Shown piece by piece: positions 1-64,000 of a stretch of DNA of 64,000 nt. Each line of letters starts with the position of its first letter. Position 1 is the stretch's first letter. Source of the stretch: Lonicera japonica (taxonomy: Eukaryota > Streptophyta > Magnoliopsida > Dipsacales > Caprifoliaceae). The stretch lies in NCBI GenBank assembly GCA_021464415.1, contig CM038466.1, positions 32,146,833 to 32,210,832 of the forward strand. The letters run 5' to 3'. The notes under the pieces were generated by a model that made no database searches, was not told the origin of the DNA, and saw nothing but the letters and a program-made list of their open reading frames with translations. Position numbers and translations under genes: made by a program.

Positions 1-550
1 AACGCTTCTCTATCTCTTGAGCACCGTTTATAGAAGAAAAGCAATACATTTGGTGTCATTTCTCGAATGGAGGAATCCATTGCCGCCATTATTCCTTCAT
101 TCACCGACGAAATAGCTACCAAGGACATCTACATCGATCCCCACACTTCCCTCCCCGAAACTTGCCTAGTAAGTACCGATTCAAATTTCAAGTATCAGTC
201 AAACCCAATTCCTACCCCCAATTCCTCACTCCAAAAGAAACCCAAAGCCCCTTTTAATCCAACCTCATTATCCTAACCCAAATTATCCATTTCCCTTATG
301 TGATGATTTCTATGTTTTTTCTTGAATTTAGTTGGTGTTAAACAAAACACCGAGCTCTCTCTCTATTTTTTTTGGAATTATTTTCCTTCCAACGCTGAGC
401 TCTCTCTGTTTTTCTTTGGATGACCATAGTGCTTGTTTCTTGCATTGCTATGCATGTGAGTGTGCGTGATGAGAGGGAGAAGAAATGTTTAGGGAGAAGA
501 AGACATGACATAGACAATGATGGTGATTGTGATCAGCGAAGAAAGAGAAG
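1..550 (+). other. Host flank left of the retrotransposon cluster
   Basis: Single-copy-looking sequence preceding element A. It holds a possible first coding exon (67-168) and then pyrimidine-rich, intron-like DNA with CTCTCTCT and T-runs around 310-420. The last bases, AGAAG at 546-550, would be the left target-site duplication of element A, but the partner copy cannot be checked because A's right end was lost at the 10705-10709 junction. Confidence 0.5.
67..168 (+). CDS. Possible first exon of an unidentified host gene (partial)
   Basis: An ATG at 67 in a reasonable plant context opens 34 codons (beginning MEESIAAIIPSF) that end exactly at a good splice donor, GTAAGT at 169-174, in phase 0. 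Reading through the donor, the frame stays open to 276 with low-complexity Pro/Ser/Asn residues, as expected for intron sequence. I do not recognise the protein. If real, the next exon lies beyond the retrotransposon cluster or was separated from this one by it, since element A starts 383 bp downstream. The exon may equally be a chance ORF; transcript evidence would decide. Confidence 0.3.
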
Positions 551-657
551 TGTAGACACCCCGATCCGTGACCCCCGCAAGAACCCTAACGACCTCCGAG
601 AACTACTATTTTGGGTCCGGGACCCACCCGAGGACCCGGTACTACACTAGGAGGGTT

Positions 658-937
658 TGTCGCCCGACAAATTTGTTTTTTAGAGAGATTGTCGCACGAC
701 ATATCACATTGTCGCGCGACAATCCCTGATATGTCGCGCGACAATTCCACTATGTCGCACGACATTCCCCCTCTGCACCAGACCAACCACTTTCTGACAC
801 ATCAATCTGTCAGAACCATCACTTCAGCCGTTTGTCGCGCGACATTCCCGTATGTCGCGCGACATATCACAATGTCGCGCGACATTCTCCTTTTTTAAGG
901 AAATGTCGCGCGACAATCTCTCCCGAGCAGTATAAAT
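658..937 (+). promoter_or_regulatory. U3 promoter: array of TGTCGCGCGACA palindromes plus TATA box
   Basis: Nine 12-mers start at 658, 690, 710, 732, 753, 833, 853, 873 and 904. Six are the perfect palindrome TGTCGCGCGACA, two are TGTCGCACGACA and one is TGTCGCCCGACA. Spacing is about 20 bp within two clusters. Between the clusters lies another inverted repeat, TCTGACA-N8-TGTCAGA (about 793-814). The TATA box TATAAATAGG (931) follows the last palindrome by 15 bp, so transcription should start near 960. Position and repetition suggest a transcription-factor binding array; the factor is unknown. Confidence 0.75.
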
Positions 938-1306
938 AGGCCAACACCCCCATGGGTTCTAGACGGCAACTTCTCGCCACAATTTCTATACTAAAATTCC
1001 TTATTCTCTCTCATATTTTCTAATCTTTAAGCCTTCCCCGGAAGCATCTGCGATAACATTTATTTCCGCAAGAGTCTCGGATCTAATCTTGGCACCCGGT
1101 GTACCACCTTCTAGAGTCAGACCGCTGGAAATATTTCTAAGAGGAAAAGCTAATATTCGCCGGAGGTCTTCTCTGCCGTATTATATTTTCTCTCTCTTAT
1201 TCTTATATATATCGTCGGGAAGGTAACTAAAGTCTCTTCTAGTAATTAAATAAGATATTTGTATATTAGTTTTATTGTAGACTTGTTTAAAACTCGATTT
1301 TTCTAA

Positions 1307-1348
1307 CGGGGCGCTGCCCCGCACCCCGCGACCTGACCGGGCAGGTCG
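1307..1348 (+). other. Two adjacent GC-rich hairpins in the LTR of A
   Basis: CGGGGC-GCT-GCCCCG (1307-1321) is followed by CGACCTG-ACCGGG-CAGGTCG (1329-1348). Both have perfect stems and stand out in an AT-rich R/U5 region. The same pair is in the 3' LTR at about 10210-10251. They lie downstream of the expected start site, so they would be in the RNA. Role unknown: structure in R, a polyadenylation context or translational control are possible. Confidence 0.6.
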
Positions 1349-1829
1349 ATCCCCGTCCTAGTAAGCGAAGTGGCGACATAGTTGTGGTAGATTCCTAACG
1401 CGCTCGAAAATCAGGTTTTCATTAGTTATTTCCAGAAAGCAGTAGAATATCAGTAAAAGCATCCAAGTTTTCCAACATAGAGTAAACATATAAAACCACT
1501 AGAGACCGAAAGGGCGGAATGGGTGCTTAACACCTTCCCAAACCGTAATATAGTTCCCGAACTCTATAGAATCCTGGTTTCGTAGACAAACGTGTAAAGA
1601 AAGGCTTACCTGTAGCCTTTCCTCTTACACAACTATTTTGTCCGTTTTCTCGTAAAACGTACTGGCGACTCTGAACGAACCCTCTTGCATCTAGAAATAG
1701 GATAGAGGGACACCCGATATGAATTATCAACACATAGAAGCAAATGGAACAACGGAATCCTTTCCGACGTTTCAGACGCCCACCAACGAGGGATTGAGAC
1801 CCGGGGGTCGCATTTGCGGATTCTCACAG

Positions 1830-1847
1830 TGGCGACTCTGCTGGGGA
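1830..1847 (+). other. Primer-binding site of element A
   Basis: TGGCGACTCTGCTGGGGA lies one base inside the LTR end. The same motif in the same place is seen in elements C (14375) and, on the minus strand with small changes, B (38211-38228) and D (45356-45373). It starts with TGG, as expected for pairing with the 3' CCA of a tRNA. Tat/Ogre-lineage elements are known to use a tRNA-Arg type primer; I infer that here. Confidence 0.8.
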
Positions 1848-2208
1848 CCGAGAGAACTAGGCTCTTATGTGTGGTTTTTTTTTTGTTTATAAATATGTTG
1901 ATATGCATGCTTTTACTGCTTTCCCTACTTGCCCCCTGACGTGGCGCCTGGATTTTATTGTTGACCTGACCTAGAGGCGCAGTAGTGTCCATTCATTGAC
2001 ATAGACATATGTTTAGGATTTCCCCTTTCTGTTGTATTTGATTGTAAAGAAATATGTTTTCAAATAAAAATGGCGTTTTCAAAATACACCTCAAAGATAA
2101 GATATCTGTAATTAAATCTTTTGAAAACTCTTGTTTTCACGCACATCACTATTCATGCATGGATCTTACGAGTGTGATTTTTACCCCAAACCCTCGGAAG
2201 TATTATAA

Positions 2209-2740
2209 GTGAGTAGGGAGTTGGCTTGCTTGGGCCAACATAAACCGAAAGCATTTACTTCCACTCTCCTTGGCCAAGTACGCCCCCGAGGTATATCGAG
2301 TGACGAGAACACTCACGTACCCGGGAAGTATATCAAAAGATTCTTGCACGTACCCGCCCCTGGGGTATATCGCGAGGTCTTGCCAAATAGGGGGGAGCCT
2401 GAAGCCTTCACCTTGCATTACACCTGCGTTGCATATAGGAAGAGTCAAGATAGAACACTCTTATCTTTTTTATCAACCGTGAGGAGTTGTACCACATCGG
2501 GCCTTGCCACATGTATATCTCCCCCAGATATTGGCGAGTACGGCCGGAGGCTGACCAACCTCCGTCATAGAAATTTACAACGAGATCAGCTCGTTGTGAC
2601 TTTCCCCGGTACATCTCCCATGAAAAGCAACTCAAGAGGAGAGATATTCCCAATTTTCATAAAATCAAAAGATGAGTTTTTAAAAAAATTCGGGATAAGT
2701 AGGGTAACCCAAGGAGCACTTTGCTGCCTACCCTAAACTC
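2209..2740 (+). other. Conserved untranslated leader of element A
   Basis: A block of roughly 250 bp is strongly conserved in A, B (37600-37870, minus), C (14635-14850) and D (44870-45045, minus), although D is otherwise divergent. It contains three imperfect copies of a GTAC(C/G)CC...GGTATATCG unit (near 2278, 2318 and 2349). Conservation outside any shared ORF points to an RNA function such as packaging or dimerisation (inference). The remainder to 2740 is also shared with B and ends before the gag reading frame. Confidence 0.6.
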
Positions 2741-2958
2741 CCACCGGGAATTCACTCAAGTTGTTGTTGACGTGTCTTTATGAACACCCGAAACTTGATT
2801 TTCGTTGTTTTTCTTTCTCCGTGGTTTCTCTTGGCAGAAATAAATCACACCTTAGTCTCCCTTCATCTCCGCTATATCTACAGCCCTACGACTACAGTCT
2901 GGAAAGTTGGGCAGGAAGAGATTACACCGGTAGATTAGTTCGACCGAGCACTCCGACT

Positions 2959-4599
2959 ATGTCGACTTCAAATCTGAATGACTCAGAGATCCAAGCAGTT
3001 GATCCGAATCTAGCAGAGGTACCGAGGGCTCCGCCTACCCTAGAAGAACTGCATCGCCTATTGATAACCGTCAGTAAGAATCTTGCAAGCCTCACTACAG
3101 AGCAACAGAGCACCCGAATTCGAATGGAAGAATTATCAGCCGAACGAACTGCGCCACCAGGGTTTGAACGACTACCACCGAATCGAGATCCGAATCAAGG
3201 GCAATCATCACAAGTACTCCCCCCAGTCCAAGGCACCAACCCACAGCAAACAGGTCCTATCCCAACAGGCCCCATTCAAACTGACCCCAATAACCAGAAC
3301 CAATGGGCCCCGGACTCCGGCCCTACTTATCAGCAACAAGAACCACCCATCATCTGGCCGCAACCCCAAGTCCAACCAGGTCTCGACCTTCAGTACCCAC
3401 AATGGCCACAAATCCCTGCACGACCTGTCCTACCACCAGCCCTGGTAGCCCCTCCCAATGAATACCCAGATATAAACCGACTCCGGACAGTATATGCAGA
3501 ATCAACTATAGCTCGGGAACAGCCCGATGAAGTATCTAAAGAGAGTGAAGAAATGAAGAAACTAAAGGAACAGATGAGGGTCCTGCAGAAGGGAGTTTCC
3601 CTAATGAAAGGAGCAGACGAGGTTACTGATATGAATGCATTCTCCCTCTACCCCGAGGCAAGACTACCACAGGGGTTCAAACTCCCATCTATCACCAAGT
3701 TTACTGGAACCACGCCCCCAAAAACACATCTGCAATCATATATCCGATCCATGCAAGTATCTGGCTGTGGAGAACCTGAGTTGGCCCAGGCATTTCATAT
3801 GACTCTCACGGGGGCAGCCCTGAGATGGTTTTTTGATTTAGAGAGGCACCACACAAAAACTTGGGGGGATATCGTCAAGGAATTCATGGCTAAATACGGG
3901 TCCAATGAAGAGTTGGAGGTCACCCGTAAACACTTAGAGATGGCCAAACAGGGTGAGAAAGAGAGCTTCAGTGATTTTGTTACCCGTTGGAGAGAATTGG
4001 CATCCCAGATGTCCAAACGACCAGACGAAGAGGAGCAGTTAGAGATAATTCAGAAAAACTTCACTCCGGCTGTATTGACTTGTATGGGAAAGCACGTGTT
4101 CCCACATTTTCGAGCACTTTTAAGCATGGGATCCCAAGTAGAAGAAGAGTTGGCCAGAAAGGCGGACACCCAAACAAGGAAGGCCTCATATACTGAGAAG
4201 AGCACAGCCACCCCCGTTGTAAACCAGCTAAGCTCTTATCCGTACCAACAAAATCCTTTTCAGCAGCAACAACCCCAATTAACGTGGCCTATACAAGCCG
4301 AAGCCCCCAATACATATCAACCCAATAAAAATAGAAAATTCAGCAACCTCCCCACAACCCTGACCAAAAGTCTTGAATTGCTACAGAATGCGGGCCTGGT
4401 TACCCCACTCAACCCTCGTCCTCCACCAAATCCCGTCCCTTCTTCTTGGAGGATGAACGAGAACTGTTTATACCACCAATCTGTGGGCCATGACACAGAT
4501 AGATGTTTAGCCCTCCGACACCGCATCCAAGATCTAATCGAAGAAGGAAAAATCCCCGCACCAGGCGGACCAAATATGGCCAACAACCCGCTAAAGTGA
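2959..4599 (+). CDS. gag: Gag of element A (Tat lineage), intact
   Basis: 547-residue structural protein that would form cytoplasmic particles. I chose the ATG at 2959 (MSTSNLNDSE) because it is the first in-frame ATG; the frame is open from 2761 and the upstream peptide GWAGRDYTGRLVRPSTP is conserved in B, C and D, so initiation further upstream or by splicing is possible. The N-terminal part is a Pro/Gln-rich linker; then a short coiled-coil-like stretch (EEMKKLKEQMRVLQKG), the retrotransposon gag domain with ALRWFFDLERHHTKTW and FSDFVTRWRELASQMS, and a C-terminal zinc-like motif CLYHQSVGHDTDRC. It stops right after the gag core, without the G-patch/protease extension seen in C. It has no frameshift, so it may still be expressed. 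Confidence 0.88.
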   Translation: MSTSNLNDSEIQAVDPNLAEVPRAPPTLEELHRLLITVSKNLASLTTEQQSTRIRMEELSAERTAPPGFERLPPNRDPNQGQSSQVLPPVQGTNPQQTGPIPTGPIQTDPNNQNQWAPDSGPTYQQQEPPIIWPQPQVQPGLDLQYPQWPQIPARPVLPPALVAPPNEYPDINRLRTVYAESTIAREQPDEVSKESEEMKKLKEQMRVLQKGVSLMKGADEVTDMNAFSLYPEARLPQGFKLPSITKFTGTTPPKTHLQSYIRSMQVSGCGEPELAQAFHMTLTGAALRWFFDLERHHTKTWGDIVKEFMAKYGSNEELEVTRKHLEMAKQGEKESFSDFVTRWRELASQMSKRPDEEEQLEIIQKNFTPAVLTCMGKHVFPHFRALLSMGSQVEEELARKADTQTRKASYTEKSTATPVVNQLSSYPYQQNPFQQQQPQLTWPIQAEAPNTYQPNKNRKFSNLPTTLTKSLELLQNAGLVTPLNPRPPPNPVPSSWRMNENCLYHQSVGHDTDRCLALRHRIQDLIEEGKIPAPGGPNMANNPLK

Positions 4600-4690
4600 G
4601 TTAGCATCGCTAAATGAGAAACGGTAGAAGGCCGTGTATCGTCATTATGGGGCCTTTAAAATCGAAAAGTGAAGACTCGGGGTATTTGTG
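4600..4690 (+). other. Filler sequence at the pol deletion
   Basis: Non-coding stretch between the gag stop and the integrase relic. The same sequence is present in element B (about 35345-35439, reverse), so the deletion structure was fixed before the two copies separated. Confidence 0.5.
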
Positions 4691-4696
4691 AGAACA

Positions 4697-4838
4697 ATGT
4701 AGTTTTGAGAAAGGTTAGAGAAGCCGATAAGAGATCCGAGAGAAAAGTTCAAAACTGGGTCGTACATCAACACAAGGAGAGCTGTAATAGCCGCAGATGT
4801 AGATGGTCAGACGCTACATTCAAGAAATATTATTATTA
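4697..4838 (+). pseudogene. Integrase C-terminal relic of element A
   Basis: Translation gives pieces matching the integrase tail of element C (22950-23135): LRKVREADKRSERK corresponds to C's LLKEIREPARDPRRK, and, after a frame change, AADVDGQTLHS to C's LADLDGQLLHSP. Everything between gag and this tail (protease, RT, both RNase H, integrase core) is missing, about 5 kb relative to C. Element B has the same relic at 35208-35345. Confidence 0.65.
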
Positions 4839-5160
4839 AATCAATAGCATGTATAATCCAGAACTACGTAAACCTGAGCCCCAACTCACTTTTGTTTATG
4901 GAGGAAATACCACGGGGAACGTAGGCAACCTGAGAAGTTACTTCAGGCCCGGTTTAATTATTATAAAAAACTTTTTTGTTTTATAAAAAAGAGCAGTTTT
5001 TCAAACTTCATAAACGGTGGTCCAGAACACCAAAAGTCAGTACATTTGTTATCTAGCACCCCATCTTAGCCCCGGAAAGAAGCCACATCGTATCCTTAGC
5101 CACCAGTGCAACTTAAGCTTCATTTATGCCTCGGAGGGCTCTGAGCCCACAAACTGAAAC
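4839..5160 (+). other. Post-pol spacer of element A
   Basis: Contains the block AACTACGTAAACCTGAGCCC ... GGCAACCTGAGAAGT ... TTCAGGCCCGGTTT that also follows the integrase stop in C (23150-23260) and the relic in B (35060-35175). Conserved non-coding sequence; function unknown. Confidence 0.5.
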
Positions 5161-5410
5161 CATTGCATTTGATAAGAGACGACAGCCAGATCTTCCTCCA
5201 CCAATCGCCAGATTGAACGAATGATGTCAGCCCGGAGGGGTTAAGAAAAGCCAAATCGTGCATAGTTGAAATAACAAGTCAGCCATGCCACATACACTCC
5301 ACAGATAGAGAGGTATGGGGAGTGATAAACTTGAGTCCCGAGGGTACCAGGGCATCTCGAGCTTTGATAGAAGAAAAGTCAACATTTGTACAGTAAAGAG
5401 GACTACAGAG
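5160..5410 (-). pseudogene. Internally deleted relic of the antisense DUF7745-like gene in A
   Basis: On the minus strand, the peptide VDFSSIKARDALVPS matches the start of C's antisense gene (FSYFNARDALISS), and it is joined directly to KFITPHTSLSVECMW, matching C's far C-terminal KFVTQHVSLSVERMW. About 800 bp of the gene are missing. Element B has the same fusion at 34630-34860. The deletion is therefore ancestral to A and B. Confidence 0.7.
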
Positions 5411-5645
5411 ATAAAAGAGTAAGTGTGGGGATGAAGGAAGGAAGAGATGTGTATTTATCGGAGAAATCATGCACTTATACTCATCATTTGTCATACATTT
5501 CTCCAACAGACAAGTTCATTGTTGCCAAAAGAAATCACTTTTTCAATACTCACTTAGTTCCTTTCAATTTTGCAGGGGCCTGATGGTCATCATTTTTTAT
5601 GTCATTATAGGCCTATTTTTCACCAGCATGTATTTCTTTACTCTG
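5410..5645. other. Spacer of A between the antisense-gene relics
   Basis: Matches the upstream region of the DUF7745-like gene in C (24630-24840) but without the palindrome boxes. The reverse copy is in B at 34370-34620. No ORF that I can support. Confidence 0.4.
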
Positions 5646-6640
5646 TATTGAACCCGAGGGTACTTTTATATAAATATGTGTAGGAAACCTGAGGGTACTT
5701 TGGTGTAATTACGAGAGATATAGGGTTATAAGGGTAAATTGTGTAATTTTCCAAAACCTGAGGGTACTTTGGTGTAATTACGAAAGACATAGGGTTATAA
5801 GGGTAAATTATGTAATTTTCCAAAACCTGAGGGTACTTTGGTGTAATTACGAAAGACATAGGGATATAAGGGTAAATTATGTAATTTTCCAAAACCTGAG
5901 GGTACTTTGGTGTAATTACGAGAGATATAGGGTTATAAGGGTAAATTGTGTAAATTTTCCAAAACCTGAGGGTACTTTGGTGTAATTACGAGAGATATAG
6001 GGTTATAAGGGTAAATTGTGTAAATTTTCCAAAACCTGAGGGTACTTTGGTGTAATTACGAGAGATATAGGGTTATAAGGGTAAATTGTGTAATTTTCCA
6101 AACCTGAGGGTACTTTGGTGTAATTACGAGAGATATAGGGTTATAAGGGTAAAATTGTGTAATTTTCCAAAACCTGAGGGTACTTTTGTGTAATTACGAG
6201 AGATATAAGGTTATAAGGGTAAATTATGTAATTTTCCAAACCTGAGGGTACTTTGGTGTAATTACGAGAGATATAGGGTTATAAGGGTAAATTGTGTAAT
6301 TTTCCAAAACTTGAGGGTACGTTGGTGTAATTACGAGAGATATAGGGTTATAAGGGTAAATTGTGTAATTTTCCAAACCTGAGGGTACTTTGGTGTAATT
6401 ACGAGAGATATAGGGTTATAAAGGTAAAATTATGTCAAAACCTGAGGGTTCTTTCGTGTAATTATGTGAGTTATATAATAAGAGGGTAAAATTATGTAAT
6501 TTTAAAAAAAAAAAAAAAAAAAAAAACTGAGGGTACTTTGGGGTAATTACGAGAGTTATGGGCCTATAGGGAAAAAATATGTAGTTTTCAAAACCTGAGG
6601 GTACTTTGGGTAGTTATGAGAGCTATACGATTTTTTAGAG
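5645..6640. repeat. About 69-bp tandem repeats of A (PMD-gene intron 1 repeats)
   Basis: About a dozen copies of a unit reading roughly CCTGAGGGTACTTTGGTGTA, then ATTACGAGAGATATAGGG, then TTATAAGGGTAAATTGTGTA, then ATTTTCCAAAA. Unit length is 68-70 bp, degenerating after 6440 and including an A-run at about 6504-6525. The same repeat fills intron 1 of the antisense PMD gene in C (27690-28670) and is inverted in B (33180-34330). The unit is near a multiple of three, so it gives long spurious repetitive peptides. Confidence 0.85.
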
Positions 6641-6899
6641 TAAATTACGAGAGTCCTTAAGGTTTGAAAGGTAAAAGTATGTAAGTTCCAAAAATCGGAT
6701 GTTACTATTGAGATAATTATGTGAATTAATTAATGTTTGTTTAAACATGCAGGAAACTGCGAATCAGGATCAACAAAACAGCATGGAAACTATCCGCAGC
6801 CTGCAAGCAATACTTTTACATATCAAGTTATCAAACATGTTCAAACACCACTTCACTAGTACATACATAACATACATTATCTTTCAATAAGATCACCAA

Positions 6900-7090
6900 A
6901 CACGAGCATGCACATTTTTAGCGCACTTCACATCCTAGTAGATCACACCGCGGTCACGATTTACCCTATCATCCCTTGTCAATAGTATGGGAACTGCATC
7001 AAAGAACACCCTGAGCATCCAGATACGGGAAAACTCGAGAAATGAGAAGCTAGAGAGAGAATAGGAGAATGAGAAGAAAAGAGCCCGCTT
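6900..7090 (-). pseudogene. Relic of antisense PMD-gene exon 1 in A
   Basis: On the minus strand the peptide DDRVNRDRGVIY (about 6935-6975) corresponds to EDGVDRGRAVIYRD in exon 1 of the PMD gene of element C (29067-28822). The rest is frameshifted. The flanking 5' UTR-like CT/GA-rich segment (7020-7090) also matches C (29095-29190). Confidence 0.55.
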
Positions 7091-7950
7091 GTGGGACAAA
7101 AACCTACTCCATTGAACTGTCACATGACCAATCATATCTCAAACTTGGCATTTTTTTCAGTAAGGGAACTTCAAGGTGGTTTTTCTCGACTTTTATGCAG
7201 AAAAAACACACACTCGCACGATAATATCAAATGCCATATTCTAAGTCGTTTCTTCAAATCGCGAGAGCAAACAGCCTACAAAGAAATCTCTGATCTCTAG
7301 AAGACTGAAATCTAGCAAATGAGAATGAGAAAATACCAGATAAGACGGGAATAGAAAAAATTGAAAGAGTAGAAAAGAGAAAAATCCCGCATGAGCGCCC
7401 AGAGTGAGCGAGAGAAACAGAATTGTATAGAGTGGCAGGGAGAGCCACACCAAGAGTGACAGCTAGGCCAAACCGGCTCAGGGCTTCGTCTTGGGTGAGT
7501 AAGGCTCCTGATCACGCCAAACGGAAAAAGAAGCTCCTGACCAAAAACAGAAAAGGCAGGAAAAGCTTCCCCGAACAAGGGAGAAATAAGGACATCGAAA
7601 AACAGAAAACGATGTGGGCCTGCAAAAATGCCTCAAAGATTGGCCAAATGAACATCAAAGAGATCAGAGACTCCTTCAAAACAGATTTCCTTCTCAGCTT
7701 GATGAAATCAGAAACGACTTAGAAACAAGCAAACGGTTGAACCATTGCTACGCACGAAGTACAAGAATTGAGAAATCCATCATGAAAACTCCTCTTTCGG
7801 AATAAAATAACTTACAAAACAAAGTTTTCAAAATTTCCCAGAGAAAGCAAAACTTTTAGAATGGGTATATAAACTACCAAATGAGCTCTTTTCTCCTCTA
7901 GAGACCTCTCTCTTTAGCTTCTCATCAGTTGCCACTATAGAGAACCAAGC
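7090..7950. other. Distal non-coding segment of A
   Basis: Shared with C (29300-30000) and, inverted, with B (12300-12785 and 32391-32760). Includes a segment with ATGAGCGCCCAGAGTGAGCG near 7390 and AAACCGGCTCAGGGCTTCG near 7475, both conserved in all three elements. Short ORFs here are not conserved in frame, so I do not call them genes. Confidence 0.5.
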
Positions 7951-9350
7951 CTCTTTTCGAGGCACCCACGCAAACACAAGCCCTCTTCTCGAGGCACTTA
8001 CGCACACGAAGCCCTCTTCTCGAGGCACCCACACATCGAAGTCCTTTCCGGAGGCATCCATTCACATAAGCCTTTTCTACAGGCAAAACATCATTCACAA
8101 GTCCTTTCTACAGGCACAAGCCCTCTTTGGAGGCAATCCATTCACATAAGCCCTCTGCGGAGGCAATCCAATCACTAAGCCCTTTTTTAGGCGAAAGTCC
8201 TTTCCGGAGGCATCCATTCACATAAGCCCTTTCTACAGGCAAAACATCACTCACAAGTCCTTTCTACAGGCACAAGCCCTCTTTGGAGGCAATCCATTCA
8301 CATAAGCCCTCTGCGGAGGCAATCCAATCACTAAGCCCTTTTTTAGGCGAAAGTCCTTTCCGGAGGCATCCATTCACATAAGCCCTTTCTACAGGCAAAA
8401 CATCACTCACAAGTCCTTTCTACAGGCACAAGCCCTCTTTGGAGGCAATCCATTCACATAAGCCCTCTGCGGAGGCAATCCAATCACTAAGCCCTTTTTT
8501 AGGCGAAAGTCCTTTCCGGAGGCATCCATTCACATAAGCCCTTTCTACAGGCAAAACATCACTCACAAGTCCTTTCTACAGGCACAAGCCCTCTTTGGAG
8601 GCAATCCATTCACATAAGCCCTCTGCGGAGGCAAATCAATCACTAAGCCCTTTTTAGGCGAAAGTCCTTTCCGGAGGCATCCATTCACATAAGCCCTTTC
8701 TACAGGCAAAACATCATTCACAAGTCCTTTTTACAGGCACAAGCCCTCTTTGGAGGCAATCCATTCACATAAGCCCTCTGCGGAGGCAAACCAATCACTA
8801 AGCCCTTTGTAGGCGAAAGTCCTTTCCGGAGGCATCCATTTACATAAGCCCTTTCTATAGGCAAAACATCACTCACAAGTCCTTTCTATTGGCACAAGCC
8901 CTCTCTAGAGGCAAATCACAAAACACAAGCCCTCGCCAGAGGCAAAATTACTCACAAAAGCCCTCCCCAGAGGCAATTTTCTTTCTCTTTTCAGATCAAA
9001 AGCCCTCCCAGAGAGGCACGCATGGTAGTCCTCCCACCTGAGGTTAAGCCCTCCCAGAGAGGCACACATTGGTAGTCCTCCCACCTGAGGTTAAGCCCTC
9101 CCCGTGAGGCAAATGGTAGTCCTCCCACCTGAGGTTAAGCCCTCCCAGAGAGGCACACATTGGTAGTCCTCCCACCTGAGGTTAAGCCCTCCCAGAGAGG
9201 CACGCATGGTAGTCCTCCCATCTGAGGCAAGTAGAGCAAATCAAGCCATCTAAAAAAAAAGGGCAACGAGGTAACGAAAGCCCTCTTCAGAGGCAGAGTA
9301 AGTCCTTCCTACAGGCACAAGCCCTCTCCGGAGGCACTCACAAGCACTTC
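7950..9350. repeat. GAGGCA/AAGCCCTC tandem repeats with a 155-156 bp higher-order unit
   Basis: Basic unit of about 31 bp built on AAGCCCT..(G)GAGGCA. Between 8035 and 8890 five basic units are organised into a higher-order repeat: the marker GCGAAAGTCC begins at 8191, 8347, 8503, 8658 and 8813, steps of 156, 156, 155 and 155 bp. From about 9000 the unit changes to TAGTCCTCCCACCTGAGG with AAGCCCTCCCAGAGAGGCA. Related arrays sit before the 3' LTR in B (11240-12260, inverted), C (30120-30720) and D (40830-41235, inverted). Confidence 0.88.
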
Positions 9351-9439
9351 TTTCATACGCACACTCTTTTAGGGTTCTTGCGGGAGCCACAAATCGAAGT
9401 ATCTTCCAGTCGCCTCAAGTCCTTGCAAGCAAGGAGCTT

Positions 9440-9453
9440 GAGTCGAGAGGGTC
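9440..9453 (+). other. Candidate polypurine tract before the 3' LTR of A
   Basis: GAGTCGAGAGGGTC lies immediately before the LTR start TGTAGAC. The same short sequence precedes the 3' LTRs of C (30809-30822) and B (minus, 11237-11250). It is purine-rich but not a clean tract, so the assignment rests on position. Confidence 0.45.
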
Positions 9454-10708
9454 TGTAGACACCCCGATCCGTGACCCCCGCAAGAACCCTAACGACCTCC
9501 GAGAACTACTATTTTGGGTCCGGGACCCACCCGAGGACCCGGTACTACACTAGGAGGGTTTGTCGCCCGACAAACTTGTTTTTTAGAGAGATTGTCGCAC
9601 GACATATCACATTGTCGCGCGACAATCCCTGATATGTCGCGCGACAATTCCACTATGTCGCACGACATTCCCCCTCTGCACCAGACCAACCACTTTCTGA
9701 CACATCAATCTGTCAGAACCATCACTTCAGCCGTTTGTCGCGCGACATTCCCGTATGTCGCGCGACATATCACAATGTCGCGCGACATTCTCCTTTTTTA
9801 AGGAAATGTCGCGCGACAATCTCTCCCGAGCAGTATAAATAGGCCAACACCCCCATGGGTTCTAGACGGCAACTTCTCGCCACAATTTCTATACTAAAAT
9901 TCCTTATTCTCTCTCATATTTTCTAATCTTTAAGCCTTCCCCGGAAGCATCTGCGATAACATTTATTTCCGCAAGAGTCTCGGATCTAATCTTGGCACCC
10001 GGTGTACCACCTTCTAGAGTCAGACCGCTGGAAATATTTCTAAGAGGAAAAGCTAATATTCGCCGGAGGTCTTCTCTGCCGTATTATATTTTCTCTCTCT
10101 TATTCTTATATATATCGTCGGGAAGGTAACTAAAGTCTCTTCTAGTAATTAAATAAGATATTTGTATATTAGTTTTATTGTAGACTTGTTTAAAACTCGA
10201 TTTTTCTAACGGGGCGCTGCCCCGCACCCCGCGACCTGACCGGGCAGGTCGATCCCCGTCCTAGTAAGCGAAGTGGCGACATAGTTGTGGTAGATTCCTA
10301 ACGCGCTCGAAAATCAGGTTTTCATTAGTTATTTCCAGAAAGCAGTAGAATATCAGTAAAAGCATCCAAGTTTTCCAACATAGAGTAAACATATAAAACC
10401 ACTAGAGACCGAAAGGGCGGAATGGGTGCTTAACACCTTCCCAAACCGTAATATAGTTCCCGAACTCTATAGAATCCTGGTTTCGTAGACAAACGTGTAA
10501 AGAAAGGCTTACCTGTAGCCTTTCCTCTTACACAACTATTTTGTCCGTTTTCTCGTAAAACGTACTGGCGACTCTGAACGAACCCTCTTGCATCTAGAAA
10601 TAGGATAGAGGGACACCCGATATGAATTATCAACACATAGAAGCAAATGGAACAACGGAATCCTTTCCGACGTTTCAGACGCCCACCAACGAGGGATTGA
10701 GACCCGGG
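9454..10708 (+). repeat. 3' LTR of element A, truncated at its end
   Basis: Matches 551-1805 with a constant offset of 8,903 and one visible base difference. It includes the nine-palindrome array (9561-9818) and TATA box (9834). It breaks off in GACCCGGGG where the 5' LTR continues GGTCGCATTTGCGGATTCTC, and runs instead into inverted element B LTR sequence. Confidence 0.92.
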
Positions 10709-11236
10709 GAAGATTGTCATGCGACATTCCTCCAGAAAGGGCAAGTGTCGCGCGACATATACATATGTCGGGCGACAAACGACTGAAGTGATGGTTTTGA
10801 CAGACTGATGTGTCAGAAGGTGGTTGGTCGGTGGTTGGGGGGGATTGTCGTGTGACATGACAAGGTTTGTCGTGCGACAGATGGGTTTGTCGTGCGACAA
10901 TTGTATTTGCATTGGGTTTGTCGTGCGACAAACCCATCTGGTATGGTGCTCTAGTGCGTGGGTGAGTTCCGGACTCGATGCGAATTCTATGGGAGTTTCT
11001 AATATAGAAAATAGACCTTTAAACTACAAGCCTTGGGCCCTTATTTATAAGGAAACCCAAGGCCTCACTTTTCACTCCCATCCAATGTGGGATAAAAAGT
11101 GGGCAAAAATATGGAAAATGCAAAATAAGCCTAAAAAATGCCAAACTACCAAAATTAAAACTTAAGCTTAAAAATGGAGAATGACTAAATATATATATAG
11201 GGGTTCTTGTGGGGGTCGCAAATTTGGGTGTCTACA
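10709..11236 (-). repeat. Partial 3' LTR of element B
   Basis: Read on the minus strand it starts TGTAGACACCCAAATTTGCG at 11236 and continues through the palindrome-rich U3. It stops just before the TATA region, where it joins A. Palindrome variants run from 10714 to 10930 (TGTCATGCGACA, TGTCGCGCGACA, TGTCGGGCGACA, TGTCGTGTGACA, then TGTCGTGCGACA three times). It matches B's 5' LTR at 39640-39930 and 40608-40829. Confidence 0.85.
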
Positions 11237-12260
11237 GACCCTCTCGACTTAAGCTCCTTGCTTGCCAGGAATTGAGGCGACTGGAAGAGACTTCAATTTG
11301 TGGCTCCCACAAGAACCCTAAGAGAGTGTATGCATGCAGAAGTGCTTGTGAGTGCCTCTGGAGAGGGCTTGTGATTGGTTTGCCTCCGGAGAGGGCTTGT
11401 GCCTGTATAAATGACTTACACTACCTCTGAAAAGGGCTTTTGTTACCTTATTGCCTCTCTGGATGGCTTGATTTGCTCCACTCGCCTCAGATGGGAGGAC
11501 TACCCTTGCTCCACTACCTCTCTGAGAGGACTTGATCTTCTCGCCTCAAATGGGAGGACTACCATTGCTCTACTTACCTCTCTACGAGGACTTGATCCGT
11601 AAAAAAAAAGAAAGAACAAGAGTTGCCTCTAGGGAAGGCTTTGTCATGGATTACCTTCGGAGAGGGCTTTGTCATGGATTGCCTCCGGAGAGGGCTTTTG
11701 CATGTAGAAAGGACTTGTGAGTGATGTTTTGCCTGTAGAAAGGGCTTATGTGAATGGTTTGCCTCCGAAGAGGGCTTTCGCCTAAAAAGGGCTTGTGAGT
11801 GATGTTTTGCCTGTAGAGAGGGCTTATGTGAATGGTTTGCCTCCGGAGAGGGCTTGTGCCTGTGGAAAGGACTTGTGGGTGATGTTTTGCCTGTAGAAAG
11901 GGCTTATGTGAATGGATTGCCTTTGAAAAGGACTTTCGCCTAAAAAGGGCTTGTGAGTGATGTTTTGCCTGTAGAAAGGGCTTATGTGAATGGATTGCCT
12001 CCGGAAAGGACTTTCGCCTGTAGAAAGGACTTGTGAGTGATGTTTTGCCTGTAAAAATGGATTATGTGAATGGATTGCCTCCGGAAAGGACTTTCGCCTG
12101 TAGAAAGGACTTGTGAGTGATGTTTTGCCTGTAGAAAGGGCTTATGTGAATGGATTGCCACCGGAAAGGACTTTCGCCTAAAAAGGGCTTCTGAGTGATG
12201 TTTTGCTTGTAAAAAGGGCTTATGTGAATGGATTGCCTCCGGAGAGGGCTTGTGTGATAT
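11237..12260 (-). repeat. Distal tandem repeats of element B
   Basis: Inverted version of the GAGGCA/AAGCCCTC repeats of A: units such as TTGCCTGTAGAAAGGGCTTATG and TGGATTGCCTCCGGAAAGGA repeat about every 30-40 bp, with TCAGATGGGAGGACTACC units near 11480-11580. No coding sequence supported. Confidence 0.8.
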
Positions 12261-12785
12261 GCTGAGGAATCATATTCTTTGTGCTAGCAACTTCGATCAT
12301 CTGATGACAAGGGAAAGAGAGAGAATTCTCTGAGGAGAAAAGAGCTTGTTGGAAGTTTATCTAAATTGAAAAGTTCTCCATCCTCTGAAAAATTATTGAA
12401 AACTTGTTTTTGTAAGTCATTTTATTACAAAAAAGTAGTTTCCAAGATGGATTTTCTCAACCCTCGTAGTTCATGTGTAGTTATGACTCAATCTTTTGCT
12501 CATTTATAAGTCATTCCTTCTTTTATCTAGTCGAGAAAGGAATCTTCTTATAGAAATCTCTGATCTCGTAATATTCGTTGGATATTCAGAGAAAAGTGTG
12601 GGCCCATATCATTTTCTATTTTTCGATGTCCTTATTTCTCACTCGTTCGGGGAAGCATTTCTTGCCTTTTCTGTTTTTGGTCAAGAGCTTCTTTTCCCAT
12701 TTGGCGTGATCAGGAGCCTTACTCACCCAAGAAGAAGCCCTGAGCCGGTTTGGCCTAGCTGTCACTCTTGGTGTGGCTCTCCTTG
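12261..12785 (-). other. Distal non-coding segment of B, left of the C insertion
   Basis: Reverse complement of A 7440-7900. The last five bases, CCTTG (12781-12785), resemble the ACCTG found after C (32391-32395). A's uninterrupted sequence suggests the target was CCCTG, so each copy would carry one change. Confidence 0.6.
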
Positions 12786-14373
12786 TGTAGACACCCCGAT
12801 CTGTGACCCCCGCAAGAACCCTAACGACCTTCGAGAACTACTGTTTTGGGGCCCGGGACCCACCCGAGCACCCGAAAATACCCCGAAAGGTTTTGTTCGC
12901 CAACAAACCTATTTTTAAGAGAGATTGTCGCACGACAAATGGATATGTCGCACGACAACCCCCACTATGTCGTGCGACAATCACTCCTGACACCAAACCA
13001 TCCACTCTCTGACATATCAGTCTGTCAGAAACATCACTTCAGCCGTTTGTCGCGCGACATTTAACACATTGTCGCGCGACATTTGACACATTGTCGCGCG
13101 ACATATCAGTATGTCGCACGACATATTCCCCTTTTTGGGAAATGTCGCGCGACAATCCTCCCCGAGCAGTATAAATAGGCCAACACCCCCCAAGGGTTCA
13201 AGGCAGCAACTTAAGATTGGAGAATCCTAAGCCTAAAATCTGATTTTCTAGTCTTTCATTAAGCATTTTCTATTATCATCTTATTTCCGAAGAATTATCG
13301 AATCTATCCTCGACACTCGAGGTGTCCCGTTTTTGGAATCGAATTCTCGAAAAATATCTGAAGAAGGAAAAGATCATTATCGCCGGAAATCTCTCCGCCG
13401 GATTATATTTTCTTTCTTATTATTATTCTCGTCGGGAAGGTAAAGAAAGTCTCTTCTAGTATTTAACATTAAATATCTGTGTACTTGTTTCATTTCTGTT
13501 GTTTTGTCCACGTTTTATTTGAATAAACTTATGGCCAAGTTACAAATAGTCTATCTTTTTCAACACAAAAGACCCTGATAAAACCATTTGCAAAACTAGA
13601 AGAGTAAGTGCATTACCATCCGGATAAAATCCTGTTTTCAAAACCCGGACCGGTAAAACTTACTTAGGAATTAAAAACCCAGTTTATCCTATCTGTTTCA
13701 TAGATTGTGATACGTCCGGGAGAACCCCTCTCAAGAGTTCCAATTCCATATTGAATTAGTTCCACTAAAAGATCCAAACTTTTCCAAAATAAGTCAAAAC
13801 CCGAGAAAACCGTCATTATCCAAGAAATAATACGGGAAACTCCCTCTCTAAAGAAAAATGATTTTTTGTCACTTGTATTTGCATTTCTCAAAACGAAACA
13901 TCGGATCTCGGAACACAAAGGTCTTCACCCCTTTTTCCCTTTTTCCCAAAGAATTAGGGTCTTTACTTAGAAAGTAGTAGACTGTCGGTAAAAGCATCCA
14001 AGTTTTTCAATATAGAATAAACATATAAAAGACCACTAGAGACCGAAAGGGCGGAATGGGTGCTTAACACCTTCCCAAACCGTAATATAGTTTCCGACCC
14101 CTATAGAATCCTGGTTTCGTAGACAAACGTGTAAAGAAAGGCTTATCTGTAGCCTTTCCTCTTACACAACTTTTTTTGTCTGTTTTTCTCGTAAAACGTA
14201 CTGGCGACTTTGAACGAACCCTCTTGGATCTAGAAATAGAACATAGGGACACATGATATGAATCGATCAACAAAAATAACTCCAGCAAATGAAAAGACGG
14301 AATCCGTTCCGACATTTCAGACGCCCAACCAAACGGGGACGAGACCCGGGGGTCGCATTTGCGGATTCTCACA
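12786..14373 (+). repeat. 5' LTR of element C
   Basis: Starts TGTAGACACCCCGATC, ends GGATTCTCACA; 1,588 bp. The 3' LTR (30823-32390) is 1,568 bp and differs by scattered substitutions and small indels, including one palindrome unit, so C is clearly older than A. Confidence 0.92.
12925..13178 (+). promoter_or_regulatory. U3 palindrome array and TATA box of C (5' LTR)
   Basis: Eight 12-mers of the TGTCGCGCGACA type, including TGTCGCACGACA and TGTCGTGCGACA variants. The last is at 13143-13154 and the TATA box TATAAATAGG is at 13170. Between the clusters the TGACA...TGTCAGA inverted repeat is kept, as in A. Confidence 0.75.
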
Positions 14374-14374
14374 G

Positions 14375-14392
14375 TGGCGACTCTGCTGGGGA
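14375..14392 (+). other. Primer-binding site of element C
   Basis: TGGCGACTCTGCTGGGGA one base after the LTR end, identical to the site in A. Confidence 0.8.
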
Positions 14393-15008
14393 CTGTCAGA
14401 AGACTATGATCTTATATGTGGACTTTTGTTTATCTTTTGAATACTTGCTTTTACTGCTTTCCGTACTTATGTTAATCGATTGAGAAGAAGCCTTTTTCTA
14501 AAAATGAGAGTTTTTCAAAAATACGTAATAAAGATAATGATATTTGTGAAACCAATCTTTCGAACTTTGCACGCACTTTCACAAAAACATGCATTGGTTT
14601 TATGAGTGTGAATTCACCCCAAACCCTCGGAAGTATTATAAGTGAGTAGGGAGTTGGCTTGCTTGGGCCAACATAAACCGAAAGCATTGACTTCCACTCT
14701 CCTTGGCCAAGTACGCCCCCGAGGTATATCGAGTGACGAGAACACTCACGTACCCGGTAAGTATATCAAAAGGCTCTTGCACGTACCCGCCCTTGGGGTA
14801 TATCGCAAGGTCTTGCCAAATAGGAGGGAGCCTGAAGCCTTAATCGTTCGTACACTTGCGCTGCATGTAAGATTGAGTCGGCTAAAACACTTGTCAAATA
14901 GCCATCGGGGATGTACCACCTTATGGCTTACTTTACAACACCTTTTTAAAATCCGAGGCTTTTCTCGGTAATTTTTAGTGGTTCTTTTGGCAAAAATCGA
15001 GTCGCATC
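14393..15008 (+). other. Untranslated leader of element C
   Basis: Contains the leader block conserved in A, B and D (14635-14850) with its repeated GTATATC motifs. The downstream half is shorter than and different from A's. Confidence 0.6.
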
Positions 15009-17510
15009 ATGGTCTTCCTTCATCTTCGCCACGTGATTTCGTCTACAGCCGTAAACAACGACAGTCTGGAAGGTTGGGCCGGTCGAGATCAAACCGGAAG
15101 ACTAGTGAGACCAAGCACACCCGAAATGGCCGATGAACACGAGAATCAAGAGACAGATCAGAACCTAGCCGAGGCGTCTGCAGTTCAGCCAACTTTAGCC
15201 GAGATGCACCGTTTGCTAATGACCGTCTGCATGAATTTGGCAAGCCTCACAAAAGAGTAACAGAATACCCGAGTCCGAGTAGAAGAATTGTCAGCCGAAC
15301 GGGCCGCACCACCAGGGTTTGAACGACTACCGCCGAATCGAGATCCAAACCAAGGGCAATCTTCACAAGTACTTCCCCCAGTCCAAGGAACCAATCCACC
15401 CCAAACAGGTCCTATCATAGCTGGTCCCATTCAAACCGACCCCAACAATCAGAATCAATAGGCCCCAGATTCAGGACCCACTTATCAACAACAAGAGCCA
15501 CCCATCATCTGGCCACAACCTCAGCAAGGCCTTGATCCACAATACCAGCCATGGCCACAAGTCCCCGCAAGACCTATTCCACCACCGGCCCCAATAGCCC
15601 TCCCTAATGAGTATCCAGACATCAACCAACTTCGGGAAGTGTATGTAGAATCGGTTATAGCTTGGGAACAGCCCGACGAGGTGTCAAGGGAAAGTGAAAA
15701 AATGAAGAAACTGAAAGAGCAGATGAAAATTCTGCAAAGAGGGGTCTCTCTAATAAAAGGGGCAGACGAGATTACGGATATGAATGCCTTCTCCTTCTAC
15801 CCAGAAGCAAAATTACCCCAGGGTTTCAAGCTTCTTTCCATTACCAAATTCACAAGAACCACACCTCCTAAAACCCATCTCCAATCCTACATCAGATCCA
15901 TGCAGATATCCGGCTGTGGAGAGTCGGAGCTGGCTCAGGCCTTTCATATGACTCTCACGAGGGCCGCCCTAAGATGGTTTTTTGATCTAGAGAGACATCA
16001 CACGAAGACTTGGGGAGATATCGTCAAAGAATTCATGACCAAGTACGGGTCCAATGAGGACTTGAAAATTACCCGTAAATACCTAGAAATGGCCAAGCAA
16101 GGCGAGAAGGAGAGCTTCAGCGACTTCGTCACCCGCTGGAGAGAGATGGCCTCCCAAATGTCCAAACGGCCCGATGAAGAAGAACAGTTGGAAATAATAC
16201 AGAAGAATTTCATACCAGCTGTACTAAGTTGCATGGGAAAGCATGTATTCCCGCACTCCAGAACCCTGTTGAGCATGGGGTCGCAAGTAGAGGAAAAATT
16301 GGCCAAGAAGGCAGAGACTGATACCAAGAAAGCCTCATACACCAGGAGAAAGACGGCCACCCCAGCCGTGAATCAACTAAGCTCTTACCCATATCAACAG
16401 AACCCCTTTCAACAGCCTCAGCAGTCACCACCGATGAGTTGGCCCGCACAAGGAGGCCCTTCGAGCACCGAGGACAAAAGAAGGAGAAACTTCTGCACCT
16501 TTTCCACTACCCTGGTTAAAAGCTTGGAACTGCTCCGAAAAGCCGGACTGATCACTCCACTCAACCCGCGTCCTCCACCAAACCCTATTCCCCACACCTG
16601 GAAAACGAATGAGAATTGTGCGTACCATCAAGCTGCAGGCCATGACACAGAGCGCTGTTTGGCCCTTCGCCATCGTATTCAAGACTTGATCGAGGCTGGT
16701 ACCATTCCCGCACCCGGCGGGCCCAATGTTACTAACAACCCCCTTTCTAACCACGCTCCACCTGCGGGAATTAACGCCTTGACCACTAATGAGGAAGGCT
16801 TCGATCCCGTAGGGCTCATTCGAGATGACCCAGCCCATAAAGCTCTCGTTGTGTTGCCAGCAAAGGCTCAAGTGGCACCATGCCTCAATCCGATAATCGA
16901 CCAATGGATGACTAAAATGAACTTTCTTCCCGGGCAAGGTTTAGGAAAGGCAAATCAGGGGATCTCACAGCCACTTACAATCAAAACCAATCCCAGAAAA
17001 TCTGGGATAGGATGGACCCAGGAGAAGAAAAAACAACCATGGAAACCCCGAGGCCCCCCTAAGGAAACAATCTGTATGACAGAAACCTCCCCTGGGACTT
17101 TCAGTTGGTTGACAGAGCCAGAGTCATCAGAAACTTCAGAGGGATCAGACCCAGCATCCCTTTGGATCCAACAAATCACCCGTTCAGGAAGGGTATACCA
17201 GCCACCACCGATGGATGCCGAGAAATCACCACCTCCTAAGAAAATAGGAGAAAATCGAGTACTTGAGCAGTTGAAGAAATCCCAGGCACACATCACCATT
17301 TGGGGCCTCTTGCTTGCCTCCAAACCTCACAGGACCGCCTTCATCAAACTTCTAGACGAGGCCGTCATATCACCAGACTCCACACCCGAACAACTGCCAA
17401 ACATGATCGGGTCACTCACAGTCCAAAGAAGTCTGTCATTTTTAGATGAAGACTTGTCTCCATTGGGGAGGAAACACAGCTTGGCCCTCCATATCACCGT
17501 CCGGACCTGA
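15009..17510 (+). pseudogene. gag: Gag (with G-patch-like extension) of element C, broken by stops
   Basis: One frame from an ATG at 15009 (MVFLHLRHVISS) to 17510, interrupted by TAA at 15258 and TAG at 15459. At these places element A has CAA and TGG, so each is one C-to-T or G-to-A change. Features in order: conserved GWAGRDQTGRLVRPSTP; Pro/Gln-rich linker; the retrotransposon gag domain (ALRWFFDLERHHTKTW, FSDFVTRWREMASQMS) around 15940-16240; zinc-like CAYHQAAGHDTERC near 16617; and a G-patch-like motif LPGQGLGKANQGISQP near 16925 leading towards the protease. The TGA at 17508 is in frame with the protease and fits a CGA-to-TGA change, so gag and protease were once one frame. Confidence 0.85.
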
Positions 17511-18138
17511 GGGAAAATCCTTCCACAAGTCCTCATTGACAACGGGTCAACCAAAAACGTCTGCCCCCTGAAGACCGCCAGATGTCTGGGTATCTTAGAC
17601 TTAGAACTTTCCCCATCAGCTATGACTGTTAGAGCCTATGACAACACCAGGAGGGCCGTTCTGGGTTCTCTAAGGCTTGATCTCATGGTCGGTCCCGAAA
17701 ATTTTCCGGCCGACTTTCAAATCATAGACATTTTCTCCAGTTTTAGCCTCCTGTTAGGAAGAGCATGGCTACACAACATAGGGGCACTCCCCTCCTCCTT
17801 ACACCAGAAGATCAAGATACCATTCGAAGGGAATGTAATCACCATCCAAGGAGATCCTGAAAGGACCTTGGTGGATCTGGAGTTACCCGTATTAGGCATC
17901 AGGAGCCAGAGTATACAGCTGGGAGGCTTTTCTTACGAGCCTCAAGTACAAACTCTCACCACCCAGAAAATAAAGTACCTACCCCCTGATAATATCCCCG
18001 GTCTCAGCACCAAGATCACCAATATGCTGAGAATGATGAAGTACTTACCCGGGGCCAGTATAGGAATGGGACAGCCAGGATTACTCCAGGCCTTAGAGCC
18101 AGTAATGAGGCACGAAAAAGAGGGTTTAGGGTACCAGC
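17511..18138 (+). pseudogene. Aspartic protease of element C
   Basis: Same frame as gag. The active-site motif IDNGS (Asp codon 17538-17540) is intact, followed by a retropepsin-like stretch with LLGRAWLHNIGA and a typical Tat protease tail ending GLGYQ. It would process the Gag-Pol polyprotein in the particle. The reading frame is cut at 18138 by the solo LTR insertion; after the insertion and its 5-bp duplication the same frame resumes at 19352. Confidence 0.8.
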
Positions 18139-19351
18139 TGTGAGAATCCGGGCCCGCGCGACCCGAGAAGAAATAGAAGTCCTCGTTCTCGGTTTTCTTT
18201 AAAAAAACGTATTTTGTAGAGTCGCCAGTTTGTTTTACGAGAAAACAAACAAAAGATCGTACGAAGGACAATTCGAAGACGAATTATCTTTCATACGTTT
18301 GAAACCAGAGATTTATTTTGAAAATTGACTTTGTTAGGGTTCGGGAACTACGTTACGAATTGGGAAGGTGTTAGGCACCCAATTCGCCCTTTCGGTCTCT
18401 TAATGGATCATGCATCTAATTCCTATTTTAGATATCTTGCAAGTAGTTCGAATTGTTTTCAGAATAATCCTTTCCGGATAAATTTAGTTTAAAACAATAT
18501 TTTTGAAATCAGACTCGAGCTTTGCGAGCGCCTACATATTCATTCGTAGAATGAAATCAGAGTCTCGTAGTTCCTTTATTTTGGAAACTGTTTTTGTTTT
18601 TGTTGGTTTTGAAAACGTGTCAAAACAGATTTTAGTTTTCTTGTAAAAACTTAGAATGGACTAGTTTAGAAAACAGTGAACTTCCTTGCAAGTTATCTAA
18701 TTTTTTGTATTAAAAATGCAATACCGAAATTTAGAGAAGTTGTAGAAAGTTATACCTGCTGCGCTTGGAGAAGATAGGAGAGCCTTGCCTTGCCTTCCTT
18801 CTCTCTCTAGAACTTTCTCTCTCTAAAGCTTTCTCTCACTAACTTCCTCTCACTAGCATTCTCTCTCAGAATTTCTCTAAAAATGATTTTCTCAAAACTT
18901 TGACAAAGCTCATACTTACCAAAAATACTATTGAATGTTGATGATCCCAAAATGGGATCCCAAGGGTCTTATTTATAGCAACATTTCCGCCAAAAACGCT
19001 CCAAAAAAGGCCAACCGCAGGGGTAGCTGCATGGGATGCGGCTGGGGCGTGCGACAGGGGTGTGCCAGCCGTACGGTTGGCAGGTAGCCGTACGGTTGGG
19101 CGTGCGGCTAGGGGTTGCAGTTAGCATGTGCCAACCGTACGGTTGGCAGGTAGCCGTACGGTTGGGCGGGTAGCCGTACGGTTGGGCGAAGAGGCAACAA
19201 GGGTTATCTTAGACTCCCAACGCGTCCAAAATTGGAGTCTTTCCTATCAGTCTTTCTACATGTATGATGATTCATGATTTGATGCATAAATGCTTGCTTG
19301 TATGAAAATCAAGTTCACACGAGAGTCGTGGATTGGGGTGTTCACACCAGC
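18134..19351 (-). mobile_element. Solo LTR inserted between protease and RT of C, with TSD
   Basis: 1,208-bp LTR (18139-19346) in minus orientation with termini TGTGAGAATCC...GTGTTCACA, flanked by perfect 5-bp duplications CCAGC (18134-18138 and 19347-19351). On the minus strand it starts TGTGAACACCCCAATCCACG. It resembles element D's LTR at the U5 end (shared GGGTTCGGGAACTA and CCCTTTCGGTCTCT) but is a different family. No internal region remains, as expected from LTR-LTR recombination. The TATA box is at 18969-18977 (minus) with a palindrome array upstream. Confidence 0.93.
18969..19181 (-). promoter_or_regulatory. Promoter of the solo LTR: CCGTACGG palindromes upstream of TATA
   Basis: Five copies of CCGTACGG (19069, 19088, 19135, 19154, 19174) in contexts such as the perfect 16-bp palindrome CCAACCGTACGGTTGG (19131-19146). 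They lie about 90-210 bp upstream of a minus-strand TATA box (TTATTTATA, 18969-18977). The layout parallels the TGTCGCGCGACA arrays of A/B/C with an unrelated palindrome. Confidence 0.65.
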
Positions 19352-20931
19352 ATACCAAAGAAGACGACTAAGAGAAAAGAATTCGAGGGCATCAGTATCC
19401 GAGCTTTAGCTCTCTAAATGGGTTTTTCGTCAAAGAATGAGAGGACTTCCCCTTGTGCGGCTTTCAAGAGCCCTGGAGAAATAGCGACGGAGAGAACCTT
19501 CCAGGATGGGAAATCTTCTATGAAGAGGACCTTTTTATCAAGGAAAACATTGTGCATAATTTCTCTACCAAACTAACGATCGGGTCGAGGGAAGAAAATA
19601 AAGACAAAGAAGAGGAAGAGGAAGAAATGATCGGAGATCTCTTCGACATCATGGCTCTAGGGGACGATGAGCCAGGAGACGACCCTGTACACTTGATACA
19701 CACTGATCCAAATTACAAAGGGGGAAAGAGCGAAATTGTAAGGGTGAGAGATAAGAGTGAGGGTAGGGCTAGGGAGGAGTCACTCCTAGATTTACTTTTT
19801 AAACTTATACCTGTAAACACTATTATCAATGAAGAAAACTCTATTTTGCGTTATCATGTTGATTTTAATTCTGTAATTGCTTATATGGAGTTGGAGAAAC
19901 TAAACGAACACCCCGAACGGGAGGAGCAGCATATACAGAGCGAGGAAGGAGATAATCTTATGGTTAACCTCGGGACGGAGGAGGAAAGAAAAGAGGTCCG
20001 TATTAGGGCAAGTCTAAATGAGACAGAAAGAGAAGAATTCACACAAACTCTGAATGAGTTTAGGCCCGTCAAGCAGAAGTTGAGAAAACTTACGCCTGAA
20101 TGGTCCCTGAAAGTAAAAGAAGAAGTGATGAAACAACTGAGTGTGGGGTTCTTGCGAGTGATCGAGTACCCTTCATGGTTAGCCAACATTGTACCCGTCC
20201 CAAAAGCAAATGAGAAAGTTCGCATGTGTGTGGATTATCGAAATCTCAATAAAGCCTGCCCAAAAGATGATTTCCCATTGCCCAACATTGATTTGATAGT
20301 GGATAACACCGCCAACCATGCCCTGAAGTCATTCGTAGATGGTTTCGCCGGATATAATCAGATCAAAATGCATCTGGATCACCAAGAGAAAACAACGTTT
20401 ATCACACCATGGGGAACGTACTGCTACACCGTTATGCCATTCGGGCTGAAGAATGCCAGAGCAACGTATCAGAGGGCAGCAACAGCTATCTTCCACGATA
20501 TGATTCACAAAGAGGTAGAGGTGTATGTGGATGGCATGATAATCAAGTCGAAGGAGAGGGAAGGCCATGTACCAGCCTTGCGAGCCTTCTTTGACCGACT
20601 CCGCCAGTATCAAATGAGACTCAATCCGCAAAAATGTGTGTTCGGGGTAACCAAAGGAAAACTCATGGGATATGTCGTCAGTAAGAAGGGGATCGAGGTA
20701 GACCCTGCCAAAGTTTGAGCTATCCAAGACATGCCCCAGCCTCGTACCGAGAAAGAGGTCCGAGGATTTTTAGGAAATTTGCAGTACATCAGCAGGTTCA
20801 TCTCTCAGCTTACTCAAACTTGCGAACCCATCTTCAAACTCCTGAGGAAGTCTTCACCAGGAGAATGGGACGAGCAGTGCCAAGAGGCTTTTGACAGAAT
20901 TAAGAATTACCTCTCCAACCCCCAGTTTTAG
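19352..20931 (+). pseudogene. Reverse transcriptase of element C
   Basis: Frame continuous with the protease once the solo LTR is discounted. Stops: TAA 19369, TGA 19438, TGA 20716 (fits CGA to TGA). Motifs: FQEPWRNSDGENLPGWEIFYEEDLF in the linker region, then the RT with VDYRNLNKACPKDDFPLP, FVDGFAGYNQIKM, VMPFGLKNARATYQR and a thumb at MRLNPQKCVFGV. The catalytic YVDD box is YVDG (20524-20535): the second Asp is Gly. The frame ends at a TAG (20929) produced by a one-base loss near 20915-20925, beyond which homology continues in another frame. It would have copied element RNA to cDNA in the particle. Confidence 0.87.
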
Positions 20932-21350
20932 CCCCACCACAGACCGGACTACCACTAATCCTATACCTGACCGTCATTGATTCAGCTGCAGGAGCCATGC
21001 TAGCCCAACACCTGACCGATACACAGAAAGAGCAGGCCATCTACTACATCAGCAAGAAATTGTCCCCATTTGAGATAAACTACACGCCTTTGGAGAAATC
21101 ATGCATTGCTCTCGTCTGGGTAACGCAGAAATTACGACATTACATGCTGACTTTCCCGGTCATCCTAGCATCACGAATTGATTCGTTAAAATACCTTTTC
21201 GAGAAACCAGCTCTCTCGAACCGTATGGCAAAATGGTTATTCTTACTCTCCGAATTTGACATCACCTACGTAACCCAGAAGGTAGTCAAAGGCAAGATCA
21301 TAGCTGATTACCTGGCCCACAATCCGATATTAGGGGACATGCTAGAAGAA
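20932..21350 (+). pseudogene. First RNase H domain of element C
   Basis: After the frameshift, the sequence reads ...VIDSAAGAMLAQH, YYISKKLSPFEINYTPLEKS, then a tether-like stretch to KIIADYLAHNP. This is the ordinary gypsy RNase H position. In Tat elements the first RNase H is often degenerate because the second one takes over; that is family knowledge, not something tested here. Confidence 0.75.
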
Positions 21351-21393
21351 GCCGAATTCCCAGACAAAACTATAATGAATGTCAAGACCGATG

Positions 21394-21929
21394 AAGATTG
21401 GAGGTTGTACTTCGACGGGGCCGCCAACCGAAACGGGAACGGGATAGGCATCCTGTTAGTCTTTCCAGACCAAACTCACTCCCCGGTATCATATCGTCTA
21501 GACTTTTTCTGCACCAACAACATGGCCGAATACGAAGCCTACATTATCGGGTTAGAGATCGCACTCCAAAAAGGTATAAAAAGAATATAAGTATACGGAG
21601 ATTCAGCATTAGTGGTCCACCAAGTTCTGAAGGAATGGAAGATCAGAGATGAGAAATTAGTCCCTTACCTCGCTCGACTGGGTGATGTCGCAGGAAGATT
21701 TGAGCATGCAGAATTTTACTATGTCCCCAGGTCACAGAACAGTTTTGCTGATGCACTAGCAACCCTGGCATCTATGATAGATATCCCAGAGGGGATGGAA
21801 GAAATAACTCTTACTGTGCAAAAGAAATCCGAACCAGCACACTGCATGGCCCTTGAGGTAGAGAATGGAGAGAATGGGGACTCAACCACTTGGTTTTACG
21901 ATATCTGGAACCTGTTGAAAAATCACTAG
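21394..21929 (+). pseudogene. Archaeal-type (second) RNase H of element C
   Basis: WRLYFDGAANRNGNGIGILL with AEYEAYIIGLEIALQKG, then VYGDSALVVHQ, then NSFADALATLASM: the four acidic catalytic positions (D, E, D, D) are all present. This extra RNase H is diagnostic of Tat-lineage elements. Broken by TAA at 21588 (just before VYGDS) and TAG at 21927 (fits CAG to TAG). It would degrade the RNA strand of the RNA/DNA hybrid. Confidence 0.83.
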
Positions 21930-23135
21930 TATCCCGAGCAAACAGACAAGAAGACACGGGTCACACTCAGGAGATTAGCATCAGGGTTCATACTTTGTGC
22001 CGGTAGGCTATACAAGAGGAACTACGACGGGACCCATCTCCAATGTCTGACAGAAAAAGAGTCCTTCAAAATGATGGATCAGATACATGGGGGCGATTGT
22101 GGGCCTCACATGAGCGGCCATACACTTGCCCACAAGATCATCAGTCAAGGCTATTACTGGTCTACCCTACAGAACGACTGCGTTAACCACGTACGCCATT
22201 GTCACAAATGCCAGATTCATGCTAAATCTCAAAAACTGCCTCCGAAAGAGTTGTACAACATGACTGCTCCCTGGCCATTTGCAACCTGGGGAATCAACAT
22301 CATCGGAAAGATTTCACCCAAAGCCAGCAACGGCCATGAATTCATATTAGTGGCCATCGACTACTTCACCAAATGGGTAGAAGCCGAGTCTTTCCAAACC
22401 CTTGACGCCAGAAAGGTTGCCCAATTCATCCGACGGAACATCATCTGCCGGTATGGGGTCCCACACGAGATCATCTCAGACAACGGCACTCACTTCGAGG
22501 GGGAGGCTAATTCCGTCATGGAAGAATACGGTATTACCCGACACATATCTTCGCCATACAGGCCACAAACCAATGGCGCAGCGGAGGCCGCCAACAAGAA
22601 TTTGAAGAATATCCTAAGCAAAATGACCGACACCTACCGGGGCTGGCCAGAGAAATTACCATATGCATTGTGGGGATACCGCACCACTGAGAGGGTCTCC
22701 ACCGGGGCAACCCCGTTCTCTCTTACATACGGAATGGAAGCAGTCCTGCCTGTTGAGTTAGAGGTCCCCTCTCTCAGGGTAATGCTAGAAAATCAAGTCA
22801 ATGAACTAGAGTGGGTCTAGGCACGTCATAACGAGCTAGCCCTACTGAATGAGAAGAGATTGAAAGCCGCATACCACCACCAAGGGTATCAGAAGAGAAT
22901 CGCTCGAGCATTTAACCAGAAAGTAAAAATTTGGGGTATCAATAAGAACGACATCTTATTGAAAGAAATTCGAGAGCCAGCCAGAGATCCAAGGAGAAAG
23001 TTTGGGCAAAAGTGGACAGGGCCTTATATCGTCAAAGAGATTAATACGGGGGGTGCCGCTATACTCGCTGACTTAGATGGACAGTTACTACATTCACCAG
23101 TCAACATGGACCGACTGAAGAAGTATTATCAATAG
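21930..23135 (+). pseudogene. Integrase of element C
   Basis: Same frame as the second RNase H. The HHCC zinc domain is complete (QIHGGDCG...GHTLAHK...CVNHVRHCHKCQ). In the DDE core the first Asp is replaced by Asn (WGINIIG, codon 22296), while the second Asp (SDNGTHF, 22479) and the Glu (AAEAANKN, 22584) are kept, so the enzyme should be inactive. TAG at 22818 interrupts the C-terminal domain, which continues through a GPY-like GQKWTGPYIVKEI to the natural stop at 23133-23135. No chromodomain, as in other Tat elements. Confidence 0.87.
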
Positions 23136-23503
23136 GCATAAACATGTGTAGATAAGAACTACGTAAACCTGAGCCCCAACTCAAACTTTTGTTCTTTGTA
23201 AAAATCAAAAGGGGAACGTAGGCAACCTGAGAAGTGACTTCAGGCCCGGTTTTAACTTTGTAAAAAAAATTTATTTCCCATAAAATAGTCCTTCATATAT
23301 TATTAGAAAGTGGTTCAGAACACCGGAAGTTACAAAGGAGGTACAGTGTACAAAGAAGAAACTAATCCCTAGGGGTTGGCCACACTAGGTCCTCAGTGGA
23401 CAAATCAATACGAGCCTCGTCCAGGATCTGGTACGCAAAAACAATGTTCTCCTCTGTGGATGCAGAATCCATGAACCGGAACCACTCCATTTGGAAAGGA
23501 TCA
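23136..23503 (+). other. Post-pol spacer of element C
   Basis: Conserved non-coding block also found in A (4860-5050) and B (reverse, 34990-35175), with AACTACGTAAACCTGAGCCC and GGCAACCTGAGAAGT. Separates pol from the convergent antisense gene. Confidence 0.5.
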
Positions 23504-24615
23504 TCAATCAGCTCTCCTTCCAGAGACCCTCAACGAGAGCGGATAAGTCAGCCTGGAGGGCCGGGTAATACCGAAATGGGCATAGTTGAATTGACGAGTC
23601 AGTCGAGCACGCCACATCCTCTCTACCGATAAAGAAACATGTTGGGTCACAAACTTAGATTCAGAGGAGAAATTGTTTAGACCAAGGGGAATGTCCTGAG
23701 GAACGTTGAACTGCCGAAGAAGACGTCCTGGGAGATAAAAGGAGGTGAACCAGAGCCCACGGAGCCTAACATAGTTCTGACCCCCAGTACTAAGCACCAT
23801 CGCCCTCAACTTCCACCAGGGGATGTTCCACCGAATGGCACGAAAATTCTCCGAAAACCACACCGACCAATCAGAGGAAGACATGGTCAAAGCACCAAAG
23901 AGGGGACGATGGAAGAAATGAGTTGAATTGTCGAGTCGAACCCCGTTGAAGCCCACCGATCAAAAATGCTCCAACAGCCACATATATAGCAAGCGCGGAC
24001 TTCCCCTAAAAAAGGGCGAAGCCCCCCTTTGAATATCGTCTAGGCCGTTCAGAGTCTCTGCAAGAACAATAGGCACTATGGACTCTCCATTTCTAGCATG
24101 ATATATCAAACTCAGAATAGTCGGATCAACGTGGGAAGAACCCGTCACTAGTAACATATCAGAGACAAGGCAGATCAAGGCCGCCGCAGTACGCCCCACG
24201 CCATAAGAGGCTCTATCTTCGTAACAATGAAAGAACCTCACCATTTTATGGAGGTCAAGGAGTCCGTCGGTAATAAAACCATCATAGGCTGCCTGGGGAA
24301 TGGCTAACAGAGCAATTAGCATGTCTCGGGGACCGATTTCTTCCATGGGAACGGCCATCGGGAGACGAACGTCAGAACGCAACAGCCAGGAGAACTCCTC
24401 ATAAGTCGGACAGAGCTCATCTAGTCCAAAGAGGAAGAGATGGTTCGCAGGACTTTAGAAATGCAAAGCACCTAACAGAAAGGAAAAATTGACGGGACGA
24501 TGACGCCAGCCCGCTAAAGGGCTAAATGCACCAAAATTCAGACCATTTTCAGAAGATATCAGAGCATCTCGGGCATTAAAGTAAGAAAAATCAGATTTTG
24601 TGCGATAAGAAGACA
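23504..24615 (-). pseudogene. Antisense gene 1 of C: DUF7745-like protein, two stops
   Basis: Single-exon frame of about 370 codons starting at the ATG 24615-24613 (MSSYRTKSDFSYFNARDAL) and ending at 23504. Two in-frame stops: TAA 24457-24455 and TGA 23959-23957 (fits CGA to TGA). Recognisable pieces: LFLFGLDELCPTYEEFSWLL near the N-terminus and SIVPIVLAETLNGLD...FFRGSPRLLYMWLLEHF in the middle, which resemble the plant transposon-associated DUF7745 family; then WNIPWWKLRAMVLSTGG and HVSLSVERMWRARLTRQF. The molecular function of this family is not known to me. Its own promoter (TATA 24655-24663) lies upstream. Internally deleted copies are in A and B. Family assignment is from memory of the motif pattern. 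Confidence 0.68.
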
Positions 24616-24654
24616 TTTTGGAAAGGTGTGGGGATGAAAGAAGGAAGATGGGTG

Positions 24655-24732
24655 TATTTATAGCAAAAAAGAGAGTCCTGTGCTTGTTTGTCGCGCGACA
24701 AACCCATGCCCAGGAGGGATTGTCGCGCGACA
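24655..24732 (-). promoter_or_regulatory. Promoter of antisense gene 1 with two perfect TGTCGCGCGACA boxes
   Basis: Minus-strand TATA box CTATAAATA (24655-24663) is 40 bp upstream of the ATG. Two perfect palindromes lie further upstream at 24689-24700 and 24721-24732, the nearer one 25 bp from the TATA box. The flanks, TTTGTCGCGCGACAAACCCA, resemble the units in the LTR of B (TTTGTCGTGCGACAAACCCA). Confidence 0.7.
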
Positions 24733-25055
24733 AACCCACTTAGGGCCACCCTATTTTTGTTTTCCTTTCACATAAGAGGCATTCTTGCCAAAAGAAACAT
24801 TTCTGGATGCATTCTTGTTTTCACTTTGTTCTTTTTGCAGAAAACCTAAATGTCACTACACTACAAGGTATGGCTTCTAAATCACTGACTCATATATATA
24901 TATATGTGAATATATATCTTTCACAGACAGAGAATAATAGTATATATCATCAGACACAAATAAAGATTTTCATAAAATATAATAAAAGAACATTTTTCAA
25001 AAACTACATAATCTGTCTAAAGCACATCTAAAAAATAAATACATATCTGTCCAAA
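24733..25055. other. Spacer between the two antisense genes of C
   Basis: AT-rich, with a TA microsatellite near 24893-24905. The 24750-24840 part matches the ends of the gene-1 region in A and B. A possible downstream exon of the PMD gene could hide here, because a weak donor (CGA/GTATAT) exists at about 25093, but I cannot support one. Confidence 0.4.
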
Positions 25056-28000
25056 CTAACAAAAATGCAGAAAGAGAAAAAACCAATATACTCGAAAGCG
25101 TTTTGACACGCTCCCACTCTCACTCGAGCCCTCATCGGGAGTAAGATCAACCACTGGGACACCCTGAACAGGAGGGACTGCCGCCTGAGAAGGCCTCGTC
25201 GACTGAACAGGAGCCGTAGGACGGATCACCGACGACCGCGAACGCCTGGAGGTCCGACTGCTACTCCTCCGAGACTCCGTCCGGGCACGAGAAGAAGTCA
25301 GAGGATCGTCCGGCAGCAAAGAAACGTCGATGGCCCTCTGGTAGTCACGTATATAAGCTGGAGGGTCTCGACCGACGTACTGGAGCAAGTTCCAGCTGTA
25401 TAGGTATTGGGCGTGCCAAGTTCGCAGATCCGCCACCCGTACACTCACCCGCTGAAAAAAGACATAAGACAAGAGAATCAACATAGTCAAGAGAATAAAT
25501 AAGCACAGTTAAAGACAAGAGAAGGTGAAAAAAGTACCTCGTCACCAGGGCGACCCCCCAAGTAGTCAAAAGTATCCTCAGGAAGAGGATACTCGGGGAC
25601 CGTGTATCGACGCAAACCAGCGCCGACATAAGAAATGTCTCTAGGGAACGGGGGTAGATCTACCCAAGGAATGGATGGCCCCACCGGAGCATCAACGGAA
25701 GTAGACCCCCCCTCCTCGCGGATCGGGAACAGGGAAGGCCGAGATGAAAAACCCCCGAAACCTGGAGATCGGGCTGGAGGCCCCATAGCAGTCGTCGGAA
25801 GGGGAGTCAGCGTGGCGTAGGTACGGACACCGAGAGAATCCACCATGGCTATCGCCCTCAAAGGCGGGACCCCACTAGAAGGAGTAGTCGCCACAGCAGG
25901 AGGGGTCCGCCCGAACTGCTCGTAATCCGCCCCAAGGTCCGCAGGCTCCCAAGACCTCAAAAAAACCCGCTCTCCCCTCAGCAGCCTCGACAGCGTCAAA
26001 GAGGACCTCCGGAGACACGGAAGGGCCAGTGGGGAACTCAAAACCCTCAGCACGCCGCTCCTCCGCGGGTGTCGTCTGGGGTGGCTGCTCCGGAGCCGCT
26101 GTCGTATCACCGCCCTCACCCCCTGACCTGTCACCACCTTCGACAGCGGCAGGAATGTCCCTCTCACCCTCTGGATCCTCATCCTCGGAGTCCAAGACAT
26201 TGTCCCTCTGATCAGGGACAGGGGGCAGGTGACCCGGGATCGTCCTGGCTAGATGGGTGTGTCCTCGTATATAATGGGGATCACCTCCCAATGCCCGATA
26301 TCTCTCGTAGAAGACCCGTCCCTGAGTCCCCTTCAGCTCCCTCATCAAGTAACGGGTAGCGAAAGCGGCGTAGTCTCCCTCTTCAGTGAACGTCTGAAAG
26401 CCAAGACCGTCCACCAAGGCCTGCACCGTCACGGGATCAATCTCGCCCGTCCGCCTCATCAGAACTGGGGGAAATAGTGGAACTCGAGGCCACTGGGCCG
26501 GTGTGTGCTGGCGAATAACTCTCTCGCCTAAGTAAAAGTGAAGGCCATACTCATCCCTAATCAGTCGCCTGGTCCTCGAGGCGGTCAAAGCACAACCATA
26601 TCCAAAATGAAGACCCAGATCACCCCAGGGGGCCCACTCAATCTACAAAGAGAACAAAATTTTGTTTCAGTTATTTATATTCTATCTACCATTTATTTCT
26701 TGAAAAGAAAGAATACTAAAATATTTACCTGCTCCTCCAGCAGGTCATGGAAGGCAATAGCACCGGTCTCTCGAGTCCGGTATACATAGGGAGCCCTGTA
26801 GTTCCCTGCGATGAATCGGCGGAGAAAAGGAAACTGATCCTCGTTCTTGACGAGGAGATCCACCTGGGCGCGTCCCAAACGGGTATACGCCACAAACCAA
26901 CTCTGAAGAAGAAATATGAAAAGTATCAGCAATAATCAAATAGGTAAAAAGTAAATGAACTAGAACAAAGTTAAGGGAATAAAAGTATATACCTCCCACA
27001 GCAGAGAAAAGCCCTTAAGGTTCAAGGCTAGGTGGCGAGAAACCTGATCCATAGCGTCATAGAGGACGGCAAGGATAAAACCACCCCAATCATAGTCGAA
27101 CATAATGCTAAAATCCCGAAGATAGGGCAGCCACCAGAGATGGGCCGTGTCCCCCCCACGGGCCTCGAACAAATCATGGAACGTCAGCAGAAGAAGGACG
27201 CGGGCATACTGGCGCGCCTCCTGACGGGTCATCGGCGCTCCTGAGGCAACTAATCTGGCTCTCTCCGTGGCTAGCCGGGTAACCAAGACGGCCCGAGGAA
27301 TCGTATCACCAGAACTCCGTCGCTCCGGAAACCATCCTAATGCACCAACAATGCCCTCTGCTATCAGACGCAAGGGGACATCGATCTGTATAGGGACCCC
27401 CTGAAGGAATCCCGGTCAGAGCAAACAGGTCAAGGGGGGTCATCGTCATCTCCCCCCAGCTCCAGTGAAAAGTATGAGTGGTGTCCCACCAGTGACAGGC
27501 CAGAGGTGACACCAACACAACTACCCTAGATACCCGCTCCGGGAGGGCATCAAAGAGAGAGCCAAAAGGAGTAGCAAGAAGCAACTCCTGGACAGGGGCC
27601 GGTGCCTGTCGCCACTCTAAAGAAATGGTGTTGGGGGAACCCCAACCGCGGCCAACCCACTGCAGAAAAAAAGAACGAGTACAGGATTAGGAGAGTACTT
27701 TGGTGTAATTATGAGAGTTATAGGGTTATAAGGGTAAATTATGTAATTTTCCAAACCTGAGGGTACTTTGGTGTAATTATGAGAGTTATAGGGTTATAAG
27801 GGTAAATTATGTAATTTTCCAAACCTGAGGGTATTTTGGTGTAATTATGAGAGTTATAGGGTTATAAGGGTAAATTATGTAATTTTCCAAACCTGAGGGT
27901 ATTTTGGTGTAATTATGAGAGTTATAGGGTTATAAGGATAAATTATGTAATTTTCCAAACCTGAGGGTACTTTGGTGTAATTATGAGAGTTATAGGGTTA

Positions 28001-29067
28001 CAAGGGTAAATCATGTAATTTTCCAAACCTGAGGGTATTTTGGTATAATTATGAGAATTATAGGGTAAACTATGTAATTTTCCAAACCTGAGGGTACTTT
28101 AGTGTAATTATGAGAGTTATAGGGTTATAAGGGTAAATTATGTAATTTTCCAAACCTGAGGGTATTTTGGTGTAATTATGAGAGTTATAGGGTAAATTAT
28201 GTAATTTTCCAAACCTGAGGGTATTATGGTGTAATTATGAGAGTTATAGGGTTATAAGGGTAAACTATGTAATTTTCCAAACTTGAGGGTATTTTTGTGT
28301 AATTATGAGAGTTATAGGGTTATAAGGGTAAATTATGTAATTTTCCAAACCTGAGGGTATTTTGGTGTAATTATGAGAATTGTAGGGTTACAAGGGTAAA
28401 CTATGTAATTTTCCAAACCTGAGGGTACTTTGGTGTAATTATGAGAGTTATAAGGTTATAAGGGTAAACTATGTAATTTTCCAAACCTGAGGGTACTTTG
28501 GTGTAATTATGAGAGTTATAGGGTTATAAGGATAAATTATGTAAATTTCCAAACCTAAGGGTATTTTGGTGTAATTATGAGAGTTATAGGGTTATAAGGA
28601 TAAAATATGTAATTATTGGTATAATTATAAGAGTTATAGAGTTATAGGGGTACATTGTGTAATTTTCTAAAGGAACCTAAAGGGTATCACAAGTAAAAGT
28701 ATGTGTTCGCTAAATCGGACGTTATTTCTAAAAACAGACATGCATACTAACATTTGTCGAAATACATGCAGGAAACGACAGAAATAATAGAACAGATAAA
28801 AAAAGCAAAAAGAAGACATACCAGAGACCGTCGACGAATCTCGTGAGAAGCAGGCTCCATCGGGAGCCACGGAACATCCGGGACCGGAGCAGCCAGGGTA
28901 ATATCTCGATAAATAACCGCCCGACCGCGGTCCACGCCATCCTCTCCATACCAGTCGAGGTCCTCCCAATCGTCATGATGAGGACTACACCGAAGGACGC
29001 CCTGAGCGTCAGTAAAAGTGACCTCCTCCTGGTCACCCTCTAATCTATCGGGCTATGCGGGATCCAT
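25056..29067 (-). pseudogene. Antisense gene 2 of C: spliced plant mobile domain (PMD) protein
   Basis: Five exons can be read on the minus strand with consensus splice sites: 29067-28822 (ATG, then a TAG at codon 5), 27659-26993, 26902-26729, 26642-25538 and 25451-25056. Donors are CTG/GTATGT, GAG/GTATAT, CAG/GTAAAT and GAG/GTACTT; acceptors are TGCAG, TTCAG, TGTAG and TTCAG. Exon 2 carries the hallmark of the plant mobile domain: HWWDTTHTFHWSWGEMTMTP followed by LDLFALTGIPSGG. Exon 4 ends in an acidic, Pro/Glu-rich linker; exon 5 is basic and Ser/Arg-rich (RRSSSRTSRRSRSS), suggesting a nuclear or nucleic-acid-binding tail. One-base frameshifts lie near 27395-27405 (exon 2) and 25950-26000 (exon 4). 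PMD proteins include host MAIN/MAIL-type factors and transposon-borne forms. The gene is now dead, but its structure was once under coding constraint. Confidence 0.78.
27690..28670. repeat. About 68-bp tandem repeats inside intron 1 of the PMD gene
   Basis: About 14 units of CCTGAGGGTA(C/T)TTTGGTGTA, then ATTATGAGAGTTATAGGG, then TTATAAGGGTAAATTATG, then TAATTTTCCAAA, some shortened by loss of the GTTATAAGG part. The array lies wholly between donor 28821 and acceptor 27660. The homologous arrays in A and B survive although most PMD exons there are gone. Confidence 0.87.
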
Positions 29068-29205
29068 GAGAGTATGAGTGAATGAGCGAGAAAAGTCGGA
29101 AAAATCGAAAAAGCGGCAGGGCTTCCGCGCTTGAGAGAAGAAAGAAGGAGAGCTAGAGAGAGAAAGAGAAATAAGAGAATGAGGTGGAATGAGCTCAGCA
29201 AGGGG

Positions 29206-29289
29206 CTTATATAGTGGGGCAGTTTGTCGCGCGACAAATGGCCACATTGTCGCGCGACAAAGAGCCAGACACCGAAGTGTTGCGCGACA
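29206..29289 (-). promoter_or_regulatory. Promoter of the PMD gene with three TGTCGCGCGACA-type boxes
   Basis: Minus-strand TATA box CTATATAAG (29206-29214) with perfect palindromes at 29225-29236 and 29248-29259 and a variant TGTTGCGCGACA at 29278-29289. The nearest box is 10 bp from the TATA box. A pyrimidine-rich 5' UTR of about 110 bp leads to the ATG at 29067. This reproduces the box-then-TATA arrangement of the LTRs in an internal, oppositely oriented promoter. Confidence 0.7.
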
Positions 29290-30110
29290 AACCCATCTCA
29301 TCCCCTGATTTTTTGGCCTTTGTCTTATTTTATCTCTTGCAGGGGTACTCTAGAGAAGCAGTTTTCGAAAAAAAAAAAATTACTAAAAACCGCACACCCA
29401 GGATGAAAATTCGAGGAAGGCTTCCAAATCATCTCTCCAAAAATGTGAGAACAAATAGAAACAGATAAAGTAGTATCTGATCTCCCAGAAAGGACCAAGT
29501 CCATCAATAAGAAAAAGCAGAATATCAAAAATAAGACGGGGATAGAAAAAATTGAAATAGTAGAAAAGAGAAAAAAAAACCCGCATGAGCGCCCAAAGCG
29601 AGCGAGAGAAACAGAATTGCAGAGTGACAGGGAGAGCCACACCAAAAGTGACAGCTAAGCCAAAACCGGCTCAGGGCTTCGTTTTGGGTGAGTAAGGCTC
29701 CTGATCACGACAAAGGGATGAAAAGACTCCTGGTCAAAAACAGAGAAGGCCAGGAAAAGTCTTTCCCAAAAGAGGAAGAAATAAGGGTATCGAAAAATAG
29801 ATTACGATGTGGGCCCACCAAGAGAGAAAACTAAGAAGAAAACAGAGATCATATATTGAACTTTCATACAAATTTTCTTTTCAGCACGAAACAGAAGAGA
29901 TGGTTTGGAAAAACTCGGACCATCACTCTGCGGAGAGCAAAAGAAATTCGAAAACTGCCTTCTGAGAGAAGTATCTTCACTCGAGGGAAACATGAGAGTA
30001 AAGTTCAGAAAGATATAGGAAAACGGATATCCGGAGATAGATTAGACCTCGAGAAGCTCTTTTCACCCTCACTAAGTTTTCTCTCGCTCACTCTAGCAGT
30101 CTAAGAGAGA
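29290..30110 (+). other. Distal non-coding segment of C
   Basis: Matches A 7300-7900 (conserved CGCATGAGCGCCCA, AAACCGGCTCAGGGCTTCG). No conserved reading frame. Confidence 0.5.
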
Positions 30111-30720
30111 TAGCGATTAAGAAGAGAACACAAACACAAGCCCTTTGCGGAGGCAAAACACAAACACAAGCCCTCGCCAGAGGCGAGATACTCACAAAGA
30201 CCTCCCAGAGGCAAATTTTCTTCCTTATTTTCAGATCAAAGAGTCCTCCCACCTGAGGCGCAATGGTAGTCCTCCCACCTGAGGCGAAGCCCTCCCAGAG
30301 AGGCACACGGTAGTCCTCCCACTTGAGGCGAGAAGATCAAAAGCCCTCTCATAGAGGCACAATGTAGCAATGATAGTCCTCCCACCTGAGGCGTAGCCCT
30401 CCCAGAGAGGCACACGGTAGTCCTCCCACCTGAGGAGAAGCCCTCCCAGATAGGCACATGGTAGTCCTCCCACCTGAGGCGAGAAGATCAAAAGCCCTCC
30501 CAGAGAGGCACAGTGTAGCAATGGTAGTCCTCCCACCTGAGGCGAAGCCCTCTCAGTGAGGCACACGGTAGTCCTCCCACCTGAGGCGCAATGGTAGTCC
30601 TCCCATCTGAGGCGAGTGGAGCAAACAAAAGTCCTTGAGAGAGGCAAAGAGGTAACACAAGCCCTCTCTGTAGGCAAAACCAAACACAAAAGCCCTCTCG
30701 GGAGGCACTCACGAGCACTT
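30110..30720. repeat. Distal tandem repeats of C
   Basis: Alternating units TAGTCCTCCCACCTGAGGCG and AAGCCCTCCCAGAGAGGCAC, about 30-35 bp each. Same family as the distal arrays in A (9000-9240) and B. Antisense translations give repetitive GGRTT/SGRASPQVGGL peptides that I regard as spurious. Confidence 0.82.
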
Positions 30721-30808
30721 TGTGCATATACACTCCTTTAGAGTTCATGCGGGAGCCATGGATCATGATCTCTTCCAGTCGCCTCAATTCCTTGCAAGCA
30801 AGAAACTT

Positions 30809-30822
30809 GAGTCGAGAGGGTC
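30809..30822 (+). other. Candidate polypurine tract of C
   Basis: GAGTCGAGAGGGTC immediately before the 3' LTR, as in A. Positional assignment only. Confidence 0.4.
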
Positions 30823-32390
30823 TGTAGACACCCCGATCCGTGACTCCCGCAAGAACCCTAACGACCTTTGAGAACTACTGTTTTGGGGCCCGGGACCCAC
30901 CCGAGCACCCGAAACTACCCTGAAAGGTTTTGTTGGCCAACAAACCTATTTTTAAGAGAGATTGTCGCACGACAAATGGATATGTTGCGTGACAACCACC
31001 ACTATGTCGCGCGACAATCACTCCTGACACTAGACCATCCACTCTCTGACATATCAGTCTGTCAGAAATATCACTTCAGCCGTTTGTCGCGCGACATTGG
31101 ACACATTGTCGCGTGACATATCAGTATGTCGCACGACATATGCCCCTTTTTGGGAAATGTCGCGCGACAATCCTCCCCGAGCAGTATAAATAGGCCAACA
31201 CCCCTAAGGGTTCAAGGCAGCAACTTAAGATTGGAGAATCCTAAGCCTAAAATCTGATTTTCTAGTCTTTCATTAAGCATTTTCTATTATCATCTTATTT
31301 TCGAAGAATTATCGAATCTATCCTCGACACTCGAGGTGTCCCGTTTTTGGAATCGAATTCTCGAAAAATATCTGAAGAAGGAAAAGATCATTATCGCCGG
31401 AAATCTCGATCTCCGCCGGATTATATTTTCTTTCTTATTATTATTCTCGTCGGGAAGGTAAAGAAAGTCTCTTCTAGTATTTAACATTAAATATCTGTGT
31501 ACTTGTTTCATTTCTGTTGTTTTGTCCACATTTTATTTGAATAAACTTATGTCCAAGTTACAAATAGTCTATCGTTTTCAACACAAAAGACCCTGATAAA
31601 ACCATTTGCAAAACCAGAAGAGTAAGTGCATTACCATCCGGATAAAATCCTGTTTTCAAAACCCGGACCGGTAAAACTTACTTAGGAATTAAAAACCCAG
31701 TTTATCCTATCTGTTTCATAGATTGTGATACGTCCGGGAGAACCCCTCTCAAGAGTTCCAATTCCATATTGAATTAGTTCCCCTAAAAGATCCAAACTTT
31801 TTCAAAACAAGTCAAAACCCGAGAAAACCGTCATTATCCGAGAAATAATACGGGAAACTCCCTCTCTAAAGAAAAATGATTTTTTGTCACTTGTATTTGC
31901 ATTTCTCAAAACGAAACATCGGATCTCGGAACACAAAGGTCTTCACCCCTTTTTCCCTTTTTCCCAAAGAATTAGGGTCTTTACTTAGAAAGTAGTAGAC
32001 TGTCGGTAAAAGCATCCAAGTTTTTCAACATAGAATAAACATATAAAAGACCACTAAAGACCGAAAGGGTGGAATGGGTGCTTAACACCTTCCCAAACCG
32101 TAATATAGTTTCCGAGCCCTATAGAATCCTGGTTTCGTAGACAAACGTGTAAAGAAAGGCTTATCTATAGCCTTTCCTCTTACACAAATTTTTTGTCCGT
32201 TTTTCTCGTAAAACGTACTGGCGACTCTGAACGAACCATCTTGCATCTAGAAATAGAACATAGGGACACATGATATGAATCAATCAACGAAAATAACTCC
32301 AGCAAATGAAACGACAGAATCCGTTCCGACGTTTTAGACGCCCAACCAAACGGGGACGAGACCCGGGGGTCGCATTTGCGGATTCTCACA
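30823..32390 (+). repeat. 3' LTR of element C
   Basis: TGTAGACACCCCGATC...GGATTCTCACA, 1,568 bp. Seven palindrome units (30963-31168 region: two CAC, three perfect, plus TGTTGCGTGACA and TGTCGCGTGACA) against eight in the 5' LTR. TATA box TATAAATAGG at 31185. Followed directly by element B sequence. Confidence 0.92.
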
Positions 32391-33180
32391 ACCTGCCACT
32401 CTACATTTCTGTTCCTCTCGTTCACTCTGGGAGCTCATGCGGGATTTTTCTTTTTTCTACTCTTTCAATTTTTTCTATTCCCATCTTATTCTGACATTTT
32501 CTCATTCTTATTGCTGGTTTTCAACCCTCTAGAGATCAGAGATTTCTTTGCAGGTTGTGCTCTCTAGTGATTTTGAAGAAATGACTTAGAATCTTGCATT
32601 GGATATTATCGTGCGTGTGTGTGTTTTTTCTACACAAAGGTCAAGAAAAACTACCTTGAAGTCCCCCTACCAAAAAATGCCAATTTTTGAGATAGGATTA
32701 GTCATGCGATAGTTCAATGGAGTAGGTTTTGTCCCACAAGCGGGCTCTATTCTTCCCATTCTCATATTCTCTCTCTAGCTTCTCTTTTCTCGAGTTTTCC
32801 CGTATCTGGATACTCAGGGTGTTCTACGATGTAGTTCCCATGCTAATTACAAGGATGATAGGGTAGATCGTGACTGCGATGTGGCATACTAGGATGTGGT
32901 ATGTGCTAAGAATGTGCATGGTTATGTTTGGTGATCTATTTAAAGATAATGTACGTTATGCATGTATTAGTGAAGTGGTGTTTTAACAATGTTTGATAAC
33001 TTTGATATGTAAAACTATTGCTCGTAGGCTTAAGGATACTTCCCATGCTGTTTCGTTGATCTTGATTCGTAGTTTCCTGTATGTTTAAACAAACATTCAT
33101 TTAATTCACATAATCATCTCAACAGTAACATCCGATTTTTGGAACTTACATACTTTTACCTTTCAAACCTTAAAAACTCT
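32391..33180 (-). other. Distal segment and PMD exon-1 scrap of B
   Basis: Reverse complement of A 6700-7450. The stretch around 32860-32895 corresponds to the PMD exon-1 relic of A. No ORF supported. Confidence 0.5.
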
Positions 33181-34330
33181 CATAAAGTATGCACTTAGGT
33201 TAATACATAATTCCTATAACTCTCATAATTACCCAACGTATCCTCAGGTTTTGAAAATTACATAATTTTATCCTATAATTCCCATAACTCTCGTAATTAC
33301 CCAAAGTACCCTCAAGTTTTTGAAAATTACATAATTTTATCCTATAAATCTCATAACTCTTGTAATTATCCAAAGTACCCTTAGGTTTTAAAAATTACAT
33401 AATTTTACCCTCTTATTATATAACTTGCATAATTACACTAAAGTACCCTCAGGTTTTTGAAAATTACATAATTTTATCCTATAATTCCCATAACTCTCGT
33501 AATTACCCAAAGTACCCTCAGGTTTTTGAAAATTATATAGTTTATCCTATAAATCCTATAACTCTCGTAATTACCCAAAGTACCCTCAGGGTTTAGAAAT
33601 TACATAATTTTATCCTATAAATCCCATAACTCTCGTAATTACCTAAAGTATCCTCAGGTTTTACAAAATTACATAATTTTATCCTATAATTCCCATAACT
33701 CTCGTAATTACCCAAAATACCCTAAGGTTTTTGAAAATTATATAGTTTTATCCTATAAATTCCATAACTCTCGTAATTATCCAAAGTACCGTCAGGTTTT
33801 AAAAATTACATAATTTTATCCTATAAATCCCATAACTCTCGTAATTACCCAAAGTACCCTCAGGTTTTACAAAATTACATAATTTTATCCTATAAATCTC
33901 ATAACTCTCGAAATTACCCAAAGTACCCTCAGGTTTTTGAAAATTACATAATTTTATCCTATAATTATATAACTCTCATAATTACACTAAAGTACCCTCA
34001 GGTTTATAAAAATCACCCTCTTATTAAAATATCCTCATCTTTTATTTTATCTCTCATAAAAATACCCTCAGGTTTTATTATTTCACACAAAATTACCCTT
34101 TTATATACTCTTACAAAAAATACCTTCAGGTTTTGAAAATTACATAATTTTTCCCTCTTATAACTCACATAATTTACACAAAAGTACCCCCAGGTTTATA
34201 AAAATCACCCTCTTATTTATACATCTCTCATACGCTCGGGTTTCATTGATCACATAATAATACTCTTTTATCTACATACCTCGCATATATACAAAGAATA
34301 CACTCAGGTTTTTTACCCATAAAAGTACCC
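33180..34330. repeat. Tandem repeats of B (inverted PMD intron repeats)
   Basis: About 14 degenerate units based on CCCAAAGTACCCTCAGGTTT, then TTGAAAATTACATAATTTTA, then TCCTATAAATCCCATAACTC. They are the reverse complement of the arrays in A and C but more diverged among themselves. Confidence 0.82.
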
Positions 34331-34629
34331 CTAGGTGTAATATGGAGTAAGAAAATACGCGGTTAAACATGCTGATGTGAAATATGCCTATAATGACGTA
34401 ATAAAAATGACCATCAGGCCCCTGCAAAAGTGAAAGGAATTAAGTGAGTAGCACAAAAAAGTGATTTTTTGGCAGAAATGAATCCGTATGTTGGAGAAAT
34501 GTATTTGTAGCAAGGTTTGTTACATGATAAACTATGAGTACAAGTGCACGATTTCTCCGATAAATACACTTCTTTTCCTTCCTTCATCCCCACACTTACT
34601 TTTTTATCTATGTAAAAACCAAGTCATCT

Positions 34630-34860
34630 TACTGCACAAATGTTGACATTTCTTCTATCAAAGCTCGAGATGCCCTGGTACCCTCGGAACTCAAGTTTAC
34701 CACTCCCTATACTTCCCTATATGTGGAGTGTATGTGGCATGGACAGCTGACTCGGTAATTCAACTATGCACAGTTTGGCTTTTCTTAGCCCCTCCATGCT
34801 GACATCATTCGTTCAATCTGGCAATTGGTGGTGGAAGATCTGATTGTCATCCCTTATTTA
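34630..34860 (+). pseudogene. Relic of the DUF7745-like gene in B
   Basis: Plus strand (antisense to B). Reads VDISSIKARDALVPSEL, then the C-terminal HV/YTSLYVECMWHGQLTR-type stretch: the same internal fusion as in A (5160-5410). Confidence 0.65.
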
Positions 34861-35207
34861 ATGTAATGGTTTCGGTTCGTGGGCTCAAAGCCCTATGAGG
34901 CATGAATGAAGCTCGAGTTGCACTGGTGGCTGAGGATATGATGTGGTTTTTTTCCAAGGCTAAAATTGAGTGTTTAGATAGCAAATGTACTGATTGTTTG
35001 GTGTTCTAAACCACTGCTTATGAAGTTTGAAAAATTGTTCTCTTTATGAAACAAAAAAGTCTTTATAATAATTAAACCGGGCCTGAAGTAACTTCTCAGG
35101 TTGCCTACGTTCCCCGTGGTATTTCCTCCATAAACAAAAGTGAGTTGGGGCTCAGGTTTACGTAGTTCTGGATTACATGCTATTGCTTTAATAATAATAT
35201 TTCTTGA

Positions 35208-35345
35208 ATGTAGCATCTGACCATCTATATTTGTGATTATTACGGCTCCCCTTGCGTTGATTTTTTTAACGATGTATGGCTAAGTTCTGAACTTTTTTCT
35301 CGGATCTCTTGTTGGCTTCTCTAATCTTTCTCAAAACTACATTGT
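35208..35345 (-). pseudogene. Integrase C-terminal relic of B
   Basis: Counterpart of A 4697-4838, with small indels. Shows that A and B share the pol deletion. Confidence 0.6.
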
Positions 35346-35439
35346 TCTCACAAATACCCCAAGTCTTCACTTTTTAATTTTAAAGGCCCCATAATGACGA
35401 TACACTGCCTTCTACCGTTTCTCATTTAGCGATGCTAAC

Positions 35440-37104
35440 TCACTTTAGCGGGTTGTTGGCCATATTTGATCCACCTGGTGCGGGGATTGTTCCTTCTTCG
35501 ATTAGATCTTGGATGATGTGTCGGAGGGATAGACATCTATCTGTGTCATGGCCCACAGCTTGGTGGTATAAACAGTTCTCGTTCATCATCCAAGAATAAG
35601 GGACGGGATTTGGTGGAGGACGAGGGTTGAGTGGGGTAACCAGGCCCGCATTTCGTAGCAGTTCAAAACTTTTGGTTAGGGTTGTGGGGAAGTTGCTGAA
35701 TTTTATATTTTTCTTGGGTTGATATGAATTGGAGGTTTCGGCTTGTATAGGCCACATTAATTGGGGTTGTTGCTGCTGAAAGGGGTTTTGCTGGTACGAA
35801 TAAGAGCTTAGCTGGTTTACAACGGGGGTGGCCGTGCTCTTTTTGGTATACGAGGCTTTCCTTATTTCGGTTTCTGCTTTCCTGGTTAACTCTTCTTCTA
35901 CTTGGGATCCCATGCTTAAAAGTGCTCGAAAATGTGGGAACACGTGCTTTCCCATACAAGTCAATACAGCCGGAGTGAAGTTTTTCTGAATTATCTCTAA
36001 CTGCTCCTCTTCGTCTGGTCGTTTGGACATCTGGGATGCTATTTCTCTCCAACGGGTAACAAAATCACTGAAGCTCTCTTTCTCACCCTGTTTGGCCATC
36101 TCTAAGTGTTTACGGATGACTTCTAACTCTTCATTAGACCCGTATTTAGACATGAATTCCTTGATGATATCCCCCAAGTTTTTTTGCGGTGCCTCTCTAA
36201 ATCAAAAAACCATCTCAGGGCTGCCCCCGTGAGAGTCATATGAAATGCTTGGGCCAACTCGGGTTCTCCACAGCCAAATACTTGCATGGATCGAATATAT
36301 GATTGTAGATGTGTTTTCGGGAGGGTTGTGCCGGTGAACTTAGTAATAGATGGAAGCGTGAACCCCTGTGGTAGTCTTGCCTCGAGGTAGAGGGAGAACG
36401 CATTCATGTCTCTGATCTCGTCGGCCCATTTTATTGACGAAATCCCTCTTTGAAGAATTTGCATCTGCTCCTTCAGTTTCTTCAATTATTCACTCTCTCT
36501 GGATAGCTCTTCTGGCTGTTCTCTTGTTATTACTGATTCTCCATATGCTGCTCGGAGTCTGTTCAGATCGGAAAATTCTTTTAAAGGGCCTTGTGGCTGC
36601 GGCCATATGTTGCTGTGGTTGTTCGAGGTAGGCTACGCCTAGTGGGCCTTGTGGCTGCGGCCATATAATGGGTTATTCTTGTTGTTGATAGTTGGGGCTA
36701 GAATCTGGGGCCTATTGGACCTGGTTATTGGGATCGGGCTGGATGGGAATTGTTTGTTGTGGAAGGGTTCCCCGATTTGAAGGTGGCACTTGTCGAGCCA
36801 TTTCTGCTTCCTGGCTCCGATGGTTACTTTGTAAATTTAACACTTGTGTGCGTGTGGCCTGCCCCTGATTCATATCTTGGTTTGGAAGCGATCGTTCAAA
36901 ACCTGTCGGTGCAGTTCGTTCGGCTGACCATTCTTCTATTCGGGCCCGAGTGTTCTGTTGCTCAGTAGTGATGCTGGCTAGGCTTTGGCTAACGGTTATC
37001 AATAGGCGATGCATTTCTTCTAGGGTGGGCGGAGCCCTTGGTACCTCTGTTAAATTCGGATGGACTGTTCGGATTTCTGAGTCATTCGAATTTGAAACTG
37101 ACAT
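35440..37104 (-). pseudogene. gag: Gag of element B, frameshifted
   Basis: Start at ATG 37104-37102 (MSVSNSNDSEIRTV), matching the start in A. TAG at 36714-36712 ends the N-terminal part. The middle part (36485-36123, with PQGFTLPSITKFTGTTLPKT and ALRWFFDLERHRKKTW) is in a shifted frame. The last part (36177-35440, GDIIKEFMSKYGSNEELEV to NMANNPLK) returns to the original frame, so two compensating indels bracket the middle. The 21-bp stretch GGGCCTTGTGGCTGCGGCCA-T is duplicated near 36588 and 36643. The zinc-like CLYHQAVGHDTDRC is present near 35570. Confidence 0.82.
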
Positions 37105-37299
37105 AGTCGGAGTGCTCGGTCGAACTAATCTACCGGTGTAGTCTCTTCCTGCCCAACCTTCTAGACTGTAGTCGTAGGGCTGTAGATATAGCGAAGATAA
37201 AGGAAGACTAAGCTGTGATTCATTTCTGCCAAGAGAAATCACGGAGAAAGAAAAACAAAGAAAACCAAGTTTCGGGTGTTCTTAAAGACACGTTAATAA

Positions 37300-37870
37300 C
37301 AATTTGAGTGAATTCCCGGTGGGAGTTTAGGGTAGGCAGCAAACTGCTCCTTGGATTATCCTATTTATCTCGATTTTTTAAAAAAACTCATATTTTGATT
37401 TTATGAAAATTGAGAATATCTCTCCTCTTGAGCTGCTTTTCATGGGAGATGTACTAGGAAAGTCACAATGAGCTGATCTCGTTGTAAATTTTTACAACGG
37501 AGGTTGGTCAGCCTCCGGCCGTACTTGTCAATATCTGGGAGATACATATGACAAGGCCCGATGTGGTACAACTCCTCATGGTTGACAAATAAATGATAAA
37601 AGTGTTCTAATCTTGACTCTTCTTATATGCAACGCAGGTGTAAGGCAAGGTGAAGGTTTCAGGCTCCCTCCTATTTAGCAAGACCTCGCGATATACCCCA
37701 GGGGCGGGTACGTGCAAGAATCTTTTGATATACTTCCCGAGTACGTGAGTGTTCTCGTCACTCGATATACCTCGAGGGCGTACTTGGCCAAGGAGAGTGG
37801 AAGTAAATACTTTCAATTTATGTTGGCCCAAGCAAGCCAACTCCGTACTCACTTATAATACTTTCGGAGG
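37300..37870 (-). other. Leader of element B
   Basis: Reverse complement of A 2205-2740, including the conserved GTATATC triple motif (37680-37790). Confidence 0.6.
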
Positions 37871-38210
37871 TTTGGGGTAAAAATCACACTCGTAAGAACC
37901 ATGCATGAATAGTGATGTGCGTGAAAACAAGAGTTTTCGAAAGGTTTAATTGTAAATATCTTATCTTAGAGGTGTATTTTAAAAACGCCATTTTTATTGG
38001 AAAAAAATTTATTCACATTCAATTTAACAAGTAGGGAAAATCCTAGACATATGTCTATGTAAATGAATGGACTCTACTGCGCCTCTAGGTCAAGTCAACA
38101 ATAAAATCCAGGCGCCACGTCAGGGGGCAAGTAGGGAAAGCAGTAAAAACATGTATATCAACATATTCAAAAACAAAAAGTCAAAATATAAGAGCCTAGT
38201 TTTCTTATGG

Positions 38211-38228
38211 TCCCCTACAGAGTCGCCA
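38211..38228 (-). other. Primer-binding site of element B
   Basis: On the minus strand TGGCGACTCTGTAGGGGA, one base inside the LTR; two bases differ from A and C. Confidence 0.75.
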
Positions 38229-39641
38229 CTGTGAGAATCCGCAAATATGACCCTAGGTTCTCAGCCTTTGGTTTGGGAGTCTGAAACATCAGAAAGGATT
38301 CCGTTGTTCCATTTGCTTCTATGTGTTGATAATTCATATCGAGTGTCCTTCTATCCTATTTCTAGATGCAAGAGGGTTCGTTCAGAGTTGCCAGTACGTT
38401 TTACGAGAAAACGGACAAAATAGTTGTATAAGAGGAAAGGCTACAGATAAGCCTTTTTTACACGTTTGTCTACGAAACCAGTATTCTATAGGGTTCGGGA
38501 ACTATGTTACGGATTGGGAAGGTGTTAAGCACCCGTTCCGCCCTTTCGGTCTCTAGTGGTCTTATATGTTTATTCTATGTTGAAAAACTTGGATGCTTTT
38601 ACTAATATTCTACTGCTTTCTGGAAATAACTAATGAAAACCTGATTTTGGGAAAAACGGGAAAATGATGAAAACCTTGTATTCCGTGATCCGATGTGTTG
38701 GTTTTATCGAAATCTGATTACTAGTGATAAAAGTTTATCTTATCAATTTTGAAATGAGAGTGATTCGGTATTGTTTCCTCAGATAACAATATCAATTATC
38801 TCGTTTGTTTAATTTAGAAAAGATCGGATCTTATCGGAATTGATTTGATATGGAATTAAACTCTTGAGGAGAGTGTATCAGATACATTACAGTCTATACG
38901 GAAGACAGAATACATCTGAGTTTAATTCCTAAGTAAGCTTTATCAATCTGGGTTTTGAAAACTTGGTTTTAGCCGGATGATAAATGGTCTTACTTCTTCT
39001 GGTTTTACAAATGATTTTATTAAGTTGTTTTGTTTGAAAACGACATAATATCAGTAACTTGACAATAAGTTTATCCAGCTAGAAAGTGGACAGAGCAACA
39101 GATAAAAAGAGTCTACAAATAATAAACTTAATCGAAATCGAAAACAGGAGGGTAGAAGTAAATGCTTTCGGTTTGTGTTGGCCCAAGCAAGCCAACTCCC
39201 TACTCACTTATAATACTTCCGAAAATAACAAGTATGTATATACAGTAAGTTTACATAAGAATTAAACAAGTACAATAAAACCAGTATGTAGATGTATTAT
39301 TTAATTATTAGAAGAGACTTTAGTTACCTTCCCGACGATAATAATAAGAATAAGAGAGAGAAAATATAATATGGCAGAGAAGACCTCCGACGAATATCAG
39401 CTTTCCTCTTAGAAATATTTCCAGTGGTCTGACTCTAGAAGGTGGCACTCCGGGTGCCAAGATTAGATCCGAAACTCTTGCGGAAATAAATATTATCAAA
39501 GATGCTTCCGAAGAAGGCTTAAAGATTAGAAATGTAAGAGAGAAATATGGATTTTGGTGTTAGAAGCGTGTCCTCTATGGTAGGGAATGGCTGCCCAGAA
39601 CCCATGGGGGTGTTGGCCTATTTATAGTGCTCGGGGAAGAT

Positions 39642-39836
39642 TGTCGCACGACATTCCTCCAGAAAGGGCAAGTGTCGCGCGACATATACATATGTCGGGC
39701 GACAAACGGCTGAAGTGATGGTTCTGACAGACTGATGTGTCAGAAGGTGGTTGGTTGGTGGTTGGGGGGGATTGTCGTGCGACAGATGGGTTTGTTGTGC
39801 GACAATTGTATTTGCATTGGGTTTGTCGTGCGACAA
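39642..39836 (-). promoter_or_regulatory. Palindrome array in the 5' LTR of B
   Basis: Six 12-mers: TGTCGCACGACA, TGTCGCGCGACA, TGTCGGGCGACA, TGTCGTGCGACA, TGTTGTGCGACA, TGTCGTGCGACA. The TATA box (CTATTTATA, plus-strand view) lies just to the left. Only one is perfect; most changes are CG to TG or CA, as expected from decay of methylated CpG. Confidence 0.65.
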
Positions 39837-39929
39837 ACCCATCTGGTATGGTGCTCTAGTGCGTGGGTGAGTTCCAGACTCAATGTGAATTCTATGGGAG
39901 TTTTTAATATAAAAAATAGACCTTTAAAG

Positions 39930-40255
39930 TTAAACAAGTAATAAACTCAATTAAAATAATAAACAAGTATGCATATAATAAACTTAATTAAAAGAAAGAG
40001 TCGGATGATAGTGGAAGTAAATGCTTTCGGTTTATGTTGGCCCAAACAAGCCAACTCCCTACTCACTTATAATACTTCCGAGAAAATAAATAAGTACGTA
40101 TATATAATAAACTTTAATTAAACAAGTCTAGATAATAAACTTTAATAAAATAAAGACATATATAATAAACTTAAAACAAGTACGCACATAATAAGCTTAA
40201 TTAAAATAAGACAAGTACGCATATGATAAACTTAATTAAAATAAGACAAGTATGC

Positions 40256-40334
<79 letters not shown>

Positions 40335-40607
40335 CTTAAATAAAAGAAAAGGTCAAAAGATTACCTTCCCGACGATAATATAAATACGAGAGAAACGGAC
40401 AGGACTCCAGCGTTGGCAAAGACTGACACTCTGGGTATAAACTTTTATACTGAAAAGATTCTTATTTTCTAAGAACCTAATAAAATTGACTAGAGCATAA
40501 TTTTCGACATCTCTAATAAAAGAGTAGGAGAATTTTATACTAATGAGAATTATGGGGGGTTCAATGGCTAAAAAAGCTCTTACATGATCCTTCTCATTTT
40601 GCTCTCC
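39930..40607. repeat. Insertion splitting the U3 of B, with a leader fragment and (TAA)n
   Basis: U3 sequence ending ATAGACCTTTAAA resumes at 40608 with ACTACAAGCCTTGGGCC. Between them: AT-rich repeats, a roughly 65-bp copy of the element leader (40014-40080), a (TAA)n microsatellite (40259-40333), and a piece resembling LTR U5 (TTACCTTCCCGACGATAATA at 40361). Its ends and TSD are not clear. Confidence 0.55.
40259..40333. repeat. (TAA)n microsatellite
   Basis: About 25 uninterrupted TAA/ATA triplets. Confidence 0.95.
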
Positions 40608-40829
40608 TTAAACTACAAGCCTTGGGCCCTTATTGATAAGGAAACCCAAGGCCTCACTTTTCACTCCTATCCATTGTGGGATAAAAAGTGGGCAAAAACA
40701 AGGAAAATGCAAAATAAGCCTAAAAAATGCCAAACTACCAAAATCAAAACTTAAGTTTAAAAATTGAGAATGATTAAATATATATATATATAAGGGTTCT
40801 TGTGGGGGTCGCAAATTGGGGTGTCTACA

Positions 40830-41240
40830 CCTGTAAAAGGGGCTTGGGTTGGTGCCTGTAGAAAGGGCTTTGGATTGGTGCCTGTAAAAAGGGCTTGGGA
40901 TTTGATTTGCCTGTACAAAGGACTTGTGAAGTGATTTGCTTCTCTGGGAGGATTTGTGATGTGATTCGACTCTTTGGGAGGAAATGTGAAGTGATTCGCC
41001 TATCTAGGAGACTTTGTGAAGTGATTCGCCTCTCTAGGAGGACATGTGAAGTGATTCGCCTCTTTAGGAGACTTTGTGAAGTGATTTACCTCTCTGGGAG
41101 GACATGCAAAGTGATTCGCCTCTCTGGGACGACATGCAAAGTGATTCGCCTCTCTAGGAGACTTTGTGAAATGATTTACCTTTTTGGGAGGACATGTGAA
41201 GTGATTCGTCTCTTTGGGAGGGCTTGTGATCTTATCTTAA
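40830..41240 (-). repeat. 33-bp tandem repeats of D
   Basis: Units of GTGAAGTGATTCGCCTCTCT, then (A/G)GGAGGACAT, period 33 bp over about 40920-41235. They give a spurious plus-strand ORF with an 11-residue periodicity (CEVIRLSRR). Related to the GAGGCA arrays of A, B and C. Confidence 0.82.
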
Positions 41241-42050
41241 TGATCGGGAGCGCGTTAATTAGCGTTGCAATGGCAGTGTGACTAATCCTTGAGGTATACA
41301 CCGAGATGCGGTGGTGAAGCCTGTTTGACAGGTCATGGAGCATGGTGCTTATCTCTTCTTGGGCCGGTGCACGTTACACTTATGCAAATGTTCATGTGTA
41401 TGCACTATGCAAATGCTCATGCCATGCTTTCCTAAATTTTAAGTATTCGCATACTTCTTAAATCATTGCACCATCGTTTTGAAAACTTGGTTTTGAAGAG
41501 GTTGGGAATCTTGAGTTGCCTGATTTATGAAGTATGTTACTCTACTTGAAATTATCTACGTGTAGATGTATGCATGCAAGACCGATCATTTTTTGAGAAT
41601 ATAGTAATACTAAAAAAGAAAATATTGATTTATGGTCAATTAGTGACTGAGTGAAAGGTGATATTGGTAATAGGCGAAATGGTGTGCTTCCGTCTTAGGA
41701 TTCGGTTGATCTAGCGTCATGCTTTTGTTTTGACAAGTTGTTATCTCTTTCTTGATTCTTGAGCTTGTCAGAACCCATGTGCGTTGCTGCTTTTGTTTAT
41801 ACCCTCAGTCTCAGGAGGATCACCGATGTTCTGCATTTTCATGAGTGGGTATGAGCTGGCTTGAACTTTGAGAGAGGCAGGGCTTTCAGCTGCTAAACCG
41901 ATTGATTTTGTTGACTTAATTCTATTTTCAGAGGTAGAGTTTATGGTTCTGCAACTAGAAGGTCTAGATGGTGTGGGTAGGGCACCCTCAGTGTAAATGA
42001 TAAATAGAGAGGCTAGTCCTCGGAGAGTCGTTTGGGTCTTCTCATTTATT
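41241..42050 (-). other. Non-coding internal sequence of D
   Basis: No recognisable domain on either strand. Belongs to D's 3' region by position. Confidence 0.4.
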
Positions 42051-42400
42051 ACGCTCGGTGCATATACCCTCGGCACCCTTAATGTGTGTACCCTCGGCAC
42101 CCTCAGCGTGTGTACTCTCGGCATCCTCAGTGTATATACCCTCGGCACTCTCAATGTGTGGGAATGATGAATGCAGGGCTAGTCTTTAGAGAGTTGTTCA
42201 GGTCTTCTTGTCGATACCCTCAGTGCATGAATCCTTGGCACGCTCAGTATGTGCGAATGATGCATGAAGAGGCTAGCCTTTGGAGAGCTGTTCGGGTCTT
42301 CTTGTCGATACACTCAATGCATGTACCCCCGGCACCTTCAGTGTGTGTACCCTCAGCACTTTCAATGAGTGTATCCTCGGCACCCTCAGCGAGTTTATGG
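42050..42400 (-). repeat. About 24-bp repeats of D
   Basis: Repeated TACCCTCGGCACCCTCAGCG with TGTG, period near 24 bp, in two blocks (42060-42160 and 42300-42400), separated by a duplicated segment containing GAGAG(T/C)TGTTC(A/G)GGTCTTCT near 42188 and 42282. Repetitive antisense peptides here are spurious. Confidence 0.75.
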
Positions 42401-42659
42401 CAGGTCCATGTTCTTCGATTTAGACTTATTGCCCGTGCCCTTTCAAGAATATTGTTTATGGATTCAGTTTAAGCAGAGGCAATCATGAATTAGGAATACT
42501 CAAGAGAAATGATTCGATTTTATTAATAAAATGAAGGGGTATATTGATAGAAAATTCATCATTTTACCCTTAACCTTTACAAATTCGCTCACTTTCTCTC
42601 TCTATTTCCCCTATCTATAAGATGGTTCAAGAAAACTGGATTAATGATGCATACCTCGG

Positions 42660-44250
42660 CTTAGAGTTTCTCTTATTTAAAATTTGGTGTCTCAGGGCAG
42701 GGATCTTTCCTGCCTCGATCAAATCTTAGATAGCGTGTCTCAGGGCTATGCATTGGTCAGTGTTGTGTCCTTGGCCTTGATAATATTCGCAACGTTCATT
42801 GGTGTTCCAATCAGGAGGACACGACTCTGCAAGGGCCCGGGGGGTCAATGGTTGTATGATTCCACTTTCTTATAGTGCGGCTAGAGTCTTACTCAATGAG
42901 GCTGGAAGGCAAGCAAAACGTCGACCTTTAGTTTTTCCAGTATTCTGAGTTTGATTAACAAACCCTTGGCCAGGTGTAAACCCCTGCTCTCGTGGGTGCT
43001 GAAAATTGGTTCGTTGGTAAGGACCCGAATTCTGATAGGACCACACTTGATTAACAGCAGAAGTAGATTTCTTGTATTTGGACGAGGCTTTTTGAACCTC
43101 GTCGGCTCTTGCAAGCTCCTCTTCGGTTTCGTTGGCCACGTGCATCAAAGCCTTGTATTTCTCAAAGTATTGTCGCCCCCTGTCACCCTTGATCCCAGGT
43201 TTAAAATTCTTGACAATTAACCCCAATTGTTCTTCCTCAGAGACCCGATCAATCATCTGCGATGCTAATTCCCTCCAGCGCATGATGAAATCCTGACACT
43301 TTTCTTGTCTATCTGGTTGGCCATTTTGAGATGCTTACGAGTAACTTTCAATTCCTCGTTCGACTTGTAGTGTTCCATGAATTCCTTTACGATATTCTTC
43401 CAGTCTGCCACTCTATGTTTTTCCAACCCTAGAAATCAACTGTGTGCGAACCCTGTCAGAGTCTGGTGGAAACCTTGGGCCAAGTAAGCCTCGTTCAACC
43501 CATACAACTGCATAATACGGACATAGGCCTTAAGATGTAGATGAGGGGGCTATTTCCCAAGAATTTTTCCACACTAGGAAGCTTAAAACTCACCGGTAGC
43601 CTAGCTTCGGGGAAAAGGGAGAGGTTTTAGAGATCAGGCTATGTCATCAACCTTATCGGTCACCTTCTAATTCAACGCTTTCACTTGTTCTTTCAATAAG
43701 GTGATGACCTCATTCTATTTGTCCTATTCGGCTACTGATTCAGCGTACTGCTCCATATCCGGATCTGGTTCGTGCCTTTCGAAGAGTGGATTATGGTGCT
43801 GTCGAGGTTGATTGTGCTCGGGATAGAGCCACATACTAACAACATCTGGTGCTAGTAGGCCTTGGTGTAGTGGGGGGATGGGTATGATATTTTACTGAGG
43901 TGGAGGAATTAGCTGGCCTCGACCTTGGTTATGAGCGGGGCTAGGCTTTGGTGGATTTGGTTCGACTGGTGCCCGGGTGGCTAGTAATTTGTCGAAACGG
44001 GTCTGAGTGGCTCTCTGTAGGTTGGTCATGGTATTCATAGATTGGGCCATACCCTGTATCATTTGGTAAAGCTGTTCTGGGGACAAGGCTTCCGAGTTTA
44101 TGGGTAAAACGGGACCCGGCGGCAGATTCGCTGCATGTTATTGACCCTCAGTATCATTAGCCCATCTTTTATTAACCTCGACCTGGTCATTGTGGTATTC
44201 GAGAGCACGTCGTGGCAGCATTATAAAAGGTGAGTCCAGTCTAGCAAGTC
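42660..44250 (-). pseudogene. gag: Gag relic of element D
   Basis: Minus-strand fragments: GWAGRDRIGRLARL near 44280-44235, MSPEQLYQMIQGMAQSMNTM (44086), then WRELASQMIDRVSEEEQLGL to RFACLPASLSKTLAAL (43283-42870), then a zinc-like stretch and RHAIQDLIEAGKIPAL near 42690-42760. The same domain order as gag of A but diverged, with several frameshifts. The region after gag is not pol. Confidence 0.75.
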
Positions 44251-44499
44251 TACCTATGCGATCCCTACCAGCCCAACCGGCCAGTGTGTTTCGGTACGAA
44301 AACTTGAGAGTGATGAAGAACGGGGAAAAAGAAATAAGGGATTAACCGAAAAAATAAATATTTGCCATGAGTTGCATAATTCTCGAAAAATTATAACTTA
44401 ACAGGAAAATAAAATCGAAAATCATTTGTTGGTGTTTAGACGAAAGCATACCGACATTAACTTGAGAGCCCCATGGACAGGTTTAGGGTAGAAATATAC

Positions 44500-45050
44500 A
44501 TTCCTGGGGTGCCCTTATAACCTTCCGATTTTGAAAATTATTTTTGGAAAATGACTCATTTTTAGAAAATATTTTTGGAAAACATTTTTAAAATCGAGAA
44601 GTTTTCTCCTATTAGAGTTGTTTTTCATGGAAATACTGATAGAAAAATTCTCACTAATGATTATTAATGAGGAATTTCTACAAGCAGGGTTGGACAGCCA
44701 CCGGCCGTACATGCCAAACCAAAAGTTGGTATGTATGATAAGGCCTTTTGTTCACTACTAATCTCACGACTAATGGTCAAGAAAACATGCAGAAATTCAT
44801 GTGTACTAAGCTGACGCATCCTATATACAAGCATGGTTTGATGGGTAAGGTTTAGGCTCCCTCTTATTTAGCTAGGTCTTGCTATATACCCCAAGGGCGA
44901 GTACGTGCAAAGACCTTTTGATATACGTCCCAGGTATGTGAGTGTTCTCGTCACTCGATATACCTCGGTTGGCACTTAGCCAAGGAGAGTGAAAATAAGA
45001 GCTTTCAGTTTATGTTGACCCACACGAGCCAACTCCTTACTCATTAAACA
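44500..45050 (-). other. Leader of element D
   Basis: Contains the same conserved block as A, B and C (44870-45045: TATATACCCCAAGGGCG, GATATACGTCCCAGGT, CGATATACCTCGG), despite divergence elsewhere. Confidence 0.6.
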
Positions 45051-45355
45051 ATATTTTCGGGTTGAATTGAATAATTTCACACTAGCGATAATGCATGATG
45101 ATAGTGTATGTGTGCAAAATAACAATTATAGACGTATATTCTGATGAGCGCTTTAAGATTTGTTCAAGTACTTGCAAATTTTAATTATGAAAAGATTTTC
45201 CTCAAACAATAATTAGCAAGCGAAAAGGAATCAGGGTATCCACTTAGATCGCATCTATGTTATCCTAAAACTAAGAGCGAATAAAAAAGCACGCAAGCAG
45301 AAACGATTATCCACGCATATTCTACTCTTGTTTAGAGTCTAATTCTTTTAAAATA

Positions 45356-45373
45356 TCCCCAGTAGAGTCGCCA
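45356..45373 (-). other. Primer-binding site of element D
   Basis: On the minus strand TGGCGACTCTACTGGGGA, one base inside the LTR; one base different from A. Confidence 0.78.
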
Positions 45374-45374
45374 C

Positions 45375-47376
45375 TGTGAGAACCCGCGTTTTAGACGCCC
45401 GACCTTCGTGGCGGCGATTCCTCTGGTTTTCCAGTTTTAATTTTGAAAAACGGTTCGTTTTATCATAGAGAAAAAGTGACGATTTGCAAAGGAATCATAG
45501 TCGCCATTTCGTTTTACAAAACAAACAAAAGTCTGTGTAAAAAAGGAACATTAATGAATTAAACGACCTCTTAAACACAATTAATGCGAAACTAGTTGAT
45601 TCGAAGGTTTGGGGATTAAGTTACGAATCGGGAAGGTGTTAGGCACCCAATTCACCATTTCGGTCTCTAAATAAGATATGCGTGGAATTATAACCAAACA
45701 TTTGCATGCTTATTGATGTTATCGCGTATCGGTCCATAACATTAGGAAAACGGGATTTTGGGGTGGGGATGAAAACCATGTGCTTCATAATTCGCCCTTC
45801 AATTTTAGAAATAAGTGTGTGTGTGTGATTTGAAAAATGATTTTTGACAATAATTAATAACAAAACAAGTGTTTTTGAAAAGATTTAGGATTTTTCGGAA
45901 GCTAATTTAATTTGGAATCGGATATCCGGCAATCATTGAGATTCGTTCTTCAATAGTGTATCATAATTTAATAATTTAAACTGGCATTGAGGAATCTAGT
46001 ACTCTTATATTAGATATTTAGGTAAGCACTGCGATTTATAGATTAAATCGAATACAAACGTGTATTGATTCTTTCGTGAACCGAAAATAATAAAACCAAA
46101 ACTTTGTAAAATTAACTGATAAAAATATATTTAAAAATGGTTTACAGCTCGTTTTACGCCTTTGGTTTTGTAAACGGGTTTTAAATGTGAAATCTGGACT
46201 AATTATGAGATAAACATCATTTTTTACATACAATTGATTAATTATAACCGATAAAATAAAGACAGATAAAAAATTAAAGCTAAATTAAAATAAAAAATAG
46301 TTGGGAGCCTAAAAAATAATATAATACTATTTTATAGCACTGTTCCCGAAGTCCCAGAGCTGGTTCATGCCTCAAATGGGGTTAGTGCAGGTGTATTTAT
46401 AGTTGTGAAATAATTAATGGGTTGGGCTGGAAGTGTTTGTTCGCGGACACGGGGGGCGTGTCCGCGGACAAACCCCTGATTTAAACATGTGACGTTTTTT
46501 TTTTGCAATTTCGGCCAAAGTAAACATCGGATTGATCTAATTTTTTAACATGTTATTACCCATTTTAAAACCTACCTAATGTCTAAATTTCAGAAATTTT
46601 TGGACATTGGGAAAGCCTCCGTTTGATTTTTCAAGCCGAATTCCTATTTTTTTTTAATTCCGGAAGATCCGACCGTCGGATCGAGCTGATTTTTTAATAC
46701 GTTATTCCCAGTAACATTTCCTAACTCTTCACAAAATTTCATGATTTTTGGAAGTCAGAAAATATCAAAACGAGAAAAAATGAAAAATCAGCTAGGAGGG
46801 GTTTGTCCACGGACATAAGCCCCAAAGGCTTGTGTCCCCACGACACACACAGGTGTGTGGAGGGAGGACACGCCCTTTATTGAGTGTGTTCGTACGCAAT
46901 TTTTTTATTCTCAGAAAATGGCTTATCAGATTGATTTGTTTTTTTAGTATGTTATTCCCCATTATATACCCTGTCTACTGACCAAATTTGAGTTAAGTTG
47001 GACTTTGGGAAAGTTATATTGTGATTACTCAAAGTAAACTCTCAATTTTTTGAATTTTTGGAGATCCGGCCATCGGATTGGGCTGATTTTTGAGTATGTT
47101 GCTCCTTGTGAAAATTTATAATAACCCTCAAAGTTTGAGAATGATAAAAAATGAGAAACTCTCCTTTCACAAGTTTTCAGGAGTTTAACGGTTTTCGGTT
47201 CCGGTGACTTCCGGTAATTCTCGTAACTTCTTATCCAGCTGTCTTTTCGGCTTTCTTTTTTGACCTGTATCACATGTATTTGGTATGTATGCATCTAGAA
47301 ATGCTTGTGCATGTATGTGTGCTCATTTTCTTAGAATTCAGAATTCTTGCGGGGGTCGCAAAATGAGTTGTTCACA
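45375..47376 (-). repeat. 5' LTR of element D
   Basis: Minus strand: TGTGAACAACTCATTTTGCG at 47376 to GCGGGTTCTCACA at 45375; 2,002 bp. The minus-strand TATA box CTATAAATA is at 46394-46402. U3 holds palindromes of a different sequence (46438-46815). Four versions of an AT-rich GATCCG-(A/G)CCGTCGGAT segment occur in U3 (about 46530-47090). Confidence 0.82.
46394..46815 (-). promoter_or_regulatory. U3 of D: TGTCCGCGGACA palindromes upstream of TATA
   Basis: TGTTCGCGGACA (46438-46449), perfect TGTCCGCGGACA (46459-46470) and TGTCCACGGACA (46804-46815). The nearest lies 35 bp upstream of the minus-strand TATA box (46394-46402). Same length and half-site (TGTC...GACA) as in A/B/C but with core CGCG replaced by CGCG shifted one base outward (CCGCGG). 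Confidence 0.65.
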
Positions 47377-49253
47377 ATAAGATACTCACCTTTTTCTTTA
47401 CTCCATGGACTGTCGAAATTTTTCTAAGGTTTGTCGGTTATTCTATCACTATCTCCCTCTCATTATCCTACTCTTTCCTCTTTTTTTTTCCATCCATCTC
47501 TAATTTATTTCCTATTCCATATATAATATATATATATATATATAGCTAAGTGAGAGAAAGAGATAATGAATTGAGAAGAACCTTGCTAGCGTGAAAGACG
47601 CTGCAAGTTTTTAAACTTACAGTCAATTTTCAAGCACAAATTTGAGAAAGATATCCACTCTCACTCAAAAACTTTGTATTTAGTTTTGAAATAAAAACCT
47701 ACTATTATTAAATTAATAATTACAAAATTAAGACTCTATTTTGTCTTTTACACAAATTCACCCATCTGACAGTTGTATTAAAGTTAAATTAGATTTCTCC
47801 ATTACCAATTAGAAATAGGATATGCTCAAGTATATAAAAAAATTATATTTATAGAGAGGCTTTAAAACTGAAGCCATTAAACTATTAAAACTATTAAAAG
47901 ATAAATGAATTCAACACTAAGATGATACTCAGTTTGGGATATCCAAAAAGTTGGACTTTTACACAAATTCACCCATCTAACATTTGCATCAATGTTAAAT
48001 TGGATTTCTCCATTTTCAATTATAAATAGCCATATGAAATTTGCATTAATGTTAAATTGGATTTCTCCATTACCAATTATAAATAGGATATGCTCAAATA
48101 TATAATATTTTTTTTTTACATTTATAAAAGACGCTTTAAAACTATTAAAAGATGTTAAGTAAATTTAACGCTAAAATACTCAATTTGGGACATCTAAAAA
48201 TAATTGAATTCTTAATTTTTGATATCATAAAAAATACTGCATGACTATGTTATATTCCATCCATTTTTAGATTAATAAATTTAACTATTAAAGCTCCATT
48301 TGATTACAATATAAAAAATGAAAAGAAAAACACTTGATTTATGTGAGAGGTTGAAAAATAAGTTGAGGTGTGTAGTAAGATACCCCCCTTTCCTATTCTC
48401 TCACACTTCTTTTTCTCTCAATTTACCCACTTATTGGTCCACTTGTAAATCCCCCCCTTTCCGATTCTCTCACACTTCTTTTTCTCTCAAGACTTCTCTC
48501 ATCTTTGTCTTATTATTCATATCATTATCATTATCACTATTTATTTTATTATTATATATATCGATATATATATTTTTTTAAGATCATTAGAGGTTTGGGT
48601 ACGTGGGAATTCCCCATCCTCATCCCGCGGGATTCTCTTCCAATTTATTATTATTTTTTTAAAATTAAAGAGAGAGAAACCTAGTGCTATTACATCAAAG
48701 TCTCGTTTGATTTACGGAAGAAAAATCAATTTCATCGTTTTTCTCATGGGGTCAAGTTTCTTTTCTTATGTTTGACAAAGTATGGAAAGTATTTAGGTAG
48801 GAGTATTGTTATCCAAAATTTTTGTAATAAATGGTGGGAAATAACAAGGGAAAATCAATCCCATAGGTTTTGAGAGGAATGACTTTACCCCTATTTTTCC
48901 CTTTGTCAAGAAAGTATTTCCGTAATTTATGCTTATCAAATAAAGAAAATGAAACACTTTTCTTTTTCGAATGCTCAAATCTGCGAACTAAATGAACCTC
49001 AAGGGTATCAAAGCATATACAGGGAAGGATCTCATTTCCCGAACTAAATAATTCTAAAACCTTTTTTGCCTTGGACCTAACCCAGAGTAGTTGTCTCTCG
49101 CACTCACCCTAATCGAGTCTGGAACATGCAAGTATCTAAGCCTATTAATTTTAGTAAGAATGGAGACACGGGAGGCACCATGAAATTTACTTACGAATCT
49201 ACTATAAACAGAAAGTTTCAAAAAAATTGAGGAAAACAAATATGCGTAAAAGA

Positions 49254-49284
<31 letters not shown>

Positions 49285-49418
49285 TAAGCACTAGGTCATA
49301 ACCAGAGCCTTAAAACCAAAATCGTTTCTAAGGCACAAAATAATAAATAAAAAAAGAGCAATTAGTAAAATTCAAATGCTACTAAATCATAACTAATTAT
49401 AAACCAAATCATAGCTAA
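47377..49418. other. AT-rich intergenic DNA with a local duplication
   Basis: No supportable gene. A roughly 110-150 bp segment is present twice: ACACAAATTCACCCATCTGA near 47751 and again near 47958, both running through TTGGATTTCTCCATTA and AAATAGGATATGCTCAA. A TA microsatellite lies near 47523-47545. At 48400-48490 the sequence CTATTCTCTCACACTTCTTT recurs twice, 73 bp apart. Around 48700-48930 a TTTGATTTACGGAA / TTCCGTAATTTATGCTTATC pair may be a degraded MITE. An AAT microsatellite is at about 49254-49283. Confidence 0.5.
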
Positions 49419-50597
49419 TCATAATTGAGCATCGTATGCCCAAATTGGTGGAGGCCAAAGAAATCTAGGAACACATTTAAACCTGAGAATGACTCAAAAC
49501 TTCCATCTTCCAAATCGGTGGATGCCTATATTTGAATCTTCTATTTTATTCTCTTTATAAAGAAAAATCATCAAATCCTCCACAAAATAGATATATACGA
49601 TTCCCTTTATATCCAGGAAATTTACGAGATGAAAATGACAATGACGAATTTAATCCCAAAAACAACATACCATCCCCTATATTTTTCACCTCAATCCAAC
49701 TCAAATTAATTGAATCAAATTTATATTTTTTGAAGTCTAGAATGGCGGGAGTTGTCTTTGCAGGTTCATCAATATAATCGGTAACCCGCCCGGCCACTAG
49801 TAGCTCTCCACTAGAACTCTACACCAAGTACATTTGAGAAGTATAATGTGGCGAGGTTTGTAAAATTTGTGTTACTTTTTGATCTGGACCACCAATATTT
49901 TTAAAGACCATAATTTCACGTTGATTCATTGCATGCAATTTGCCCTTATAGAATAAAATATCCGTCAATGGTGAACCTGTTGTTGTTGGGTCGAAATTCG
50001 CCTGAAGGGATGTCCAGCTGTTGTCATTACACTTACATCACGCCAAATTTCCATATTTCGCGTAAATAGCTACGACTAGATCGACAATCCTTATTTGAAG
50101 GAGATGAGGACAAGACCACCTTCTCTATCAAATGTAGATGTATAAAACTTGACGGCACTGAATAATGCCCTTTTGGTGTTAGAAAAGTATACTCGTTGTC
50201 GACATTATTTACGTTATATTCTTTCAGATCTGGAAACGTGTATCTTGGTGAAAGTTGAATCTTTACCTTGGTCACAGGATTGATGACAAATATATCAGGA
50301 CTTGTTTAGCTAGTGAATCGTCGGTAGCCACCACTCAACCATAATTAGAAGAACCTTTATACAACTTCCCTTGTAACTCGAGTAAATAAAAGAGATCAAA
50401 ATTACTTTCAAGTAGACTGTATAACTCGTGAGAATTCCAATTTAACATCAGCAATCGCGGAAGCTATATACGTACCTTTGGAGGTGAGAATTCCAAGACA
50501 CACAAACAACACGAACTTGAACTTTATCTTCGTGAGAATTGAGATGCTCATCAATGACATCCAATAGTTCTCCTGGAAGTTTTGACCACTGGCCCAT
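49419..50597 (-). pseudogene. F-box / DUF295 protein pseudogene
   Basis: Minus strand from ATG 50597-50595. N-terminal F-box motif KLPGELLDVIDEHLNSHEDK, then VQVRVVCVSWNS. After a disrupted stretch (50500-50280, with the 10-mer GAATTCTCAC duplicated), the DUF295 region follows: NPVTKVKIQLSPRYTFPDLKEYN (50275 onwards), then WCKCNDNSWTSL, then VKNIGDGMLFLGLNSSLSFS and FPGYKGNRIYLF (49797-49555), and a last piece VPRFLWPPPIWAYDAQ before the stop at 49419. Such proteins are SCF ubiquitin-ligase adaptors, often in fast-evolving tandem families. Several frame changes and internal stops show it is not functional. It is the only host-type gene that I recognise with confidence here. The copia element lies about 270 bp upstream of its start. 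Confidence 0.8.
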
Positions 50598-50869
50598 TGC
50601 TAGTACAGTCTACAATTGGAATCAGAAATAATTAAAAATAGATAACGAGAGAAATTCAAGCAATGAATACATATGATATTGCAAGGTGGGTGGGTTCAGT
50701 GAGTAATTGCAAGTAATCAGTAATCTCCCATGACAGCTTGTTCCCTAAACACGATAAGAGAATCGCGTTTTGACAACGCTATTCGCAAATTTTTCAAAAT
50801 GTAGGATACATTCTTAATTATATATATACAATTATACGACACGTGAGGATACGTTCTTAATTATATATA
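50598..50869. repeat. AT-rich tandem sequence between the F-box pseudogene and the copia element
   Basis: Two adjacent copies of GGATAC(A/G)TTCTTAATTATA with TATATAC (50803 and 50850) separated by AATTATACGACACGTGA. A similar sequence lies on the other side of the copia element (56716-56765). Confidence 0.55.
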
Positions 50870-51299
50870 TACTGTAAGAATTGAGAATATATATATATAT
50901 ATACCTTGTTGTGGTAAGAGTAAAAGCAAAATTGATTTTTTTCGAGCCCCGTAAACGGTCTCCTTAAAACGATATTGGTCCCTCACTTAGGTGCTAATGA
51001 GTATTGGATCAATTGTCTTCTAGGATAGAACGGAATACTTCTGTAAAATGGCAGCACTACCACTCACCGTAACAATGGACACAACTATGTATTAATGTGT
51101 TTAAGAACTCAACAATAGGAAGAAAAAATAAGAAGAGGAAGTAATCTTTTTCACTTTAAAAATGAGAAAGGAGAAGCCTATTTATAGAATTGGACAAGGT
51201 GGTTATTGTCCAAAAGTAGTTAGGGTAGTTTTAAAACCAACAAAAACTTCCTCTTTAAATTTTAAATTTCTTATTCAAATTTTAAAACATTTTCCAACA
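50870..51299 (-). repeat. 3' LTR of the copia element
   Basis: The inner boundary is at 51299, where TGTTTTAAAATTTGAATAAG (minus strand) follows a purine-rich tract (51300-51322). Matches the 5' LTR strongly from about 51020 to 51299 (GATAGAACGGAATACTTC, GGAGAAGCCTATTTATAGA with a TATA-like CTATAAATA on the minus strand). The left 150 bp are not clearly alignable with the other LTR. Confidence 0.72.
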
Positions 51300-51322
51300 A
51301 TCCTCCACATGTTCGAAAATTT
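51300..51322 (-). other. Polypurine tract of the copia element
   Basis: On the minus strand CATGTGGAGGATTGTTGGAA precedes the LTR start TGTTTTAAAA, as typical for TNT1-like elements. Confidence 0.65.
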
Positions 51323-51870
51323 GGAAAAACTGAGTTCTACAAACATAGATATAAGAGTAACCTATAATCAAGAAAAGTAATCTAGAATGTTGAACTTTTC
51401 TTTAATAAAAAGCTATCGAATTTACTAGGCTATTCAGTGTGACAAGACGTCATTGAATTGCCAGCCATTAGTGTAAACCAAGAAAATAGAATTTTACAGT
51501 CACCTTCGGACATACTTGGTCTTCTTTTTGTGTTCATTTTGGCCTTGAATACCGCCTGGTTTCATGAGTGTTTTTAGAGAATTAAGCCTTTCAAATTCTC
51601 ATAAAAACGGCCCCTTTACACTCACATAGGTGATTTCTATTAAGTATTCCATATAAAATATGAAAACTTGAAACACATTAAAGTCACGGACAATCATTAA
51701 AAAAGCATATAGCTTATCCTAATGCTTATGCACTGTGTACTACAAGAATGGGATAGAGGAATAAACCTCAAAGTGCGTTCTTAACATTGTCACTCAAACT
51801 TTAGTTGGCCCATTGAACCTAAATCTTGGGATCTCCAGTCAATTAGGTTGGGTTTCCAGTCTGGTAACTG

Positions 51871-53187
51871 TTAAAATACAAGCTTTAAGTCCATTCCTTT
51901 TGCTATTTTTTTAAGTTGCTCTCTCGACAAACCTTTTGTCAGCGAATCCGCAATATTATCTTTCACCTTTACATAGTCAATGGTGATAACCCCGTTCGAG
52001 AGCAATTTTCTAACAAAATTATGTCTTCGTCGTATATGAAGAGACTTACCGTTATACATTTGATTTTGTGCTCGGCTAATTATCGATTAACTATCGCAAT
52101 GTATGCATATTGGGGGCATTGGCCAAGGCCAATTTGGAATATCTTCTAAAAATTTTCTTAGCCATTCGGCTTCTTCGCCTACTTTGTCTAAAGCAATGAA
52201 CTTAGATTCCATTGTTGATCAGGCAATGCACGTTTATTTAGAAGACTTCCAAGAGATGGCTACACCTGCTAATGTAAAAATATATCCACGTGTGGAATTG
52301 GAGTCTTTCGTGCTTGACAACCAATTGGCATCAATGTATCCTTCAATGACAGACGGATCTCTTGTGTAGTGTAACCCATATTTTTGGGTATATTTTAAAT
52401 ATCCTAAAACTCTTAGTAACGCTTTTTAGTGATCTTTCCCAGGATTACTTGTATATCAACTCAACTTACTAACAGAGTAAGTGAGATCTGGCCGAGTGCA
52501 ATTCATCACATACATTAAACTTCTTATGATTCGAGCATATTCAAGTTGTGAAATGCTTGTTCCAGAATGTTTAAACAAATGAAGGCTCATATCTACTATA
52601 GTTCTCATCGGACTTATATTGTACTCTTTGAATTTATCAAGAATTTTCTCAATGTAATAAGATTGAGATAAGATAAGTCCGTTAAGTGTTCTAGAGATTT
52701 TGACCCCTACGATAACATCAGTAACACCTAAATCTTTCATATCAAATTTTTGGGATAACATTTGTTTAGTAGTTTTAATGATCCCATTATTACTACCTAA
52801 AATAAGCATATCATTGACATATAGATACAAAATGACATAGTTATCATGAATTTGTTTGTAATAAACACATTTATTAAACTCATTGAATTTAAATCCATTT
52901 GACACCATTACATTTTCAAAATTTCCTTTCCATTGCTTTGGTGCTTGTTTCAAACCATACAAAAATTTAACAAGTTTACACACTTTATTTTCTTTTCCAG
53001 GGACAATGAACCCTTCAGATTGTTCCATGTATATCTCTTCATATAATTCACTATTTAAAAATGCCGTATTTACATCCATTTGATGGATTTTAAGATTATT
53101 TAATGCGGCTATAGCAATTAACATCCGGATATATGTTATTCGAGATACTGGTGAATAAGTGTCGAAATAGTCCAACCCTTCCTTTTG
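51871..53187 (-). pseudogene. Reverse transcriptase and RNase H of the copia element
   Basis: Minus strand. RT: DYFDTYSPVSRITYIRMLIA, MDVNTAFLNSELYEEIYM, LVKFLYGLKQAPKQWKG, and the catalytic box LYLYVNDMLILG (normally YVDD; the first Asp is Asn). RNase H remnants follow through EWLRKFLED-type sequence to IRRRHNFVRKLLSNG and NIADSLTKGLSREQL near the end (52059-51871). Several stops lie between 52456 and 52060. A stop at about 53186-53188 separates it from the preceding linker, in the same frame. Confidence 0.82.
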
Positions 53188-54624
53188 TCAGTATCCTCGT
53201 ACGACAAGTCTAGCTTTGTATTTATCTATTGAACCATATGCTTTCATCTTCTTTTTGAAGATCCACTTATAACCCAATGGTTTGTTTCTTGGTGGAAGGT
53301 CCACCAGTTCCCAAGTGTCATTTTGCAGTACAGACTCAATTTCACTATTTACTGCTTTTTTCCAATACAAGGCTTCAAGAGATGGCATAGCTTCCTTAAA
53401 GCTTTGAGGTTCATTCTTTAACAAAAAAGTTAGAAAATCGGGTCCAAAAGACTTTTCATTTCTTTGCTTTTTACTATGTATTGGTTCAACCACATTTTTT
53501 AGATCATTATTCGAATTAATGTCTTGTGGTTCCGAGGTAATAGCATCATTATATGATCTCTTTTGTGTATTTTTGCCTTGTATAGTTTTATACGAAAATA
53601 TATCCTCGAAAAATGATGCATTTCTTGATTCTATAATCGTATTTACTTGTACATCAGGAATGTTTGATTTAACCACTAGAAATCTATAAGCACTGTTGTT
53701 ATTGGCATATCTAATGAATACACAATCAATAGTTTTTGGTCCGATCTTAACCGTTTTTTGTTTTGGAACTACCACTTTTGCTAAGCACCCCCACACTCTC
53801 ATATATTTGTAGGAAGGTTTATGACCTTTCCATAATTCATAAGGTGTTATATGGGTTTTCTTATGAGGTATTTTATTAAGGGTGTGTTTGATTGGGAGTA
53901 TTTTCCACTTGATTTGACAACTTAAGGTGTTTGATTGGCTTTTTTTTCCAGGCAATTCAATTGCCACTTTTGGCTCACACACTTACATTTTCCTTGTAAA
54001 CAAGGAAAATATTTTCTTTGGGGGGGCTAGTTTTTATTTTCCAGGCAATTGCACGGTTTTCGAGACAACATTTTACCCATTTTCTACACTAAAAATGCTA
54101 TAACTTAAACTACAAAATTCAAAATTTAATAAAAATTTTATATTTAAAATCTACTCATCAAGATCAATTAAACAAGATCCATCATGACTATAAAATTATG
54201 TAAAAAAAAATACCCATAATTTTTTCTACATTAAAAATGCCACAATACAACCAATATTTTCCGGGTAGAAAATTAAGGCAATCAAACACATTTAATTACA
54301 TTTTCCATGCAACTCAATTCTAGGCAATTCAATTACCTGGAACTTATTTTCTTTCCATGTAAATTCCATGCTTGCAATAAGAATAAAGTTAGCGGATAAT
54401 ATTGTTTTTCCCTAAAAATTCTGAGGTAACCCATAACTTATTAATAACGCATTCATCATCTCTTTAAGAATTCTATTTTTGTGTTCAGCAATACCATTAG
54501 ATTGAGGCGAATAAGAAGCAGTCGTTTGTTGAATTATTCCATTTTCAAAACAAATTTGTTCAAAAGGAAATTCATATTCACCACATATGTCACTCCTAAT
54601 AACCTTAATCTTTTTGTTTAATTA
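53188..54624 (-). pseudogene. Integrase C-terminal part and linker of the copia element, split by a MITE
   Basis: Right of the MITE: KVIRSDICGEYEFPF (second catalytic Asp), SYSPQSNGIAEHKNRILKEM (catalytic Glu). Left of it: LNKIPHKKTHITPYELWKGH, RVWGCLAKVVVPKQK, then a long linker and the start of RT (WELVDLPPRNKPLGYKWIFK). The MITE interrupts the frame between codons of the LNKIP motif. A TAA at 54622-54624 separates this from the integrase N-terminal half. Confidence 0.8.
53877..54380. mobile_element. Harbinger/Tourist-like MITE in the copia integrase
   Basis: 498-bp insertion (53880-54377) flanked by TAA duplications (53877-53879 and 54378-54380), the TSD type of PIF/Harbinger. The left end GGGTGTGTTTGATTGGGAGT is Tourist-like; an inverted match, GGCAATCAAACACA, lies internally near 54278, and the right end TTGCAAGCATGGAATTT (reverse complement) is diverged. 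No coding capacity. The interrupted copia motif is recognisable on both sides. Confidence 0.72.
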
Positions 54625-55077
54625 ATTTTCAACTTCATTCTTATAAAGTTTAAACATGTCAATTGCTTCATCTTTACTACTTAGCAAAAACACATAACAA
54701 TATCTTGTGCAATCATCAATAAATGTAATAAAATGCTTTTTTCCATCTCTTGTTTGAACATACTTTAGATCACACATATCGGTATGAATCAAATCTAGAG
54801 GTTCAGAACTTCTTTCAACTGATTGAAATGAAGTTCTTGTTAATTTAGATTCTACACAAACTTCACATTTATGACTTTGATCAATATAAAATTTAGGCAA
54901 ATATTCCATATTAATTAATTTACGCAAAGTATCATAATTAACATGTCCTAATCTACCATGCCACATATTAAAACATTCAACCAAGTAAGAAGAACTCTTA
55001 TTCTTATCATTGATATTGACAACATTCTTTACACTTGAGTTCTCTTCCCCAAATTTGAGGGCAACAAATAAGTACAT
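54625..55077 (-). pseudogene. Integrase N-terminal half of the copia element
   Basis: HHCC zinc domain WHGRLGHVNYDTLRKLI...HKCEVCVESK and the first catalytic Asp in LDLIHTDMCDL, followed by FITFIDDCTRYCYVFLL. One frameshift separates it from the protease region (55366-55007). Confidence 0.8.
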
Positions 55078-55493
55078 TTAACTTAAAAAGGCTATTACTA
55101 AGATAACCTTTACCAACAAACACATCGTTCTTAGTTAAAACAAACTTGTCTGATACAAAAACCAATTTAAAACCATTTTTACTCAACAAAGATCCAGACG
55201 CAAGGTTCTTTCGAATATCGGGCACATGGAGAACGTCCTTTAGAGTTAATGTCCTCCTAAAAGTCATCTTCAATACGACATTTCCACGTCCTCCCACATT
55301 TACTGATGCAGAGTTTCCCATGTAAAGAGGCTCTCCATTCTCCACGATTGTATAAGTGGAGAACATCCACTTATTTGCACAAACTTGACGGGTTGCTCTA
55401 GTATCAACTCACCAATCCTTTGCATTTCCCACTAAATTGCATTCAGAAACAACTGCAGAGAGATTCATATATGATACATTTCTAGATAGATTA
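55007..55493 (-). pseudogene. Protease region of the copia element
   Basis: Around 55400-55430 the catalytic motif reads [15 protein letters not shown]: the Gly of DTGA/DSGA is Arg. A TGA lies just before it where a Trp codon is expected. It continues [19 protein letters not shown], then [20 protein letters not shown], and runs into integrase after a frameshift. Confidence 0.75.
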
Positions 55494-56273
55494 TCAACTT
55501 CTATCATATACGCCTGAGATTTCTGTCTCTTGAAGTTCTTTGGCTTGCGGCAATCCTTCATCCGATGTGTAACACTTGCCTTTGAACTTCAGTTCCACCT
55601 GTGGCTTTCGACTAGGGCCTTCATCAGCCCGTTTTCTTTTATCACTGCCATGCTTGGACTCCACTATATTAGCCTTAGCTGTGAAGTGTTCATGATTATA
55701 AATGTTCTTTTTCCTTGACCTTATGTTATCTTCCTCAATTTGGATTCGAAGAGTTAGATCCTCCGTGGTCATTTCCTTTTGTTTATACTTTATGTAGCTC
55801 TTAAAGTCCTTCCAAGATGGCGGTAACTTTTCAATAAGAATAGCCACTTGAAATGACTCACTAAGGGTTATACTTTCTGCTTCAATTTCATGGAGTATGA
55901 TCTCGACGGCATCTACTTGGCTTCCAACAGTTTTAGCATCAACCATTTCAAAGTCAAGTAATTTTGCGACAATAAATTTCTTAGCCATTTGACAATGGCT
56001 ATAAAACCCATACAAACTATCAGCCAAACCACCAAGGAGATAATTTCGGCAAAGGAAATCTCTATGTTTCCAAGCATCAACAGCTGAAACTTTCTCACTA
56101 TTGGTTTCGTTTTCATCTGCCTTTAGGATAGTTTCTTTGAGAAATTTATTGAGCTGCAAAGTGGTCAGATAAAATAACATTTTTTATTTCCATCGTTTAA
56201 ACTTCTTCCCAGAAAATTTTTTCGATTTCTCGGCATGGCTTAAATTGACTATGGTGGAGGTAGTCGCTGCCAT
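55494..56273 (-). pseudogene. Gag of the copia element
   Basis: Start ATG 56273-56271 (MAATTSTIVNLSHAEKS). TAA at 56186-56184 breaks the frame; it continues MLFYLTTLQLNKFL, AWKHRDFLCRNYLLGGLADS, LIEKLPPSWKDFKSYIKYK and DLTLRIQIEEDNI, a UBN2-type gag. The CCHC zinc knuckle is lost to a small deletion/frameshift near 55560-55590; only the last His and Cys remain in another frame. Confidence 0.8.
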
Positions 56274-56299
56274 TTCTTTTATAAAATCAGAAACACTTT

Positions 56300-56715
56300 G
56301 TGTTACAAACACATATTATAATGGAAGCAAACAATACTGCTATAATAATATTATTATATATATATATATTGAACAAGCGGACAATACGATGTTCATAATA
56401 TATACAAGCGGACAATACCACTTTGATATAGAGTATCAATCGTCTCCCATGATAGAACGGAATACTTCCGTAAAATGGCAGTACTACCACTCACCGGAAC
56501 AATGGACACAACTATGTATTAACGTGTTTAAGAACTCAACAATATGAAGGGAAAATGAGAAGAGGAAGTAATCTTTTTCACTTTGAAAATGAGAGAGGAG
56601 AAGCCTATTTATAGATTGGACAAGGTGGTTATTGTCTAAAAGTAGTTAAAGTAGTTTTAAAACCAACAAAAACTTCCTCTTCAAATTTTAAATTGCTTAT
56701 TCAAATTTTAAAACA
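56300..56715 (-). repeat. 5' LTR of the copia element
   Basis: Starts TGTTTTAAAATTTGAATAAG at 56715 on the minus strand. Strong match to the 3' LTR from 56450 to 56715 (GATAGAACGGAATACTTCCG; TATA-like box near 56605-56613). The inner end near the PBS is degraded and contains a TA run (56353-56370) and a duplicated ACAAGCGGACAATAC. I could not identify a clean tRNA-Met primer site. Confidence 0.7.
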
Positions 56716-59664
56716 TATACAACTATACAACACGTGGAGATACAATTTTAATTATATATACAACTATACAAGATAGATAATTGATATATATAGATATTCT
56801 ATAGGATACGATGCGATACAGTATTATGTTATTTCTTGTTTGACCTTAATTAAGCTAAAAATTATTGCTGCACTATTCTATAGGAGTTGATATATATATA
56901 TATATATATGTATACATTATATACACAACTATACAAGCGAAAAAGAGAGAGAGGCGGGGTTCCTTCAGGAGTTCGGAAGAGAAGCTAGTTGCGTGTTTAG
57001 CCATTTTAGGGTTTGAGAAAGAGAGTTCAATCGATCTCTTTTAACTTTTTGTATTATTGTTTTAAGCCTTAATATTTTTAGTTATTTTACTTTGACCCAT
57101 TTTTAAGTTTTAAAATTTACAAAAAGACCCATTTAGCGTATCAGATTAATGTATCGAGACATATTGGTATTTAAAAAATAATAAAATTAAATCCGATAGT
57201 CTCGGATTCGAATATCGATCACGTATTAGGGCATATCTAACACGTATCGGAAGAATTAGTGGCCTGAAAAATACATTAGTACCGACATAAGTCCCAATGC
57301 CTTGTAACTTTTTCTTCTACAAAAATCATAAAAAGTGACTTACACCACAGTGACCACGAGTTACTCTGCATTGTGATGGTTAGATCCATATCAATAATAA
57401 TAACGACAATTCTAACTTTTACCATGCGTTTGACAACCCAATTCTAAGTTTTATAATTGGAGCAAAAATTAACCTACAAAATTATCTCTTTATCTTCCCT
57501 GCGAGTAATCCATTATCCTCTTTTCTTCTCTCCTAAACTCCTACAGTGTAAAAAAATTAATATATCAAATCACTGCAGCAAAATCATTATTGTATAAATG
57601 CATGGCTTTTTTGTCAAACGCTAACTCGAGTAGTCCAAAGACATATTTAACCCAACTAAGGCCAATTCTACATTAAAATATCCAAAACCCACCACTTTAT
57701 TATATGCTTAAACCTAAACCTTGTATCGACCCACCCCAACCTAGTAAAAAAATTGTCACATCAAGGTCGGGTTCAGTCATTTTGTCATCCCTAATCACTG
57801 ACTACTACTGTATAAATAAAATACTTCATATTTTTTAGGTTTCTTTTTATCAAAAATGGAAATTTTAAATGTTTTTCCCTTATAAACACATTTGATTAAG
57901 TATTATTTCCAACTATTAGTAAATGGAAAATTATATAAATATATATATAGGGAGAGGTTTCGCAGTCTTATTCCCAATGGGTTCAATGTACGTCAGCAAA
58001 CAATCATTCACAAATTCATCTCCCATTCGGTTGTATTAAAAGGAAGAGTGAAGAATAATATACCAGAGAGAGGTAGGGAGAAGAAGAGATGAAAATGACA
58101 AAAGAAAGGGGCAATGTTGTCGGCAGTGGGTGGGTAGAGATTTGATATTTTGAAGTGGTATTTCGTAATGTCCCCTAAACTTTTGTCTCTAACATTTAGG
58201 CACCCTCAAGTATAAATTTATGCACATAAGTCCCTATATATTTTATTTTTATTTTTAAAACACCGAAATCCAAAAAGGGCCGATTGCCCCCTGCCCCTAT
58301 GTAGGGACGCCCCTGCCCTCAAATGACTTACTTCATAAACTCGGTATGTATGATTTGGTATGGGAAATGTTCCACATATAATATGTATATATGTACATAG
58401 CCACATAGGTATATATGTATGGACGCATATTTTGCTCCAATTCCATTCCAAAGCTCAAAATTGGGTTCCAACCACACCCTAAATTATCTTTCTTTCAATG
58501 TCGTTGCTCTTGTCCTCGAGGGTGAAGTTGTAATTACAAATTTTTATATTTCTACTTTACGATTATAATAAGCCTCCGATTGCAAATTACAAATTATATG
58601 TGCAGTATATACATTAATATTCAAATTTATATATGCTATATACATACAAAGCAACATTAACGACTAGATTTAAAGACTATTCTATGTAGATTGGACCTTT
58701 GAAGTGTAAATGAATGATTTTTTTGACGAAACTTGGTAAAGATGATCTCCATAACTTTAGATCATATCAACTAAATTTTCAAAACAATTCAACCAGAAAA
58801 TAAGTTAACTAAAAAATTAACATATATATATATATATATATATATACAAGCACATATATAACAAAAGAGAAAAAATACCTAGCAAAGAAGAAGAAACTCA
58901 ATAGACCAATCCTAAACCCTTCTCTATCTCTCTTTCTGTAGCAGCACTCCCAACTTTCAAGCCAGAGCAATGACAAGACCGAGAGTAAGCCTAAAAAGGA
59001 AAAAAAAATCACTTTCCTTCAACGGCGGACCCAGAAATTTAGTATGGCCCAGACTATACAATAATGACAAAAAGAAGAAAAAAATAATTAAAGGTATACT
59101 ATATAATTAGAAAAATAATGATCATGTGTGAAATTTAAAAATATTATTCACGTACTACCACAGTGAGAGTTATATATAAATTTTATTTTTGTGACAGCCC
59201 TAAACATACGCATTGTATTATGTAATATATTTAATACTCCTTGACGGATCTACGGTTGCCATCATTCATGGGACAAAATAAAAAATCTTGTAACAATATG
59301 GAAAAAAGTTATTAATATATCTAAAATTTATTTATTTTAGATATAACTTAAAAGTTTGATGTGCATATACATCCAGTATATATAATGCACTAGCAATCAC
59401 AGTATAGACACCTTATTTGGTGATTCTTCTCAATACAAGTGGTTGCCAAAGCATAAACCATGTCATCTCCCAAAGGCCCATTTCAAGCAAACTAAAAACC
59501 ACTTTACACTTTTGGGCTTAAGCCCAAAGATAGGCCCAAAGGAAAACACATTTATGTTTTTTTTTGTTTTTTTTAATACATTAATGCGGGATTCGAATTC
59601 AAGACTTTCCACTATTCAGGAGTAAATTCTAGCACCAAGCTAATCCTAGTGATTAATACATTTA
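56716..59664. other. AT-rich intergenic DNA
   Basis: No supportable coding sequence. Holds TA microsatellites (56890-56910, 58822-58845), a CT/GA segment near 56940-57040 and a GC-richer patch 58255-58320 (GGGCCGATTGCCCCCTGCCC). Near 59585 GGGATTCGAATTCAAGACTT resembles a tRNA-like B box seen in plant short repeats, but no complete element could be delimited. Confidence 0.5.
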
Positions 59665-59900
59665 GACTGCGTTTAACGTGCATGATAAGAAAGCGAGATA
59701 GGATAACTTTATCCTATTTCATGTTTGGCATTAATCGGGATTAGATATCTGGGAGGATTATTTATTCCAATAAAACTTCTTATCTCACCGAAAGAGGAAT
59801 TAATGAATCCCACCTAAGAGGTGGGATTATTTTATCTTATCCGGATGGAAATAAAAAATCATATCTGACTCTCTAATTCGGCGTATCAAAAACACCGTTA
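59662..59900. mobile_element. Possible small MITE with TTA duplication
   Basis: A 233-bp segment (59665-59897) between TTA at 59662-59664 and 59898-59900, starting GACTGCGTTTAACGTGCATG and ending CGTATCAAAAACACCG. The ends are only weakly complementary (TGCGTTT / AAAAACACCG). Internal inverted sequence (CCACCTAAGAGGTGGG at 59810-59825). Tourist-like by TSD and length; not proven. Confidence 0.4.
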
Positions 59901-62900
59901 TGTTACTAATTAGGTATTACTTTTTCTTTTTCTTTTTTGAACTTAAAATAATAACATAGCTTTGGTAGCACAAACATCTATTTTATTTTGAAGTATCATT
60001 TTATTTTATTTTCTTATTTTACTCTTGTGTATTTTAACAAAAAATTTAATATGATCTAGATTTTATTTTAAAAAAGGAAGATTTAGGGGAATCATTTTCC
60101 CCCATGCCCCTTGCTATCTATGCCCTTGATTGCTCCCTATCTAAGTGCATCTCTCTATGTGTTAGAGAATCTCCCTTAGCCAATGAATTAGGTCATACAC
60201 CCTAAATAAGGTGAAAATGTAATAGAAATGTGTATATTTAGCATATACTTTATATTATTTGTACACCGTAAAAAGGGTAAATTTAGGTGTGATGTAAAAC
60301 ATTTTTCCATTCAAGTTGGGATGAAAGACCCTTTAATATATATATATATATATATAATGTTCTCCTTTCACATGCCCTTTTACAATTAGTTACCAAGCAG
60401 TACAACTCTCGTGGTGCAAAATTTAACCATTTACTGATTCCTATGCAATTGAGATGGTTTTACTGCAAAAATTTCAATTAATTACCAATTTACCTCATGT
60501 CCCCAAAAAAATAAAATTTAAATCAACTCGACCTACGTATTATCAAACACGAATATGAATTGATGAACATGGCTAATTGACCACACTAAAGCATTTGAAT
60601 ATGAATGGATGAAAAAACTAATTTAAAGGCCACATCCATATTCAGCCATGATTGATGGGTCTATAATAGTTTTTTCATTTTTTTTCTTTTTCTAAAGACA
60701 AATTCTAGGCTTATCTAATTTTTTGTACGAATCTTATATATATATATATACAGCCTCATATAGAAATATTCAAATAAATTAATAATAAGGTTACATATTA
60801 ATATGTTATCTTTTTTTTTAGTCATGTTCTTGAAGCAATATTCCTTTTATTATAATATAATATTATTTTAAAAAGTTATATTATACATTTCTAAAATTAT
60901 ACATTATTTTTTAATAATATAAATTACTAAATTGTAACATGTGACAAAAACACTGCTAACTATTTAAAAAGTAACTTTATTCTTCCGTTTGATTGCAAAG
61001 TGAAAAAGAAAAATAAATTGAGTTAGTTTTGATGAAAATATGAAAAATAAATTGAGTAATAGAGGTGATATCCTCTTAATTTTTAAAATTTTCCATGAAA
61101 AAATTTTCTTTACTTAGTGATGAGTAAAAATATTATAAAATATTTTAATGTGTGTAATTAATTTATACCTTTATTATATCAGCATATTTTTCTTTTCTAA
61201 GTTAGTATACAAGCCTCAACTTGCATGCGGCATACCTCAATAAATGTCCTAGAATCACTTTTTTGCATAAAAAAAGAAGTCAATCATAGTGTTTTAATTC
61301 TCGAGGTAGGTCTTGTCCCACTAAATAATTAAACAACAATGTGAAAACAAATATTGTTTCCAAGAGTTCCAATGCAAAGGAAGCCTTTTTGGGTGTATGT
61401 TGTCTTTTCAGAAGTTGCATGCCTGCATGGCTGGCTAGAGCTGTAATGTTTATTCCACAATAATAATTGTGGGTGATTATATTGACTAAACAATATTTTG
61501 TTTTTATTAAAATATAATATTATTTTTAAAAATTATATATTATTTTAAAAATAAATATAAATATTATTTCGACAATTTCCATTTATAATTATAAAAGTCA
61601 GTGCATATTGTTTGTACGCAATTGACCTTTTAATAATGATTTTACGTTGATTCAATGAGTAAGTTAGCTTATTTGAAAAGGCACGCGATTGGATTTAAAA
61701 AGAATCTTAACTTTAAGTTTCGTCTGGAGTTGAGAGGGTTTTTGTTACTATTATAATAAAAGGCAAGAGACATAGACCTTATGTTCTTTTCTTTCATTTT
61801 CTTCCACAAAAATAAAAGGATTTTCGTAGGAGTGAATATTTCTTATGTGATCATGTTTTGTTAACGAAAACTTGTGATTAAAAAAGTCGGTCCATATACA
61901 AACAATTTATACCAAACCAGCCCATAATTATAATAAACAAAATTAAGGACCTTTAGTAAATTTTATTTTTTTCCGAGGGATAAGGATTTTTAAAATTTAA
62001 ATTCAACAGAAGGATATTCAACGGACCTATAATTTTTAAGTAATTAAGATGGGCGTCCACCCCTTGCGGATGGTTTGCAATTTTATTTTAAAATGAAGAC
62101 ACCCTAAAAGTACTTTTGATGATATATTCAGAAATTAATTGAAAAAAGTAAATTATTTGTATAGGAAGTTGGAAAAAAGGGGATGAGTAATTAATTTAGT
62201 CAAATATCCCCCCCTCCCGGACCTTTTCTCTTTCATGGAATTTTTTTTATCAACTAGATAGAGAATTTTTTTCAATGAAAAACCAAAAAACTAATATAAA
62301 ATCTCACTAAATCATTCGTAACATTACCAACTTATCATACAAATTAGGAGAAAGTTCAAATTACACCAGTGTAAGATTGAAATATTTTATAATTATTCAT
62401 AATTTATCAATTCTACCATATTCTATTGTGTTTATCAAGAATGTAAAATTTTTAAATCAATCAGATACGTAATCTTTTAATTACTTTGCTTAGTTTTACT
62501 TAATTTTTATAAGCCTCATAATTTTTTATATATCGTGATTATGAGGAGGAACTTTTGATCTCCAATTAATTTAATTTTTGCATGCGTATTTTATACATAA
62601 TAACGATCTAATTCAAAAATGCAAATTCAATTTTGTATAAATTATAAATAATTTATACAAAATTATTAGTGAGTGTATATCTTCTTTATTTTACACTAGA
62701 TATAAGTTAAACATTCCTATAAAAATTACCTTACTGCCAAACCACCGATAACTGGTGACTACCGGAGGCCGGCACTAATGAACAGCGGTAATAGGCAAGG
62801 TCTAGCGACCATCATATATATAAGAACAACTAAAAAAATGTTTAACATAAAGGTTAAGGGTGTAATTTAAAATGTACTTACGAAAAAAATAAATTGCATG

Positions 62901-64000
62901 TGATCGAAGGACCATTATGCTTCTATGCATTGGGTAGTGAGAAGCATATTTAACAATCAACAATAATTTTGAAAGAAACAATTGCAATATTTTATTTTAT
63001 TTATTTCTGTTGTATAGAGATTTTTATTTTTTTTTTCGTTACAAAAATTTAACACGAGATTCAATTAACTTAAACCTTACGAGCAAAATATTTACCTATT
63101 TAGTATCTCAATCAACTCTAATTGATGTACACAAACTTTTTAAAGTTGAATATATATAAACATAGAGGAAGAAAATATACATAGGTGTGTTAGTTTTTCC
63201 TGGATTGATGAGCTTATCTTTGAGCCTCTGTGGACGTCTATGGATCACAAATTAGCGTGTGCAACCAATTATTCTAATGGTGTTCATATTAATCATAGAA
63301 AGTTATTAATTCAAAAGATTACAAACTACTTTTTTGTTTGGAGGGTCATCTCACATGGTATAGTCAGTTTGTATGCATCTTGACTGATTTTCGCTGTCGA
63401 TAAGTGGCTGCCTCTGGTCAAGTATAATTTTGACAATATCAAAAATTAATTTTAAGAGTATCAAGTCGATTCTAAGATTATTCCAATAATAACTTTATAT
63501 CACTTGATCAAAATGTTTGATTAAAAGATTACAAACTCAATATGATTTATATTGAAGACTTTTATTAATTGGATTAGAGAGAGAAGTACACAAAAAGGCA
63601 ATTTTTGGACAACTTGGAGAAAAGTTGTTGGAAGGTAATGAGATGGAATATAAACATGGTGAAAACTAAATTAAATGCAAGTTGAAGAGAAATAATTAAA
63701 CATCTTAACTGCAAATTGACTATATAAAATGATATGTTTGGTGGTCAAATATTTATGTCGACGCTTATGACAAATCAAAATGTAAGATAAAAGGAGAATA
63801 GTATTAATATTAGATTCATTATCAACTAATTAATTAAATCGGGTGCATTAATAAATTATACATTTTTAAAAATATATCCCGTGTGAATAATATATATGTA
63901 GATAAAGTCGGTTACTATAACATTGTTTAAGATAAATACCATAGCTAAGGTTAAAATTTTATCTACAGCGTAGTTGAAAATGATACAATACCAGTATAGT
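59901..64000. other. AT-rich intergenic DNA, right end
   Basis: No gene or recognisable transposon domain on either strand. TA microsatellites near 60336-60356 and 60737-60752. A small GC-richer patch at 62740-62805 (ACCGGAGGCCGGCACTAATG). 63150-63430 has balanced composition but no open frame of note. Confidence 0.5.

What the first reader, a model, noticed from the sequence alone, without database searches (positions are those of the whole stretch)
24655..29289. The same palindrome drives LTRs and two oppositely oriented internal genes
Seen: TGTCGCGCGACA occurs twice upstream of the minus-strand TATA box of the DUF7745-like gene (24689, 24721; TATA 24655-24663) and three times (one variant) upstream of the TATA box of the PMD gene (29225, 29248, 29278; TATA 29206-29214). 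The only other places it appears are the LTR promoters. One regulator could thus switch genomic RNA and antisense accessory genes together, in effect a retrotransposon regulon. Co-regulation is inference. I know of no description of this arrangement.
Basis: partly seen in the sequence, partly recalled or inferred. Interest (0 to 1): 0.88.

Follow-up and report, generated by a model that had tools for sequence, protein, structure and literature searches.

The report
Retrotransposon regulon with family-specific palindromic sites
A plant jumping gene carries the same short mirror-image DNA site in its main promoter and in the promoters of two backward-running accessory genes, and a distant relative in the same genome carries a different site in its main promoter and in the one accessory promoter examined, which suggests that each family runs its own private gene switch.

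Summary
TGTCGCGCGACA sits only in LTR promoters and upstream of two antisense TATA boxes of element C, an Ogre/Tat-like Ty3-gypsy element. The host genome holds at least 40 copies of each internal promoter (own included). In C plus 20 fetched copies, 217 of 226 sites (up to 2 mismatches) lie in the LTR, PMD and DUF7745-like promoters; the other 9 form one LTR-like cluster. Both antisense genes show purifying selection (pN/pS 0.13-0.20; wrong frames 1.10-1.59).

D's DUF promoter was not reached.

Best reading: a family-specific operator through which one trans-acting factor, probably element-encoded, controls genomic RNA and antisense genes together; gag-only relatives keep the LTR sites without intact antisense genes. 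Binder and expression are unproven.

There is precedent: Sireviruses (Ty1/copia) have element-specific palindromes in LTRs and upstream of env, and Grande gene23 has its own antisense promoter. New variant of a known kind.

The parts
12786..32390 (+). Element C, Ogre/Tat-like Ty3-gypsy element inserted in element B
   Evidence: LTRs 12786-14373 and 30823-32390, 95.5% identical; gag, G-patch, RT, RNase H plus weak second RNase H (RVT_3), integrase; PBS at 14375
24689..24732 (-). Two perfect palindromes, spacing 32, upstream of the DUF7745-like gene
   Evidence: spacing 32 in 17 of 18 copies
24655..24663 (-). TATA box CTATAAATA of the DUF7745-like gene
   Evidence: 1.3% pairwise difference among 18 copies
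23504..24616 (-). Antisense DUF7745-like gene, approximate extent (first ATG 24616-24614; broken by stops in this copy)
   Evidence: pN/pS 0.20 (16 and 9 sequences)
29225..29289 (-). Three palindromes (the third TGTTGCGCGACA), spacings 23 and 30, upstream of the PMD gene
   Evidence: same spacings in 21 of 21 copies
29206..29214 (-). TATA box CTATATAAG of the PMD gene
   Evidence: no difference among 21 copies
25000..29067 (-). Antisense multi-exon plant mobile domain gene, approximate extent (first ATG 29067-29065; broken in this copy by stops and a frameshift)
   Evidence: pN/pS 0.13-0.20; splice sites mostly kept among the variants printed, 19-21 sequences per site
27691..28671 (.). About 68-bp tandem array in PMD intron 1; homologous array in gag-only A (5685-6647) and B (34197-33213)
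12926..13154 (+). C 5'LTR promoter, 8 sites (up to 2 mismatches) in two clusters before TATAAATA
30963..31169 (+). C 3'LTR promoter, 7 sites
551..10709 (+). Element A: gag-only relative, LTRs 99.9% identical, 9 sites per LTR, none internal
   Evidence: LTR sites 658-915 and 9561-9818
10710..12785 (-). Element B, 3' part; 7 LTR sites 10715-10930
32391..40829 (-). Element B, 5' part (gag, no pol found); 6 LTR sites 39642-39835
45375..47376 (-). LTR of element D with the other core: TGTCCGCGGACA (46459), TGTTCGCGGACA (46438), TGTCCACGGACA (46804), TATA near 46400

Best explanation
The palindrome is a family-specific operator for a dimeric DNA-binding regulator. Copies stand at fixed spacings just upstream of TATA boxes in the LTR (genomic RNA) and in the promoters of two antisense accessory genes, so one trans-acting factor sets the output of all three. 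The factor is most likely encoded by the element (the PMD or the DUF7745-like protein), making a feedback circuit, and it changed specificity together with its sites when families C and D diverged. Gag-only relatives keep the LTR sites, lack intact antisense genes, and are probably regulated in trans. Shown: sites, positions, conservation, LTR/PMD-promoter covariation over two families, purifying selection on both genes. Inferred: binding, direction of the effect (activation, repression or anti-silencing), and identity of the binder.
For: 51 sites against 0.52 expected, all in LTR promoters or the two internal promoters. In C plus 20 copies, 217 of 226 sites lie in the three promoter zones and the other 9 in one LTR-like cluster of L020; spacings 23 and 30 in 21 of 21, 32 in 17 of 18. 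Site columns are 90-95% identical between LTRs of A, B and C and the rest of U3 74-77% (columns were picked by match to the core, which favours them). Both antisense genes show purifying selection, pN/pS 0.13-0.20, wrong frames 1.10-1.59; TATA boxes are nearly invariant. Covariation, up to 2 mismatches: C-family promoters 217 C-core and 0 D-core sites (PMD 63, DUF 36, 3'LTR 118); D-family PMD promoters (13) and LTRs (10) 33 and 25 D-core and 0 C-core sites. In three D loci the PMD promoter and the LTR lie together (L039, L041, and L045 with L046 about 2 kb away). Eight other PMD genes of this genome have no such site in the 5.2 kb fetched upstream. Two cores in one host fit family-encoded factors better than one host factor.
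Against: No binding, expression or transcript-start data. No DNA-binding domain found in the antisense pieces scanned (not every exon was scanned); no solved relative of the PMD piece; the model of a DUF7745-like homolog is poor (mean pLDDT 57). Only two cores were seen, and D's DUF promoter was not. By pairwise difference the sites are about as conserved as the adjoining promoter (3.9 vs 4.2%, and 7.1 vs 8.7%), and between C's own two LTRs slightly less conserved than the rest (94.0 vs 96.1%). PMD-promoter copies of both families were chosen by similarity to stretches that include the sites. One D locus (L042) also holds a nine-site C-core cluster about 2.9 kb upstream of its D LTR, spaced like an inserted LTR; it lies outside the LTR and was not counted.
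Confidence: 0.5

Rival explanations
1. A host transcription factor (or two related ones) binds the sites; the element has put its accessory genes under the same host signal as its LTR, for example stress or a cell type.
For: The Sirevirus authors found mainly stress-related host sites in their palindromes. No DNA-binding domain was found in the element's antisense pieces scanned.
Against: Two families in one host use different cores, each the same in its LTR and its PMD promoter; one host factor would not require that.
Confidence: 0.33
2. VANC-like anti-silencing: an element protein binds the sites to remove methylation rather than to act on the polymerase.
For: VANC proteins bind short motifs repeated in non-coding parts of their own element, introns included, and motif and protein coevolve (PMC5735166). 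The sites here are CpG-rich, and an array homologous to that in the PMD intron is present in gag-only elements.
Against: The sites sit at fixed distances from TATA and are not spread over the element. No homology to VANC was tested.
Confidence: 0.2
3. Inherited or duplicated sequence without function: the motif was copied between LTR and internal promoters by recombination and kept by descent.
For: Unit number varies, so duplication occurs. Some flanking bases are shared between the internal sites and B's LTR sites (GACAAACCCA). Within the family the sites are no more conserved than neighbouring promoter DNA.
Against: No blastn match of 150 bp or more joins LTR and internal promoters (shorter ones were not listed); C and D promoters share only matches of up to 9 bases; LTR sites are conserved against a diverged background; the same core change in LTR and PMD promoter is not expected by drift.
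Confidence: 0.07
4. The palindromes act in the RNA, for example by pairing of genomic RNAs.
For: U3 and the internal sites are all within the genomic RNA (general knowledge).
Against: The clusters are placed relative to TATA boxes, on either strand; a perfect 12-base palindrome has no loop for a hairpin of its own (inference).
Confidence: 0.04

Closest known systems
Sirevirus (Ty1/copia) RM boxes, Bousios et al. 2010, PMC2829016 (passages and sections 9 and 10 seen)
   Same: Element-specific palindromes, repeated upstream of the LTR TATA box and, in 9 of the 13 elements that have them, again upstream of an internal gene (env); CpG-rich; sequence differs between elements.
   Different: Other superfamily; env-type gene rather than antisense PMD/DUF7745-like genes (the env orientation as sense is from PMC7264820); the authors could not conclusively identify an internal promoter; CGG-CCG core. 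Here two antisense genes have clear TATA boxes.
Grande gene23 and Retand antisense ORFs (PMC7264820 passages; PMC11963269 parts 1-3 of 5 and passages)
   Same: [quoted passage not shown] gene23 is transcribed from its own promoter.
   Different: TRP28-type or unnamed proteins; no motif shared by LTR and internal promoter in what I saw.
Ogre elements with PMD ORFs (Neumann et al. 2019, PMC6317226, passages)
   Same: Tat clade, PMD in extra ORFs (57% of Ogre elements).
   Different: No promoter or cis-motif analysis in the passages seen.
Foamy virus LTR and internal promoter with Tas (PMC8670036 search listing; PMC4929722 abstract and outline)
   Same: Works alike: one element-encoded factor acts on the LTR and on an internal promoter.
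   Different: Animal retrovirus; no homology claimed; that its internal promoter runs in sense is recalled.
VANDAL/VANC anti-silencing (PMC5735166, passages)
   Same: Element-specific motif coevolving with an element-encoded binder, motif copies in non-coding DNA.
   Different: VANDAL transposons; motif YAGTATTAY, not palindromic; binder shown there, not here.
MAIN/MAIL1 host PMD proteins and the DOWN motif (PMC7156037, PMC9899485, passages)
   Same: PMD proteins linked to a promoter motif.
   Different: The motif in the MORC1 promoter, CATGCAGTTT, differs; direct binding is unknown there too.

Membership tests
Ogre/Tat clade of Ty3-gypsy | RT, RNase H and a second (archaeal-type) RNase H before integrase | tested here: inconclusive
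   RVT_1, RT_RNaseH and rve found in order; the second RNase H (RVT_3, E 0.003, 17.9 bits) is below its cut-off of 21.6
Ogre/Tat clade of Ty3-gypsy | PBS for tRNA-Arg | tested here: inconclusive
   TGGCGACTCTGCTGGGGA next to the LTR of A and C, TGGCGACTCTACTGGGGA in D; that this is tRNA-Arg is recalled, that Ogre uses tRNA-Arg is in PMC9289625
Ogre/Tat clade of Ty3-gypsy | Extra ORF with plant mobile domain | tested here: met
   PF10536 below its cut-off, 5 of 7 homologs annotated PF10536; frequent but not universal in Ogre (57%)
Ogre/Tat clade of Ty3-gypsy | Position in an RT tree | not tested
   no RT tree was built
Sirevirus RM-box system | Ty1/copia element with CGG-CCG palindromes | tested here: not met
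   domains are those of Ty3-gypsy, RT and RNase H before integrase; cores TGTCGCGCGACA and TGTCCGCGGACA
Sirevirus RM-box system | Element-specific palindrome in the LTR upstream of TATA and upstream of an internal gene | tested here: met
   (works like it)
Foamy-virus-type LTR/internal promoter transactivation | Element-encoded factor binds both promoters | not testable with these tools
   needs binding and reporter assays
VANC-type anti-silencing | VANC homolog; loss of methylation on expression | not tested
   no VANC sequence compared; methylation cannot be measured here

The most novel reading that the evidence does not exclude
Plant Ogre-type elements run a private transcription circuit: a PMD or DUF7745-like protein is a dedicated operator-binding regulator of its own family's LTR and of its own antisense genes; protein and operator coevolve and split into incompatible specificities within one genome; gag-only elements persist as cheaters that keep only the operators.
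Probability: 0.4. Interest if true: 0.86.

Novelty: new variant of a known kind. Interest (0 to 1): 0.7.

Why it matters
The function of antisense accessory genes in Tat-lineage elements, which are abundant in many plant genomes (general knowledge), is an open question. A family-specific operator shared by the LTR and these genes gives them a direct, testable role (self-encoded regulator) and gives a ready probe for the binder. With the Sirevirus precedent it suggests that two retrotransposon superfamilies arrived at the same design.

Tried and rejected
Chance: rejected. Peculiarity of one copy: rejected. General feature of PMD genes: not supported, 8 other PMD genes of this genome (L031-L038, picked from the list) have none in the 5.2 kb fetched upstream; whether those genes lie in transposons was not worked out. 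The MAIN/MAIL1 DOWN motif as the same site: rejected. Relatives in viral contigs: none found by one palindrome-pair pattern, one RT protein and one PBS pattern. Structure of a DUF7745-like homolog: confidence too low to search folds.

Not reached: a genome-wide scan for TGTCNNNNGACA pairs, a third family, D's DUF promoter.
Full report
OBSERVATION. With up to 2 mismatches the window has 51 sites, 0.52 expected, none outside LTR promoters and the two internal promoters. Self-comparison shows three related elements: A (551-10709, LTRs 99.9% identical), B (minus strand, cut in two by C) and C (12786-32390, LTRs 95.5% identical). C has gag, G-patch, RT, RNase H, a weak second RNase H and integrase. 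A and B have gag but no match to C's RT, RNase H or integrase (tblastn, E 1e-5). Of the antisense genes, piecewise tblastn (E 1e-3) finds scraps of the DUF7745-like gene in A and B and no PMD exon; the PMD-intron array is present in both. A fourth element D on the minus strand (LTR about 47376-45375, gag at 43635-42696) has palindromes with a different core, TGTCCGCGGACA.

THE TWO ANTISENSE GENES. The gene behind TATA 24663-24655 starts at ATG 24616; one of its pieces has 13 homologs, two of which weakly match DUF7745. The gene behind TATA 29214-29206 starts at ATG 29067 and is a multi-exon PMD gene. In C both are broken. Across C and up to 20 relatives the two genes show pN/pS 0.13-0.20 with pS 0.25-0.33; wrong frames give 1.10-1.59 (9 to 21 sequences per piece). 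Splice sites are mostly kept among the variants printed (up to 8 per site), with a few broken ones. So both look like real genes in the family's history.

FAMILY-WIDE TEST. The host genome is held: 886 Mb, 967 contigs. I fetched the 20 best of the 39 other PMD-promoter places. In these and C: 226 sites with up to 2 mismatches; PMD promoter 63 (21 of 21 copies), DUF promoter 36 (18 copies; L020 was set aside, L009 and L018 gave none), 3'LTR zone 118 (19 of 21; none in L013 and L024), and 9 others, all in L020 in a cluster spaced like an LTR. Expected by chance 0.13 per copy. Spacings 23 and 30 in all 21, 32 in 17 of 18. The PMD copies were selected by a query that includes its sites; the DUF and LTR counts were not. 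L015 and L016, on one contig, are near-identical. Results against special conservation: sites differ between copies about as much as adjoining promoter DNA (3.9 vs 4.2%; 7.1 vs 8.7%), though far below the genes' synonymous sites. Of the changed sites, 12 of 15 in the PMD promoter and 11 of 15 in the DUF promoter are changes seen in one copy only at that place (my reading, with C). Against C as reference, sites are 96% and the rest of the 300-350 bp 89% identical; for CpG positions alone the sites are ahead at the PMD promoter (97 vs 90%) but not at the DUF promoter (94 vs 97%, 64 cells). Between LTRs of A, B and C site columns are 90-95% and the rest of U3 74-77% identical; between C's two LTRs 94.0 and 96.1% (site columns were picked by match to the core, which favours them).

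COVARIATION. D's U3 has 40 scored places, its own included, at 79-100%. Of eight D-type stretches fetched (L029, L030, L039-L044), two (L039, L041) contain, just inside the 3'LTR and antisense, a homolog of PMD exon 1 (41% identity, E 1e-12 in L039; E 7e-6 in L041), and upstream of it D-core palindromes before a TATA box. The other six show no PMD piece; L029 and L030, about 8.2 kb from LTR promoter to LTR promoter, show gag and none of C's pol or antisense pieces, and the rest reach only 5 kb. L042 also holds nine C-core sites at 778-1025, about 2.9 kb upstream of its D LTR, spaced like an inserted LTR of the A/C kind; they lie outside the LTR and were not counted. The L039 promoter has 40 scored places (46 candidates) down to 66% identity; I fetched 11 further ones and one LTR promoter. 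Counting sites by nearest core (up to 2 mismatches, C-core:D-core): C family PMD 63:0, DUF 36:0, 3'LTR 118:0; A LTRs 18:0; B LTRs 13:0; D family PMD promoters (13) 0:33, LTRs (10) 0:25. With 1 mismatch the D counts are 12 (8 of 13 promoters) and 22 (10 of 10). At 3 mismatches 7 D-type matches and one tie appear in C-family stretches, no C-type match in D-family ones. D sites stand 19 and 29-31 bp apart (gaps of 49, 58 and 59 are sums of these) and 13 bp from the TATA box in 10 of 13; L050 and L056 lie further and L052 shows no TATA by my pattern. In three D loci PMD promoter and LTR lie together (L039, L041, and L045 with L046 about 2 kb away in fitting orientation). Eight other PMD genes of the genome lack either site in the 5.2 kb fetched upstream.

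MECHANISM. Perfect dyads of fixed length, spaced by about two or three helical turns just upstream of TATA, look like operators for a dimer (inference). Two cores in one host, each the same in LTR and PMD promoter, favour a family-specific factor. The best candidates are the two conserved antisense proteins, which would then control their own promoters. A, whose LTRs are nearly identical and so young, keeps 9 sites per LTR without intact antisense genes, as expected of an element regulated in trans. The direction of the effect is not known.

WHAT IS KNOWN. Antisense accessory genes with their own promoter: Grande gene23. PMD ORFs in 57% of Ogre elements. Retand antisense TRP28 genes, proposed as regulators. 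Closest in layout: Sirevirus RM boxes, element-specific palindromes in the LTR upstream of TATA and upstream of env. This lowers novelty: the arrangement is a new variant, in another superfamily, with antisense genes and clear internal TATA promoters. Foamy virus Tas and VANC are analogues of mechanism, not relatives.

VERDICT. Observation confirmed; regulon reading well supported as inference; binder and expression open.

Noticed in passing
27691-28671, 5685-6647, 34197-33213: The tandem array in PMD intron 1 of C has homologs in gag-only A and B, in which no PMD exon was found, so it may have a role of its own in cis.
   Followed up: partly
A, B, C LTRs, e.g. 13005-13050: Between the two palindrome clusters a second inverted repeat (TTCTGACA, 8 bases, TGTCAGAA in A) is well conserved among A, B and C.
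   Followed up: no
L020, 765-1012 (element-sense); L042, 778-1025 (element-sense): Nine-site C-core palindrome clusters spaced like an LTR: probably nested LTRs of the A/C kind.
   Followed up: no
46438-46470 and PMC2829016 Table 3: D's half-site GTCCG/CGGAC also occurs in several Sirevirus boxes in the opposite order (e.g. HOPIE, Usier, OPIE-2); a common class of binder is conceivable.
   Followed up: no
10705-10715: A's 3'LTR and B's 3'LTR both seem truncated at their junction, as after a deletion.
   Followed up: no
52456-56183: A Ty1/copia element on the minus strand (RVT_2, SH3_retrovirus, Retrotran_gag_2).
   Followed up: no
genome G000: 162 PMD matches from 117 scored candidates, some with long open frames.
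   Followed up: partly
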